Source: Corallium rubrum
Taxonomy: Eukaryota; Cnidaria; Anthozoa; Scleralcyonacea; Coralliidae
NCBI GenBank assembly: GCA_964035015.1
Contig: OZ035997.1
Location: 87,387,483 to 87,451,482 of the forward strand
Direction of reading: 5' to 3'
DNA length: 64,000 nucleotides
Part shown: one piece after another, positions 1 through 64,000 of the stretch
How the letters are laid out: each line of letters begins with the position of its first letter
Numbering within the stretch: position 1 is the first letter of the stretch
Translations under genes and position numbers: made by a program
Notes under the pieces: model-generated
Seen by the model: only the letters and a program-made list of their open reading frames with translations
What the model was told of the DNA's origin: nothing
Databases searched by the model: none

Positions 1-28
1 TGTCGATGCCGTATTAAAGTAATGTACC

Positions 29-1044
29 CACTGACCTGTATATAACTGGACCACTTGCTCCTATTATCTTTGGGTTATGAAAAGTGTGGCCATTTGAACG
101 TGGCGTCAAATGGCGAATTTGAGTCCTTCTGCTCATGGTAGACAACACTGACCACGATTTTGACTGGATTACAGACGCAGGCTTTATAAAATATCCCGTG
201 AAAATGAAGAAAAAAATCCTTGACTCGCTGATATTTTCATGGATAAACACAACAAATCTTTTTTGAAAGGTTAAAAAAGGTACAGACATAAATACACAAA
301 GCAGTTATATTGTTAATTCCTATCCGTTGGTTACTCGGTTTTGTTGTTGCATATATTTAATTGTTTTTGCATATATTTAATTGTTTTTGTTGCCGAAACG
401 AAGAAGGGACAACTGAACTGACAAGTGAATACCAGGCCGGCAATTCAACGGCTTGTATTCTAATACTTTCGTAGGCTTTCGGCACATTTTAGTACTTTTC
501 GAAAAGGATTTAATGAGCTTACTGTTGTAAAACATCAGTATTTCTCGTTGTAAAACATATACCAAATCTTGCGAAAAATTCTGTCCTTATGTTGAAATGT
601 TCCATTGAGTTTGAAATCTGAGCCAGAGGGGCCAGTGAAGGCAAGCAAATACGAAGTAAACATAACTGTTAAGCTTATCAAAACTTAAACATATACTGAA
701 AAACGGACGATGTAAAACATTTATTTTGTATTTCGACAGACTACATTGAAGGCCATTGAAAGTTTTAACTGCACTTACTATAAGCTGGTGTTCTCCAGGT
801 GTCACTAGTTGCCAACAATGGAGCGTAAAAATATATTAAACTGAAAAGTTTAGATCAATTTTCAAACAGAGAAAACATTTTTTTCACCAAAAGAACAAGC
901 ATAAAACGCCTACAGACCAGTGTCAAGCACTGGTCAGTGGTCACTCCCATGAGCAGAAGGACTCAAATTCGCCATTTGACGCCATGTTCAAATGGCCACA
1001 CTTTTTTGGCAAGAGCAAGCGGTCCAGTTATATACAGGTCAGTG
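29..1044. mobile_element. Non-autonomous hAT-like element with long terminal inverted repeats
   Basis: The two ends are inverted copies of each other for about 120 bp, beginning CACTGACCTGTATATAACTG at 29 and ending with its complement at 1044. The arms differ by a few substitutions and a small indel. An 8 bp direct repeat, AATGTACC, flanks the element at 21-28 and 1045-1052, which fits the 8 bp target duplications of hAT transposons. The roughly 750 bp interior has no transposase-like ORF, so the element would have to be mobilised in trans. Superfamily assignment rests on the duplication length only. Confidence 0.8.
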
Positions 1045-2666
1045 AATGTACCCTTAACTTGGGAAAAAGTCTACCAATACCATCGATATGGCTTATACAT
1101 AAAAACTACAGTACGTGGGCAGTGTTTTGAACAGAACAAAGTGAAAAGGTGGTAAACTTCCGAGATTTTTCGTAACGGAAAACTGGCGTTTTGAGGGGAG
1201 CGCTTTCATCAGAGTAAAATGTGAAATGGTATGTCTAACCAGGTATATCTTTCTGAATAATGAGCGGTGCCTAAGACTATATAGACCTACAGTATTTCAT
1301 TCAAAAATCGAATCAATTTGATTTTTTAACTTTTTTTATTTTAAGGAATTTGTTGTAAAACGTATACAAGTTATTACTGCAAATACAACTCGTTAGTAGA
1401 GTGAGGCGGTTTTTCGGTAAACCGGGAAACAAATATTTATAAAATAATAGTTGTCCCACGCACGCCCTGATTGGATGAGAGCCATTTTCACGGAGTAGAG
1501 AGACACGTTTGACGTCATTTTCATTTTATTTGGTACAATTAACGCATGCTCTGTTTAGTTAAGTCTCACGTAATCACTGGCGTATTTATTTGATTGCGTC
1601 AATTTGGTGGCTTCTCCTTGGTTTTTTACCTCGTAAAATGGTTAGTTTTTTATAAAACAAATAGAAAATGGCTTTTGTGTCTCTGTACTGTGTGATACAG
1701 ACAGGAATGACGCAATTTCAACCGGGAAAAAATAGGCATTTTTCCCGGTTGAAATAACGTCATTCGTGTTTCTATTACAGTACAGAGACAAGCAAGCGAT
1801 CTCCTATGTGTTAAATATATAAAATAGGTTGCGTCTTACGCACGCTGTGATTGGTTAATTACCGTGTTTGTATCAGGCTATGCAAACAAGGCTGTGACGT
1901 CACGGCTCATTTCTTAGCCTTATTTTATAAAATAAATAGAAAATAGATACCCTGTGTGTATATATAACCTGATGCAAACACTCGAGTGAGTTTTTTCTTC
2001 CTCACATAATTGCATTTTTGTACAATTTACTTCCGGTAGTATCTATATTTTCAGTGAGGCATGTTGCATGCATGCATGCTTGATGTTGCGAGTCCTTTCG
2101 ATTTTGGACAGCTTTGTCTTTGGTCAAGGTGTTCTTGGACGGTGATTGACTCGGAATTTATCAGTGATGTGGCTGGCAACTGTCTTGATCGTGAATAGGA
2201 TTACAAGGCTTACAGCTGCACTTGTTAACCGCGGTAGACCTACATCCGAAGTTCACATCTCTTAACAACTACGAAGCAAGTTACTTGGAAAACCCACGAA
2301 CACTTCGAACAACGGTTAAGCTGCTCTGAAAAAAAGACGTCGAAAAATCTAACTCAAGACATCAACATGTTTCGTAGTGTTACATAGTCAACGCAGCTGT
2401 ACTAAAGCCAAAGACATGGGTACCTTGTTGCAAATTAATTTACAAATACGCATGACTTGTGTTTTCTATCAGAGAATTAGATGGTGTTTTGACGTTTGTC
2501 TGTGATTTAGATCTTAGTACCGCATAGCTTCGATAACACCTCAGTACCTTTTACCCAAACACCTTCACGTGCTCATGCACTGCGATTTCGCAGTAGCCCA
2601 AGTGAACGCCTGGCCAGGCGTCTTCTTGTTTTAAATACCTTGTCTTTTTGACTTTTCAACATTTAG
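1045..2666. other. Non-coding stretch upstream of the first visible WDR82 exon
   Basis: I see no coding exon here. Because the first recognisable WDR82 exon starts with an acceptor at 2666 and begins in mid-protein, this stretch is probably intron. It holds the hairpin element at 1675-1791 and a segment (about 1965-2190) resembling a second copy at about 15960-16260; both carry an 'AATTGCATTT...ACTTCCGG' core, which suggests one dispersed repeat family. Confidence 0.5.
1675..1791. repeat. Hairpin (foldback) repeat
   Basis: The left arm (1675-1730, TTGTGTCTCTGTACTGTG... to CAACCGGGAAAAAA) is the inverted complement of the right arm (1739-1791, TTTTCCCGGTTG... to CAGTACAGAGACAAG). The loop is under 10 nt. 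There are no ORFs. It looks like a small foldback MITE. Confidence 0.75.
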
Positions 2667-5600
2667 GGTCCATTTTCTACCTTTCACATCCAAGACAATG
2701 CTTCTGGAACCGAGTGGACTAACTTGAAATTCAGCAACGATGGCAAAATGATCCTTCTTTCAACTAATGCTGGTGTCATTCATCTCATCGATGCTTTCCA
2801 AGGTTCGCAGTTACATACTTTTACGGTAAGTAATGTCTTGTGTATTTGTGATCCAGTTCTTGGTATAAATTTACCAAGGTGCATGGCTCACTATAGTCTA
2901 TGGGGGCCTTTACACGAGCCCGGGTTGAGACCACTGATCTCTATATAAACTGGATGGGCCATTGGGCCGGATTTTGCGTGCCAGTTGTATGATGACGTGA
3001 CCACTACCCAAGATGGCTGCCACTGAAGCTCATAGCTTTCGTAGATTGAAAACAGACAAAAAGAGTTATTTAAGAAAATTTAAACGAATGTAAGGACACA
3101 AGAAGTACACTTAATAAGGTTTAAGACGTTAATTTCTTGTATTTGTTTCTATTACTGAGCTATAAAACCTTTAAATTTCGTTGTTTTTCTTCAGTGCCGA
3201 CAACGAAGAAACTTCACGATAATATAAACTGAAAAACAGACTATAAAATCTACGAAGAATTCAATTTCAAGTCTTTTATAGTAATCTTAATGCCTTAACA
3301 ATATTTCGTGTTGTGTACTTGCCATCGTTTGACGGTATTTGTTGTTAAACAGTAAAAACTAAACGAACCGGCATCTGTTGTTTGCTTTACGGCTTTTCCG
3401 ACTCCCCCGGCACAGCACACATAATATTCCTACCCCCCGATAATCTGACCGTGCTGACGTCAAGATTGCTTATGCTAGTCAACTTTAGGATTGGGAACAA
3501 GTTCTAAGGCCGCAATGCGTCACATGTTCCACTGCGTAAGATGACGGCGACTGCCACGAAATGTTTGACTGCTGGCCATAGGGAAGGGCCTATCCATGCA
3601 GTTTATTTAGAGATCAGTGGTTGAGACCCAGCCCGGGTCCACTCGCCAATCCGGGTTATTCTTTTTTCGTGTTTACATGAACCCGGGTCAACTTTTCTCA
3701 ACCCGGGTTGGGAATGGGTTTTTTTGTCCGAGCAGAGCTCTGCTATCAAGACATGTGGTCGATTATTATTGACTAAACAACATGACAAACAACACGGCTA
3801 GTGATGTTGAAAAACGTCGTAAGCAAATTTGGATTGTTTCAGTTGTCGTTAGATTCAAAATTTCATGCTTACTGAAACAGTTAAAATATTTCAAGGGAAT
3901 AGCCTTGTTAATGATGCTCTTGCTATACATAACATTGTCCTAACCCAGTCTCGTTTACTCCATTGCCCGTCTTTAACACGTTTTTTACGCTTTAAATTTG
4001 TCTTCAGGGAGTTGGTAGTTCACCAACGTCGTATATCGAAGCATGTTTCTCACCAGATTCCCAGTACGTTATATCAGGTAAGGATATGCATGATCACCCG
4101 GCGTGGACCGCATTGACTGTTTAACTCTGGTTTCCATTTAGTCACGACGGTGTCTTAATGGTCGGGGAAGCGAAGCCTAGCGACGTGTTTGCGTGTTTTT
4201 TCAAAACAACAAAAATGACAAATGATCGGAAACAGTCGTAGGCTGCCCGGTTCTTTGTATGCGCTGTTTGATTGGTTCTGATTTTTCTTTTGTCACTTAC
4301 TTACACGCACGACAGCAATGTGTCTACTAGCGCATGCGCAGTAGACACAACTAGCTCATGCGCAGTAAACACAAAAAGAACAACGTTAGAATGCTTCAGT
4401 TCCGCGACCATTAAGACACTTTCGCGACACAGTGGAAACCTGTAGGCTACAATTAGTAAGAAGAATTAAGCTGTTATCTATTAAACTGGCGCTGATATAT
4501 CAAACTACCATAGTTAGGTTTATAGCCAGGCCTAATGTTATAAGGGTATTTTTGAGATTCACCTGTCTAACCAGATCACTTCGAAGATGGCTGTCTGTTA
4601 GATGATCTTATAATGTCACCGAAACCTATCAAATTCCCTAACCTGCTCAGAAACCGAGTTTACTGCCTAGCTTATATGCTAACCTGGCACTGGATCATGG
4701 TTTACTAGTTTTCCGCTTTACTAAAAGCTAACAGATGCACATTCGTCCGTATCTCGACCATGATCTAGTGTCGACCGTGGATTAGCTGTGTCTTTTGCTA
4801 ACATTTCATTACGCATTGTATTGACAGGAGCTAAGGATGGTCGTGTTCATGTATGGGCAGCAGACAGTGGACAGAAGGTTGCTGTTTTAGATGGAAATCA
4901 TCCTGGTCCTACTCATTGCGTGAAATTTAACCCGAAATTTATGATGATGACTACTGCTTGTACTAATGTGGTAAGTATAGTTGGAAGTGTTTCTGTTGAC
5001 CAACTACATGCAGTCACATGATGACGTGTCCCACGGTTTCCCACGGGTTCTCCGGTTTTCTTCCCTCGGTATTTCATGTATTGTAATTATTGTAAATAGC
5101 TATACGTCTTTATCCATTCTGTTGCACACTGTAATGCGCATTCGATCATGGAGAATGCGCAAGATGGATTATTTATTATTATTATTATTGTTATTATATG
5201 CATGACAAAATTACTGCATTCTGATTGGTTGCGAGGAGTACAATTATTTTATTAATTATATATCCTTCTGTAATCAGGCCCAAATACTGCAATTTCATTG
5301 GTTTAGAGGAGTGCGATTTGAGCCTTAATCGCACCTCTTGCTAGCTGTAATCGCACACCTGCTTCAGCCAATGGAAATCAAGCTAGCTATCAAAATTGTC
5401 CAATCACAGTTCAGCACCTAAGCTGTAGGATTTTCCGGGATTTTTCAAAAAATTAAAAAATGGAGGATTTTAAATATTAAAATATAGAATTTAAATTTGT
5501 ATTTTTTTGTATTCTTTTTGAAAACAGTGTCGTGTCCTCAACAAATTAAAAACTAAGTATTACCCAGATTGGCACCCGGGTATTTCTTAAATATTTCAGT

Positions 5601-8600
5601 CAGTAAAGGAGCAACACTCGGTGAAATACAGTAAAGCTTAAATTGCATGAGTGTGTTTATAAATACATGCGTATAAACACACTATAAAGTAAAGGCAAAC
5701 AGCACTAAATTACTCACATTTTTGGTTCTTGTCATTCTTTATCAATAACTCCCGGTTTTACCTCACATATAATTGTATGAACTCCTCATAAATTCACTTT
5801 ATTATTAAAAAAACTCCTCGACGAGTCTCCATATATTAAAAGAAATGGCCGCCTGACATTTGCATTTTTTGCGGGCCATGTTGAGAGGCCTAGGTCTAGA
5901 ACCCAAAAGTTGGGCTACTATGAAGTATTTGCTGTCGAAAACAAAGAAGACGAGGACATGACCTGATTACAGAAGGATATATAATTAATGGGTAATAGAA
6001 CGAATTGAATCGTGCTATTAATGCCAAATCATACTCGTGATTAACAAATCAACCTCCCGCTTCGCGGTCGGTCGATTTTGTAATCACTCATATGATTTTG
6101 GCATTAATAGCACTCCTCGTCGTTCTATTACCCTCATTAATTGTACTGCAGTACAATTAATAGAAATTGAGAAAGCTCTGGGAACGATGTTGACAATAAA
6201 ATTCAAAATGGCGGCCAATTCTGCAATGGAAAGTTTTCACATTTCCAACGACTTGTGGTACACTATGAACAAGAAATTCCATGTAAACATTTTGAAATGA
6301 GCACAGAGAACACCCAGAGTGAAAATATTTCTTGTCAAGTAATGAAACAAGATGTTTTTAAAGGCGTGAATGAGTACGAAGCGTCGAAGCGTATACGTGT
6401 CGTAATTTGTCATGCATATAATAAATGAGTAATCATATGATTTTGCTCGTACAATTAAGGATTTACACTACTCTAGCCTGCGTAGCCGGCGCTGGGGATT
6501 GGGACGGACAGTGAAAGGAGCGCCTGCAGTCGCCCATTGTTATTTTCCGTGTATAGCGTTCGCCGGCTAACGCTCGCAATCTATTGGTTGACACGCTAAT
6601 GACCTATCAATCAAAGAGAGTTTGAATTTCCGCTGCAGACGTTGGCGAAGAAGAGCGTTGTGAAAATGTACCTTGCATATAATATAAGGAAACGAGCTCA
6701 AAATAAACTGAGATTGAGAAGAGAGTGGCCGTAAGGCATGTGCATCCGAAGGAAAATGTTTATTCCCTGGTTTCCCAACAGTTAATTGTGGTAAGATTTT
6801 CCCGCAAGATGTGGCGACTTCTGCTTAAGGGCGAGTAACTGAATTGTCTGACATTGGCTTGAGCGAAACATCATGTAGAATTTCTTACACTCGCATTTGA
6901 TTCGAATCAGTGGGATCTACTCAGGCGTACGTCTCCTGCTGCATTGGCCATCAGCACCAGTTATCAGTGGAAAATAAAATTCGCTATTAAATTTAACTCA
7001 GTATTTATATTGATATGCGTGCGAATGTCGCGAGATATTATGATTATATTTATATTGATCGTCAGTCGTTACATACACATGTTTTATAACTACGAAAATA
7101 ATCTGTCTGAGCTTTCTCTAGCCCACTCAACATAAATTGTTTAATTATTTAAAATATTTTGCAGTGAACACTACCGTAAACCAGCCAAGATATAGCAACA
7201 GCAGAATAATATGTTGTCAGACGCTGACACAGCGAACATATACCACACAAATTCCTGAATCAAGAAAGCACTTTGATACACATGCTCATTCATAACTGTG
7301 CTATTTTAGTTAATTCTAAATATTCGATCAACTTCCAAATTAAGCTATTTAATTGACAACTTCCAAAAATACACTGTTTTAATTAGGGGGCGGCACGAAA
7401 AATAACAATAGGCGCCTGCAGGCGCTCCCTTCCCCAATCACCCCAGCGCCAGCTACGCAGGCTACACTACTCGTGATATTTGAAAATTATGCCAAATAGA
7501 CCTTTTCGATAATTACGTCACGCTTCATGAAAACGAGGCTCCCAGGCCAAAGTTTCACAATTTTGATTATCAATAGTAATTCCGTCATATCTGTTTATGG
7601 AAGAAGATGGCTAATAACGTCCAAACTATATATGGTAGAAATACATCGTGTACGTATGTTTTTTGGCATTTCATAAGCTTTCATTTGATGTATATTTTAA
7701 GTTTCTGTGTTGTGTAACTTTTTAAAATGTCCAAAATGTTCGCACCATTGCTCGTCAAGTAATAAATATGATACGGACTTCTCACAACTGTTGTAGAATT
7801 TCGAATACCGTTTTTAAAATATTTAACATACAACTTTGAAATGTATATCAAACAGAAGATACTGTAAAATGCTATTTGTGGTAGAACTTTCAAGTTTCTA
7901 GCTGAAGGGGAAGTATTTTAAAGATGGGAAGACTTACTATTATCTTGCTCTGATGGATGAATTGTTAAGTTTGTTTTGTTTACAACTCAGACCAAGATAA
8001 TAGTACATTTTCCCATCACTTTTAAAATACTTTCTCTTAAACTAGAAACTTGAAAGTTGTACCGCAAATAGCATTTTACAGTATCTTCTGTTTGATATAT
8101 GTTTCAAAGTTGTGCGTTATGTATTTTAAAAACAATATCCGAAATTCTACAACAGTTGTGGGAAATCATTATTATTACTTGACGAGCAATGGTGCGAACA
8201 TTTTGGACATTTTAAAAAGTTACACACGTCACAGAAACTTAAAATATACATCAAATGAAAGCTTATGAAATACCTAACAACATACGTACATGGTGTGTTT
8301 CTACCATATATAGTTTGGACGTTATTAGCCATCTTCTTCCATAAAGAAATATGGCAGACTACTATGATAATCAAAATTGTGAAACTTTGGCCTGGGAGCC
8401 TCGTTTTCATGCAGCGTGACATAATTATCGAAAAGGTCCATTGCACTGGCCTAACGGCTCGCGCAATTTTGGCAACTTTTTCAAATATCACGTCACTTGT
8501 AGTGCAAATCCTTAATTTTACTCGCTATCATATGATCACCTATACTTATTATACAAGAAGAGCGTGAACTCGCTGCTTGTTGTTGGGGGTGGGGAGTGGC

Positions 8601-11050
8601 ATGTTCTTGAGAATCCAAACTTGCTTGATTAGAGTGTTGGGTTGTTTGCCTGGTTACCTAAATTTATATTTAAGAAATAGAAAACATTTTCCGTGTTTCC
8701 ATAGAGTTATAGAAACACGAGTGGAAGTTTGGGAGAACGAGAAATTGTAGTTTCCACGCTATTTCGAGTTCTCCCAAACTTCCACAAGTGTTTCTATAAC
8801 TCTATGGGAACACGGAAAAAATGTTTTCTATTTCCTTTATAAAATAACCTGTCGAAAATAGGTATAGAACGTAAAAATAATCACTGCATCAAAGCGTAAA
8901 TTCTCCTTACTCTTCATAATGGCGTATGATGGCGTACTGGATGGCGTATCCTATACCCTAATGATGGCGTATTGAATGGCGTGGACCTTGCCATGTTTCC
9001 ATAAAGTTATAGAAACACGGCTTTCAACCAATCGCCGCGCTTGTTTTCAAAATGTTATTTTATAAATGTGTATGGAAACTGATATATTTGTGCGAAAACT
9101 CCTTGAAGTAACTGAGAACAGATCAGTAAAGCTGCAAGCCGGTTTGGGAATGTCCAGTTGTCCCTTAAATACTGTCTGAGAACTATTTTGATTGGACTAC
9201 GGGTGTTTGTCATACGCTGACTTCCAAGTAGGGTCGGGCCCCAGTACACATACTTTCTCCGAAAGAGACGGCTGGACGCGTGAGCCACAGAGCGTGTCTG
9301 TGACGTATTGTATAAATTTTACGATATCAAAAACCATAGAAACTGACTGAAATATAAGTGCTTTCCCCGATCCTGTAGTCTGAATGACGAGAACATCTTG
9401 GCTATTTCTCTAGAGCATCCCGATGTAAATCTTTTAGACAATCAATCTTAAACGTTTCTAAAATGCGATCGCATGCCTCTCTCATCAGTACTATATTGTT
9501 CGCCATTTTGAACTTACGGGTTAATTCGTGCAATATTCCCAATAATATGCCTGCTGAAAATGTGCGGACACGTTTGTGATTGGTGCAAATCTACAATGGA
9601 CAAGCTGACGAGTCTAGCCGTGATTTCGGGGGAAGTAAGTACCAGGGCCCGAGAGATACAGCTGGAAATCGAGCCTCATTTAAGTCGTCTTGACGTTAAC
9701 CTGCTTTGAACTCCACCTGTCAGTAACATTTTAATTGACCGCGAACAATCTGCGATTGACCACTACCTGCCCTATGTCCTGTGGTTTTATGAATTCAAAT
9801 GACGTCATAGGTAAACATCAAATGTTGAGTGTGGGGAGTGGGACGACAGAAACAAAATTGCATCGGGAAACGAAACATCGATCAAAACGCGAGGAGATTT
9901 GCTGGGTTAACCAGCATCGAAGTTAAAGTTCAACTCAAGGCAAATTATTTTTCCGGCTTGTTATATGCGCCAAAGTATGGAGAATACGAATATGATGATA
10001 AAAATGTGAAGCATACCGTACTTTTTGTTGATTTGGGGACGTTGAATCGACGAAGTTTGAAGTACTTTCATAAAAAGCCGTGTTGTATAAAGAGTCTGGC
10101 ACTAACAAGTTTTTGACGTAAACAGTTGAACCTAGACTATTGAAATAATAAGAAAAGCTGATTTATGATGAATATAACTTGTGCAAGTTTCCAACCGCAC
10201 ATGTATTAAAGTATTTGACGCTTTCCGCGTGTGTTTACTTTAATAGATCGTAAATCGTCCCTCTTTACGTCACACACTTGCTAGTGCCAGACTCTTTATA
10301 CAACACGGCTTTTTATGAAAATACTTCAACAGAATAAAGAACAACAAGGGGGGCAGTTGTTCAAAAGGCGATTCGCTTAATCCTAGATGAGCGTAAATTT
10401 GTGGAACAAATTATGAAGATAGTGGCAAAAAAATTTAAAGTTTACTTTTACGAACAGCGTGAAAACACATTTAGCTTCTGTCCTGAAATAAAGTAGCCAA
10501 AGAGAACATCTGAAACAAAACAGCGGATTAGATTCTAATCCAGGGTTAGCGCTAATCGACTTATGAACAAGGGCCGAGATGTCTAACTCCATACCGGCAC
10601 CTTTGATGTAAGTGTCATCGCGTCGCCATTCTACGCCATCTGGTGATCTACCTTCCCGGCATCCTAACCGTCATCGTGTCGTCATCACTCGTCATCTAAA
10701 TCTTACGCCATCATGGTAAGTTTTACCGTAAGATTTAACCGTCAAAAGTTCCGGTGGAAGTTACCAGGATGGCGTAATGTTCACTGACAAAAAAAAGGAC
10801 AAGTTTTTATGCTAGTTGGACTTCTGGTGGTTCTCTATTTTGTATCCAAGTCATGGCATAACTGATAATCCTTGTGAAAACTTGCAGATGCCCTTGCTAG
10901 GCAGACATTGTGCGTTGTTTAGCGCATATAGATTTGTCCTATATGCCATGTGCGTTGTTTCAGATAATTTCCTAATATTTTTCTGTACTTTATGAACAGG
11001 CTTTCTGGTTACCAAATATAGAAGAGGTCGAGGAATCGAAGAAAACCTGA
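2667..11050 (+). CDS. WDR82: WD40-repeat protein, WDR82 homologue (3' exons only)
   Basis: Four exons are visible: 2667-2825, 4008-4077, 4828-4970 and 11000-11050. All have AG acceptors and GTAAG-type donors, and the phases agree (0, then 70+143 nt in frame, then 0). The translation begins in mid-protein and carries the last WD40 blades: [23 protein letters not shown], a HVW blade end, and FNPKFM, and it ends [16 protein letters not shown]-stop. This order matches the C-terminal third of WDR82/Swd2. That nuclear adaptor is a subunit of the SET1/COMPASS H3K4 methyltransferase and of a PP1 phosphatase complex, and it recognises the RNA polymerase II tail (family knowledge). The N-terminal blades must lie before base 1. 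The last intron (4971-10999) is 6 kb and full of inverted-repeat elements. An AATAAA at 11449-11454 could be the poly(A) signal. The gene symbol is assigned from similarity recalled by eye. Confidence 0.85.
2897..3640. repeat. Inverted-repeat element in a WDR82 intron
   Basis: The arms at about 2911-2955 and 3588-3640 are inverted complements sharing AGCCCGGGTTGAGACCACTG and AGATCTCTATATAAACTG-like blocks. The interior has no ORF of note. It lies entirely in the intron between the exons ending at 2825 and starting at 4008. Target duplication not resolved. Confidence 0.65.
4129..4440. repeat. MITE-like inverted repeat in a WDR82 intron
   Basis: The ends GGTTTCCATTTAGTC...GACGGTGTCTTAATGGTCG (from 4129) and CGACCATTAAGACAC...GTGGAAACC (to 4440) are inverted copies of about 38 bp. 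The interior includes two direct copies of a CATGCGCAGTA-AACACAA block. It lies between exons 4008-4077 and 4828-4970. Confidence 0.7.
5185..6430. mobile_element. Composite inverted-repeat element in the last WDR82 intron
   Basis: The outer ends TTATTATATGCATGACAAAA (about 5190) and GTCATGCATATAATAA (to about 6427) are inverted. Inside them a second inverted pair, ATTAATTATATATCCTTCTG (5252-5281) and its complement (5960-5989), marks another layer. Short coding-looking stretches inside have no recognisable domain. The element abuts the large foldback that begins at about 6433. Confidence 0.6.
6433..8535. mobile_element. Large foldback element with about 0.5 kb arms, split by a hAT-like insertion
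   Basis: The left arm runs from about 6433 to 6465 and resumes at 7473-7955. The right arm runs from about 7990 to 8535. The two are inverted copies over some 500 bp with scattered mismatches. Consequently the same 37-residue stretch (beginning [17 protein letters not shown] on the minus strand near 7890 and [17 protein letters not shown] on the plus strand at 8050) is read from both arms. That ORF is short and unfamiliar and I do not call it a gene. The centre is only about 35 nt. Without the nested element the foldback is about 1.1 kb. Confidence 0.8.
6474..7464. mobile_element. Nested non-autonomous hAT-like element
   Basis: The element starts TAGCCTGCGTAGCCGGCGCT and ends with AGCGCCAGCTACGCAGGCTA, giving terminal inverted repeats of at least 13 bp, with more complementarity inward (GGAGCGCCTGCAG). 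The 8 bp CACTACTC is duplicated on both sides (6466-6473 and 7465-7472). It interrupts the left arm of the 6433-8535 foldback, so it is the younger insertion. No transposase ORF is present. Confidence 0.85.
8674..8834. repeat. Hairpin repeat with 72 bp arms
   Basis: The left arm starts GAAATAGAAAACATTTTCCG and the right arm ends with the complement at 8834. Both contain CGTGTTTCCATAGAGTTATA and TTTGGGAGAACGAGAAAT blocks or their complements, with a loop of about 15 nt. Pieces of the same hairpin (CCATGTTTCCATAAAGTTAT) recur at about 8992-9021. Confidence 0.8.
8835..10058. other. Intronic sequence without recognised genes
   Basis: This lies within the last WDR82 intron. It contains a run of imperfect ATGGCGTA(T/C)-type short repeats at 8920-8985. 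The short open frames here show no domain and no splice-bounded coding signal that I can support. Confidence 0.5.
10059..10328. repeat. MITE-like inverted repeat with 52 bp arms
   Basis: The arms at 10059-10110 and 10276-10328 are inverted copies containing AAAAAGCCGTGTTGTATAAA and GAGTCTGGCAC. The interior (about 165 bp) is non-coding. It lies in the last WDR82 intron, upstream of the terminal exon. Confidence 0.75.
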
Positions 11051-12300
11051 CAGCTGTACGCAGACACTAAATTATTTTGATTAACATGAGGAGAGAGTAA
11101 CAGGAAACTCCGCGCGAATGCACTGTATTGGTATATTTATTGAAACCAAATTGCAAAAAAGTTCACGTTGGACGTGAGGCGAAAACTGATGGAACAGTAT
11201 AGTCCTAGAGAAGCTCTTGGATAACTATACAGACTACAGAGACAGTAATGAAATGAATGTTGCACGTGATTTGCATTCTACTCAGCTCCAAGCAGACGCC
11301 GTACAACGATTACGTGGTGTAGTACGTGATGTTGTTTATTAGGGTCTGTTTATATGATCCACGTTCAAAGGTACTATACGGAAGACTAAAAGGCCCAAAA
11401 TATCACAGTCCGTTACATCGAGGATAATGATCCTAGCTAGTTTAGAAGAATAAACATTTTGAAAGAATACGGCATTTGTGTCGTCGTTGTATGTTGTCGT
11501 CTATACGTCTAGACATAGTCAATAGAAGTATACATACCCTCTGTTCAGACGAGGTGCCTGGGTACAGTGCTCGGGCACAGGCCACTTGTTCACATTCACT
11601 GATTCTGATAAGCGTTCACACAGAAAGCTTTTCATGGCTTTCGTAGCTATTTTGTGTCTTTAAGCCTTCGAATTGCAGTAGTAAAAAGCACGGGCAGCAC
11701 TTTGGGCACTATGAAAACGCGTTCACATTAGTGCCCGTGCCTGGGCACAGTGCCCGGGTACTGCCTCAACGCAACCGCGAAAAAGTCGTGTTCACATTCG
11801 TGCCCGTGCACCAAGTCTGAACAGGCGGATATTCTGGAGGCCGGAAAACTTCAGAGAGGCTAACAATCCAACGAAGATTTATACTGAGTGGGACCTAAAG
11901 GTGCACAAATCTTTTGTTTTCGGTTGATTAATATTTAAACAACGTTAAACTCAAACGTTGCTATTGGATGACTGCTTCATTATACAGAAAGTACCATACG
12001 TTCAGTAACCGTGAACGTGCACAAACTGAACAAGAACAGAGAACAGTGACTTTTGTCCGGCTTCCAGACCGTATATTTCTATTGACTACGGTCTAGGCAT
12101 GGTCGAATAAGAGATAAACATGTAATACAGGAGAAGTGTTTTTATTTTTTAAAACTGCAAAGTGTATATAAGTTCATAAGTTGCAAGTTGCCCAGGGATA
12201 TTTTCAAGCATTTCAGTCTACTATCGTTTTTAGAAAAAAAACAACACGTCAAGAGTCAAGTGGCAATCTTCGTATCTGAAGTTTATTTCGTCCTGACAAA
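11051..12300. other. 3' flank of WDR82 with a small inverted-repeat element
   Basis: The first 400 bp are probably WDR82 3' UTR, with AATAAA at 11449. At 11541-11825 a sequence is bounded by CTGTTCAGAC and GTCTGAACAG, and inside there are several GTGCCCGGGCACTGTGCC-like blocks in both orientations; it resembles a MITE. I see no gene in the stretch. Confidence 0.5.
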
Positions 12301-12307
12301 ATGCTTA

Positions 12308-12775
12308 AAGTGCCTATGCAACGAAATTTCACCCGAGATTTATGATTGCATTTAAAAAAACACTTGATAACATATTTCGTAGAATTTCATTTCCTTGCTT
12401 CATTCTTGAAATATTCAGGTTTGTTTGATATACAAATGTCATACGAATGACATCACACTGTATAATGACTTTTTAGGAAAGTATGATTTTCTTTGAGAGT
12501 ACTTATCGAAAGTACTTAGTAAAATTTTTCACTTACATGCATGTAGCCGTGACTGGTCACTAAACGTGCGTTAGTTGTGTGGAAAATACTTGGATCGTCC
12601 TAAAATTGATGCTCTTTCAAAAATTACATTTGCATATCAAACAAACCTGAATATTTCAAGAATGAAGCAAGGAAACAAAATTCTACGAAAGTTGTTACTT
12701 TGTCATTTTAAGTGTTCTTTCAAATGCAATCATAAAAAACGTGGGTGAAATTTCATTGCATAGGTACTTTAGAGG
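12308..12775. repeat. Inverted-repeat element with about 140 bp arms
   Basis: The arms at about 12308-12447 and 12620-12775 are inverted copies with about 90% identity, sharing CCTATGCAACGAAATTTCAC, TTCCTTGCTTCATTCTTGAA and TATTCAGGTTTGTTTGATAT. The interior of about 170 bp has no ORF. Confidence 0.8.
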
Positions 12776-13077
12776 GGTGCTTTAGTGAAAAATAGGTACG
12801 CAATGCGTACATGCGGATACTGGTATTATTTGGCCAACAGGTAATGATTGAACAACGTAAATTGTTGACTAAAACATACTGAAAATGCTTGATAACCTTG
12901 TGACATATCAGCATATGCTCTCACGTATCATCTAGAATCGACAATAATTATTAATTTTTAAATGCCTTTAATAACTTAACAATATAAATGCTTAATTCTA
13001 GCCCTTACTTAAACTCCAACCCAATCCCTAACCCAAGCCCTGCCCCAACCCTAATCTTAACTGTAATCTTAAAATGA

Positions 13078-13975
13078 CAATTTTAGGTAAATTGGGAAAA
13101 ACGGGAAACCGTCGCTAATATCGCTTTCGTTCTAATCTTTACTGTCTACGTTAGACTCTGGTAACACATGAATTGATTTGTCTCAACAATGATCAACGCG
13201 CTTTTTGAATAAGTACTTTATACGCCTACATGTAACTCAAGCAGTACCAAATACAGTTGATTTCTGCGTATATACAGACAATCAGATGGCTGAGGGCCTA
13301 ACATGTCAACAGTAGATTTGAAACATTAGTTAAAAGGCTATTCATATTTCATAAAGATCCCAAACAAGCACTCGCTCTGATTCGAACCTAAACAAGCACT
13401 AGCTCTGTCTCTTCGTCCATGAAAAGCTTCTCGTTTGAGCGAGAAAGTTGAAGTACGTTACGAAATAATTATAATAACACTTTGCATGTATGATTTTATT
13501 ATGCGATTCTGAATTACTGAACACGAAAAAGTATTGCATGTAAACGAGCATTGACCGCGCGCTTGCTATTAAGATAACACTGAATACATATAATATCATA
13601 ACCTAAAAGCTATGAAATGCATACTATCTGGTATATAGGTATATGGTTTAGAAAGCAGTCACTGATTTGCAAAAATTGACAAAATCGTTTAAACTTTACT
13701 GTATCGACAGACCAGTAGACCACTATATCAGCTATCAACTCGTCGTGGATATTTTCTTGGCTTCTTGTGATCGCGTGCAATTATCCATTACCTGAAGCGA
13801 AACTCGACTTCCAATCTTCCAGTGGTAGTTCTTGTACACGCTCGTAAACCCTTCGGACATACGAATAAGACTTCTGAAGTATGCCTATTAGCTTTTCGGC
13901 TTGATCACCTGATTGACGAAAACATTCGGACACATCTATGGTTTAGCAACCAGTATCCGCAAAAACGCACGTTAA
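13078..13975. repeat. Diverged direct duplication, copy A
   Basis: This block aligns in the same orientation with 14226-15237. Shared landmarks in order are GGTAAATTGGGAAAAACGGG, AGACTCTGGTAACACATG, AACAAGCACTAGCTCTG, GACAGACCAGTAG, TCGTAAACCCTTCGGACATA and TGGTTTAGCAACCAGTATCC. Divergence is substantial (roughly 20% with indels), so the duplication is old. No protein is conserved between the copies. Confidence 0.75.
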
Positions 13976-14225
13976 GTGGATTTACATAACAGTTTTATTT
14001 ATTGTTCAACCTGCTGTTTGTTCTTTTTGTAATCTTGGCGGCAAGCAGCTTTTGGCACAGCATAACCTATGTTGACTTGATTTATTTTTGCGACGTCATT
14101 ACAGCTTGTTTTCTCCTGGACATGTTAACTGTTCAGTTTTGTGAACAGGAAAAAAACATGAAACGCGGTCCCTATAATCGCATTAAAATATGATACTTAT
14201 ATCGCTTTAATTTCGCTTGAGTGTA

Positions 14226-15088
14226 ATGTTAGGTAAATCGGCAAAAACAGGAAACGCGGACGCTAATCGCATTGTTAAAGAATATGATATTTTTATGTTT
14301 TATATGTCTATGTTTTAGACTCTGGTAACATATGCATTCATGCGTCTCAATAAATCAATGTTCAACGCGTTTTTGGAATAGGCATCGCATACACGTCTAC
14401 ATGTAACATAAACAATGCCAAGCACGGTGGATTTCTGCGTGTAACTTATAGCTAAAACATCTTGGCCGAGCGCCTATGAACACATAAACACTTGAAACAT
14501 TTAATAGTTAAAAGGGCATTCAGATTTCAGAAAGATCTTTAATTCGAAGCCAAACAAGCGCTCACACTGTTTCTTCGCCCTTGGAAAGCTTGTCGTTTAG
14601 GCGACAAAGTCGAAGAGCGTTCCGGAATTATTATAGTAACACCTTGTATGGTTTTATTACGTGATGCTGTATTGAACACGGGAAAGTATGGCATGTAAAT
14701 GTGCAGTCACCGCGCGCTTGTATTTATAGTATAAAACAACAGTACATACATACATACATACATACACATACATACATGCATAAAAATGTATTAAAATGCT
14801 GAAATTCATTTTGTTTCGAAACCAGACAATCTGCAAAAATTCTCAAAAACGTTCAAATTTATATACCGACAGACCAGTAGCCCACTGTGAGCTGTCGACT
14901 TGTCATCATATTTCTTGACGTCTTGTGATCGCGTGCAAATGTTCATTACCTGAAGCAAAACTCAACTTGTTCGTATTCACGTTCGTAAACCCTTCGGACA
15001 TACAAATAAGACTTCTGAAGTATGCTGATTCGGACTATTCCTATTGGTCTGCGTTGATCACGTGATTGACGAAAACATTCTTACACAC

Positions 15089-15185
<97 letters not shown>

Positions 15186-15237
15186 AACCGCGCTCATGAC
15201 ATAGCGGATTATGGTTTAGCAACCAGTATCCGCAAAA
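14226..15237. repeat. Diverged direct duplication, copy B
   Basis: This is the second copy of the 13078-13975 block in the same order and orientation. It differs by a CA-repeat expansion near its end (15087-15187), which sits between the GATTGACGAAAACATTC and TATGGTTTAGCAACCAG landmarks that are close together in copy A. Confidence 0.75.
15087..15187. repeat. CA dinucleotide microsatellite
   Basis: About 50 CA units with one TA interruption. The 'THTHTH' open frame across it is an artefact of the repeat. Confidence 0.97.
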
Positions 15238-15319
15238 ATGAATTACTTTTAAATGAAGTCTCTCTCGTACTCAATAAGTGACGTTATCATTCTTGAATTT
15301 TCTGCCGCCATTTTGAGAT

Positions 15320-15508
15320 TTAGACCCTGTTTACACGATGCCGGTACAATTTGAAAACGGAACAAAATCATGCCGTTTAGGCCTTGCGTTTACACGATAC
15401 CGGCACAAAAATAACATGAAATGTTATATGCTGTATTTGCATACCGGCATGATTTTGTTCCTTTTTCAAATTGTACCGGCATCGTGTAAACGGGGTCTGA
15501 ATAACGGC
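15320..15508. repeat. MITE-like inverted repeat (GTTTACACGATGCCGG family)
   Basis: The ends AGACCCTGTTTACACGATGC at 15320 and its complement ending GGGTCT at 15508 are inverted, with about 50 bp arms that include CGGTACAATTTGAAAACGGA. The 'GTTTACACG' terminal motif is shared with the element at 28381-28565. Confidence 0.75.
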
Positions 15509-15648
15509 TCAAGTTTAATGTGCAGCGGAATTTTCTTTTTAATTTTGACGTCATATCGTCAAAGTCAGGTCAAAATTGACGGTATGACGTCAAAATTGAA
15601 AAAAAACTCCGCTGTACATCAAAATTGTGCCGTTATTCAAACTCAAAA
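15509..15648. repeat. Hairpin repeat directly adjoining the preceding MITE
   Basis: GAATAACGGCTCAAGTTTAA...TTTTGACGTCATA and TATGACGTCAAAATTG...GCCGTTATTC are inverted arms of about 60 bp around a short centre. Outside both elements, GCCGCCATTTTGAG at 15302 and CTCAAAATGGCGGC at 15642 form a further inverted pair, so the two hairpins may sit within a larger inverted-repeat unit. Confidence 0.65.
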
Positions 15649-16519
15649 TGGCGGCATAAAATATGAGAATGATTTCTCGAGTACGGGAGCAGATATCGTA
15701 AAACTATTAACATTTCCAAACATGACATTTAAATTACTATACTTTCTATTTTAAAGTAATCTATTTTTTGACTGAAGTTCCTGTTTAGAATCGAACTAAT
15801 ATCCAATCAAATTTGTCTTACTTTTACGATTTTCCACATGTTGTCATAACACGAACTACCAGTCGCTGTGCGCTATCGGCCATGCTTTGGTATCCAGTTC
15901 AATATACTATATTATACCGGTATACTGTGTTATATTATATAAGAGTGGAGATTAATTACTCGGGCTACATGTACCTGTGGTAGGCCGAGTCTAGGTTTCG
16001 CCTCGGTTTCTGTGTTTGTATTTTTTTTTGGTGTCACAAAATTGCATTTCTGCACATTTTACTTCCGGTGTACGGTCAGCTGATCACTGTGATCAGGCTT
16101 AACCAATCATGATGCGTGCTCACTTGCTTTCAATCACAGATGGGCATGCTCGACTCGACAGCCAAGTTCTTTCTATTCGACGGTGTTTGACGAAGTGAGT
16201 TACTAAACACCGTTATTGATCAGTCATGTGACTGACAACTGTGTTAATGTTAAATTTGCTCACTACGCTATATATATTGATGGCGGTAAGTCAGTAAATG
16301 TACACTAAAAGATGCTGAGCTATTATTTCGATCTGGGTTAATATTCCGCCGTCTCAAGACAAACTGATTACTGATAAATGATTTGTGATTTATTGAATTT
16401 TAATACTGAAAAGTATCACTCATGGTCACAGTCTGAGATAACCTGCTGACTATTAGAAACTATCTGCAAGATGAGCGAGACATAAACAACGTTGAAAACA
16501 CGTCTTGCCAGTTCGCTGG
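15649..16519. other. Intergenic sequence
   Basis: No gene recognised. It carries a segment (about 15960-16260) similar to 1965-2190. There is also a TA-rich stretch at 15900-15945. Confidence 0.5.
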
Positions 16520-16851
16520 TAGCCTGCGAATACAGCCGCCTCACATCGGGCGCCCCGGTGAAACGCGAACCCCCGAGAGAGACGTCTGCGACTCGAGAGT
16601 AAAAATTCCATACTGATGACGTAAGTCCGTCCTGAATCAGGACGGAGTTCCTGATTGGTTTAGAAGCTTTGAAAGGCTCAGACGCTCACAACAAGAACAA
16701 TTTCAATGCTCAGTTTCTGTCCTAAATTCTAAAGCGAAAGCCTAGTTATTGCCAAAAAAAGGAAAACGGATAGCTATTCTTCTCACTATGAGTTCGATTA
16801 GCGATAAATTCGAAAATCGAACGATTTTCCGTCATCAAGCGGGACTTCCTG
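16520..16851. repeat. Long repeat, plus-orientation copy of an inverted pair
   Basis: This block is the near-identical inverted complement of 27538-27882. It begins TAGCCTGCGAATACAGCCGC and contains AGTCCGTCCTGAATCAGGAC and TCATCAAGCGGGACTTCCTG. Its TAGCCTGCG start resembles the termini of the hAT-like element at 6474. It is followed by a 100 bp module (16852-16952) whose orientation relative to the flank differs between the two loci. Confidence 0.85.
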
Positions 16852-16952
16852 TTGAATCTTTAAATAGTCGTTTGAATCTTTAAATAGTCGTAACCTAGCA
16901 ACGTGGGTTTCAATTTCACTCCGCCGTGAGAATAACAATTCAACTAGCCTGA
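16852..16952. repeat. 100 bp module with ATCTTTAAATAGTCG direct repeats
   Basis: It contains two copies of TGAATCTTTAAATAGTCG and the block AACCTAGCAACGTGGGTTTC through ATAACAATTCAACT. The same module occurs in the same plus-strand orientation at 27442-27532, although the DNA next to it (16520-16851 versus 27538-27882) is inverted. Confidence 0.8.
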
Positions 16953-16956
16953 GTAT

Positions 16957-17020
16957 CAGGCCCTTCTTTTTCTTCTGGGGACTGGGCGGAAAACGGAGAG
17001 AAAAAGAAGGGCCTGACACA
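16957..17020. repeat. Small hairpin MITE
   Basis: GTATCAGGCCCTTCTTTTTC and GAAAAAGAAGGGCCTGACAC are inverted arms around a loop of about 25 nt. It lies directly after the 16852-16952 module and is absent from the corresponding place in the 27.5 kb copy. Confidence 0.75.
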
Positions 17021-18464
17021 AATCTATTTATAGACCAGTGTTCTTCGTCCAGAATCTGGACGAAACCCTGATTGGTTGAGAGACAAAAGCCGGAAATACA
17101 TCAACGGAAATTAAGTAATTAACGGATTCGAACCGTGGGAATTGCCGAGAAGCCGCCCAGACTCCGACTACTCGACTAGAAACTTTGTGTTTTCTCAAAT
17201 TTACCGTTTGCGTTTTTGCCATTTTCATGGACAAGAGCGATTAAAGAAGCTGAGAGGGAACCTCCACGTTTTGCCCGTAATACTATGCGTGAAGGAAGAG
17301 CAAGAACTGTACAATGTATATTGAAAGCCAGCCTAGCTGTCAAAACAAAACACTGCTGCTGTCTTGTCGTCTGACTCGAGGTCTGACTACGGGAAGAAAC
17401 AATTCCACTTGAAAGTTCATTCTGATCGGAAAAGCAAGTGCAAACGCAGTGTCCGTAATTTATAGTCTACTGGAACTTATACGCAAGTACTGTACGTATA
17501 AAGTCTGAATACAAACCATATCAACTATCAAGGCCGCTTTGCACCCTTTGCTTGAATCTTTAACTGAAACGCAGTTGTTGAAATGGTGAAACATCAAAAC
17601 TTTTAGTGAAAACATTTAAAATGTTGTGGCTATTCGGAAAATCGAAATTGCCGTTGTGCATTTAATTAAAATATCTGGGAATATATTTGAGAATTGTTGT
17701 AATCTTATCAATATTAAAATATTTGGTGGTTCCCGAATCCCAATCGTATAAATAATTTCCCTAATTGCAAATTGCTGGTTCACTGCAGTATACAGTACTA
17801 AATTTTACTTCGGCATTGCCACTTCGAAAGATTACTTGAAAACTGAATGAACGTGTGTTTGAAGATGTTTATGCACAAGCAATGAATTTTTTGAGGTTCG
17901 ATTTGGTTAGAATGAATTTGTTCGGTGAAGCTTTTATAGCAATACAAAACAGGAAGTGATTTTTATTGGCTATGGCGCGTCACGTGAATAGGGGGCGGAG
18001 GAGAAGAATCAACCAGACACAGTGCTAAAATGCGGTGCCCTGTGGCATTCAAAATGTCGCGTCAAACGCAGGTGCGTCACGCAGCTCGGCTTTTGCACAA
18101 TTGCACATTATGCTAGCATAATTTTGAGCATTTTGGCAATGGAAAAGCAATGAGAATAATGCTATAGCATTCTGGCAAGGAAGTGTATTCATCAAACAAT
18201 AATTTGTTAATTACATGTATTAATAATATACAGAATTATATCTATGTTATCAGATGGTATGTTTTAAAATTTTGAGAGTTTAATACAAAAGTCTTATTTT
18301 GCAGTTCGGGGGAAGTTCGTTTTTGTATTAAGTCGCATGTTTTAAAGGAAATCATTTATATGAAGTTAGTACCGATACAGTGTGTACTTGAACCATGCAT
18401 TCTGCTCCCAGATCTGTGCTCCGAGTCACAGAATAGATATCTATTCAGTGTCCGAGTGGAGTGC
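17021..18464. other. Intergenic sequence before the BEL/Pao element
   Basis: No gene recognised. Short open frames here lack domains. A small palindrome CGTCCAGAATCTGGACG at 17048 resembles CGTCCTGAATCAGGACG at 16629. Confidence 0.5.
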
Positions 18465-18469
18465 ATCTT

Positions 18470-18676
18470 TGTTCGAGATTGAGCTAAAAACAGACTACGT
18501 ATTTCCGCCGGAAATAACACGCATAGTCCTAAGCTGAAGACCGTGGGAACTGAGTTGTTGTTGTGCGGCCGTGCTTCGAGTGAGAGTATTAAACTAATCT
18601 GTGAACTATGAACTGTGAATAAAACCTTTAAAACCTTTTGTGATTTATCTTGGATATAAGCGAAAAGATTCAGGAT
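18470..18676 (+). repeat. 5' LTR of the BEL/Pao element
   Basis: It starts TGTTCGAGATTGAGC and ends AAAGATTCAGGAT. It contains an AATAAA at about 18618, a plausible polyadenylation signal. It is identical to the 3' LTR except for two base differences (AGCTGAAGACC versus AGCTAAAGACC, and GAACTATGAAC versus GAACTGTGAAC). Confidence 0.95.
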
Positions 18677-18679
18677 ACG

Positions 18680-18697
18680 TGGCACCCCCGATGGGAC
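18680..18697 (+). other. Primer-binding site of the BEL/Pao element
   Basis: TGGCACCCCCGATGGGAC begins 3 nt after the LTR. It starts with the TGG that pairs with the CCA end of a tRNA. I did not identify the matching tRNA. Confidence 0.7.
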
Positions 18698-18731
18698 TGT
18701 GAAAACCCATATATTAAACAAGAACGCGACA

Positions 18732-21700
18732 ATGTCAGTGGAAATTCAAAACAGCAAAACAGCGACGTCAACAAACGACGCCTTTGTGATATCTGAAACT
18801 GTTCTTCGGACGAAGATTACACAGCTTGAGCGAGCTACGGAAAAAGCTGAAACAGTTATACAAACGGAGAAAAAACGAGTAATTGCCAGGCACGTCGATA
18901 CCTTGAAAGAAACTCTATCTGAAGTAAACCGATTGCGAAGGGACGTCGAGGCAGAAAAAATCGCTAAAAGCATAGACGCGGGTGAAATCGACAAGTGGAA
19001 TGACGATGTCGAAAACAAGATGGAAACAGCCGACGGTATGATTGAAATGTTAGAAGGATGGTTGGAAGAACAAGACGCAAAGATAGAAAGATTACAGCGT
19101 GATCAGAAAGTCGAAAGAGAGAATCAAGAGCGAGAAGAACGACTACACTTCGAGCTTAAACTACACGAAGCGAAAGTGAAACTACAAGCCGAAATAATTA
19201 AACAGGATACACCACAGACAAACCACGAAACGCTCAAGTTACAAGCGAGGTTACCTAAACTTCAAATAACTAAGTTCAACGGAACTTATGGCGACTGGCC
19301 TCGGTTTTGGAGTCTGTATTCCGAAACTATCGACAAGACCAGCGTACCTCCTGTAAGTAAGTTCTCCTACCTAAGAGAATTGTTGTGTGAAAAAGCAAAG
19401 AAAACCGTAGAAGCTTTACCGCATACAGCCGAAGGCTATAACCGAGCCATTGCCATTCTTAAAGATCGTTTTGGAAAGGAAAGTGAAATTGTGAAAACCT
19501 ACGTAAAAGAAATACTGGATCTGCCTCATATCGCCACGACTAACGCAAAAAGAATACACGAGTTTTTCGAGAAACTGGCTTACTGTGTACAGTCGTTGGA
19601 AACACTTAAACAACTTGACGCAGTCAATGGCACTGTCTCGATGATTCTGGATAAATTGCCCGCCATCAGAGGAGATCTCGTTAGAAGCGACTCTAACTGG
19701 GAAAGCTGGAACTTCGTACAATTTACTGAAGCTCTGCGACTCTGGACCCGACGAAATCTAGTCATAGAAGATGCGAAATCAGAAGACCCATCAAAGAAAC
19801 GAGATCGACAAAGCCGAGGATGTTACCAAACACAACAAAGGAAGGGTCGACAGCCAGGAAAACCAAAAGCGTGTGTGTACTGTAACGAAGATAATCATCG
19901 GTCTTCGGAGTGTGGCTCAGTTACGACTGCAGAAGAAAGGAAGAAAATCTTGGCAAACAAGAAGTTGTGTTTCAACTGCACGGGACATGCACACCGAGCT
20001 TCAGAGTGCAAAAGTACAGCGACGTGTAAGAACTGCAGCAAAAGACATCACACCTCGATTTGCGATGTTAACCACGAGACCGGCCAACCAGACCCGGAGG
20101 CAGGGCTTACAGCTAGCAGACAAGAAGACCATGAGATAATCTACCCCATAGTGGTTGTTGAAATCGATGGAATCAAGACCCATGCACTGTTGGACACAGG
20201 GTCTGGTAGCTCTTATGCATCGGCCAAACTGATTCATGCTCTCAAGAAAAGACCAAAGCAAGTGAAGACGAGAACGGTGGACATGATGTTGAGTTCTACG
20301 ACCACCAAAGTAGAAATATATTCAGCCAGTCTCGCAGCGGTTGACGGGCAGTTCAAAATGGAGATCGAGTTGTCAAAAGTACACAAACCTCAAATTATGA
20401 TGACCAGAAACCCTAACTACAAGAAGCTGCTCGCGAAGTATAGTCATCTCGAGGGAGTAAAGATTAACGATCAAGATGAGAGAGAGCAAATCCCGATTCA
20501 CGTCGTTTTGGGCGCAAGTGAGTACGCAGCTGTCAAGACAGCAACAGCACAGAAAGTTGGATCGCCTGGGCAACCTGTGGCAGAAAAGACACTACTTGGA
20601 TGGACTGTTATGTCACCAGGAAGAGAAGATGAGGAGAGTCCAGTCCTTCTCACACAATCTACTACGACAGACTACGAACAGCTCTGCGCTTTAGATGTTC
20701 TTGGACTGGCAGATACACACGAAGATGATCAACAAGCAGTGTACCAGGAGTTTAGAGAACAGCTCGAAAGGGATGAAGCTGGCTGGTACCAGACCAAGTT
20801 GCCATGGAAGGGAAACCATCCAACGTTGCCTACCAATGAGAGGGGAAGTAAAAAACGACTGGATCAACTGGTTCGCAAACTAGAGAAGAACAACCAATAT
20901 GAAGAGCACAACAGCATAATACAAGAGCAGTTTCAGGAAGGAATAATTGAAACCGCACCTGAAGAGCCAAGTGGAAAAGTGTTCTACATCCCGCACAAGG
21001 GTGTTGTCCGGAACAATGCAGAGAGCACAAAACTCCGCATTGTCTATGACGCGTCGGCGAGGGAGAACAACGACCAACCTTCGTTGAATGAATGTCTACA
21101 TCCTGGTCCCCCTCTTCAGAACCGGCTGTGGGATATTTTAGTGAAATCGAGGTTTTACCCAATTCTTCTAACTGGTGACCTTAAAAAGGCATTCCTTCAG
21201 ATCAGGATCAAGGAGGAAGAGAGGGACTCTCTACGTTTTCATTGGAAGGAGCCAAGCAGTAACGAGATGAAAGTCTACCGGTTTACGAGAGCACTGTTCG
21301 GCCTCACATCATCACCATTTCTTCTCGCAGGAGTTCTCAACCAGCACTTTGATAACTGGAAAGACCAATTCCCCGAGGTTGTTCAAGAGCTACGTGACGG
21401 TCTCTATGTCGACGACCTGATGACTGGCGGCATTACAGTGGCAGAAACAAGAGGAAAGAAGGTAATCGCTACGAATGTGTTTGAAAGTGCGACATTCTCC
21501 ATTCAGAAGTGGCACTCTAACGCAACAGAACTGGAAGAACGTGGCAAGTCATCGCCTGGTACTGAAGAAATGACGTACGCCAAACAACAACTGGGAGGAG
21601 CTGAACCAAATGTCGGAAAATTACTGGGACTACCCTGGAATAGAGGACAAGACACCATCAGCGTCATCCTCAACGCAGAAAATGGCACAACGAAGAGAAG

Positions 21701-22421
21701 TCTTCTTTCCCAACTTGCTAAGATCTACGACCCTTTAGGTCTCGCGTCACCGACCACACTGGTTGCCAAACTACTGTATCGTGACATTTGTGATACCAAA
21801 TTGCCCTGGGATGCAAGACTACCAGAGACACTTTTGAAACGTTGGAAAGATTGGAGTGACTCAATGGTCGAAAACTTCACAATACCTCGCTCACTCACAC
21901 CACACCATCTGCCAATCACGGAGATTACCCTGCATGCATTTGGGGATGCAAGTTCGCGTGGAGTCAGTGCGGTAGTCTATGCAGTGGTCCGGCAAAAACG
22001 TGAAGTAACACAAGGTCTGGTTTGTGCCAAATCGCGCATCGCAAAATGTAACTTAACCATTCCACGGTTAGAGTTAATAGCTGGTCATATGGCGGTGAAC
22101 CTCGTGACTAATGTGAACGCAGTTCTCAAAGATCATCAAGTAAATATCCACTGCTGGCTTGATTCAACAGTTGCCCTCTACTGGATTAAGGGCCAAGGCG
22201 ACTATCGTCAGTTCGTAGCCAACCGCGTGAAAAAGATTCGACAACATGACCAAGTCACCTGGCATCATGTACCGACCTCAGAAAATCCTGCTGACCTGGG
22301 GAGTAGAGGGGGAGACGTCGTTAAAAACCAGCTGTGGAGAGAGGGTCCTACATGGTTAAGAAATCCTCCCGAATGGCCACCAGATGCAACTGTAGAATCC
22401 ACGGAGGTGAGGCTAAGGTGA
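18732..22421 (+). CDS. BEL/Pao Gag-Pol: gag, protease, reverse transcriptase, RNase H
   Basis: One open frame of about 1,230 codons. I chose the ATG at 18732 (MSVEIQ); the frame extends upstream to 18699 but without an ATG. It begins with a charged, probably coiled-coil region of about 150 residues, then a DUF1759-type gag segment (KFNGTYGDWPRFWSLY). Three zinc knuckles follow (CVYCNEDNHRSSEC, CFNCTGHAHRASEC, CKNCSKRHHTSIC), then an aspartic protease with LLDTGSGSSYA near 20190. The reverse transcriptase has LLTGDLKKAFLQIRI and LYVDDL (catalytic YVDD near 21403). A Peptidase_A17-like connection leads to RNase H, with AFGDASSRG, PRLELIAGHMA and HCWLDSTVALYW. The frame closes at a TGA at 22419-22421, just where the integrase should begin; the integrase continues in the -1 frame (22334-23998). 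The product would act in cytoplasmic particles to make cDNA. Confidence 0.93.
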   Translation: MSVEIQNSKTATSTNDAFVISETVLRTKITQLERATEKAETVIQTEKKRVIARHVDTLKETLSEVNRLRRDVEAEKIAKSIDAGEIDKWNDDVENKMETADGMIEMLEGWLEEQDAKIERLQRDQKVERENQEREERLHFELKLHEAKVKLQAEIIKQDTPQTNHETLKLQARLPKLQITKFNGTYGDWPRFWSLYSETIDKTSVPPVSKFSYLRELLCEKAKKTVEALPHTAEGYNRAIAILKDRFGKESEIVKTYVKEILDLPHIATTNAKRIHEFFEKLAYCVQSLETLKQLDAVNGTVSMILDKLPAIRGDLVRSDSNWESWNFVQFTEALRLWTRRNLVIEDAKSEDPSKKRDRQSRGCYQTQQRKGRQPGKPKACVYCNEDNHRSSECGSVTTAEERKKILANKKLCFNCTGHAHRASECKSTATCKNCSKRHHTSICDVNHETGQPDPEAGLTASRQEDHEIIYPIVVVEIDGIKTHALLDTGSGSSYASAKLIHALKKRPKQVKTRTVDMMLSSTTTKVEIYSASLAAVDGQFKMEIELSKVHKPQIMMTRNPNYKKLLAKYSHLEGVKINDQDEREQIPIHVVLGASEYAAVKTATAQKVGSPGQPVAEKTLLGWTVMSPGREDEESPVLLTQSTTTDYEQLCALDVLGLADTHEDDQQAVYQEFREQLERDEAGWYQTKLPWKGNHPTLPTNERGSKKRLDQLVRKLEKNNQYEEHNSIIQEQFQEGIIETAPEEPSGKVFYIPHKGVVRNNAESTKLRIVYDASARENNDQPSLNECLHPGPPLQNRLWDILVKSRFYPILLTGDLKKAFLQIRIKEEERDSLRFHWKEPSSNEMKVYRFTRALFGLTSSPFLLAGVLNQHFDNWKDQFPEVVQELRDGLYVDDLMTGGITVAETRGKKVIATNVFESATFSIQKWHSNATELEERGKSSPGTEEMTYAKQQLGGAEPNVGKLLGLPWNRGQDTISVILNAENGTTKRSLLSQLAKIYDPLGLASPTTLVAKLLYRDICDTKLPWDARLPETLLKRWKDWSDSMVENFTIPRSLTPHHLPITEITLHAFGDASSRGVSAVVYAVVRQKREVTQGLVCAKSRIAKCNLTIPRLELIAGHMAVNLVTNVNAVLKDHQVNIHCWLDSTVALYWIKGQGDYRQFVANRVKKIRQHDQVTWHHVPTSENPADLGSRGGDVVKNQLWREGPTWLRNPPEWPPDATVESTEVRLR

Positions 22422-23998
22422 AGAGGGAAATCTTCGCTGCAGTCACCACCAAGCAAGATGCCTTCGATTCCCTGCTTGACAAGTACAACGACCTGCCTAA
22501 AGTTTTAAGAATTGGAGCGTTTATACAACGATTCATTTGGAATTGTAGGAGCCAACCCCGACAGAGGAAAAGTGGTCCAATCAACAATCAAGACGTTGAA
22601 CAGCAGAGGCTATGGTGGATTAAGCGGGTCCAGCAAGCAGCACAACAAGACACCCACTTCCAAGCTGATCAAATCCAGTTGAATCTTCAACGCAACGACC
22701 AAGAGATCTTGGAATGTCGTGGTCGAATAAGCGGAGAGTACCCGATATACCTTCCAGACAAGCATCCCTTCACATCATTGTTAGTCTACCAAGCACACCT
22801 TTCCACTCTTCATGGCGGTGTCGGATTAACTATGGCTAAGGTACGGGAGCGTTACTGGGTACCGCGACTTCGACGCCTCGTTAAGAAAATTAGAAAGGAT
22901 TGTCCCGGCTGTAAGAGATTCCAAACAAAGGCATTCCAAGCACCTCCTCCAGGAAACCTACCAAGTACCCGAACTGAGGGAACTATGCCTTTTCAAGTGT
23001 TAGGAGTGGACTTTGCTGGCCCAATCAAGTACCGAATCAACGCAAAAAGAGAAGGAAAAGCCTATCTGACCTTGTTTGCCTGTAGTTTAACGAGAGCTGT
23101 CCATCTGGAATTGATAAGGTCATTAGAGACGGAAGATTTCATCGCGTGCTTCAAGAGATTTATCGCAAGGAGGGGAAGACCAGAGCTGGTGTATTCCGAC
23201 AACGGGGCCACCTTCAAGGCTGCTGTGAAATGGCTACAAAAAGTGAGAGAAGATGAGCAGTTCAACAATTTCCTTGCGGGTCTAGCTATCAACTGGCGTT
23301 TCAATTTAAGTCGAGCCCCCTGGTGGGGGGGTCAGTTTGAACGACTTATCGGTTTGTTCAAGAACGCCTTCTACAAATCAATTGGGAATGGCATACTCAA
23401 GTGGTCGGAGCTAGAGGAAGTGGTGCTAGACGTGGAGGTCACTCTAAATAACCGTCCGCTTACTTACTTGGAAGATGACATTCAACAACCAGTGCTTACA
23501 CGAAACTCCATGATCCAGATCAACCCAACTTACATTCCTGAACTTGAATCACACCACATAGCTGACAAGGACCTGAAGAAACGTGCTAAGTTCCTCAGAA
23601 TGTGCAAGCAAGCTATGTGGAATAGATGGAGTCGAGAATATGTGCGAAGCCTACGTGAACAGCATCGACGAGCAGGAGGAAAGGAAACACCCTACCCAAA
23701 AATTGGAGAGGTAGTCATTATCCGAGATGAGCAGAAACCAAGAAACCTTTGGAGACTAGCTGTGGTAACCCAATTGATAAAGGGGAGAGACGGTGTTGCA
23801 CGGGGAGCAATATTGCAAACTGGCAAGAGTACCATGGAAAGAGCTATCCAACACTTATTTCCCTTGGAGTTGTCATGTGATCGGAAGCAGATCCCACCAC
23901 TGAACCCTGATGCCCCTGTATTCCACCCAAGAGCTCGGAGAGATGCTGCGGTGGCGGCTACAATGCGGATACAAGAAATAGCAGAAAACGAAGATTGA
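22334..23998 (+). CDS. BEL/Pao integrase and C-terminal domain (shifted frame)
   Basis: This frame lies at -1 relative to the Gag-Pol frame and overlaps it by 88 nt, so its true entry point is not an ATG but a frame change within 22334-22421. Homology to BEL/Pao polyproteins resumes near AAVTTKQDAFDSLLDKY. The zinc-binding H-H-C-C module is visible as AHLSTLHGG and CPGCKRF (about 22795-22920). The catalytic core has D in LGVDFAGPI, D in VYSDNGATF and E in GGQFERLIGLFK, a normal DDE arrangement. A C-terminal DUF5641-type domain follows (PKIGEVVIIRDEQKPRNLW near 23697). It ends at a TGA at 23996-23998. The shift may be a one-base mutation in an otherwise young copy or a programmed event; no classical heptamer is obvious in the overlap. 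Confidence 0.9.
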   Translation: MERGSYMVKKSSRMATRCNCRIHGGEAKVKREIFAAVTTKQDAFDSLLDKYNDLPKVLRIGAFIQRFIWNCRSQPRQRKSGPINNQDVEQQRLWWIKRVQQAAQQDTHFQADQIQLNLQRNDQEILECRGRISGEYPIYLPDKHPFTSLLVYQAHLSTLHGGVGLTMAKVRERYWVPRLRRLVKKIRKDCPGCKRFQTKAFQAPPPGNLPSTRTEGTMPFQVLGVDFAGPIKYRINAKREGKAYLTLFACSLTRAVHLELIRSLETEDFIACFKRFIARRGRPELVYSDNGATFKAAVKWLQKVREDEQFNNFLAGLAINWRFNLSRAPWWGGQFERLIGLFKNAFYKSIGNGILKWSELEEVVLDVEVTLNNRPLTYLEDDIQQPVLTRNSMIQINPTYIPELESHHIADKDLKKRAKFLRMCKQAMWNRWSREYVRSLREQHRRAGGKETPYPKIGEVVIIRDEQKPRNLWRLAVVTQLIKGRDGVARGAILQTGKSTMERAIQHLFPLELSCDRKQIPPLNPDAPVFHPRARRDAAVAATMRIQEIAENED

Positions 23999-24137
23999 AC
24001 AAACAATTGTGAAACCTTTGTCAAGTATTTCAACAACTTAAACTTGTTTGTTAAAATTATTTGTTATATAGTAAATCTAGTACGAGATTACGTGAGAGAT
24101 GAGTGTTAGCATGTATATCTCTAACGGGAATATACAT

Positions 24138-24144
24138 GGGGGAG
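24138..24144 (+). other. Polypurine tract of the BEL/Pao element
   Basis: GGGGGAG lies 2 nt before the 3' LTR, the position used to prime plus-strand cDNA. Confidence 0.7.
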
Positions 24145-24146
24145 TG

Positions 24147-24353
24147 TGTTCGAGATTGAGCTAAAAACAGACTACGTATTTCCGCCGGAAATAACACGCA
24201 TAGTCCTAAGCTAAAGACCGTGGGAACTGAGTTGTTGTTGTGCGGCCGTGCTTCGAGTGAGAGTATTAAACTAATCTGTGAACTGTGAACTGTGAATAAA
24301 ACCTTTAAAACCTTTTGTGATTTATCTTGGATATAAGCGAAAAGATTCAGGAT
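24147..24353 (+). repeat. 3' LTR of the BEL/Pao element
   Basis: 207 bp, two substitutions from the 5' LTR, followed directly by the ATCTT target duplication. Confidence 0.95.
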
Positions 24354-24358
24354 ATCTT

Positions 24359-25690
24359 GGCCAAAAGGATTGCAGGCTATGGGCACGAGCCACGAGATTA
24401 TGCAAATAACTGCAACGAAGTTTGGCTATTCTGTAAAAAATAATAAAAAAGATAAGGCAAGGGCTTATGGGAAGTTAACAGTATGACAAAATAGTTATAA
24501 AGGTACAAGCATGCAAGGTAGGGAGGCATGACACTGACAGAAGACCGAGGATCAAGTTCCAAATATGGTTAAGCACCACCCACCCACCCCCCACCCCCCA
24601 CCCCCACCTCTCTGAGTTGGAAAATTAAATAAAGCTCCCTATATTATGGTTGCTCACTCTATTATGCCCCTGCCTTAAATACTGTATACCACTCCCTCTA
24701 ATAAGCCCCTTTTGGCTTAAAATCAATAAGCCCCCTCTAGTTGAAACATTCTAATTTCAATATTAAAATTAGAAGTATGTTTAATAATATGGATTCACCA
24801 TTTGTGTACTCATGTACTGTATTTGTAGTTGGTTCATTGGGTCATTCCAGAAAACATCCACACCTCCCCCACAGAGGAAATGTGAAGTTGACCCCCTCCC
24901 CCCTTCGGACATCCTAGTACATTTTGCTATTATCAAAAGTAGATTTGCCCCCCTCCCCTCCCCTCCCCGGATGGCACAAATTTCCTCTGTGGGGGGCCCA
25001 TTGCTCTTTTGATTTGAATGTTCATCTTTGCAGCTCGAGAAATGCATGCAAACTTCCTGGCTTCACATTGTCTTGATGCAAAATCCAAATGATTATGAAT
25101 AAAGTAGATATCAAAAATCTGTTTGTTTTAATCACTTTAATACCATATAGTGGCAATAAGTGGCTGAACAGGGCATAGTTGCAATTGACTTCAGCTACCA
25201 AGAACGCTACCTCTATACATGGTACTATTAAATTATAATTATATTGATGCAAGTTTTTAGTAGAAAATATACAGTGACATACATGTATTTTTCATATCCT
25301 CACCAGATAAGGAAATTATGTAATAATGCAAAATGATATTATATCATTTTGCATTATTACATAAATAATTAAATATAAAACTAAAATTAATATATAAGCC
25401 AAAAATATTTAAAAATCATCAGTTTCTAGTCTGGATAAGTAAGTACGGGGAAGAAATATATATACAGTATAAGTCAAGTTCACTATAAATGCTTTTTGCT
25501 TCAGAATGAAAATGTTATTTTAATATAGCTCTGGAAAAGCACAGGCCATGTCCACACGTATGCGTTTTGCTTTTTATAGCGAAGCAAAAGCAACCTGCTC
25601 TTTATAATAGGGTCCATAAACGATTTAACATATTTTTGTTCATGAGGATACCATAGTTCACTTACCTTGATAATATTTCTTTTCGCAATT
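24359..25690. other. Intergenic sequence with C-rich runs and small palindromes
   Basis: No gene recognised. It contains CACCCACCCC-type runs (24570-24610), repeated 'AATAAGCCCC' motifs (24640-24740; similar motifs at 43213), an inverted pair at 24866-24996 (CCCCCACAGAGGAAATGTG with its complement), and the perfect palindrome at 25317-25363. Confidence 0.55.
25317..25363. repeat. Perfect AT-rich palindrome
   Basis: TATGTAATAATGCAAAATGA and its exact complement meet with essentially no spacer, so the DNA could extrude as a cruciform. Confidence 0.9.
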
Positions 25691-25699
25691 GTGTTTCTC

Positions 25700-26190
25700 C
25701 AGCTCAAATTTATAATCTTGGCCAGCAAAAGTCTTCGGGCTTGATCGTATTGACATGTCGCCGTCGCCGAAAAGCCGATTGCTTTCCGTGGCGCCAAAAA
25801 TGTCGGTTTCTATTGATTCCTCACGAATGAGAGAACGAACGAAATCACAGTCGGAATATAAAGCGGTCTGAAAGTTAGCTGCGCTTCAGGGCACCGCAAA
25901 ACTTTCAGGGCACCACAATCTTGGTCTAGAAGACAAAACTCCCTCAAAACTCTTCGGACTTGATGAAATTGACATGTCGTCGAAAAGCCGCCAAAAATAA
26001 CAAATTCATTTCCGTTTGTTTTCCGTGGCGCCAAAAATATCGCTTGCTATTGATTTATCTGTGGCGTTCAAAACATCGTTAAAATGTCGCGTCAAAAATA
26101 TACTATTGATTCCTAACGAACTCACACACGGAATATAAAGCGTTCTGAAAGTTGGCTGCGCCCGCAAGCCAACTTTCAGGGCACCGCAAT
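25700..26190. repeat. Imperfect direct repeats
   Basis: Three degenerate copies share GACATGTCG...GAAAAGCCG, TTTCCGTGGCGCCAAAAAT, CGGAATATAAAGCG(G/T)TCTG and CTTTCAGGGCACCGCAA. They are non-coding; open frames here merely cross the repeat. Confidence 0.65.
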
Positions 26191-26209
26191 GATTTGTGTC
26201 AGGCTCTCT

Positions 26210-27440
26210 TTCAAGAGAGATACTCAGGTTACAATCTCTCTCCTCCGCAGAGGCGCGGGCACGCGGGCGAGGGAGAAGACGCGCGAGGAATGATGGGAAG
26301 AGGGAAAGAAAAGTGCCAGATAATGTTGTCAATATGGCGCCCAAATTCCGTGATGGACTAGGCACCAGACTCGGAATTTCAATATATAATCAAATTTAAC
26401 TTACGGAAAAGTTGGAAATCCATAAATTGTGAATAAAAGACACATTTAAATTGCTGGCAGACAATTCTCAACTCGAGAATGTTAATATTGTTACACAAGG
26501 ACAGGATTTTCCAGTTTTGAATTATGCAATTAAACATGTAAACAAACGCTAGCCGAGAAAGTTTATATCAAAAGACACTGAACTGTTGTAAACATAGATC
26601 TTACCTATGATAAGTTGCACGTAGACGTGTGGGACGTTTGCGAGCTTGGTGTAATGTAGAAAGTTAGCGCTGCATGTTCGTCGGCTTTGTTTATCAACGA
26701 TTCAACGTTCGATATTAAAACGTTTGTCAGTCTGGCAGCGTTTCGAATTTTTTTATTCGTTCCGCAGGTGATTTCCATAGAAGAATTCAGAACTAGTAAC
26801 ATCCAGAGCAACATTCTAGACTTAGATCTTGAAGAAAACATTGTACTTCGTGCAAAGTATCGTCGCTATCTCCCATGACCAGAGAACCGCCGATTTGTTA
26901 CTTTACTGAAATCTCTTCGTATTCAGTTCGTCTGCCGACTTGAAATTCGATGTTAAAAAATCCTTCTCCGGCGTACTTGCACTTATTGCAAAGCATTCTA
27001 TATCTTCTTCTGCATTATGGTTATCGTAAAGAGAATAAAGAAGTCTAAATTAATTGAAATATACTTTATATCTAAATTGATTTAAAATGGCAGATACGTA
27101 AATAACAGCAAAAATCAAATAAATTGATGTAATCGTACTATTTCTTCACGAAAATCGTCATGCTAACCTTTGATACTTAGATCTTGAAGGGAGTGCTGAA
27201 TTCCCCCCCCCAATCATTGGGTTTTTATGCCATTTAGTAGCACTTACCGCAGAACCGCAAATCCTGCCACAGAACCGCACATTATCTGGCAGAGGCTTCT
27301 CGCCTCTTCTCGCCGCTTTTTCCACCTTCCCGACGTTCCCCGCGCGCTTTACGATAGCCCGCGCGCCTGCGACAATTGCTTGCAACTAACCAGAATAGAA
27401 GCCTCTGCGGAGGAGAGAGGGTTACAATTCAACTGTCTGG
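26210..27440. mobile_element. Possible inverted-repeat element
   Basis: Left segment 26227-26250 (GGTTACAATCTCTCTCCTCC plus GCAGAGGC) and right segment 27401-27428 (GCCTCTGCGGAGGAGAGAGG then GTTACAATTC) contain inverted complementary blocks, and CGCGCG-rich GC islands lie just inside each. The interior of about 1.1 kb has no recognisable protein. A target duplication was not found, so this is tentative. Confidence 0.4.
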
Positions 27441-27441
27441 A

Positions 27442-27532
27442 CATCTTTAAATAGTCGTTTGAATCTTTAAATAGTCCTAACCTAGCAACGTGGGTTTCAA
27501 TTTCACTCCGCCGTGAGAATAACAATTCAACT
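27442..27532. repeat. Second copy of the ATCTTTAAATAGTCG module
   Basis: Same orientation as 16852-16952. It is bracketed by two direct copies of AATTCAACTGTCTGGAC (27426 and 27525). Confidence 0.8.
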
Positions 27533-27537
27533 GTCTG

Positions 27538-27882
27538 GACAGGAAGTCCCGCTTGATGACGGGAAAATCGTTCGATTTCGATAGGAAATCTTGCAATTTA
27601 TCGCTAATCGAACTCGTAGTGAGAAGAATAGCTATCCATTTTCCTTTTTTTGGCAATAACTAGGCTTTCGCTTTAGAATTTGGGACAGAAACTGAGCATT
27701 GAAATTGTTCTTGTTGTGAGCTGAGCCTTTCAAAGCCTCTAAACCAATCAGGAACTCCGTCCTGATTCAGGACGGACTTACGTCATCAGTATGGAATTTT
27801 TACTCTCGAGTCGCAGACGTCTCTCTCGGGGGTTCGCGTTTCACCGGGGCGCCCGATGTGAGGCGGCCGTATTCGCAGGCTA
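27538..27882. repeat. Long repeat, inverted copy of 16520-16851
   Basis: It reads ACAGGAAGTCCCGCTTGATG at the left end and TATTCGCAGGCTA at the right end, the complement of the 16.5 kb copy with a few substitutions and small indels. The two copies are about 11 kb apart and face each other across the BEL/Pao insertion. Confidence 0.85.
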
Positions 27883-29081
27883 GCTCGCTAGCTGCACCAA
27901 TGTTTTGCCGGTCTTGTAGCTCGTTCAATCCAGCTTTATCACCAAGCTGGCGAACTAGCAGCTAACTTACGGTGTCTACCGAATCTAGCACTGTAGCACT
28001 GTAGGTTATTTTGTACTTTTTAACAAACGCTTATAAATATGTGCATTGCTATCGTTGCCCGAGTGAACGCCTGAGCAAGCAGGCGTCTTGTTTACTTAAG
28101 GTAACTAGAAACTAATTACGTGCTTTCACTGCTCAAGTTAACTTTACATTTTTCGCAACTTCTTCAAGAGATTTTGTGAAAAATAAATAAACCAGGGAAA
28201 GATTGAGTTTCAAAACAGTTCTTACCAAAAAAGTGCTTGAAAAAGCGCTTGAAAGTATTGAAGTCTAGCCTAGTTTCTTTCTCAGATGTAGCAACGCCAA
28301 AACGACTGCAACAGGTTGGTGATTTTTTTAATAAAGTCTAAATATTTGACATCTTCTAACGTCATGGGTTTCTAAGGCTTACGTTTACACGGTACTGGAC
28401 GAATTCGAGACCGGTCTCGAATTCGTCCTATTTCGCCGTGTGACATGCATGCGCAACCGTACTAATTCGAGACTGTTCCAAATTTTTCTGCCTTGTAAAC
28501 AGGCGGAACCGTACTGATTCTAGACCGGTTCCCGGTTCCGAATTCGCCCGGTACCGTGTAAACGGGCATATACTATATGTTAGTTTTGAAACGCGAGTGA
28601 CGTCATTATAGATGTTATTATAGTAATATAGTTAAATTTAAGACGCACGCCTCCGGGTTTCTAGCTATTGCGTGACACAGGGCGCTTTACTCGAGCACAA
28701 TGAGTCACTGTGAACGCTGTTGCGAGAAGAACTGCTAGGCATTTAGCCATATCTACAAATCTATCTACGTTGAATCTACGGTGGATTCGGACGCAATTCT
28801 TGGTGCGTGTGTAAACCAAAGTGAGTTTAACTTTTATATTTTATTGTGGCATCATTGCGTTACTTAGACATTGCTCGTATGTGTTTGCATGAATCATCAT
28901 TTAGTTTGTTTATTGCATGGAACCTTTAAGCAGCATCGAACTGTTTAGCATGATTGCATGTGCATGAAACGATATTATTACTTGTATGAATTGCTAAATG
29001 TTGTAGTTGCGTGTCGTATAGATAACACGCGATATATTTAGTATAGCTATTGTTATTGTCATCATGTTCTCTAGTTCGAAC
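27883..29081. other. Intergenic sequence with one MITE-like repeat
   Basis: At 28381-28565, ACGTTTACACGGTACTGGAC and its inverted counterpart GGTACCGTGTAAACG bound a short non-coding repeat; inside is the palindrome CGAGACCGGTCTCG. The rest shows no gene. Confidence 0.55.
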
Positions 29082-29155
29082 CTACTCCACGCTACTCCAC
29101 GCTACTCCACGCTACTCCACGCTACTCCACGCTACTCCACGCTACTCTACGTTAT
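29082..29155. repeat. 10 bp tandem repeat (CTACTCCACG)n
   Basis: About seven units with decay at the right end (CTACTCTACGTTATTCTAC). Confidence 0.9.
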
Positions 29156-29954
29156 TCTACTCCAGTCCATCACCTATATCGTCTACCTAGTCTATCGCGT
29201 ACCTAGAATCTATCTACCGCAACGTTGTTGTCAACCGTATTTGAACATTTGTACTGTATTAAAGTTTATATATTAACTGTCTGTGTACGCGTTCTATGCA
29301 AATTCTGATCTGTCGAGTTCGAAATATCTGCGCACCGTCTACCCAAATGTTATCTTATGCGACTCAGTAACGTGTTTCACCTTTTTCTGTCCGTGAGATT
29401 ACACTATATACTAAAGAGGTTTCCTGCTTTGTTTAGGTTACCGAACTTTAAAGAAAGTAGTTACATGTAATCGTTACTTTTTTGAGTAACTTTACCATTA
29501 ACTTTACCATGCATTAATATGGCGACAATCGTCGAAAGAGCGAAAAACCTCTAGGAGTCTAGGGGTTCTGGTGACATATCCCCCCGGAAAAGTTTTGATT
29601 TTTTAAGGCTGTGAAACGCTATTTCCTGTATTGTTTGGGCAGTTTTAACAAAACAATATTGTAGAGGACACACATTTCCATTCATAAGGACACATTTTCG
29701 TTTTACAAGGATCACAAAGTGCATGTAAGTGTTACAGCACTACATGGGGACGAACTTGGTTGCTATATATGCGTGTTTTCATTGGTTGTGGCCATGAGCT
29801 ATTAGAAGGCATATATATGGACACCTTAGAGATCACTTCAACTGACTTGCGTTTGTCATTTTTCAAGCCCCAAAATCTGGCAAGAGTTTGGATAAAAACC
29901 TTTTAAATTTCTGTATTGTATAAAAGCACTACAGTAGATTCCATTGTTTTGTTG

Positions 29955-30044
29955 TCTGTTCAGTTATAGATGCACAGAAGACGTAACGTGGTAAGAACAT
30001 CAGATCGACTGCGTTGTGACATCTGTGCATCTATAACTGAACAG
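29955..30044. repeat. Hairpin repeat with 22 bp arms
   Basis: CTGTTCAGTTATAGATGCAC and GTGCATCTATAACTGAACAG are perfect inverted copies around a loop of about 45 nt. Confidence 0.75.
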
Positions 30045-30261
30045 AGAATTAACGGCAAAATGGAACCTATTTGTTAATTATAAAATAACCGGAAGTAAAT
30101 GAACGACAACACGCACTCTGATTGGCTATTGAGTCAAACAAGCGTGCAATTATCTTTAATCTTTAAACTTATTTTGACACGGTAGCCTTTCAGTTTTCTG
30201 ATTTTCAAAGGGCCGTGTTTATAAAATACAATAATAAATACAAATGAATTCTAATAACAAT

Positions 30262-30273
30262 TACTAACTAATT

Positions 30274-30306
<33 letters not shown>

Positions 30307-31262
30307 GATATACTAAATCTGCTAATATAATAATATACAATAAAAATAAAATACGTCTTGTAGATGTATATGAGATAATTACATCAATAAAATTATCGAG
30401 GTTAATCAGAGCTCTCGATAATTTCAATCGGTAGTTTATTCCACGACGTAGCTCCGCGATAGGAGAAGCTGGTTTTCAAGAAGTTTGTTTTGGGTTTTTC
30501 TAAATAGAGTTTTCGATCATTGCTTCTTAAATTGTATGGATTATTATTATGACTAGTAACGAATAAGTTTGATAAATAATTTGGTGTCATATTTTGTAAG
30601 GCCTTGAGTGTCATTAAATCTTCTCGTTTTTGCAGAATAGTTTTAATTGGTTCCCGTTTTAGTTTTTGGTAAATATCGTTTGATCTGACTTCATAAGTCG
30701 AACCCGTTACCACTCGAGCAGCTCGTTTTTGCAATTTATATAATTTGTCAATATTTGTACAATAACCATCATTCCATACGGTCGAGCAATATGTAAAGTG
30801 GGGTAGAACAAGTGATTTATACATTTTTAGTAGTGTATCTTCAGGTACAAAATTTTTTGCTCGTCTTAAAAGAGCGATAGCTTTAGAAATTTTTTTGCAT
30901 TGAATATCACTATGTTCTCTCCACTTTAGCTGTTCGTCAATAGTTACTCCTAAAGTTTTTTTATGTGGTACTCTTTCTATGATTTGGTCACCAATAAATA
31001 TTTTTAGGTTATGTGAGGTTTGATTCAATCGTAAAGTCCCGCGAGTCGAGATAAGGCTGGGAATCGAGCCTATGCCTAGACCCAATCAGCATGTATTCAG
31101 TTTTTCCTTTGTTTAGGGTTAATTTGTTAGCAGTTAGCTATTTGTGTACGTTTTCCGAATCTATATTAATCTTATTTTCAATATCTGAGAATGACGATCC
31201 CTGGCAAGTTAAATTGGTGTCATCCGCAAACACTGAAGTCTTTGTTTGTAATTTGAGGTAAG
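30262..31262 (-). pseudogene. 5'-truncated non-LTR retrotransposon (LINE), reverse transcriptase 3' half
   Basis: Read on the minus strand, the fragment starts within the reverse transcriptase at the catalytic FADDTNL motif (about 31213-31236). An in-frame stop lies shortly after, followed by a frame change at about 31085. An open stretch of 227 codons (31085-30402) then carries the thumb and C-terminal region: TLGVTIDEQLKWREH, a LPHFTYCSTVWND block and the ending FSYRGATSWNKLPIEI. This is the usual 3' part of CR1/L2-like LINEs common in aquatic invertebrates. It ends in a (TTAG)n microsatellite tail (30262-30306), typical of CR1/L2-type insertions. Truncation upstream of the RT core plus the internal stop make it inactive. 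Confidence 0.85.
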
Positions 31263-32118
31263 TTTATAGATTTCGCATCACTTTATTCTAACAGCATCAC
31301 ATTAGTCCTGTTTACCTTCTCCTCACGAATTCTATTAAACTTCACGAATTCTATTAAACTTTAACTAAACTTAAACTTTATATATTTATTTAATATTCAA
31401 CATATGTCTTCATAGATTGAGTTTAGATTTAGTGAAGACACCATGCATGCACAGAAAAATCTCGCACACAGCAAGAGTCATAGTCGTGACCCATCTGCAT
31501 TCCAGGAATTCAGCTGTAGAAATAGACACGCCAACAACTACCTGTAGCCGAACTTACAAGGGTCAAGGATATTTCATGGAAAAATAATCACTCTAGAATC
31601 AGTAGAAATGTAGTTGAAATTTAGAGTCGGAAATGCCATTTCCTGCATTCTGAGATGTGATTTTTAACATTCTGAGGGTTGCTTTTTAAGAACATTACTG
31701 AGTGGCAGTGAGTGCTTAATATAGCTGCTTTGAATGATTGAAAAAACCCTCAGATTGTAGTACATAACAAAGCTTATTTTTCATGTGCCTCGGTTTCCTT
31801 TGTTCTTTTAGGGGAAAATATTCAATAGCCCCTGACAAAGCAATAGATTAATATTACCCTCTAATATTCCCCTCTAAGGCTCTAATATTCCTCTCTACCA
31901 TTCCTCGCTATAATATTCTCATCTAATCTTCCCATTTAATATCCCCCGCACCACTCCTTATCTTATGAAATCCTGCCAACCTCGCCATCTGAAAAATATA
32001 AAGTACGTTATTTTGAGGCCCCTTGTGGATATGTGTTTATTCACCTCGGGCTTCACCCTTGGTGAAAAAATCACATACCCCTTCATGGCCTCAAAATAAC
32101 CTATATATAAACCAAAAA
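31263..32118. other. Intergenic AT-rich sequence
   Basis: No gene recognised. It has degenerate TCTAATATTCC repeats (31850-31945) and a hairpin at 32006-32101 whose arms are CGTTATTTTGAGGCC and GGCCTCAAAATAACC. Confidence 0.5.
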
Positions 32119-32473
32119 TAAACATAAAATTGAAACTCAAAATATGAGCTAAAAACAAGACAACAACTGAAACAGTGATATTTCGATTTTATTACAAAAT
32201 CATCATCAGACCAAGTGACTAGAATGAAATATCTACGTTCTATATATACAAGGATGGATAAATTTTAGAATTTTGAATTTTCTTATCTTGCCGTTAACCG
32301 TTGTAATATAACTCTAGTGATTTTAATCCTAGTTCACCATCCTTGTATATATAGCATGTAGATATTTGATTCTAGTCACTTGGTCTAATGATGATTTTGT
32401 AATAAAATCGAAATATCACCGTTTCAATTGTTGTCTTGTTTTTATCTCATATTTTGAGTTTCAAGATGTTTAT
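32119..32473. repeat. Foldback repeat with about 140 bp arms
   Basis: The arms at 32119-32262 and 32338-32473 are inverted copies sharing CAAGACAACAACTGAAAC, TTTCGATTTTATTACAAAAT and CATCCTTGTATATATAG-type blocks. The middle is about 75 nt and non-coding. Confidence 0.85.
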
Positions 32474-32705
32474 TTTCAGCTTATGCTTTGTCTTGTATTT
32501 TTTCAAAATATTGTCTGCTGTGCTGTGTGTTTGGTTTTTTTTTTGTAGTGCATAGTTTACATTTTTTGGGCACCCAAACCAGTGTACCGGCATCTCAAAA
32601 CCTCTGGATACAGCCCTGAATGGTCAATGGTCAGCCAGGTTACTGGCCAGGTGGCCGGTTAGTTCAGCGGTGTATATCAATGCAGAATGATCAAATCAAA
32701 CATGA

Positions 32706-32903
32706 ATCCATGCAGTCAGTCAGTCAGTTAGTCAGTCAGTCAGTCAGTCAGTCAGTCGGTCGGTCGGTCGGTCGGTCGGTCGGTCGGTCGGTCGGTCGGT
32801 CGGTCGGTCGGTCGGTCGGTCGGTCGGTCGGTCGGTCGGTCGGTCGGTCGGTCGGTCGGTCGGTCGGTCGGTCGGTCGGTCGGTCAGTCAGTCAGTCAGT
32901 CAG
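32706..32903. repeat. Tetranucleotide array (CAGT)n-(CGGT)n-(CAGT)n
   Basis: About 50 units. CAGT units form both edges and CGGT units form the core. Reading frames across it give SVSQSVGRSV repeats, which I regard as non-genic. Confidence 0.97.
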
Positions 32904-33194
32904 CGTTGTCTCGTCACCCGGCATACATACGGCACACGCAATGATGTTCACTGGTATCTGGTGCGTCAGCTGTCAGGAAAAGTTCGTAAAAATGACCGAA
33001 AGTTGTAAATTTCTGAATATGAAAAGGATGATTAACGAAAAGGCAAATACCACTCCGCCAAAACTTTGTGGATGAGTAGATGATTTCTTCCCGCCAAAGA
33101 TCTTTGGTGGGAGGGGCCTGGAATGCAGTCGAGTTAAGTCGTGATCTTCCACAATAACATTTGCATTTATCAGGGGCCACGGAGCGTCTTTTAA

Positions 33195-33226
<32 letters not shown>

Positions 33227-34084
33227 GGGGGGGGCTAAACAGGAGCAGATCGCGAGTGGCGTAGGTGCGAGTCTTCCTAGGGGGGTCCGGGGCATTCCCC
33301 TCCCCCCCCAAAAATGACTGATTTTCAGTCAGTTCAGAAGTTTATAAAATTTCATATTTTGGACTGTTTTGGACTGTGTTTTTTTTATGTTGACAACGTA
33401 CGTACAGCATTTGGGGGGAAGATTGTAAAGAGTTTTTTATCACTAATCAAAATTCTCAAATCATGCCGTGTTTAACTGTTTCTAATAATTTTAAACCTAC
33501 ATGCTTCGCAGATGATATGTGTTGACAGACTAGCCCAAATTAAGATGTCCATTTTCTTATGCATTGAGTTTTTTTATTATAACTTTTCTTCTCCCATAAG
33601 ACAAACCACATATTTTAGATCCACAAAAACCCCCACAAAATCTCATTTTAAAAGAAACCACAAATCTCATTTTAGAATCAACAGTTTATACATGCAAACC
33701 ATTACCTAACCCTCCCCCCCCCCCCCACCACCACCACCACCAACACCTCCACGGCCCCTGTTTATTCTGTAAAAATTATGAAGTCAAGGAGAAAGTTACA
33801 AATGAGTGAAAATCATCAATTCATTGCAGACACCAAAGGCTGCTGAGTGTAGGCCCCATATAAGTTATATGCAATGCCACTAATTAAAAATCATTGTTAT
33901 CCTGAGTGAGTGAGTCATACTGGATTTTCATGCTTGCTGAGCTTATAATACAAAAGATACTGCATGACACAGTAGCCCAACCTGGCCCCAAGATTTACTA
34001 GGCCAGAGGCCTTCTGCATGAAATTGTGACTGGTGTTTTTGATTTTGCAGTTGATATTTTCTGAAATTTGTTTCTAGCTACACA
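32904..34084. other. Intergenic sequence upstream of sulfite oxidase
   Basis: It holds a TG tract plus a 25 nt G run (33196-33234) and a C run followed by CCA repeats (33713-33750). No gene recognised. A TTTCTAG acceptor-like site precedes the sulfite oxidase ATG at 34085, so a 5' UTR exon may lie upstream. Confidence 0.5.
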
Positions 34085-34513
34085 ATGCTTTCTTTGCAAA
34101 GAAGCCGTCAGGGATTTTCTCCATCACTGCTGCATAAATGTTTCAGCCAAGGTGATGTACAATTTGGTAGACTGGTTCATACCAGGGCTGAAAAGAACTA
34201 TCATGGCAGAAAATTATTTTGGAGCAGTTTATTCATTGGGTCAGTTGGAGCAGGCATTGCTTTGACCTACAACAAACACTCTCTCAATGCAAAATTACAT
34301 CCAACCCCACCACCCTCCCCACCCCTCCCCAGCCTCTTCAACTCTTTACTCAAAAAAAGATGTCGCAAAACACAACTGCTTGGAAAATGGCATCTGGATG
34401 ACATATCAAGGTCATGTTTATGACATCACAAAGTTTGTTGCAGAGCACCCATGGTGGAGATAAGATCCTGTTGGCTTCTGGGGGTCCTTTGGAACCATTT
34501 TGGGCAATGCATG
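34085..34513 (+). pseudogene. SUOX: Sulfite oxidase, N-terminal coding part (disrupted)
   Basis: The ATG at 34085 opens a basic, serine-rich leader (MLSLQRSRQGFSPSLLHKCF), then a hydrophobic segment near residues 45-62 (WSSLFIGSVGAGIALTY). Mitochondrial sulfite oxidase has this layout before its haem domain. A cytochrome b5 domain follows (LYSKKDVAKHN, GIWMTYQGHVYDITKFVAEHP, then GGDKILLASGGPLEPFWAMH). Two frame changes are visible: one in the C-rich stretch at about 34310-34340, where an alternative is a short cryptic intron with acceptor CCCCAG, and one at 34449-34453 inside the haem-binding HPGG motif. The coding sequence stops at 34513, where a gypsy LTR begins; it resumes in the correct register at 41761. 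The enzyme oxidises sulfite to sulfate in the mitochondrial intermembrane space using Mo-cofactor and haem. As assembled, this gene cannot give full-length protein without excision or splicing of 7.2 kb. Confidence 0.85.
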
Positions 34514-34611
34514 TGTTAGACTGTGATTATAAATGTTAGAGAATAAATAGACCGAAATAATAGTTAATTTAACTCAGCGGAAATGTTGCGTAAGGCACAT
34601 CATGATTGACA
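34514..34611 (+). repeat. Truncated 5' LTR of the gypsy element
   Basis: It matches the first 98 bp of the 3' LTR with about three substitutions, then breaks off at ATTGACA, where pol sequence follows. The break lies at a short sequence also present in the full LTR. Confidence 0.9.
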
Positions 34612-37600
34612 ACGGGGAAAAGACAGAGATTCTGTGGGACACTGGAGCTCAGGTATCCATTGTTTCAGCAAGCTTCATGAAGGAGAACTTTCCAAACGTT
34701 TTGATTAGAGATACGAGCGAACTAGTGGATGGTGATCTTACTGTGACTGCAGCCAATGGTAGCAACATACCGTATAAAGGATGGGTAGAACTAGATTTAT
34801 AAATCGGAGATTCTGAACACACACTTTTGGTTCCCTTTTTAGTAGCAAACGAGGAGGTGGAACTTCCTTTGGTTGGCTTCAATGTTATTGAACATTTTAT
34901 TAAGGACAACAAACTTCAAGGCAGCGATATGGAAACTGCTTTCGTTAGTGCAAATGCTTGTGATGCGACAGCCCTTGCCGATTTTGTGAACAATGTCAAC
35001 CATGATGAATTGTGTCTTGTAAAGACATGCAAGAAAGATGTGCTTATACCTCGAGGCCAGTCTGTGAAAGTAAGCTGCAGGGTGAACACTGGTCCACTAG
35101 ATAAACGAACACCAGTTTTGTTTGAAGCTGATGAGAACAGTCAGTGGCCTTCTGGGATTTAAGTTGTTGACACATTATTGACGGTAAATGTGGGCAAATC
35201 TAGTAAAGTGGAAGTGGAGGTAAAGAATATGACCAACCATGACATTAAGTTAAAGAACAGAACAGTACTAGGCCGTCTACAACTTATTCAATCAGTTGTT
35301 CCTGTGGAGGTGAAATTAAAGACAGATGGATCTACCGGACAATCATCTCCACAACAAAACGAAGAAAACAACAGCGCGGCAACTTTCCAGAATAATCGCG
35401 AACCAATAAACTTGCCGAACAATTTGAAAGACGTGGATTTAGGTGACTTAAACAGTGAGCAAAGAGAAACTGCTGCGCAGCTGCTGATCGAACAGGCCGA
35501 TGTATTTGCCCAAGACGACGATGACATTGGTTGTATCTCTGATCTCCAAATGAACATCCAACTCAACGACACCACACCTGTTCAGAAGAACTACGTCGCT
35601 GTTCCCCGACCATTGTATCCAGAAGTGAAAGCTTATGTTGAAGATTTATTGAATAAAAATGTTATTCGCAAATCGACATCATCCTACAGTTCGCCTGTGG
35701 TTTGCGTTAGAAAGAAAGATCAGAGCCTAAGGTTATGTGTGGATTATCGTGAGCTGAACAAGAGAACTCAAGTAGATCGTCATCCTATTCCTAGGATCCA
35801 GGAAACCCTAGACAATCTCGGTGGCAATTCATGGTTTTCGGTACTTGACCAAGGGAAAGCCTACCATCAAGGGTTCCTCAAGGCCGAAAGCCAGCCTCTC
35901 ACTGCGTTCATAACACCATGGGGGCTGTACGAGTGGGTGCGCATTCCTTTTGGACTTTGCAACGCACCAGCCTCTTTTCAGCATTTCATGGAAATGTGCC
36001 TTGGGGATTTACGAGATGAAATATGCGTGCCATATCTGGATGACATTATCGTCTTCAGCACATCTTTCGATAAACACATTGTACACCTTCGAAAAGTCCT
36101 TCAGCGCCTGAAAGAACATGGTGTCAAGTTGAAACCAAAAAAGTGTACCATGTTCAAGCGAGAGGTTTTGTTCCTTGGACGAGTCGTTTCAGAAGAAGGA
36201 TACAAGTTGGATCCGTCTACAATTACACCCGTACTTCGTCTGAAAGAAACTCCTCCCAAAACCATAAACGAGGCCCGGAAACTAATGGGATTTTTGAACT
36301 ATTATCGTCGATATATCGAGAACTTTTCACGGATTGCCAAACCAATTTACGACCTGGTAAAGTTAGTGGACAAAGACGAAACGAACGCCAATCCCAAGAG
36401 AAAACGACGCAGCCAGCCACCTCCAAACCAAGAAATTATTTGGACAGAAACTCACCAATCAGCTAAGGAGCAACTTATCGAATGTCTTGTAAGCGTCCCA
36501 GTGATGGCATACCCAGAACCCAATAGCCCTTATGTACTGCACACAGATGCATCCGAAAGCGGACTAGGTGCTGTGCTCTACCAACAACAAAACGATGTTC
36601 TGCGTGTTATTGCTTATGGTTCTCGCACATTAACTCCAGCAGAGAAGAATTACCATCTTCATTCCGGCAAATTGGAATTTCTCGCTTTGAAGTGGGCAAT
36701 TTGTGAACAATTTAGGGACTACCTCTACTATGCTCCAAGTTTTCTTGTGTTTACAGATAACAATCCATTGACCTATGTCTTGCCAACCGCTAAGCTAAAT
36801 GCCACTGGACTCGGTGGGTTGGGGAGCTAGCGGGTTTCCACTTTACAATACGTTATCGACCAGGCAGAGCAAACGCTGACGCCGACACGTTATCCCGAAC
36901 TCCGAATGATATGGACGAGTACATGAGATCGTGTACGGAGGAAACCAGTCAAAACGAGTTACGAACAATCATTCAAACCGTGCAGCTTCAAGAACAGGGA
37001 AAGGTGAACTGGGTATCTTCGTTGACTAACGATCCAAGTATTCTCAGTGCCGACGCATCACGCCCTCTAGAGAACAACGGACCAACACTCGAATTAAATG
37101 ACATTCGACAGGCCCAAACCGAAGATAGTGTTATTGGTACAGCGTACTCGTTTATCAAAGCAAACAAACGACCCACCATAAGTCAGCGAGCCCGTGAATC
37201 AGCCGACACACGCCTGCTTTTCCACGAATGGCAGAAACTAGCAATCGACGCACATGGAATCTTACGAAGGAAAAGTGGTCCACGCAACCAAATAGTTCTT
37301 CCCAGAAAGTATCACCCTATGGTTCTGAGAGAGCTTCACAACAATATGGGTCATCTGGAATCTGATCGGGTTCTACACCTCGTAAGAGATCGATTTTATT
37401 GGCCGCGAATGCAAAGTGATGTGGAAAATTACGTTAAGAACCTCTGTCACTGTATTAAACAGAAACCTCAAAGATTAAAAAACAGAGCTCCACTTCAACC
37501 AATCCTTACCTCGTCGCCATTCGAGTTGGTATCAATAGATTTTGTTCACCTAGAAAAGTCGAGTGGAGGATTCGAGTATATCCTAGTGATTGCATGTTGA

Positions 37601-38303
37601 TCACTTTACGCGATATGCCCAAGGGTACCCTACCCGCAACAAGACAGGAAGAACAGTGGCAGAGAAACTGTACAACGATTTTGTGCTACGTTTTGGATTT
37701 CCCGCCAAATTCCATCACGATCAGGGTGGCGAATTCGAGAACCAACTCCTCCTGAGACTTCAACAGCTATGTGGTGTAAAGCATTCCCGCACAACACCGT
37801 ACCACCCACCAGGAAACGTACAGGTGGAACGATTTAATAGAACGCTGCTGGATATGCTTCGAACACTTCCTGACAACGAGAAGTCGCACTGGAAAGATCA
37901 CGTAAACAAGGTGGTGCACGCGTATAACTGCACGCGAAAGGATTCGACCGGGTATTCACCATTCTTCCTCCTGTTTCGACGACACCCCCGGCTACCAATC
38001 GACCTTATTTTTAACTCCAGCACATCAACACCTAATAAGAACTATCCACAGTACGTTTCACAATGGAGAAATGCAATGCAAGAAGCATACCAACTAGCAG
38101 GACAGAAGATGAATCAGAGAGGTTCTACAGCCAAGAAGTACTACGATCGTTGGCTACGGAGTTCAGTTCTACAGCCTGGTGATCGAGTTCTGGTGCGAAA
38201 CCTGAGTGAACGTGGTGGTCCTGGAAAGCTTAGATCATACTGGGAAAATGACGTTCACGTCGTGGTTCAACGGAAAGGTCTGCAAAGTCCAGTTTATGAG
38301 GTT
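34602..38303 (+). pseudogene. Gypsy pol: protease, reverse transcriptase, RNase H, integrase (broken)
   Basis: Segments in order: retropepsin-like protease with LWDTGAQVSIV (34630), closed by a TAA at 34800-34802; a linker ending in a stop at 35160-35162; then a 550-codon frame with reverse transcriptase ([40 protein letters not shown] with the catalytic YLDD at about 36030) and RNase H ([16 protein letters not shown]). A frame change at about 36820 leads into the RNase H end (ADADTLSRTPND). The integrase zinc module (LRELHNNMGH, CHC) and catalytic core follow. A frame break at about 37590 precedes the second catalytic Asp ([10 protein letters not shown]) and the Glu ([14 protein letters not shown]). 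The C-terminal GPY-like region ([11 protein letters not shown]) is interrupted at 38303 by an insertion. Inactive. Confidence 0.9.
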
Positions 38304-40303
38304 TTTTCGTCCGGCCCTGATATTATCCGCCACTGGTGATGGATAACTTCGATTCGTTGTGGATCTGTGTGGTTTTGACCAAAATTATCCCCCATGGGCT
38401 TAAAATGACCCTGAAAGATCCCTTTTTAAAATGAAACCTTTATAATGATATGCCATGAAGTACTACCCGAGCTCTGAGCGATGAAATATAATTGAAATAC
38501 GAAACCGGAAATTTGGTCGTGGCGTGGCGAAACAACACGAAGAAAATGGCTTTTTTTGGTCAATATATAAGCGAAACCAACCAAATTTTTAGCTGTAACT
38601 GCTCCTAAAGTAAGTATAAGCATTTGTTTGATGTAACTAGAAATACATAAATGCAACAACCCCTCGTCTGCTTTTATATGGTTTTTGAAATGCACCCCAC
38701 CCACCCCACCTTCCAATTAAAATAAGCACTCTTGATATAACTCCTCAGGATAATTACAGAATTTATGATTAGGATGACTGAAATGAAAGTTGAACATATC
38801 AAAGGAAAACTTACAGATTTCATATTAAACTCTGGTTGTAAAAATATATTGTTTTTAGCCATTTAGGAAGTTTCCATAGGAATTACGTTTATGTTTTGCA
38901 AAGGCAGGATTAACACTTAACAGCTCAAAAACTACATTTATAATAGGAGATAAAAACAACAGACAACCTATAAATTTCAGTCTGTATAATACAGGAAAAA
39001 AGAAAATGGACAAAGCCTATGAGTATTTATGATAAGTGCTTGCAATTAAGTCAATGAAAAACATCACGTCCACAGTAGCAAAGGGAAAGCATCAAAGCAC
39101 GAAAACATGAAGCTGTATACTGCTTAATGGTAAAGCAAAAACTCGAAAACAACATATTATTAAAGTAACTGACGAGTGCCTAAAAGGGTTCTATTTAAAC
39201 GTCTTGCCGTTCTTGGCGTTTACAGAATATATTAATGAATAAATGCTGATTACAATCACCAAAATAAATAAATACAAATGCCCTACCGTCAGTTTTTGTT
39301 TACCATACGGCGTTTGGTTTCTTCAGGTTTTCTGGTTTCTCTTCAAGATATATTAAACCGGCTGTTTGTATCCTTCTTTTATTTGTTGTTCTGCTTCTTT
39401 CCGTTTAAAACAAAACCATTTGAAACCATTTTGTTTCGCAAAATATGGAAATAACTATAATAACTATACGTTTTCTTCAAAGCTAGTCACCAGTGCCCAA
39501 TTATTTTACCGCGTGACACCCTACGACGTATATATATAAACTATTTCCAGATTTTTGTCTCCCTTGCTTTTTCTACACGCGTGTAAAGTGGACTCCACGC
39601 ATGTCGGGATTAGCACCCTCACCCGGGCTCCGGGCCTTCGGCCCTACGCCCGAGCTCGGGGATTATTTCGTAGATTGGCAATAATTTGGTAAAATTTGAC
39701 GAAAATGAACTCAGCCGATCGGCCGTTTTTTCGAACAAAATTTGCCTAGACTTGTCGGCGTTGTAATGGCTCACAGGAGTAAATATCATGCAAAATAACA
39801 ACAAATTTGAATAGCTGACTTAAAAACGATCTTAATGATGTATTATGGTCGTATGTTCTTGTTTAATTCTGTTTTAATTTGTAAATTTCCAAAATAAGTG
39901 ATCCCGCTCGACGGCACCACGGGGGGTCGCCCAATGAAAAATACTAAAAAATCAATATAATATTCGCATTTTATTATATTGCTTTAATTTTTTCAATTTG
40001 AATTTGTGAAATAGTGCTTTTCATTTTACTTCCCCAAACTTTGGTGCTAAAGTCATTTATTGTTTAAATATTTAACATTTTGTTGTAGATTATAATAATA
40101 TTATTAATAATAATTAGCATAAATTAGCATAATTTGCAAAATGGGTTGTCTGACAAGACCCGACAATCCAAAATTTGAATAGTAGAGGTGAAAACGATTC
40201 AAATGATGTATTGTGGTATTATTTTTGTGTTATTATGCCATGCTAATTCACAAATTTGCTGAGACCACCTGCTGTGAGTGGTTTTCGCGCGAGACAAGAA
40301 TGA
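38304..40303. mobile_element. 2.0 kb insertion inside the gypsy pol tail
   Basis: Pol homology stops after VYEV at 38303 and resumes with KSETTGTKSRILHRN from 40307. GTT occurs at both junctions (38301-38303 and 40304-40306), a possible 3 bp duplication. The insert has no clear terminal inverted repeats and no protein I recognise. It includes a GC-rich patch (39597-39665, CCCGGGCTCCGGGCC and CCCGAGCTCGGGG) in otherwise AT-rich DNA. It is younger than the gypsy insertion. Confidence 0.7.
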
Positions 40304-40306
40304 GTT

Positions 40307-41086
40307 AAGTCTGAAACTACAGGAACGAAAAGCCGAATTTTGCACAGAAATTTACTGCTTCCGTGCGACTTCTTGCCAGTTGAACGTCAACAGACTAATG
40401 CTACCTCAACAATTCCACCACAACGACCACGTAACAAACGGAAACAAAGGCTCGTTGTCCCAGTAACGAACAATAGCGAAACTTCCACTGACGACGAAGA
40501 GATGCCTGATGTTGTCACGATCTTCAACCCCAGAGACGCAGTTCAAAATCCCCACCACGAGAGTGTTCCGGAGACCGAAATTGTTCCAGAGATCGAAATT
40601 GTTCCAGAGACTGAGATTGTTCCAGAGAACGTTAGGCATAACGATCAGCTGCAAGACGTATTACCTGCAGCACCTGAAGACAATAACGACCATGGTGAGC
40701 AAGATGGTGCAAATCAAATTGGTGAAATGGAAGCGCCTCCATTGGTGGAACCAAGAACAAGAAGAGTGAGACAACCACCTGACCGCCTAACGTACTACGG
40801 ACGTGGCCAAGTAGGACCAGCAAACCTGTTTCACACGTCGGCAACATCTCCACCAATTCGTTGGTGTCCACCTCACCTGTTTGCGACCAATACGCCTTTT
40901 CCACTTGTCTACCCACCACCCATGTATGGATCGCCCGTCGTTAACATACCTTACCTATTTCCCAACCACAACACCCCGTACCCTAACCACAACTTACCTT
41001 ATCCACTCACCAACTTCCAGCAACCTGTATGTGGACAGTCAACGATGCCTTATCAAGCCAACTGGAACTTTAATCCATATTATTAA
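40307..41086 (+). pseudogene. C-terminal tail of gypsy pol
   Basis: After the 2 kb insert the polyprotein continues with LHRNLLLPCDFLPVE. An acidic stretch with four 'PE(T/I)EIVPE' type repeats (40575-40635) follows, then a proline/tyrosine-rich tail ending NFNPYY and a TAA at 41084-41086. Such low-complexity tails are common at the ends of gypsy polyproteins of marine invertebrates. Cut off from the rest of pol, it has no independent start. Confidence 0.8.
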
Positions 41087-41441
41087 ATTAACTCTTACTA
41101 GTACAATTATTATAAAAAAAAAAATGCTCCATAACGTTTACGCTATACTGTTTAAGATACATGAGTATCTAGAAGCTATCATGCGAGACGAATAGATTTG
41201 ATACCAATTGGTGATACAAGCTGCAGCGTATTATTCTAGTATTTGATAGAAGAAAAGAGATGATTATAAATTTGATAAGTAGGATCCTGTCAAAGTTTTT
41301 CAAGTATGATGATAGCGTTCATGAAGAGAATACCTCTAGAATAACTGGGTACCACATGGTACCTCCAGTTTTTTGAAGATCAGTATGTTGAGAAGCCCCA
41401 GTTAGTGTCACGGGACGACACTTATTTCAAGAGGGGGAATA

Positions 41442-41760
41442 TGTTAGACTGTGATTATAAATGTTAGAGAATAAATAAACCGAAATAATAGTTAATTTAA
41501 CTCAGCGGAAATGTTGCGTAAGGCTCATCATTATTGACAGTCGAAACCAGAGCACATGGTTTCTAACTCAATTATTAGGTCTAGTGTTTCAGAAGTCAGG
41601 TCAGTGTCGAGATCGACACACGTGGAAATAATAGAAGTGTAAGAACGACGTGTAAATATTTGGGTTAAACTCGGAAAATAAAGTATAAGTTGGAGTCTAC
41701 TTTGTCTTTGGTTTACGTTGGTAATCCTGGTATAAAGAACCTGAACGAACAAGAGTAACA
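41442..41760 (+). repeat. 3' LTR of the gypsy element
   Basis: 319 bp, TGTTAG...AACA, preceded by a purine tract AAGAGGGGGAA (41430-41440). It contains AATAAA-type signals, and the CATG target duplication follows directly. Confidence 0.92.
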
Positions 41761-42754
41761 CATGCTGTCCACCAGGAACCAGAGATTATTAAGATGCTTG
41801 ATAAGTATAATATTGGTGAGCTCAAAGCAGAAGACAGGAAATTAGTATCCGACACCAACGACCCATATGCTAATGATCCAGATCGTCACCCATCTCTTGT
41901 TGTACGCTCAAAGAAGCCATTCAATGCTGAGACACCACTGGCCTTACTTGGTGACAGTATGGTCACGCCAAATTATTTGTTCTATGTTCGTAACCACCTT
42001 CCAGTGCCTGAAGTTGATCCAAAGTTGTACCAACTTGAGGTGAATATTGGTAAAGATGTTAAGCCATTAAAGTTGACATTGGACCAATTAAAAAGCAAGT
42101 TTAAACAACACACATTTGCAGTAGCCATTCAGTGTGTAGGTAATAGGCGAGATGAAATGAATGCTATTAAGAAAGTCAAAGGACTCACATGGGCTGAGGG
42201 GGCAATTGGAAATGCATATTGGACTGGAGTCAAACTACGAGACATTCTACTCGAGGCAGGCTACAGCGCAAACGATGCCACTGATGCAAAACATGTGCAG
42301 TTTGAAGGCTTAGATTTTGATGCATCTAAGACTCCTTATGGTGCTTCTATTTCATTAAAGAAGGCAATTGATCCTGAGGGAGATGTCTTAGTAGCATTTG
42401 CTATGAATGGTGAAGATATCCCTAAAGATCATGTTTATCCTATCAGGGTCATTATTCTCGGTGTGGTTGGAGCTAGACAAGTAAAATGGCTTTCAAAAAT
42501 TTCACTGAGTGATGAGGAAAGTCATTGTCATTGGCAACGTAATGATTACAAAGGTTTCTCTCCAAGTACTGACTGGGATACAGTAGATTTTAAATCAGCA
42601 CCATCCATTCAAGATCTTCCTGTCCAGTCCGCTATTTGTGAACCTGCAAATGGTGCATCGTTGGAAGAAGGAACGGAAGAGTTTACTGTTAAAGGTTACG
42701 CGTGGAGTGGAGGTGGACGAGATATTGTGCGTGTTGATGTTTCCCCCGATGGAG
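41761..42754 (+). CDS. SUOX: Sulfite oxidase, molybdenum-cofactor and dimerisation domains (exon)
   Basis: This resumes the sulfite oxidase frame directly after the gypsy element (HAVHQEPEIIKMLDKY); the second His of AVH is at the position of the second haem ligand. The Mo-cofactor domain follows: DPYANDPDRHPSLVV, FYVRNHLPVPEVD, and QCVGNRRDEM with the Cys that ligates molybdenum. Next come ARQVKWLSKISLS, HWQRNDYKGFSPS and the dimerisation domain (VKGYAWSGGGRDIVRVDVS). It is open throughout. The donor is GAG|GTTTGT at 42754/42755. The gypsy insertion lies between the two haem-binding histidines, so the coding sequence on both sides belongs to one protein. Confidence 0.92.
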
Positions 42755-42932
42755 GTTTGTATCCAAGTTGACACTAAAGAGGTTAATTTGCATTTAATGT
42801 TTGTACAAAATGGTGCCACGCTCAGCAACACTTCTTTGCACTAGTAACTTCTAGTTATAAATTATTATTTATGTAATGTAATTACTGAACTTAACTTCAA
42901 GAAAATAGAAAAGTTCGTTTTGCTTCTTGCAG

Positions 42933-43177
42933 GAAAAACATGGCAAATAGCTGAACTGAAAAAATCTGAAGAGCCAGAAGGACGGAGTTGGGGTTGGACG
43001 CTATGGGAGAGTACTATTCCAGTGAATAATCGTGAAACTATAGAGGTATGCTGTAAAGCTGTCGATTCCTCGCACAATACTCAGCCTGGAACTGTTGCAC
43101 CTATATGGAATCTGAGTGGTGTTCTTTCAACCGCTTGGCATCGTGTTAAAATTACTGTACCACCGGATGAAGAGTGA
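42933..43177 (+). CDS. SUOX: Sulfite oxidase, last exon
   Basis: The acceptor TTCTTGCAG precedes 42933. The split glycine codon is completed and the frame reads KTWQIAELKKSEEPEG, then CCKAVDSSHNTQPGTVAPIW and GVLSTAWHRVKITV, the conserved C-terminal dimerisation domain of animal sulfite oxidase. Stop TGA at 43175-43177. The intron is only 178 bp. Confidence 0.93.
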
Positions 43178-44506
43178 TCAACCTTTCTTATTTTGATGTA
43201 AACGATCGATAATAAGCCCCTGAAAATAACCTCTTCCGAAGATAAGCCGCCTACTTCTTAGACATAATTTTTTTTTTAAAGAAGTGATAAGAAGTAATAT
43301 TGGGCATTTCACTCGATTACATAGCATGTTCTAGGGATTTTTGGTGAAGGAAAATTCGAGTGTAGAATATATGCATTTTAAGACCAAACCGGGACCAGTT
43401 GCCAAAAAAGATCTTGCACAGTATCAGGGAATTTAATAATATTATCCAGCTGTATACGTTATAAAATTTGTTGCTGTAACGTATTCCGGTGATTCCGATT
43501 CCAATATACGATCGAGAAACGAGATTTAATAATGCCGCCGCCGGCGTAGACGTAGTTGATCGTCGTCGCAATTTCATGCATGCGTATAATACAAGATCGA
43601 AGTTTCAGTTTCGCCGTTTTTTCAGGTATTTCTTTAATTTTTTAACAGTTTTTAGGATACCACAACACGCTAGGGGGGTTTATATATTGAATTTTATAAA
43701 TATTTTATATAAAACTTCACTTTTTCGTGGCTGAACTCTAGCTGTTTTATAATAGCAGTTGCCCCGCTCTGGTATGATGTTGACAATATATTTATATTAA
43801 AATATTCTTTCTTAATGTTCAACTATGCTATGTGTCTATCTATACTCATGGTCAAAATGGCAGTCCACTGGACTCATATGTCCACTGGTCCGTGTAAAAG
43901 TCCGCGATTGGGGACGAAATCTATTTGTCGACGGTCCCTTATTATCAATAGAGCTGTCTAATCTTGTCTCATTAATAGTCAGTATGTCAAATGGTTGTTC
44001 GTAAATAAATATTCTAAATTCTAAGTTCCTCAATATGTTCAATTAAGCTTGTAATATTGAGGTGGCCAATTTTAAATCCTCTTAGTTTTTGATAAACAAT
44101 TTTACTCGATGGTGATAACTGATTCGTTGAAGTCATATCTACTGATTCGCAATCGTCTTGTGAAGATACTACTCAAATCTGTAGAGCGAGACATAGACGA
44201 TGTTTTCATCGCTTCCGAAGCAACAGTTTCGTTAACCGCAGATCAATTTCAAAGCAATCGGATGTTTATCACGTGGTACATGAGAATACACCTCGTGATT
44301 GCTTTGAAATTGATCCGCGGTTAATAAAACTGACACTTAGGAAGCGATAAAAAATCGACCATGTCTCGCTCTACTGATTTGAGTAGTATGCCCAAATTTT
44401 CGTGGTTGTTAGTCGAATGTGGGAAGCTACGCGTTGGATAAACTAGTCAATTATCAATGTTATTTACAATAAATTCTTTGATGTTTTTAGCTAATACTGT
44501 GGAGCC
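43178..44506. other. Intergenic sequence with one foldback repeat
   Basis: The first few hundred bases probably include sulfite oxidase 3' UTR. At 44165-44390 there is an inverted repeat with arms of about 90 bp (AGATACTACTCAAATCTGTA / CTGATTTGAGTAGTATG; ATTGATCCGCGGTTAA / TTAACCGCAGATCAAT). No gene recognised. Confidence 0.55.
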
Positions 44507-44990
44507 TTAGACCCCGTTCACACGAGTCCGGAGCGAGTTGAAAACGGCGCTAAAAAGTCACAAAACGCTGTTGCGTTCACTCGGCACCGGATCGAAATTG
44601 TGTGAAAACGGCGCTCTAACCGGAGCGTTTTGAAAACGATTTCTAGACGGAGCGAAGTGAAACGGAACCCTTGGTGGTGTCGTGTGAACACAAGATCCGC
44701 CACTTTTTCGCTCCGCTTTAGTACCCAGTTCCTAAATTTTTGGTTCCTAACCAAACGGCTGACGTATTTTTCAGCGATGGAAAACTTTATTTGTCGTCTC
44801 GACTTCGGAAAGCTTCTGCTAAGAACTTGTGCTGCTGTTTGAACAATTATAACATTATTACAACAATGACTAGGCAGTGTAAATAGGAGAAGATGAAGTC
44901 AATAAGGTGAGTTCCTAACGGAAAGACTAAAATTGTAAACCTAGAATGCACTATACACCTTGGGGGATAATATTCTTTGAATTGCTTCTC

Positions 44991-45604
44991 CATGGCGAGA
45001 AATAATGGTCACGCATGCGCGTAATGCATGCCCACTTACAAATATTTTGACTAGAAAAGTTCTGAAAGATTAATAGGACTTACATAAAGGATGAGTGAAA
45101 CAATCGTCGTAGCAGTGTCAATTTTTGAATTATTTCAAATGTTTCAATCTGAATCGTATAGTGCAACACATCTGCGATAGAAATATCATGAGCGATATGC
45201 CACAGATATTAAATCCGTTGCGGTTTTTGATATACTATTTTGAGCACAAGTCTAACATAAGCCAATATGGTGAATACGCAAATTGTACCAACCTTGCTGC
45301 TCACGTTATCGAAAATCAAACAGAGGTATACTATTTCCGTACAAGTTTCGATCTGATTCGGCTACTATAACGATTCGTCTTTTCGATGATATTCTTCATT
45401 TCTAGCCTGTATTTGTCGTTGTTGCGGTTTTCAATCCCAAAACTTCAGTATTTTCTGATCATCGAATGAAGATTTCATCCAACATTGCATAAATTAGTTG
45501 TTCTCTTTTCTTCTGAACCGCGGAACTGTGACGACCGCACGACATAGCTACCAGTTTAATAGGGCTTTAGCTCCGCCTCTCTATGTCCACCATTTCTCGC
45601 CATG
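44991..45604. mobile_element. Nested MITE with CATGGCGAGAAAT termini
   Basis: The ends are CATGGCGAGAAATAATGG and the complement of CATGGCGAGAAATGGTGG. The sister copy near 54340 reads straight through this point (TTGCTCCTCGTTTCC), so it is an insertion, with little or no target duplication. An 81-codon open frame inside (45125-45370) has no domain I recognise. Confidence 0.75.
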
Positions 45605-46250
45605 CGTTTCCATTTACTTTTGACGAGATATGGCTACACTGTTAATTCTAGGGAGTAATTTTAACTCCACCGTAAGAGTTGAAACAACTCCCTTTTGGGG
45701 AGTAAAAAAAAATAGAGTATATTTCACTCCCAAGCCAGAGTTAAACCTACTCCACTTCAGTTCATATTTAAACTTTTACTCTACGAAGAGTAAATATTAC
45801 TCCACTGCAGGGATAAAATATACTCCAGCAAAGGAGTACAAATATTAGAGTACTTTTTACTCCTTTATTATTACTCCAGGAGTAACTTTAACCCCAATCT
45901 TACTACTCTGGGAGTCAATCCAACTCTCATAAAGGAGTAAAATGTACTCTTGAAAAGGAATAGACATATCGGAGTAATTATTGTATATTTACTCCTTTAT
46001 TTTCACTCCAAAAAAGGAGTAAACATACCGGAGTAAGTAATGCATTTCTGGGAGTCAATACAACTGTCATAAAGGAGTAAAATGTACTTTCGAAAAGGGA
46101 TAAACATAACGGAGTAATTAATGTATATTTTCTCCTTAATTTTCACTCAAAAAAGGATGTATTTTGTATTTTGCAAGGATGTAAAGGAGGGTGTATTTTT
46201 TTTCTAAATTTTTACTCCACAAGTACGTTTAACTTCAACAGAAACAAAGT

Positions 46251-46524
46251 TAATAATTGTTAGTTGTTTGCTGTACAAGCTGTGTTAGTTAGTAATACTC
46301 AGAAAAACTCTGAGCTCTGAGCGGGAATTCGTTCCTAGAGGACTGGGCACAGTCTAAGGTATAAGTACCTTAATTAACCTTGCTCCGCTATCTGAGTTCT
46401 GGTGGCTCAATGGTTAGAGCGTCTGGCTGGTATTCAGAAGGTTGTGGGTTCGATTCCCGCTCAGAGCTCAGACTGAGTATTACTAACTAACACAGCTTGT
46501 ACAGCAAACAACTAACAATTATTA
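46251..46524. mobile_element. Foldback MITE containing a tRNA-like gene
   Basis: 52 bp terminal inverted repeats (46251-46302 and 46473-46524, including CTGTACAAGCTGTGTTAGTT) are essentially perfect. A second inner inverted block, CTGAGCTCTGAGCGGG (46310-46325), is complementary to the tRNA 3' end. It is inserted in the ACTCC-rich element. Confidence 0.85.
46396..46468 (+). tRNA. tRNA-Thr(GGU)-like sequence
   Basis: 73 nt fold into a full cloverleaf: acceptor stem GTTCTGG/TCAGAGC (two G-T pairs), D stem GCTC/GAGC with loop AATGGTTA, anticodon stem TCTGG/TCAGA with loop CTGGTAT (anticodon GGT), and T stem GTGGG/CCCGC with loop TTCGATT. The internal promoter boxes TGGCTCAATGG and GGTTCGATTCC are intact. 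GGU threonine anticodons are not normally used in animals, where AGU is read as inosine. With its position inside a MITE, this suggests a captured or pseudo-tRNA rather than a housekeeping gene. Confidence 0.7.
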
Positions 46525-47178
46525 CTAACATCAAGCTGCAATTTCTGAAACTAAAAAACAAAGTTACTATCTTCACCATCCTGAAAATTTTACTTTAATA
46601 CACATTGCATCTCACGTTATGTTTGATTGCAACCAACCCCCCTTTTGGTATATTTTTGACTCCAAAATGAGAGTAAAATTCTAAATTAGAGTAGTTTTCA
46701 CCCCCATAAGGAATTAAATTTACTCCAGTTTTGGCATATTTTTTACTCCAAAATGAGAGTAAAATTAAATCAGAGTATTTTTAACCCCCATAGGAATAAA
46801 ATTTACTCCACTTTTGGGTTATTTTTTACTCCAAAATGAGAGTGAAGTTTTAAACTAGAATATTTTTTACTCCTGCAAAGGTAAATATTACTCCATTAGT
46901 GAGGTAGAAAGTACTCTAAAAATGGAGTTAAAATGATGGAGTAAAATATACTCCCAAAACAGAGTCAACTGGTACCTTTTTTTTTTACTCCTTTTTTGGA
47001 GTAGTATCAACTCCTTAAAATTAACAGTGTATTTAAACAGTGCACAGCATTGAAATACTGGATATACACCAGAAGGTTCCGGTGTCGTGTGAACGCCTTC
47101 AAAGCGTCGTTAAATTATGACGGCTTCGTGTGTTTTACCGTTTATCTTCTACACCAGACTCGTGTGAACGCAGTCTTA

Positions 47179-47226
47179 GACTGCGTTCACACGAGTCCGG
47201 TGTAGAAGATAAACGGTAAAATGTGG
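47179..47226. repeat. Terminal fragment of a second PIF-like MITE, head-to-head
   Basis: Beginning GACTGCGTTCACACGAGTCC, it is the inverted complement of the last 45 bp of the 44510-47175 element, separated only by TTA, and then breaks off. Confidence 0.8.
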
Positions 47227-47349
47227 TTACGTTCAAATTTTAAAATGTACGAACAAATGTAAATTTACGAACATTTTAAAATGTTCAAAATGTTCATGGC
47301 AATGTTCGTAATAATATAACATTTACTTCTCACAAATATTATAGCATTC

Positions 47350-48006
47350 CAGAGGCGTAGGAACGGATTCAAAGTTGGGGTTGGGGGGGGGGGGGGGGGG
47401 GGGGGCTGAAGTCGACATGCAGATAATCAGTGACCGCATTTTTAGCGGGGTTCGGGGTGCTCTCCCGGGAAATTTTGAAATCTAGAACCTCGGAAACACA
47501 ATTTGCAGCAATTTGAGGAAACTTTTTCATCTAATTCTACAGCAAGCATAGTTCAAATTTTAACATAAAAACGAAGAAATTATTAAACCAACATGCCTTA
47601 AAGCCTCGACAGACGACACTTCACAAAACTGAACACTTTTTAGGGATTGCACGCATTGAAGTCGCTTTAATAATCTTTCAATAATTGTTTAAAGACCTAC
47701 ACAATAGTTTCTAATTCTTCGTCAGCTTAGCTTCCGTATAATTAACTTTGTTGTCGTCGTCACTCGCCATTTTATCAAAAGGTAAGATTATAGACTCCGA
47801 TTAATCGCAGACATTCTCAAATTTGTGGTTTATGACTGGTAAGCTGCTTTTTATTGACAAACTTAAAAAATATGGTATACTATACAAACAAGTGAAGTAC
47901 AAATAAAGTAATTTTAATACGAACCAAAGATGAACCCCGTAGGTAGATGCTACCGTAAGTAGCTGCTCCCCCCCCCCCCCCCCCCCCCACGCTTCCTACG
48001 CCTCTG
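47350..48006. mobile_element. hAT-like non-autonomous element with G-run and C-run subtermini
   Basis: The ends CAGAGGCGTAGGAA and TTCCTACGCCTCTG are inverted repeats flanked by the 8 bp duplication TAGCATTC (47342-47349 and 48007-48014). A run of over 20 G at 47384-47405 and a run of about 20 C at 47969-47988 lie near the two ends and would pair. No transposase ORF. Confidence 0.88.
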
Positions 48007-48546
48007 TAGCATTCAAATGGGTTTTTTCCATTCAACTACGTAATGTAAAACCTTGAGCGATATGGCAAGTAAAAGCAATTGAAAAATGCTATTTGGAGTA
48101 GAAAGTTCAGGATTGTAGCTAAACGAAAAGTGCTTAAAAAATGGGAAAACATGCCATTTTGGTTTAGTTCGCAACAAACATGGTGGCGAATACGAGCCTA
48201 ACACTTTGTCAAGTTTTCACAGAACGTTTACAACACTTGTAGTCATATAATAAACTACTTATTAACCTCAGTTGTTCGGTCTGTACTAGTGAGATATCGG
48301 ACCTCCGTTTCCTGCACGGACCTCGCTTCGCTGCGCTCGCTCGGTCCGTACTAAAAACGCCGGTCCGATATTTTACTGGTACAGACTTCACGCTCCGCGG
48401 TCAATAAGTAGTAAATCTCGTATATCTATTGCTGTTAAGGTGGCTCCCTTCTGTTCCTTTCAGTTCCAATCTCAGAAATAAGTGCTCATGAATAATTTGA
48501 AAAAGAATGAAACTAATGATATGCATAGAATAACGTTCAAGACATT
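48007..48546. other. Intergenic sequence
   Basis: It includes 48080-48150, which resembles the arm of the 6433-8535 foldback (AAAATGCTATTTG...AGAAAGTTCAGG...TTGTAGCTAAACG). No gene recognised. Confidence 0.45.
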
Positions 48547-48689
48547 AAGGCGGTTTTCCACCAGGCGACATTTGTCGACCGACTCGACATTTTTCTATTG
48601 TCTTGGCTAATTAGTTCCACTCGAGAGCTTGCGAGACAAAAGAAAATGTCGCTTCGCGCGACATTTTTCGCCTAGTGGAAAACCGCCTT
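48547..48689. repeat. MITE with AAGGCGGTTTTCCAC termini
   Basis: AAGGCGGTTTTCCACCAGGC at 48547 and the complement GCCTAGTGGAAAACCGCCTT to 48689 form inverted ends; TTA(A) lies on both sides. Inside, GCGACATTT and AAATGTCGC are also inverted. Confidence 0.8.
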
Positions 48690-48763
48690 TAAGTACTGTT
48701 AACAGAAAATGTGTTTAGCCGTTGCTATGACAACAGTGACGTTTCAAAATGTCTGTAAATTTA

Positions 48764-49032
48764 CATTTAATTCAATTTATTTTAAGAACGAGTTCGGTGA
48801 GCCCCAATTTTTTTTGCGTTAAAACATTTCTTCAATTTTAGTAATCAATATTCAAAAAAGTTATGCAGATCCAATTTTTTATCGAACAAAAATCATTGTT
48901 TTCTATGTTTCAAAAAAATTGGATCTCTATAATTTTTTAAAAAATCTTACTCTTGATTATTCAAAGAAATGTTTCAATGCAAAAACGTTTTGGGAGTCAC
49001 CGAACTCGTTTTTGAAATAAATTGGATTAAAT
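48764..49032. repeat. Foldback repeat with about 115 bp arms
   Basis: The arms share CAATTTATTTTAAGAACGAG, TTCGGTGA and GATCCAATTTTTT or their complements, with a loop near 48890. AT-rich and non-coding. Confidence 0.8.
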
Positions 49033-49273
49033 GCAAATTCACATTGGACTAATTTGCATTTACATTTAGATCGCTTCAGACCTATAAATCGATCTATTAA
49101 GATATATGAAGACTCGCCATTACTTCATGTGATTGCGCAAGTAGTCTATGTGCACTACAGTGCATAGTTTAAAATTAGTAGTGTGGCGGACGTATGTCAA
49201 CAAAAATACAACTTCTGGGTTTATACTAGCACAAGGAAAAAATGTGGGATTGGACAGTAATAAAGGTAGCCTA

Positions 49274-49605
49274 CCTCGCTTATGCAGTTCTCCATCTCTC
49301 GTAAAGAATGATTTAGAGAATTAGTCAGGTCAACCATTGTTGGCAGTTCGTCCAAACTGTTAGAATCGCTCCTGTACTTCTGACCATCTGCAATGCTAGT
49401 ATCACTTTGGCCACTGTCGCTGTCATCAAAGTTACTTCCAGCACCAACACTGTCTGTTTTATTAGCACTCTCTTCACCGGTATCTCCACTGAAAAGACCA
49501 GAAGCATCTTCATCGTTTCCAGTATGCTAATATGTTACCAGTTCTCACAACGGGTGTAGCATCGTTGTTAGTAACTTCTGCATGTAAATCACACTTCTCA
49601 GCAAC
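49274..49605 (-). CDS. Putative coding exon(s) of an unrecognised acidic protein
   Basis: On the minus strand a frame rich in Asp, Ser and Gly runs toward a good donor: NDEDASGLFSGDTGEES, NFDDSDSGQSDTSIADG, SLDELPTMVDLTNSLN, REMENCISE|GTAGGC, with the donor at about 49273. Upstream, in another frame, GVAEKCDLHAEVTNNDATPV follows an acceptor-like TAGTAG (about 49605). A one-base shift near 49525 separates the two parts. Composition and the splice site look genic, unlike the surrounding repeats, but I recognise no domain and see no neighbouring exon. It may be a fragment of a longer minus-strand gene. Confidence 0.35.
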
Positions 49606-49724
49606 CCCTACTACTTTGACAAAAAACAACAAAATAAACCAGTGTCAGGTAAATTTCTTTCAACGGCAATTTGACTTTTACGGAAATTTTATTCTATAGA
49701 CCACCTCTACAACTTACGACACAG

Positions 49725-50165
49725 GTATCACATATCACGTATCATATATCATATACCACCTTTCATACATATATCACGTAACACATATCATATATCACAC
49801 CATATCACATATCACACATATATCACATATCATATATATCACATATCACATATAACGTATCACGTATAATATATCATATATCGCATATATATCATATCAC
49901 ATACATGTCACATATCACATATCGTGTATCACATATCATATCACGTTTCATATATCATATATCACGTATATATCACATATATCACACGTTTCATATATCA
50001 CATATCATATATCACATATGAAAAAAAACGTATCATGTATCATAATATATCACACATCATATCACACATCATATATAACATATCATATATCATATCACGT
50101 ATCACGTTTCGTATATCACATATCATATATCACGTATCATATATCACATATATTAAAAAAAACGT
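49725..50165. repeat. ATATCAC/ATATCAT satellite array
   Basis: Irregular 5-8 bp units (ATATCAC, ATATCAT, GTATCAC) repeat over 440 bp, interrupted by A-runs and ACGT. Open frames here (YHISYHVSYI) are artefacts of the repeat. Confidence 0.95.
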
Positions 50166-50530
50166 ATCACGTTTCATTGCTGCGAGCCGTAAGGCGAGCA
50201 GCTCACTAATCTTGACGAGGTCTGGGCCGAGTTTATATGCGTTCACAAACTCGATTCTTAGGATTTCGTTGGCGATGATCCTCGGTATACGCAATGTCTA
50301 CCGATCAGCGGCAGGCATTATTAAATTGTGCGCTACGCTACACCTGGCATTGTTTGTCGCTGGAATATATTGATTTATTAAAGAGAAGTGTATTTTTCTA
50401 CTATACTATTATATCAAACACAACTCTATTTGTTGTTGGAAGTATATATCAAGGCCACAAAAGGCTAAGCGACATTTCGAGGGGCAGACAGTATTTATAC
50501 GAGTCTTTGTTCATTAATTTTTATATGACA

Positions 50531-51292
50531 TCGAGGGTCGAGGGTCGAGAGTCGAGGTCGAGAGTCGAGGGTCGAGAGTCGAGAGTCGAAGTCGAGAGTC
50601 GAGGGTTGAAGTCGAGAGTCGATAAATTGACCAGAAAATACCAAAAAATCACTATAATACTATAATCGATTATATATCGCAACATTGTGTCTTATTTCTA
50701 CGCGCCGCGGGATATATTTATAACCTTTGAGCCTTTGATCTAAAAACCGGGGGGAAGCGGCCACTTTCACGAACAGCTTACATAGAAATAGTGATGTATG
50801 CGTCGCTTTTTAGCAAATATATATTTATATACTGCGTAACGCCAGGCGCCGTTTTGTTTGAAAGGATAATTGAAGGCTTAACGGCGTATGACAGATATTC
50901 GTTTCCTGCTGTTGTAAAAGAAACTTCACAAAAGTTACTTGTGTACCTTCATTCTAGAATTAGAGACTTGCCGAGTGCGTTTCGTTTTCTTATTTATAAA
51001 GATTAAAAGAATTTTCAGTCGAATTTAATTGTTTTTATTTAGACTCGGCAAGCATGAAAACGACTTCGCCGGTTTTTAGATCAAAGGCCCAAAGGTTATA
51101 AATATATCCCGCGGGGCGTAGAAATAAGACACAATGTTGCGATATATAATCGATTATTATAGTATTATAGTGATTTTTTTGTATTTTCTGGTCAATTTAT
51201 CGACCCTCGACTTCAACCCTCGACTCTCGACTTCGACTCTCGACTCTCGACGCTCGACTCTCGACCTCGACTCTCGACTCTCGACCCTCGAC
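50531..51292. mobile_element. Foldback-like element: 220 bp arms ending in TCGAG tandem repeats
   Basis: The left arm (50531-50750) and right arm (51069-51292) are inverted copies. The outer half of each arm is a tandem array of GTCGAG/GGTCGAGA-type units, and the inner half is unique (GATAAATTGACCAGAAAATA, CGCGGGATATATTTATAACC). This resembles the Foldback/Galileo organisation of tandem repeats within terminal inverted repeats. The 318 bp centre holds a 71-codon ORF at 50791-51006. Confidence 0.8.
50791..51006 (+). CDS. Small ORF in the centre of the foldback element
   Basis: 71 codons, starting MMYASLFSKYIFIYC, with a hydrophobic N-terminal part and a basic C-terminal part (YLHSRIRDLPSAFRFLIYK). 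I do not recognise it. It fills most of the unique centre, so it could be a captured exon or chance. No ribosome or splice context supports it. Confidence 0.2.
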   Translation: MMYASLFSKYIFIYCVTPGAVLFERIIEGLTAYDRYSFPAVVKETSQKLLVYLHSRIRDLPSAFRFLIYKD

Positions 51293-51337
51293 TTATAGTT
51301 ACACTCCATTGTGCCAGATGATTTCACTTAACATTTT

Positions 51338-51512
51338 AAGCATGCGTCGTTATTGTCAACACTCACGTCACGCGTATAAAATTGAGCCATTAAAGATGGC
51401 AACAGCCGTTATTGCTGCAAATCAACAACCTAAAGCTGCATAGATTGCCGTTCTTCACTTCAACTCGATTTTATACGCGTGACGTCCATGTTGAGGAAAA
51501 TGTCGCATGCTT
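51338..51512. repeat. Inverted-repeat MITE with AAGCATGCG termini
   Basis: AAGCATGCGTCGTTATTG... and ...GAGGAAAATGTCGCATGCTT are inverted. The inner parts of the arms (CACGCGTATAAAATTGAG / CTCGATTTTATACGCGTG) also pair. About 65 nt loop. Confidence 0.8.
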
Positions 51513-51659
51513 AAGCTCTTTAATTGATATGCTTCGGACGATAATAAGTATTTTACTACTAAATAGTAAATGGTAGCAACTCGCAGCACTTCACTTTTGA
51601 TAAAAACTTCTAGTATATATCGTTTTCATTAACTAAAACACAGTTATTATTACAAGGTT

Positions 51660-52896
51660 CTACATACCACGTGTAATCCAAGCTAAGCTTTGCTGCGCGT
51701 GACCCGATACTCCGCTTTGCACCAACCTCTTGAGGATCCATTGAGCCAAATGCGTGCAAGATTTCTCGGTTTGGTCCTTTGTGATCAGCAAGATTCCGTT
51801 GCCGTTCCCTCCCAAGGTTTCGGCGATCGGATGGGTATCCAAGACGAAAAAAGCCTCTCTGTTGACTCCGACGATGAACGTGTACGGGTCACAAGTATAA
51901 AGACCTACTGCACTGGATGTGCCACGAGCCTGTGTGAGAATGGCGGTGATGAGACGATTTCTACCAGAAATGGAAAACACGGCCTGCTGCTCAATGAACT
52001 CTTCAGAGAGTATAGAATTATCCATCAGACCATATTCTCTCATCAAACTGTACGCCGAAATCGGTTCATATGTCTGGTCTATGTTTCGTAAAGGGTTGAT
52101 CAAAAAGGGAAGCTCTGTGATAATGTTCTCCGCAAAGGTTCTTAGTTCGTCCCATTCGATGGCGTATTTCGTAGCCAGAAAGTGGTTACATATGCCCAGG
52201 CAAAGGAAAACGCATGCATTGGTGCCATCGTTCTTAGGAATTCGTCTCTGCTGTTGGTTGTGAAAACGTTCAGCTAACATGCAATTAACTTTGTTTAGCG
52301 CAGTGGACTGACTGACTTGCAGATGCACTAAGGAAAGCGATGCCTCAGGCTGATTGCCCGACAACATTGACGATAATGTAGACGCTGTAGGTCTCAATCC
52401 GGCTCTTGAGGTCGCGGTGAACGATGTTGTTTTCATGAAGATACGTTAGGCCATCAGCAATATTTCGAGCAGTCGGTGTTTGGAATTTCTTCAGCGAAGA
52501 AAAATCGAGTTGGCCATCGATGAACTGCAGGAAGTCGCTAAGAGATGTGACGATCTTTTCTACTCCAAATGGACGGAAGTAAAAGCAAAGATATTCCATC
52601 ATTATCGCGTACGGTTCAACGCAAAAAGCGAAAAAACAAGCAATGTTTTTATGCCCCTTTACCTCATGGAGTAGTCGCGCTTCTTTTAGGAATAAGCGTT
52701 TACTCTCTCTATCCACAAGACGTAGCTTCTTCACGACAACCTCTTCCCCTTTATATTTTCCCGAGTAAATCGCACCAAATGAACCTGGGCCAAGCTTGTC
52801 GTTACGCGAAAAATCCGTCCATTTAAAAGTTGGAAGCCCAGGATTTAAATTCTCCGCTCGCAATGTTAATTTTGGAATACTGAAAACCCCGGCCAT
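51660..52896 (-). pseudogene. Protein kinase N-lobe fused to a cysteine-peptidase-like domain, kinase C-lobe missing
   Basis: Minus strand. The ATG at 52896 starts MAGVFSIPKLTLRAEN. A kinase N-lobe follows with the glycine loop (LGPGSFGAIYSGKYKG), the beta-3 lysine (VVVKKL), helix C (LFLKEARLL), a MMEYL hinge and the catalytic loop start NIVHRDLKS (about 52400). The frame then runs out at 52345-52347. The DFG motif and the whole C-lobe are absent, and the downstream domain is read in another frame (overlapping, ending 51660). That domain has PKNDGTNACVFLCLG with a candidate catalytic Cys and, about 145 residues later, FFVLDTHPI. A Cys then D-x-H order is like the UL36/M48-type papain-fold deubiquitinases (inference). 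A deletion with frame shift probably removed the C-lobe. Kinases of this RIP/TKL look are numerous in cnidarians. An unannotated intron is a possible but less likely explanation. Confidence 0.6.
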
Positions 52897-53930
52897 CGTT
52901 TAAAATAACTTATCCAAACGCTGTCTCTGACTCTCATGAAAAAAGGTTTGCTCGATAACGCCAGCATACAGAAAGATTTCAAGCGGTGAAAGTGTCGTGA
53001 GGCAAAATGTGTGAAATAATTGAAAACAACGATCCGCGTTGTAACCTCACCCCTGATCACCTGGCCATAAGTTCTCGCCAAACGGAAGAGAGTTCAAATT
53101 TGTAATCGTGTTCCTATTTTATTTTATTTTATATTGAATAACGATATAAATATATAGAAGAGACTTATGCCTTTATTAAATATACAGTGCACGATTCCGA
53201 TACATGCAATAACAAAGGGAAAAGGTTTAAATTTACCACTTATATAAACTTATTAACTTTCCGTTTGCATGCGCGTTCTTAACAACAACAGGAAATGCGG
53301 AACTTTATTGATCAGTTTGATCATTCGAGAAATTTCTACAAATGAAGCGTTGCCGGACGGACTCCCAATGCCATTATATGCCGTAAAGTCCAAGACCTGT
53401 TTAAGTAAGGAGCGATTTCACATATATGATACCTTGAAACGTCAGCAAAACAACCAGCATGCGCAAAAATAACACCGGATTAAAGCTAATTATCCAAAAG
53501 CGGTCGATGACTGATAAAATAAAGAACTAGCTACGAACAGTGCCATATTAAATGCGTGTTGTAAATGCCAATGAGAACAGTATACTGTGCTTTCTATAAT
53601 AATCTCGTAAATTCGTAATATTATTTGAGTCGTTAGCGATGTTTACAACGCGTATTAAACTTTGAATTCTTCCGACATTTTGAATTCTTTTTCTCTTTCG
53701 GTTTATATCTACAGGGTTTTATATGAAACACTGCACGCCCTCACGGATATAAGCGTTAAGTTGTCCCGAGATATAAGAATATCTCGTGTACTTATGTTGG
53801 ATCGAACTCGCCGCGAGTTCAAATCCCGCTCGAGTCAGCCGAAATTTTTCGGTTGACTTTAAATTAGCATTGTAAGACATCATGAAAAATTTTCTTAGGG
53901 TTTTATATCTAATATGATCTTATTTTATGT
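52897..53930. other. Intergenic sequence 5' of the kinase gene
   Basis: No gene recognised. It presumably includes the promoter of the minus-strand kinase gene. Confidence 0.45.
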
Positions 53931-53939
53931 TCCCCACGT

Positions 53940-54205
53940 TATTTTGCCCACCGCGTTTTATCCCCCATCCGCCTTTTCTCATCCGCGTTTTATCCCCCAT
54001 CCGCCTTTTATCCCCCATCCGCCTTTTCTCATCCGCGTTTTATCCTCTATCCGCCTTTTCTCATCCGCGTTTTATCCTCTATCCGCCTTTTCTCATCCGC
54101 GTTTTATCCTCTATCCGCCTTTTCTCATTCGCGTTTTATCCTCTATCCCCTTTTTCTCATCCGCCATCCGCATCCGCCATCCGCATCCGCCATCCGCGTT
54201 TTATC
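53940..54205. repeat. 32 bp tandem repeat array
   Basis: Units of the type CCGCCTTTTCTCATCCGCG plus TTTTATCCTCTAT repeat about seven times, with variants at both edges. The unit is not a multiple of three, so all three frames stay open (FYPPSAFSHPR), which I treat as non-coding. Confidence 0.93.
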
Positions 54206-54721
54206 CCTACCCCATAATTTAACGACGCTTTGAAGGCGTTCACACGACACTGGAACGTACCTTCTGGTGTACATCCAGTATTTCAATGCTGTGCACTGTT
54301 TAAATAGCCATATTTCGTCAAAAGTAAATGGAAACGAGGAGCAATTCAAAGAATATTATCCCCCAAGGTGTATAGTACATTCTAGGTTTACAATTTTAGT
54401 CTTTCCGTCAGGAACTCACCTTATTGACTTCATCTTCTCCTATTTACTCTGCCCAGTCATTGTTGTAAAAATGTTATAATTGTTCAAAAAGCAGCAAAAG
54501 TTCTTAGCAGAAGCTTTCCGAAATCGAGAAGACAAATAAAGTTTTCCATCGCTAAAAAATACGCCAGCCGTTTGGTTAGGAGCCGAAAATTTAGGAACTG
54601 GGTACTAAAGCGGAGCGAAAAAGTGCCGGATCTTGTGTGACACGACACCGCCAATTTCGCTCCGTCTAGAAATCGTTTTCAAAACGCTCCGGTTAGAGCG
54701 CCGTTTTCACACGGCGTTTTG

Positions 54722-54781
54722 TAACCTGAATGTCAGGCCTTTATTTGTTCCCGCCTTCCGCTAAACCTGACATTCAGGTTA
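54722..54781. mobile_element. 60 bp mini-MITE with perfect 16 bp termini
   Basis: TAACCTGAATGTCAGG and CCTGACATTCAGGTTA are exact inverted repeats; GGCGTTTTG is duplicated on both sides (54713-54721 and 54782-54790). The related copy at 44560-44580 shows a site without it. A 9 bp duplication would suit Mutator-like transposases. Confidence 0.85.
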
Positions 54782-55169
54782 GGCGTTTTGTGACTTTTTA
54801 GCGCCGTTTTCCACGCTTGGAAATTAATCCCGCAAATTGGGCCAAGGAAATGTCGTATAGTTCCCAGTCCACTTTTCGCTCAGATTTGCTCGGTCATTGG
54901 TCCTTCATGACATAGCAAATGTTTACAAAGTTTTGGTGGTTCCTTCGGAAGACTGGGTCAAAGACTTGTTCTGTCTTGATCATATCCAAAATCTCCTAAC
55001 TCTTAGCTTTCGTTTAATATATTGGGCGTGCTGACTCATACTATAATTTATGCGTTGTCCATACATTTCCATACCTATATTTGACAACACAGACGACTGC
55101 GAGGCAGTTATAAGTTGGTGTAAAGAAGAGGTGTATATATTTTGTTTACTTGATTTACTGAAAAAAGCG

Positions 55170-56160
55170 AAACCATAGAAACATAGAAGATGTGTTGTTC
55201 TTTCGTTTGAGCGCTCGCGAACAACGTTTATTAATGTATCACTTGGTGAAAATTTCTAACAAAATTTGACAAATTTGCGACGCGGGTGAAAGGTGATGCC
55301 TCCGTTTGGCGTCTAAGAAGAAAGCCGCTACCAGAAGTACGTTTGCTAGTAGCCTGCTTCGTTGGCAACTCTGTGTCCGTCTTGCTGTGTGCGCAATCCT
55401 TTGCGCGAGTTTATACATGGCATTAACGACATCAGTGGTCACAGACTTGCCTACAGAAGAGTATAGTGGTCGACGTTCTTTTAGTATCTCTGCCTCTTGT
55501 TGGTCTTGGTTAAAGAGGCATCTCGTTTCACCCACGTCGCAAATTTGACAAATTTTGTTACAAATTTTCAGCAAGTGATACATTAATAAACGTTCTTCGC
55601 GAGCGCTCAAACGAAAGAACAACACATCTTCTGTGTTTCTATCGTTTCGCTTTCTTCAATAAATCAAGTAAAGACTAGAAATTTAACTCTGCTTTTGACC
55701 AACATAATTAACCACGTCGCTGTTGTCGCGTCACTTTGACCCAGGTAGAAAATCTGACAAATTAAATTACAAATTTTCACCTATTGATGTATTACCACAC
55801 GTTCTTGGCGAGCCCTCAAACGAAAGAACAGCACATCTTCTGTGTTTCTATTGTTTCGCTTTCTTCAATAAATCAAGTAATGACATGATAATTTACTCTG
55901 CTTTTGACCAACATTAACCGCTTCGCTGCTGTCTGTCTCGTCATATGCGGGAGGCATCACGTTTCATCCGAGTCGCAAAGTTGACAAAGTTTGTTACAAA
56001 TTTTCACCAACTGATACAATACTGAAGATCTTCACAAGCGCTTAAACGAAAGAACAATACCTCTAATTCGTTTCGATCCGTTTCGCTTTCTTCAGTAAGT
56101 CAATGAAAGACTATATATTTAACTCTGGTTTTGACCAACATTAGTCGCTTAACTGTTGTC
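55170..56160. repeat. One inverted and three direct copies of a 215 bp unit
   Basis: The unit includes CGCAAATTTGACAAATTTTG, AGCGCTCAAACGAAAGAACA and CTTCTGTGTTTCTAT. Direct copies start at about 55515, 55725 and 55951; a first copy (55172-55290) is inverted. Between the inverted and first direct copies lies a unique 220 bp core. Confidence 0.8.
55239..55625 (-). CDS. Hypothetical ORF across the unique core of the 54.8-56.4 kb element
   Basis: 128 codons starting MLFFRLSAREERLLMYHLLK. The ends are within the inverted repeat arms and only the middle (DQQEAEILKERRPLYSSVG to LLVAAFFLDAKRR) is unique. No domain recognised. The opposite strand also has an 80-codon frame with a hydrophobic stretch. 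Coding status is doubtful. Confidence 0.2.
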   Translation of the reverse strand: MLFFRLSAREERLLMYHLLKICNKICQICDVGETRCLFNQDQQEAEILKERRPLYSSVGKSVTTDVVNAMYKLAQRIAHTARRTQSCQRSRLLANVLLVAAFFLDAKRRHHLSPASQICQILLEIFTK

Positions 56161-56435
56161 TGTATTGACGATCGTGATATATGCGGCTTTGAAATGCGAG
56201 AATAACGAATAAATTAAAGTATAAAATAACGCGACCAATATACGAAATGAAAGCCAAGACATTGCAGATTTTGAATATGGTCGGGAAGAAGCAGGATTTT
56301 GATTCAATCTTCCGAAATGATAGCCAAAACGTTGTAATCAATTTCCAGAAAATGACGGAGCAATTCCAGACAAAATGGAACTGGGCACTAGTGACATAAC
56401 CTGGCCCAATTTTGGACAGTAATTTCCAAGCGTGT

Positions 56436-58061
56436 TCAACTCGCTCCGAGCCCATAAGAATTCAAGTGGGTATGGTTAATATTATCATTCCAGTAGACCC
56501 CAGTGTTAGGAATAATTATCTCTGAGAATGTTATATTAATGTTGGGATTACTTGCCTTGATCGATCTTCCTAGATCAGTAATGGATTGAATGGTTTCCGC
56601 CGAAGACTTGCTCTTTAAATCGTTTGTACCGGTATGGATGATAGCGTAGGTTTGACATAATGCATGAGTCATGTCTTTCGTTCCTGCCCGGAAATGGTCT
56701 AACAATAACTTTGTGTTTGACGCCTGTCTAAGTCTTCTTGGGTCTATATGTTTTAACATCGAATCTCCCAGTACTGCAACCGCCGCATTACAGGTATCAT
56801 TTGGAGTTTCTTTTCGTTGTCGTGTTATAATAGGAATATTCTGGTTACCATCGCTGGGTTTCAGTTTTGGTTCTTTTGTTTTGAAACGTCTAGCCTTAGA
56901 GCGACCACTATAGGTACTGCAGATTCTTCATTTTCTCTACAATCTTCTACGTCGATTATTTCGTTGAAGTCTTCTACTATGAGTGGAGTAAATCTATTAT
57001 TGGTGTTAACTGGCTCGTTATGTCCTACACGCCATCGGTTTATCTGATCTTTGTTCCCACCTGCGATCTTCCAATTATCTTGGTAACTTGGTCCCGTGGG
57101 CTTTCTCCAATTATCAGGTTCAGTTTGTACTTTGTTCAATCGTTGAACCTGCATAATTTTGCAGATTTGCATTTCTCTCCTTCGTAATTATCTTCAGTAC
57201 CCTCTTAATTTTATCTTTCAAAGAAAAAATTGTTTCTTTGAATTCATTAACCTCAATATTCCGTTCGTTGACAGTTGACTATTATTGAAATATCTTTCTC
57301 AAGCTTCTTACATAGTTCTCTTGCCACTAGCAAGTCCTGTTGTCAGGGGCGCCGGAGCCACGGGGGCAGCTGCACCCCCCCCCCCCCCCCTGCCCTTACA
57401 GCGCGGGGGCAGCACGGGGGCAACCAATTGCCCTTTCTCGTAAGAGGAATGTTTTCTACAGGAATTTGTATTATATATTGTATTAAATTACTGTTGTATT
57501 AATACCTCAAATGACTCATAAGCTAACTTATTACTGCAGACAATGCAGAGGCAGCAAACTAATTTTGTCTTGGGTTAGCTGTATCTAACCTCGTTCTCAG
57601 GTTTTTTTTTTGAAATTTGGAGGGTGGGAAAAAGTCCTGGAATCGGCCAGTCACAGCACCCAAAAATACTGGGTGTAATAAATTAGCAATTTAGTTTAGT
57701 ATGCAAAACCACTCTGAGTAATGGCAGCCCCGTGGGAGAAGTTCATTGTAATGGCAGTCCTATTTGTCCCGTTGGCGGTCCCGTTGAAGCTATTTGGTCA
57801 TTTGCCATGTTTTCTTAAAGGTAAATAGGAATGTAGCATCAATATGAACAATTCAGTCGTTGAATTTTTCTTTCTCAATACATTGTCATTCATTATATTA
57901 TACCGTTATGCTTTTTGGTTATTTTATGCCATAGAGAAAGATTGGCAAACATTAACCACGTGCAAAAATTAATGCTGAGAAAAAGTGCCCTTTTTATATG
58001 GCTGCCCCCGCCGCCTTAAGTAGCTTCCGGCGCCCCTGCCTGTTGTAATTCCAATTTTTGA

Positions 58062-58092
<31 letters not shown>

Positions 58093-58560
58093 AGCTGGTC
58101 GATTTACATTCATTTGTTTTTGTAAAATGGTGATATCTAATTTTATTCCTTCGATCTCAGCAACAATACTTCCACATGGACAATTACACCGTTCGAACGA
58201 GGTGGTGGTATCACTTGGACTATCAGAAATTTCAGTGACTTTTACGGTTTCTAATTTCTATTGGATCATGATTAGACGATCTGTTAGAGAGTGTGAAGGT
58301 CGCGACGGGAACGGTTGACCAACTTGTTGATCTACTGAATTCATTTCAGTAATTTCGACTACCGATTTCTCCAGACGTTCGACTAAAGCATTCTTTAGAC
58401 CTGATTTGTCCAACCCTCGTTTTTCCAGTTCTTCACGTAAGTCAACTACGCGATTGTTGGGATAATTTCTTTCCTCCGAGCGTAGTCATGCTCAAACTCT
58501 TATCAGCGACATCTTGTCCTTCGAGATTCTTGCTGCTTGCTGTCGCCATATCACAAGATT
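56436..58560 (-). pseudogene. SAP / coiled-coil / SGNH-hydrolase-like ORF, probably LINE ORF1
   Basis: Minus strand, broken by frame changes and a MITE. Near 58450-58360 it reads VVDLREELEKRGLDKSGLKN, a SAP-type DNA-binding motif. A CAA/CAACAA-rich stretch and a helical, probably coiled-coil region follow (LVARELCKKLEKDISII near 57320). Next come a linker (RWRVGHNEPVNTNNRFTPLI), a VAVLGDSMLKHI block I (about 56780-56745) with the nucleophile Ser of SGNH esterases, and IIHTGTNDLKSKS (the Asn block). It ends at NHTHLNSYGL, where the 54.2 kb MITE begins. Comparable ORFs accompany reverse transcriptases in invertebrate LINEs; no RT follows here. Catalytic Asp-x-x-His is only partly preserved. Inactive as it stands. 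Confidence 0.6.
57344..58038. mobile_element. hAT-like MITE inserted in the SAP/SGNH ORF
   Basis: It starts CAGGGGCGCCGGAGCC and ends GGCTTCCGGCGCCCCTG-like (GCTTCCGGCGCCCCTG), with CCTGTTGT duplicated on both sides (57336-57343 and 58039-58046). CAGGGGCG termini and an 8 bp duplication are typical of hAT. 695 bp, no ORF. A C-run of 18 follows the left end. Removing it rejoins the coiled-coil coding region. Confidence 0.92.
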
Positions 58561-59168
58561 GATGTACTCCAAGTAATATAAATTATAACTCCATATTAAA
58601 CGGCATGGCACACGAGATACTTCGCGACGATTGTGTCGTTTTTGTTTAATTTTATGTGGATTTAATCATCAAAAATTACTTGGATATATGTCTAATCACG
58701 TAATTAACACAGCAGAATGTATTCAGTGCAACTTTAAGTACATTTTCATCGCTAAATTAAATCGCCGACGTGTTGTAACGAGGCCAGGCGTGGCGCTAAA
58801 TGGTAACAAACTCGTCCTGAGCAAGGTAATCTGGGTTTTTTTGCTTACTTTTCTTGGGTTTATTGACAATTTAAAGTCGTTATTTTATAAAAGAAATAAA
58901 AAACTTAGTCGCTGTGCGATTATCGAGTTATAATGCACTCGAGAAGCTAGTGAAATACTCGGCTATCGCCTCGTGCTTTACACGTATCTCTTGTGCATTA
59001 TTATATCTTATTAGATGTTTTGGTGTGTAGTATCGATGTATATTTTAACAACGAGTAAAAATATACAGCGATACTACACACCAAAACATCTTATAAGAGA
59101 TTTATTATACAACTGCTCTGATCAACAAATTTTTAGGGAAAAAGAAAACTCTAAAAAGGCCAGAGAAG
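58561..59168. other. Intergenic sequence with a hairpin
   Basis: At 59008-59102, CTTATTAGATGTTTTGGTGT and ACACCAAAACATCTTATAAG form a hairpin with GTATCG/CGATAC inside. Sequence at 58920-58940 and 59100-59125 has inverted partners at 60510-60545 (GATTTATTATACAACTGC / GCAGTTGTATAATAAAACTC), suggesting an outer inverted-repeat unit around the palindrome. No gene recognised. Confidence 0.5.
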
Positions 59169-60308
59169 CATAGGAATCCCAATAAATAGTTTTGTAACAA
59201 ATAAAAAGCGTAAATTTGCCTAATTTTCAATAAATTTGCATTGTATTAACCTTCTTTGACTGCTTTCAATCTTGCGCTTTGAATTCTGTGACGTAAGCAA
59301 ATCGCGTATACGAAGCATAAGCTATAGTATTTGAGAAGGAAGGAAACTCTTTCAATCATCTACACATACCTACGAAATTCGCCGACAAAATTTCGTGTGA
59401 AAAAAACAACAAAACCTCAAATAAATTAGCACAAATGAAAATTTGATACTCAAACAACATTATTTCAGAAAAAGAATTTTAAAAACCAGATAAAAATGTA
59501 CAAAAAATGTACAAAACTTTTGCTTATTTGCCGAGAAATTTTGTGGGACGATGCGGGATGCGATTAGCGGTTTGAGGAGCGAATCTGATTGGTCGAAAAA
59601 ATAAACAAACTGGCTTGAGATTTCTCAAAACCGGGGGGGAGAGTTGAAAGTTGTAAGATAAGCTTAAAAAGAGCGGGAAAACACGAAAGGACAAAAATTT
59701 TGAAAATATTATTTTAAAATATATGAAATACTTTTTTAAACGCAAGTGCACTATATTTTAAAATAATATTTTCAAAATTTTTGTCCTTTCGTGTTTTCCC
59801 GCTCTTTTTAAGCTTATCTTACAACTTTCAACTCTCCCCCCCCCGGTTTTGAGAAATCTCAAGCCAGTTTGTTTATTTTTTCGACCAATCAGATTCGCTC
59901 CTCAAACCGCTAATCGCATCCCGCATCGTCCCACAAAATTTCTCGGCAAATAAGCAAAAGTTTTGTACATTTTTTGTACATTTTTATCTGGTTTTTAAAA
60001 TTCTTTTTCTGAAATAATGTTGTTTGAGTATCAAATTTTCATTTGTGCTAATTTATTTGAGGTTTTGTTGTTTTTTTCACACGAAATTTTGTCGGCGAAT
60101 TTCGTAGGTATGTGTAGATGATTGAAAGAGTTTCCTTCCTTCTCAAATACTATAGCTTATGCTTCGTATACGCGATTTGCTTACGTCACAGAATTCAAAG
60201 CGCAAGATTGAAAGCAGTCAAAGAAGGTTAATACAATGCAAATTTATTGAAAATTAGGCAAATTTACGCTTTTTATTTGTTACAAAACTATTTATTGGGA
60301 TTCCTATG
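59169..60308. repeat. Near-perfect palindrome with 0.56 kb arms
   Basis: The left arm 59169-59723 (555 nt) and right arm 59752-60308 (557 nt) are reverse complements with a 28 nt spacer. The only difference I can find is a homopolymer: 7 G in the left arm and 9 C in the right. The arms carry no ORF conserved beyond chance. Confidence 0.9.
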
Positions 60309-60693
60309 AGAGAAGTGGCGTGACTTGCACCAAGACAAAACCATGACAAAATAATAAGCATACATGAAGTAGTTCCCGAGTGATAAATTTGATTGGCTAA
60401 CAAAATCTGTCAAACCGGTAATTTCTACAAGTTTTCTACTATCCAAATAACTAACTATCCAAATATCGCTGTATATTTGTACTCATTTTTAGCGTTATTT
60501 GGACAGTTTTTAATGCAGTTGTATAATAAAACTCGATAATTGCACGCGACACGTTTTTTATTTTAATTAGACCATGTGATTGGTATTTAACTGAGTGAGA
60601 AAGCCGCCTACCAAGAGCAAAATGAGAACAAATTGAGTATTAAACAATGAGGATAACGAGGTGAAAAAGAAACAAAGAGAAGATAAAGAAAAG

Positions 60694-61095
60694 AGAAGAT
60701 AAAGGAAAAATAAGACAGAACTTTTCTTTTCTTTGATTCCTACCCCAGTACCGGTACCGGGCCAAAATTAGCACGGATTTCAAAACATAACCCGGGCGTG
60801 TTAGGGTTCCCCTGGCACCCACAAACAAAAAAACCCAAGAAATGTACGATACTAGCTGCTCAAGACAAAACTCATCCTGTTGCTTGAATTTAAAAGAAGA
60901 TAAAGGAAAAATAAGACAGAACTTTTCTTTTCTTTGATTCCTACCCCAGTACCGGTACCGGGCGAAAATTAGCACGGATTTCAAAACATAACCCGGGCGT
61001 GTTAGGGTTCCCCTGGCACCCACAAACAAAAAAACCCAAGAAATGTACGATACTAGCTGCTCAAGACAAAACTCATCCTGTTGCTTGAATTTAAG
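60694..61095. repeat. 201 bp tandem duplication
   Basis: Two adjoining copies (60694-60894 and 60895-61095) are nearly identical; GGGCCAAAATT versus GGGCGAAAATT is one of the few differences. They contain CCCCAGTACCGGTACCGGG and AACCCGGGCGTGTTAGGG. Confidence 0.93.
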
Positions 61096-61822
61096 TCGCT
61101 TGCATTCTCATTCCCATGCAGAGCCCACGTTTCTGTGTCCGTGACGCACGATTCCGCGTATAGCGTATACGACTCGATTCACCGGCTGGCGTGCGGATCC
61201 CAAATATGACACCCAGAATATATAGATACCATAGCCTAGTTTCTAAGCCTTTCGTTTCCGCCATGAGCTTGGCCGCGTAGTCGGTTTGGGCTCTTGGGAA
61301 GACTGGGGAGAGGCTGGAAACGAGAAGGCCCAGCAACATTCGTAAAAAGGTCCTGCCCAGAATCGTTCTGGCCCTTCGAGTGTTCCTGGGATCTAGCGTA
61401 GCGACAGTATATCATATAACAAAAGGTCCGCTATGCGTACATGTATCTGCGCAAACCCACCACTGTGAGAATCATGTCAAGACTCAAGATCTTGTGTGAT
61501 CTTGGAAAATCTTGTAAGATCTTAAGAAAAATCTTAAGATTTTTACACGTAGATCTTATAAGATTTTAACGAGATCTTATAAGATAATTAAAGAGAAAGT
61601 ACACGTTCTCTGACCTTAATAATTTTTTTGTCATGACTCACAAAAACTGTGGTAGATCACACTCACAAGTTTACTATAAGTCACGTTAAAATTACTTAAC
61701 CAGTTTATCACAAAAACATTTCGGAGACAGGGGATATTGCTGCAAAACTTTGTCGGAAATATAGAATTTAACGGCTAACTGCTGGAAGATATATCCCAAT
61801 GGCCAATAACACGGCTACGGAG
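61096..61822. other. Intergenic sequence with AGATCTTA motifs
   Basis: At 61485-61585 the motif (T)AAGATCTTA and close variants occur about eight times in both orientations. Otherwise nothing recognised. Confidence 0.5.
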
Positions 61823-62935
61823 ACTGACATGAGCGCAAATATCAAATTGCATTATTTACGCTATTTACTTGGCCTACGGTCAAACGCGGTCATATTTAAA
61901 GTAAATCAATCGTCTGTAGGTTTGTGCCATTTGGGAAACTTGTACGGTTAGATAGAGCGTTTAATTCTGTACAACATATGTGAATTAGAGAACATGGTAT
62001 AGAATAACAACGGAGAAAAGGCTATTTGAACTGACATGAGCGCAAATATCAAATTGCATTATTACGCTATTTACTTGGCGTACGGTCGAACGCGGTCATA
62101 TTTAAAGTAAATCAATCGTCTGTAGGTTTGTGCCATTTGGGAAACTTGTACGGTTAGATAGAGCGTTAAATTCTGAACAACATATGTGAATTAGAACAAA
62201 TCGTATAGAATAGCAACGGAGAAAAGTATATCAGTTGAACTGAGATGAGCGCTAGTATCAAATTGCATTATACGGCTATTTACTTGGCGTACGGTCGAAC
62301 GCGGTCATATTTAAAGTAAATCAATCGTCTGTAGGTTTGTGCCATTTGGGAAACTTGTACGGTTAGATAGAGCGTTTAATTCTGTACAACATATGTGAAT
62401 TAGAGAACATGGTATAGAATAACAACGGAGAAAAGGCTATTTGAACTGACATGAGCGCAAATATCAAATTGCATTATTACGCTATTTACTTGGCGTACGG
62501 TCGAACGCGGTCATATTTAAAGTAAATCAATCGTCTGTAGGTTTGTGCCATTTGGGAAACTTGTACGGTTAGATAGAGCGTTAAATTCTGTACAACATAT
62601 GTGAATTAAAACAACTCGTATTAGAATAGCAACGGAGAAAAATATATTTGAACTGAGATGAACGCAAATATCAAATTGCATTATTACCCTATTTACTTGG
62701 CGTACGGTCGAACGCGGTCATATTTAAAGTAAATCAATCGTCTGTAGGTTTGTGCCATTTGAGAAACTTGTACGGTTAGATAGAGTGTTAAATTCTGTAC
62801 AACATATGTGAATTAGAACAAATCGTATAGAATAGCAACGGAGAAAAATCTATTTGAACTGAGATGAGCGCAAATATCAAATTGCATTATTATCGTATCA
62901 CTTGGCGTACGGTCAGACGCAATCATTTTAAAGTA
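61823..62935. repeat. 207 bp satellite, five copies plus a partial
   Basis: Units start at about 61823, 62030, 62239, 62445, 62652 and 62858 (spacing 206-209 bp). Each has GCGTACGGTCGAACGCGGTC, AATCAATCGTCTGTAGGTTT and TTGTACGGTTAGATAGAG. Copies 1 and 3 share TTAGAGAACATGGTATAG, whereas copies 2, 4 and 5 carry an AACAAATCGTATAGAATAGC-type ending, so there is a partial dimeric pattern. Confidence 0.95.
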
Positions 62936-64000
62936 TAAATTTGCAATTGACTTTCTTCGAAAATAATGTTGTTCTTCGTCTCGCTCCTTAGTTCATACAA
63001 CATGGCGAGGAAATATAAACAGTCACTACTGCACACATAGGTCAGCGGTTACACCAAAAAGTTAACACACACACACACAAACAAACAAACAAACACACAA
63101 CACGATAGCAATATATCTGCGCGTTGCGCAGATACAAAAAGCATATCGTAAGGATGTCTGCGAAGATTTTACCAAAGATCTTGGCGATCGAAAGAAGGAA
63201 ATTATGGAATATATTCCAATTGGAGCTCGAAATGAAAATTTAACTGTTTAAAGGATGAGTGTCCACCTAATGCTTTGCGCGCTCACAGTGCACCTTCGCG
63301 GCCATTTTTCGGGCCACGAAATTCAACAAGCGAAGCAATCCCTCGATATCTGTGCAATCCTTGCAGGAAATTACTCAATTTATGTTTTTCGTGAGAGCAA
63401 AGATGATTTAGTAAGTAGTTATTGTCATATTTTTGATAATATTTGATTACACTCACAGGGTCGTGGAGTTGTATTTCGAGACAAGTATTCGTCAATCGGC
63501 GTTTCTAGTTACAAAACCAAACGAAGGCCAAACAAGAGATCATAACTAAACGTAGACACTAAATTAGATGCCATTAATAAGAGCTAGTTAGACTCAAAGT
63601 TTTATCATTTCAATAAGACGCATAATTCGTACTGCTGTTAGTTGTTTACAAGTGGTTTACCTGTTGCATTGCATCTCCGATTAGGATTTGTTTTGATTCG
63701 GCGCTCTTGTTCTCTGGCGTTTAATTTTCAAATGCAATACTGCAATTTATCGCAGTGTTTTGTTTGTAGTTGTTGGCTCTTTTCCCTTCGAATAGGCTAC
63801 AGTAACACAAGAGTGAAGACCATCCAAATATTTTTGAGTTCTCAGACCAAGACAAATCATTGTCAATTAATTTCACGCGGAGCGTCAAAAGTAATATATT
63901 TCTCATCGACACGTAGTTTCCTAGCAAAGCCTATAAGATCATTTTAATCTTTTATTCCCTATATTCTATGAGCAGACAGACATGCAGAAATACGTCAGAA
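62936..64000. other. Unannotated right end of the window
   Basis: A CACACA/CAAACAAACA microsatellite lies at 63066-63100. A TATCTGCGCGTTGCGCAGATA palindrome is at 63114-63134. Short open frames (for example 63642-63947) show no domain, and I call no gene. Confidence 0.5.

Follow-up and report, generated by a model that had tools for sequence, protein, structure and literature searches.

The window analysed here is a 64,000-nt stretch of Corallium rubrum contig OZ035997.1, and its forward strand carries a sulfite oxidase (SUOX) copy, designated C1 to distinguish it from a copy on another contig, designated C12. The C1 reading starts at position 34085 (MLSLQRS...) and passes through an N-terminal part with presequence-like and membrane-like stretches (34085-34303), which is open in translation and reads alike in the C12 copy. 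It continues through a C-rich linker (34304-34334) into the first part of the Cyt-b5 haem domain (34335-34512), and is interrupted after position 34513. The reading resumes at 41765, from where one open frame (41765-42754) covers the remaining haem-domain residues, the Mo-cofactor domain and the first part of the dimerisation domain, followed by a 178-bp GT-AG intron common to the C12 copy (42755-42932) and by the last exon, which encodes the end of the dimerisation domain and the stop codon (42933-43177, stop at 43175-43177). Searches of the remainder of the window for further SUOX copies returned none, the only hits being weak N-terminal matches (E-values of 0.19 and 0.89).

Pfam searches matched the first haem piece (34335-34457) to Cyt-b5 (PF00173, 8.2e-10) and the part following the interruption to the Mo domain (PF00174, 2.4e-55) and the dimer domain (PF03404). 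The second haem piece (34438-34512, 25 residues) returned no Pfam match, and is similar by sequence match to the SUOX haem domain of structure 1mj4 (1.8e-5). The Cyt-b5, Oxidored_molyb and Mo-co_dimer domains are therefore all found at C1, the haem domain in separate pieces only, and SUOX is identified as the gene of origin. Among solved structures, that of chicken SUOX matches the downstream part best (1sox, E 2.4e-116), and C1 resembles this animal mitochondrial enzyme both in the order of its three domains and in possessing the CxGNRR, RNHLPVP and NDYKGFSP stretches, which have a role at the SUOX active site.

The interruption is caused by a gypsy-type LTR retrotransposon located within the haem exon (34514-41760), as the initial annotation had proposed. 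At the left junction (34513/34514) GCAATGCATG is followed by TGTTAG, and at the right junction (41760/41761) GTAACA is followed by CATGCTGTC, so that the element has TG...CA ends and is flanked by two copies of the target-site duplication CATG (34510-34513 and 41761-41764). When joined at this duplication, the flanks read ...GPLEPFWAMHAVHQEPEII... and the coding phase agrees across the element. The statement that the haem domain continues in register is correct in this respect, but the upstream exon is itself shifted twice, first by a 10-bp excess in the linker relative to the aligned C12 copy, and then within the HPGG codons, where the two copies differ in length by one base, which results in a stop at 34461-34463. 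The C1 exon thus exhibits three separate interruptions compared to C12 and has no continuous reading frame through the haem domain, while the roughly 1,220 coding nt of its Mo and dimer exons are free of frame breaks. Either of the two short length differences may conceivably reflect an assembly error. Nor is CATG the sole duplicated sequence, as had been supposed, since the initial 98 bp of the LTR occur twice as well, the two copies differing by three mismatches.

The possibility that the element is spliced out as an intron was rejected. Between 34440 and 34515 there are five GT sites, whose scores on a donor matrix range from -1.1 to -5.4, compared to 0.7 for the donor of the intron at 42755-42932, and AG sites between 41650 and 41830 are preceded by at most 55% pyrimidines. 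A single in-frame pairing (34513 to 41775) would lose a haem histidine and leave the upstream frame breaks in place. A candidate intron in the C-rich linker (best donor at 34152, score 3.4) was likewise dropped, because in the C12 copy the frame stays open across the N-terminus and the linker.

The element itself is incomplete and does not possess two complete LTRs. Its 5' LTR remnant (34514-34611) represents 98 of 319 bp and continues directly into the protease region, the letters ATTGACA at the joint being common to both. A related copy on contig C56 contains 2,232 bp between the points that adjoin at 34611/34612, corresponding to the LTR remainder and the following interior, and the 5' LTR was thus shortened by a deletion that retained the outer end and the target duplication. 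The adjacent region (34612-38303) encodes a putative protease, assigned by its DTGA motif rather than by a database match, together with RT, RNase H and integrase. Its pol is disrupted by at least three breaks in the coding sequence, comprising the stop at 35160-35162 and two frame changes, at about 36.8 kb and 37.6 kb. The integrase tail is split by an insertion of about 2.0 kb (38304-40299), followed by the element remainder (40300-41441), which ends in a purine-rich tract adjoining the 319-bp 3' LTR (41442-41760). Of twelve LTR loci fetched for comparison, three besides that of the window element (L011, L012 and L018) contain the end of the element interior, and all three pass directly from the 37.9-38.3 kb match to 40.3 kb; the 2.0-kb stretch is therefore a nested insert in the window copy.

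The Pfam-defined order of RT, RNase H, H2C2 and integrase core before the 3' LTR is that of gypsy-type elements (with regard to the integrase, rve falls 0.1 bit below the cut-off, while rve_3 is above it). Together with the TG...CA LTRs, the purine-rich tract and the 4-bp duplications, this order conforms to the Ty3/gypsy type (Metaviridae), from which the window element differs by the loss of about 2.2 kb, which comprises most of the 5' LTR and approximately 2 kb of the 5' interior, as well as by its nested 2-kb insert. The LTR matches listed for the genome number 38, two of which are this element's own. Four-bp duplications flank all three other LTR pairs examined (spacing 7.1-7.2 kb) and four of five apparently solitary LTRs, the exception being L020; this count omits L013, L019 and L021, which lie in opposite orientation, and L012 and L018 were seen at a single end. 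Since the 4-bp signature recurs at other pairs and at solitary LTRs, it is a trait of the family and unlikely to be due to chance.

A genome search for an uninterrupted SUOX copy, which the initial annotation had recommended, identified such a copy on C12. In the assembly to which the window belongs (474 Mb in 312 contigs), the Mo-domain search returned two matches among those listed, the second of which (C12:9681061-9682038) is 97% identical to the window copy. A DNA search with the haem exon and a PF00174 family search likewise listed two matches each, and no SUOX beyond C1 and C12 was present among the matches listed, which represent the best-scoring candidates in the genome. On C12 the gene stays open from stop to stop for 484 residues before it reaches the intron, which it has in common with C1. 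It encodes all three SUOX domains, and the site corresponding to the insertion reads GCAATGTATGCTCTCC, uninterrupted. No relatives of the Mo domain were detected in viral and prokaryote collections by a search sensitive to close relatives, and the part of the literature accessible to us yielded nothing on this locus.

Colinear similarity to the C12 locus takes in host DNA to the left and right of the element (31251-43408, forward strand), corresponding to 5,488 bp on C12. When the 64-kb window was compared to a 70-kb stretch surrounding the C12 gene, short scattered matches only were seen outside this segment, the longest being 232 bp. Because the colinear segment is limited and the intron has been kept, C1 and C12 look like dispersed DNA-level duplicates of about 5.5 kb rather than alleles. 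A retrocopy does not agree with these observations, and the existence of an intact homologue with the same intron and shared flanks is as expected of a duplicated pseudogene.

We consider it very probable that C1 is a transposon-disrupted duplicate SUOX pseudogene and C12 the intact copy, while the order of events, the lack of C1 function and the role of C12 as the working gene are inferred. A DNA-level duplication of approximately 5.5 kb, with the intron retained, would have generated two dispersed SUOX copies, of which that on C12 would have remained intact. A gypsy-type element integrated into the haem exon of C1, generating the 4-bp CATG duplication, and two small length changes broke the C1 frame upstream of the element; the element may have been damaged afterwards, or may already have been damaged, by the 5' deletion and the nested insertion. 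C1 transcripts would be expected to encode at most a truncated or haem-less fragment, although some product could conceivably be made from the 3' part, and sulfite oxidation would be expected from the C12 gene.

C1 most likely represents an ordinary fate of a gene duplicate. It agrees with transposon-disrupted duplicated (non-processed) pseudogenes in its kept intron, its shared flanks, its intact partner elsewhere and its predominance of amino-acid-changing differences, and no feature was found that sets it apart from them, save possible downstream gene conversion. The presence of a complete second copy dissolves the apparent paradox of an essential enzyme being broken by a transposon. For annotation purposes, the C1 locus should not be called a working SUOX gene, nor should the species be called SUOX-deficient.

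The coding differences between the two copies are consistent with this reading. Thirty-one such differences were found, 22 of them amino-acid-changing and nine silent. With the linker excluded, the comparison covers 355 silent sites and 1,256 at which a change alters the amino acid, and pN/pS is 0.69. So many changing differences would have a probability of 2e-7 at an omega of 0.1 and of 8e-4 at an omega of 0.2, while by our own reckoning a pair in which one copy evolves neutrally and the other under constraint (omega 0.1) should show a ratio of about 0.55. When the 3' part is considered by itself, with 19 differences, pN/pS is 0.62 and the corresponding probabilities are 1e-4 and 0.015. Relaxed constraint is thus indicated over all coding sites, and less firmly for the 3' part alone, where C1 may be under weak constraint.

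Chicken SUOX, used as a single distant outgroup and compared by eye, has a counterpart residue for 18 of the 22 changing differences. Ten of these are informative, and chicken agrees with C12 at nine and with C1 at one (p 0.02); sites of agreement with C12 include those in QCAGNRR, DHG and IIPGVVG. Since the informative residues favour C12, the window copy is likelier to be the one that is drifting, in its Mo domain as well as in its haem domain. C1 therefore departs from animal mitochondrial SUOX not only in its retrotransposon-split haem exon and its two frame breaks, but also in residues changed where chicken and C12 agree.

The clean state of the downstream exons may have a further explanation, compatible with and additional to the pseudogene reading, namely that the 3' exons of C1 were renewed by interlocus gene conversion, with C12 as the donor, and that this masked the age of the break. 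Downstream of the element, silent and intron sites differ at seven of 449 positions, compared to 136 of 2,472 aligned sites in the noncoding flanks (p 1e-4), a flank figure that leaves out gaps and unaligned repeats. The intron range alone (42746-42924) exhibits one difference in 179 compared positions (p 0.001), while upstream silent sites (3/85) show no difference from the flanks (p 0.63). Furthermore, the low-divergence block, with 20 differences in 1,413 positions from element to stop, is bounded by the element in C1 and by a 369-bp insert directly after the stop in C12. However, the same pattern could arise if the mutation rate varied along the region or if there were hidden constraint, and the 57 bp preceding the insertion site are also identical, so that the edge of a conversion tract need not coincide with the element. 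On balance, we regard conversion as having an even chance of being correct. C1 illustrates how a pseudogene can retain misleadingly clean exons, perhaps through such a process.

It had been proposed from the intact downstream exons that the disruption is recent, and a second SUOX gene that was still working when the element inserted very recently would agree with the open Mo and dimer exons, the normal splice sites and the low downstream divergence. These clean exons argue only weakly for recency, since at the break rate of the element's pol the probability of observing zero breaks in 1,221 downstream coding nt is 0.37. The argument for recency is further undermined by the two frame breaks upstream and by the state of the element, with its deletion, nested insert and at least three coding breaks. 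In addition, C1 departs from the residue common to C12 and chicken at nine of the ten informative sites, and constraint on C1 was therefore probably lost some time ago. The 5' LTR remnant differs from the 3' LTR at three of 98 positions, compared to ten of 956 over the whole LTRs of three other pairs (p 0.11) and one of 292 over the same first 98 bp of those pairs (p 0.05); this divergence leans towards an older insertion, although not firmly, and provides no date. A very recent insertion is thus considered improbable.

With regard to the status of the disrupted copy, the initial annotation had left three options, i.e., a heterozygous insertion, a null haplotype or a second gene copy, and it is the last of these that the uninterrupted SUOX on C12 and the limited colinearity favour over the other two. 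A single SUOX locus, of which C1 and C12 were two alleles or haplotigs with the element present in one, would accord with their 98.6% identity over 1,418 bp downstream of the element, as such identity occurs between alleles in some animals. However, the scarcity of matches beyond the shared segment and the divergence of the aligned noncoding flanks given above both speak against a single locus, rendering the allelic explanation very unlikely.

Finally, the 3' LTR might have acted as a new promoter, with the first downstream in-frame ATG (41794) starting a sulfite oxidase that lacks both haem and targeting and consists of Mo and dimer domains, a putative product whose layout would be comparable to that of plant sulfite oxidase (1ogp). 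This is scarcely credible, and the likely drift of C1 in its Mo domain too speaks against it.

A BEL/Pao-type element occupies positions 18470-24354; its end repeats measure 208 bp and are 99% alike, and two overlapping frames match Pao peptidase, RVT_1, H2C2 and DUF5641. The gypsy element that lies within the haem exon of the broken SUOX copy itself carries a nested insert (38304-40299), at each edge of which ATGAG is present, and a search of this insert for terminal repeats revealed no clear ones. On the contig bearing the uninterrupted SUOX copy (C12, locus L003), a 369-bp insert is located in the 3' flank immediately after the stop codon, and is presumed to be hAT-like based on its 8-bp duplication, GAGTGATC, and its CAGG...CCTG ends.

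Towards the end of the window, an inverted repeat (59169-60308), whose 475-nt arms are 100% complementary and 190 nt apart, represents either a young foldback element or an assembly feature, and is followed by a tandem array (61823-62935) consisting of 5.4 copies of a 206-bp unit.

A protein kinase domain fragment on the minus strand (52348-52899; PF07714, 2.2e-18) is possibly a host-gene exon. Region 2667-5018 contains two open stretches (2667-2945 and 4764-5018), which may be WDR82-like, with WD40-type matches, of which PF12894 scored above its cut-off and the remaining ones below.
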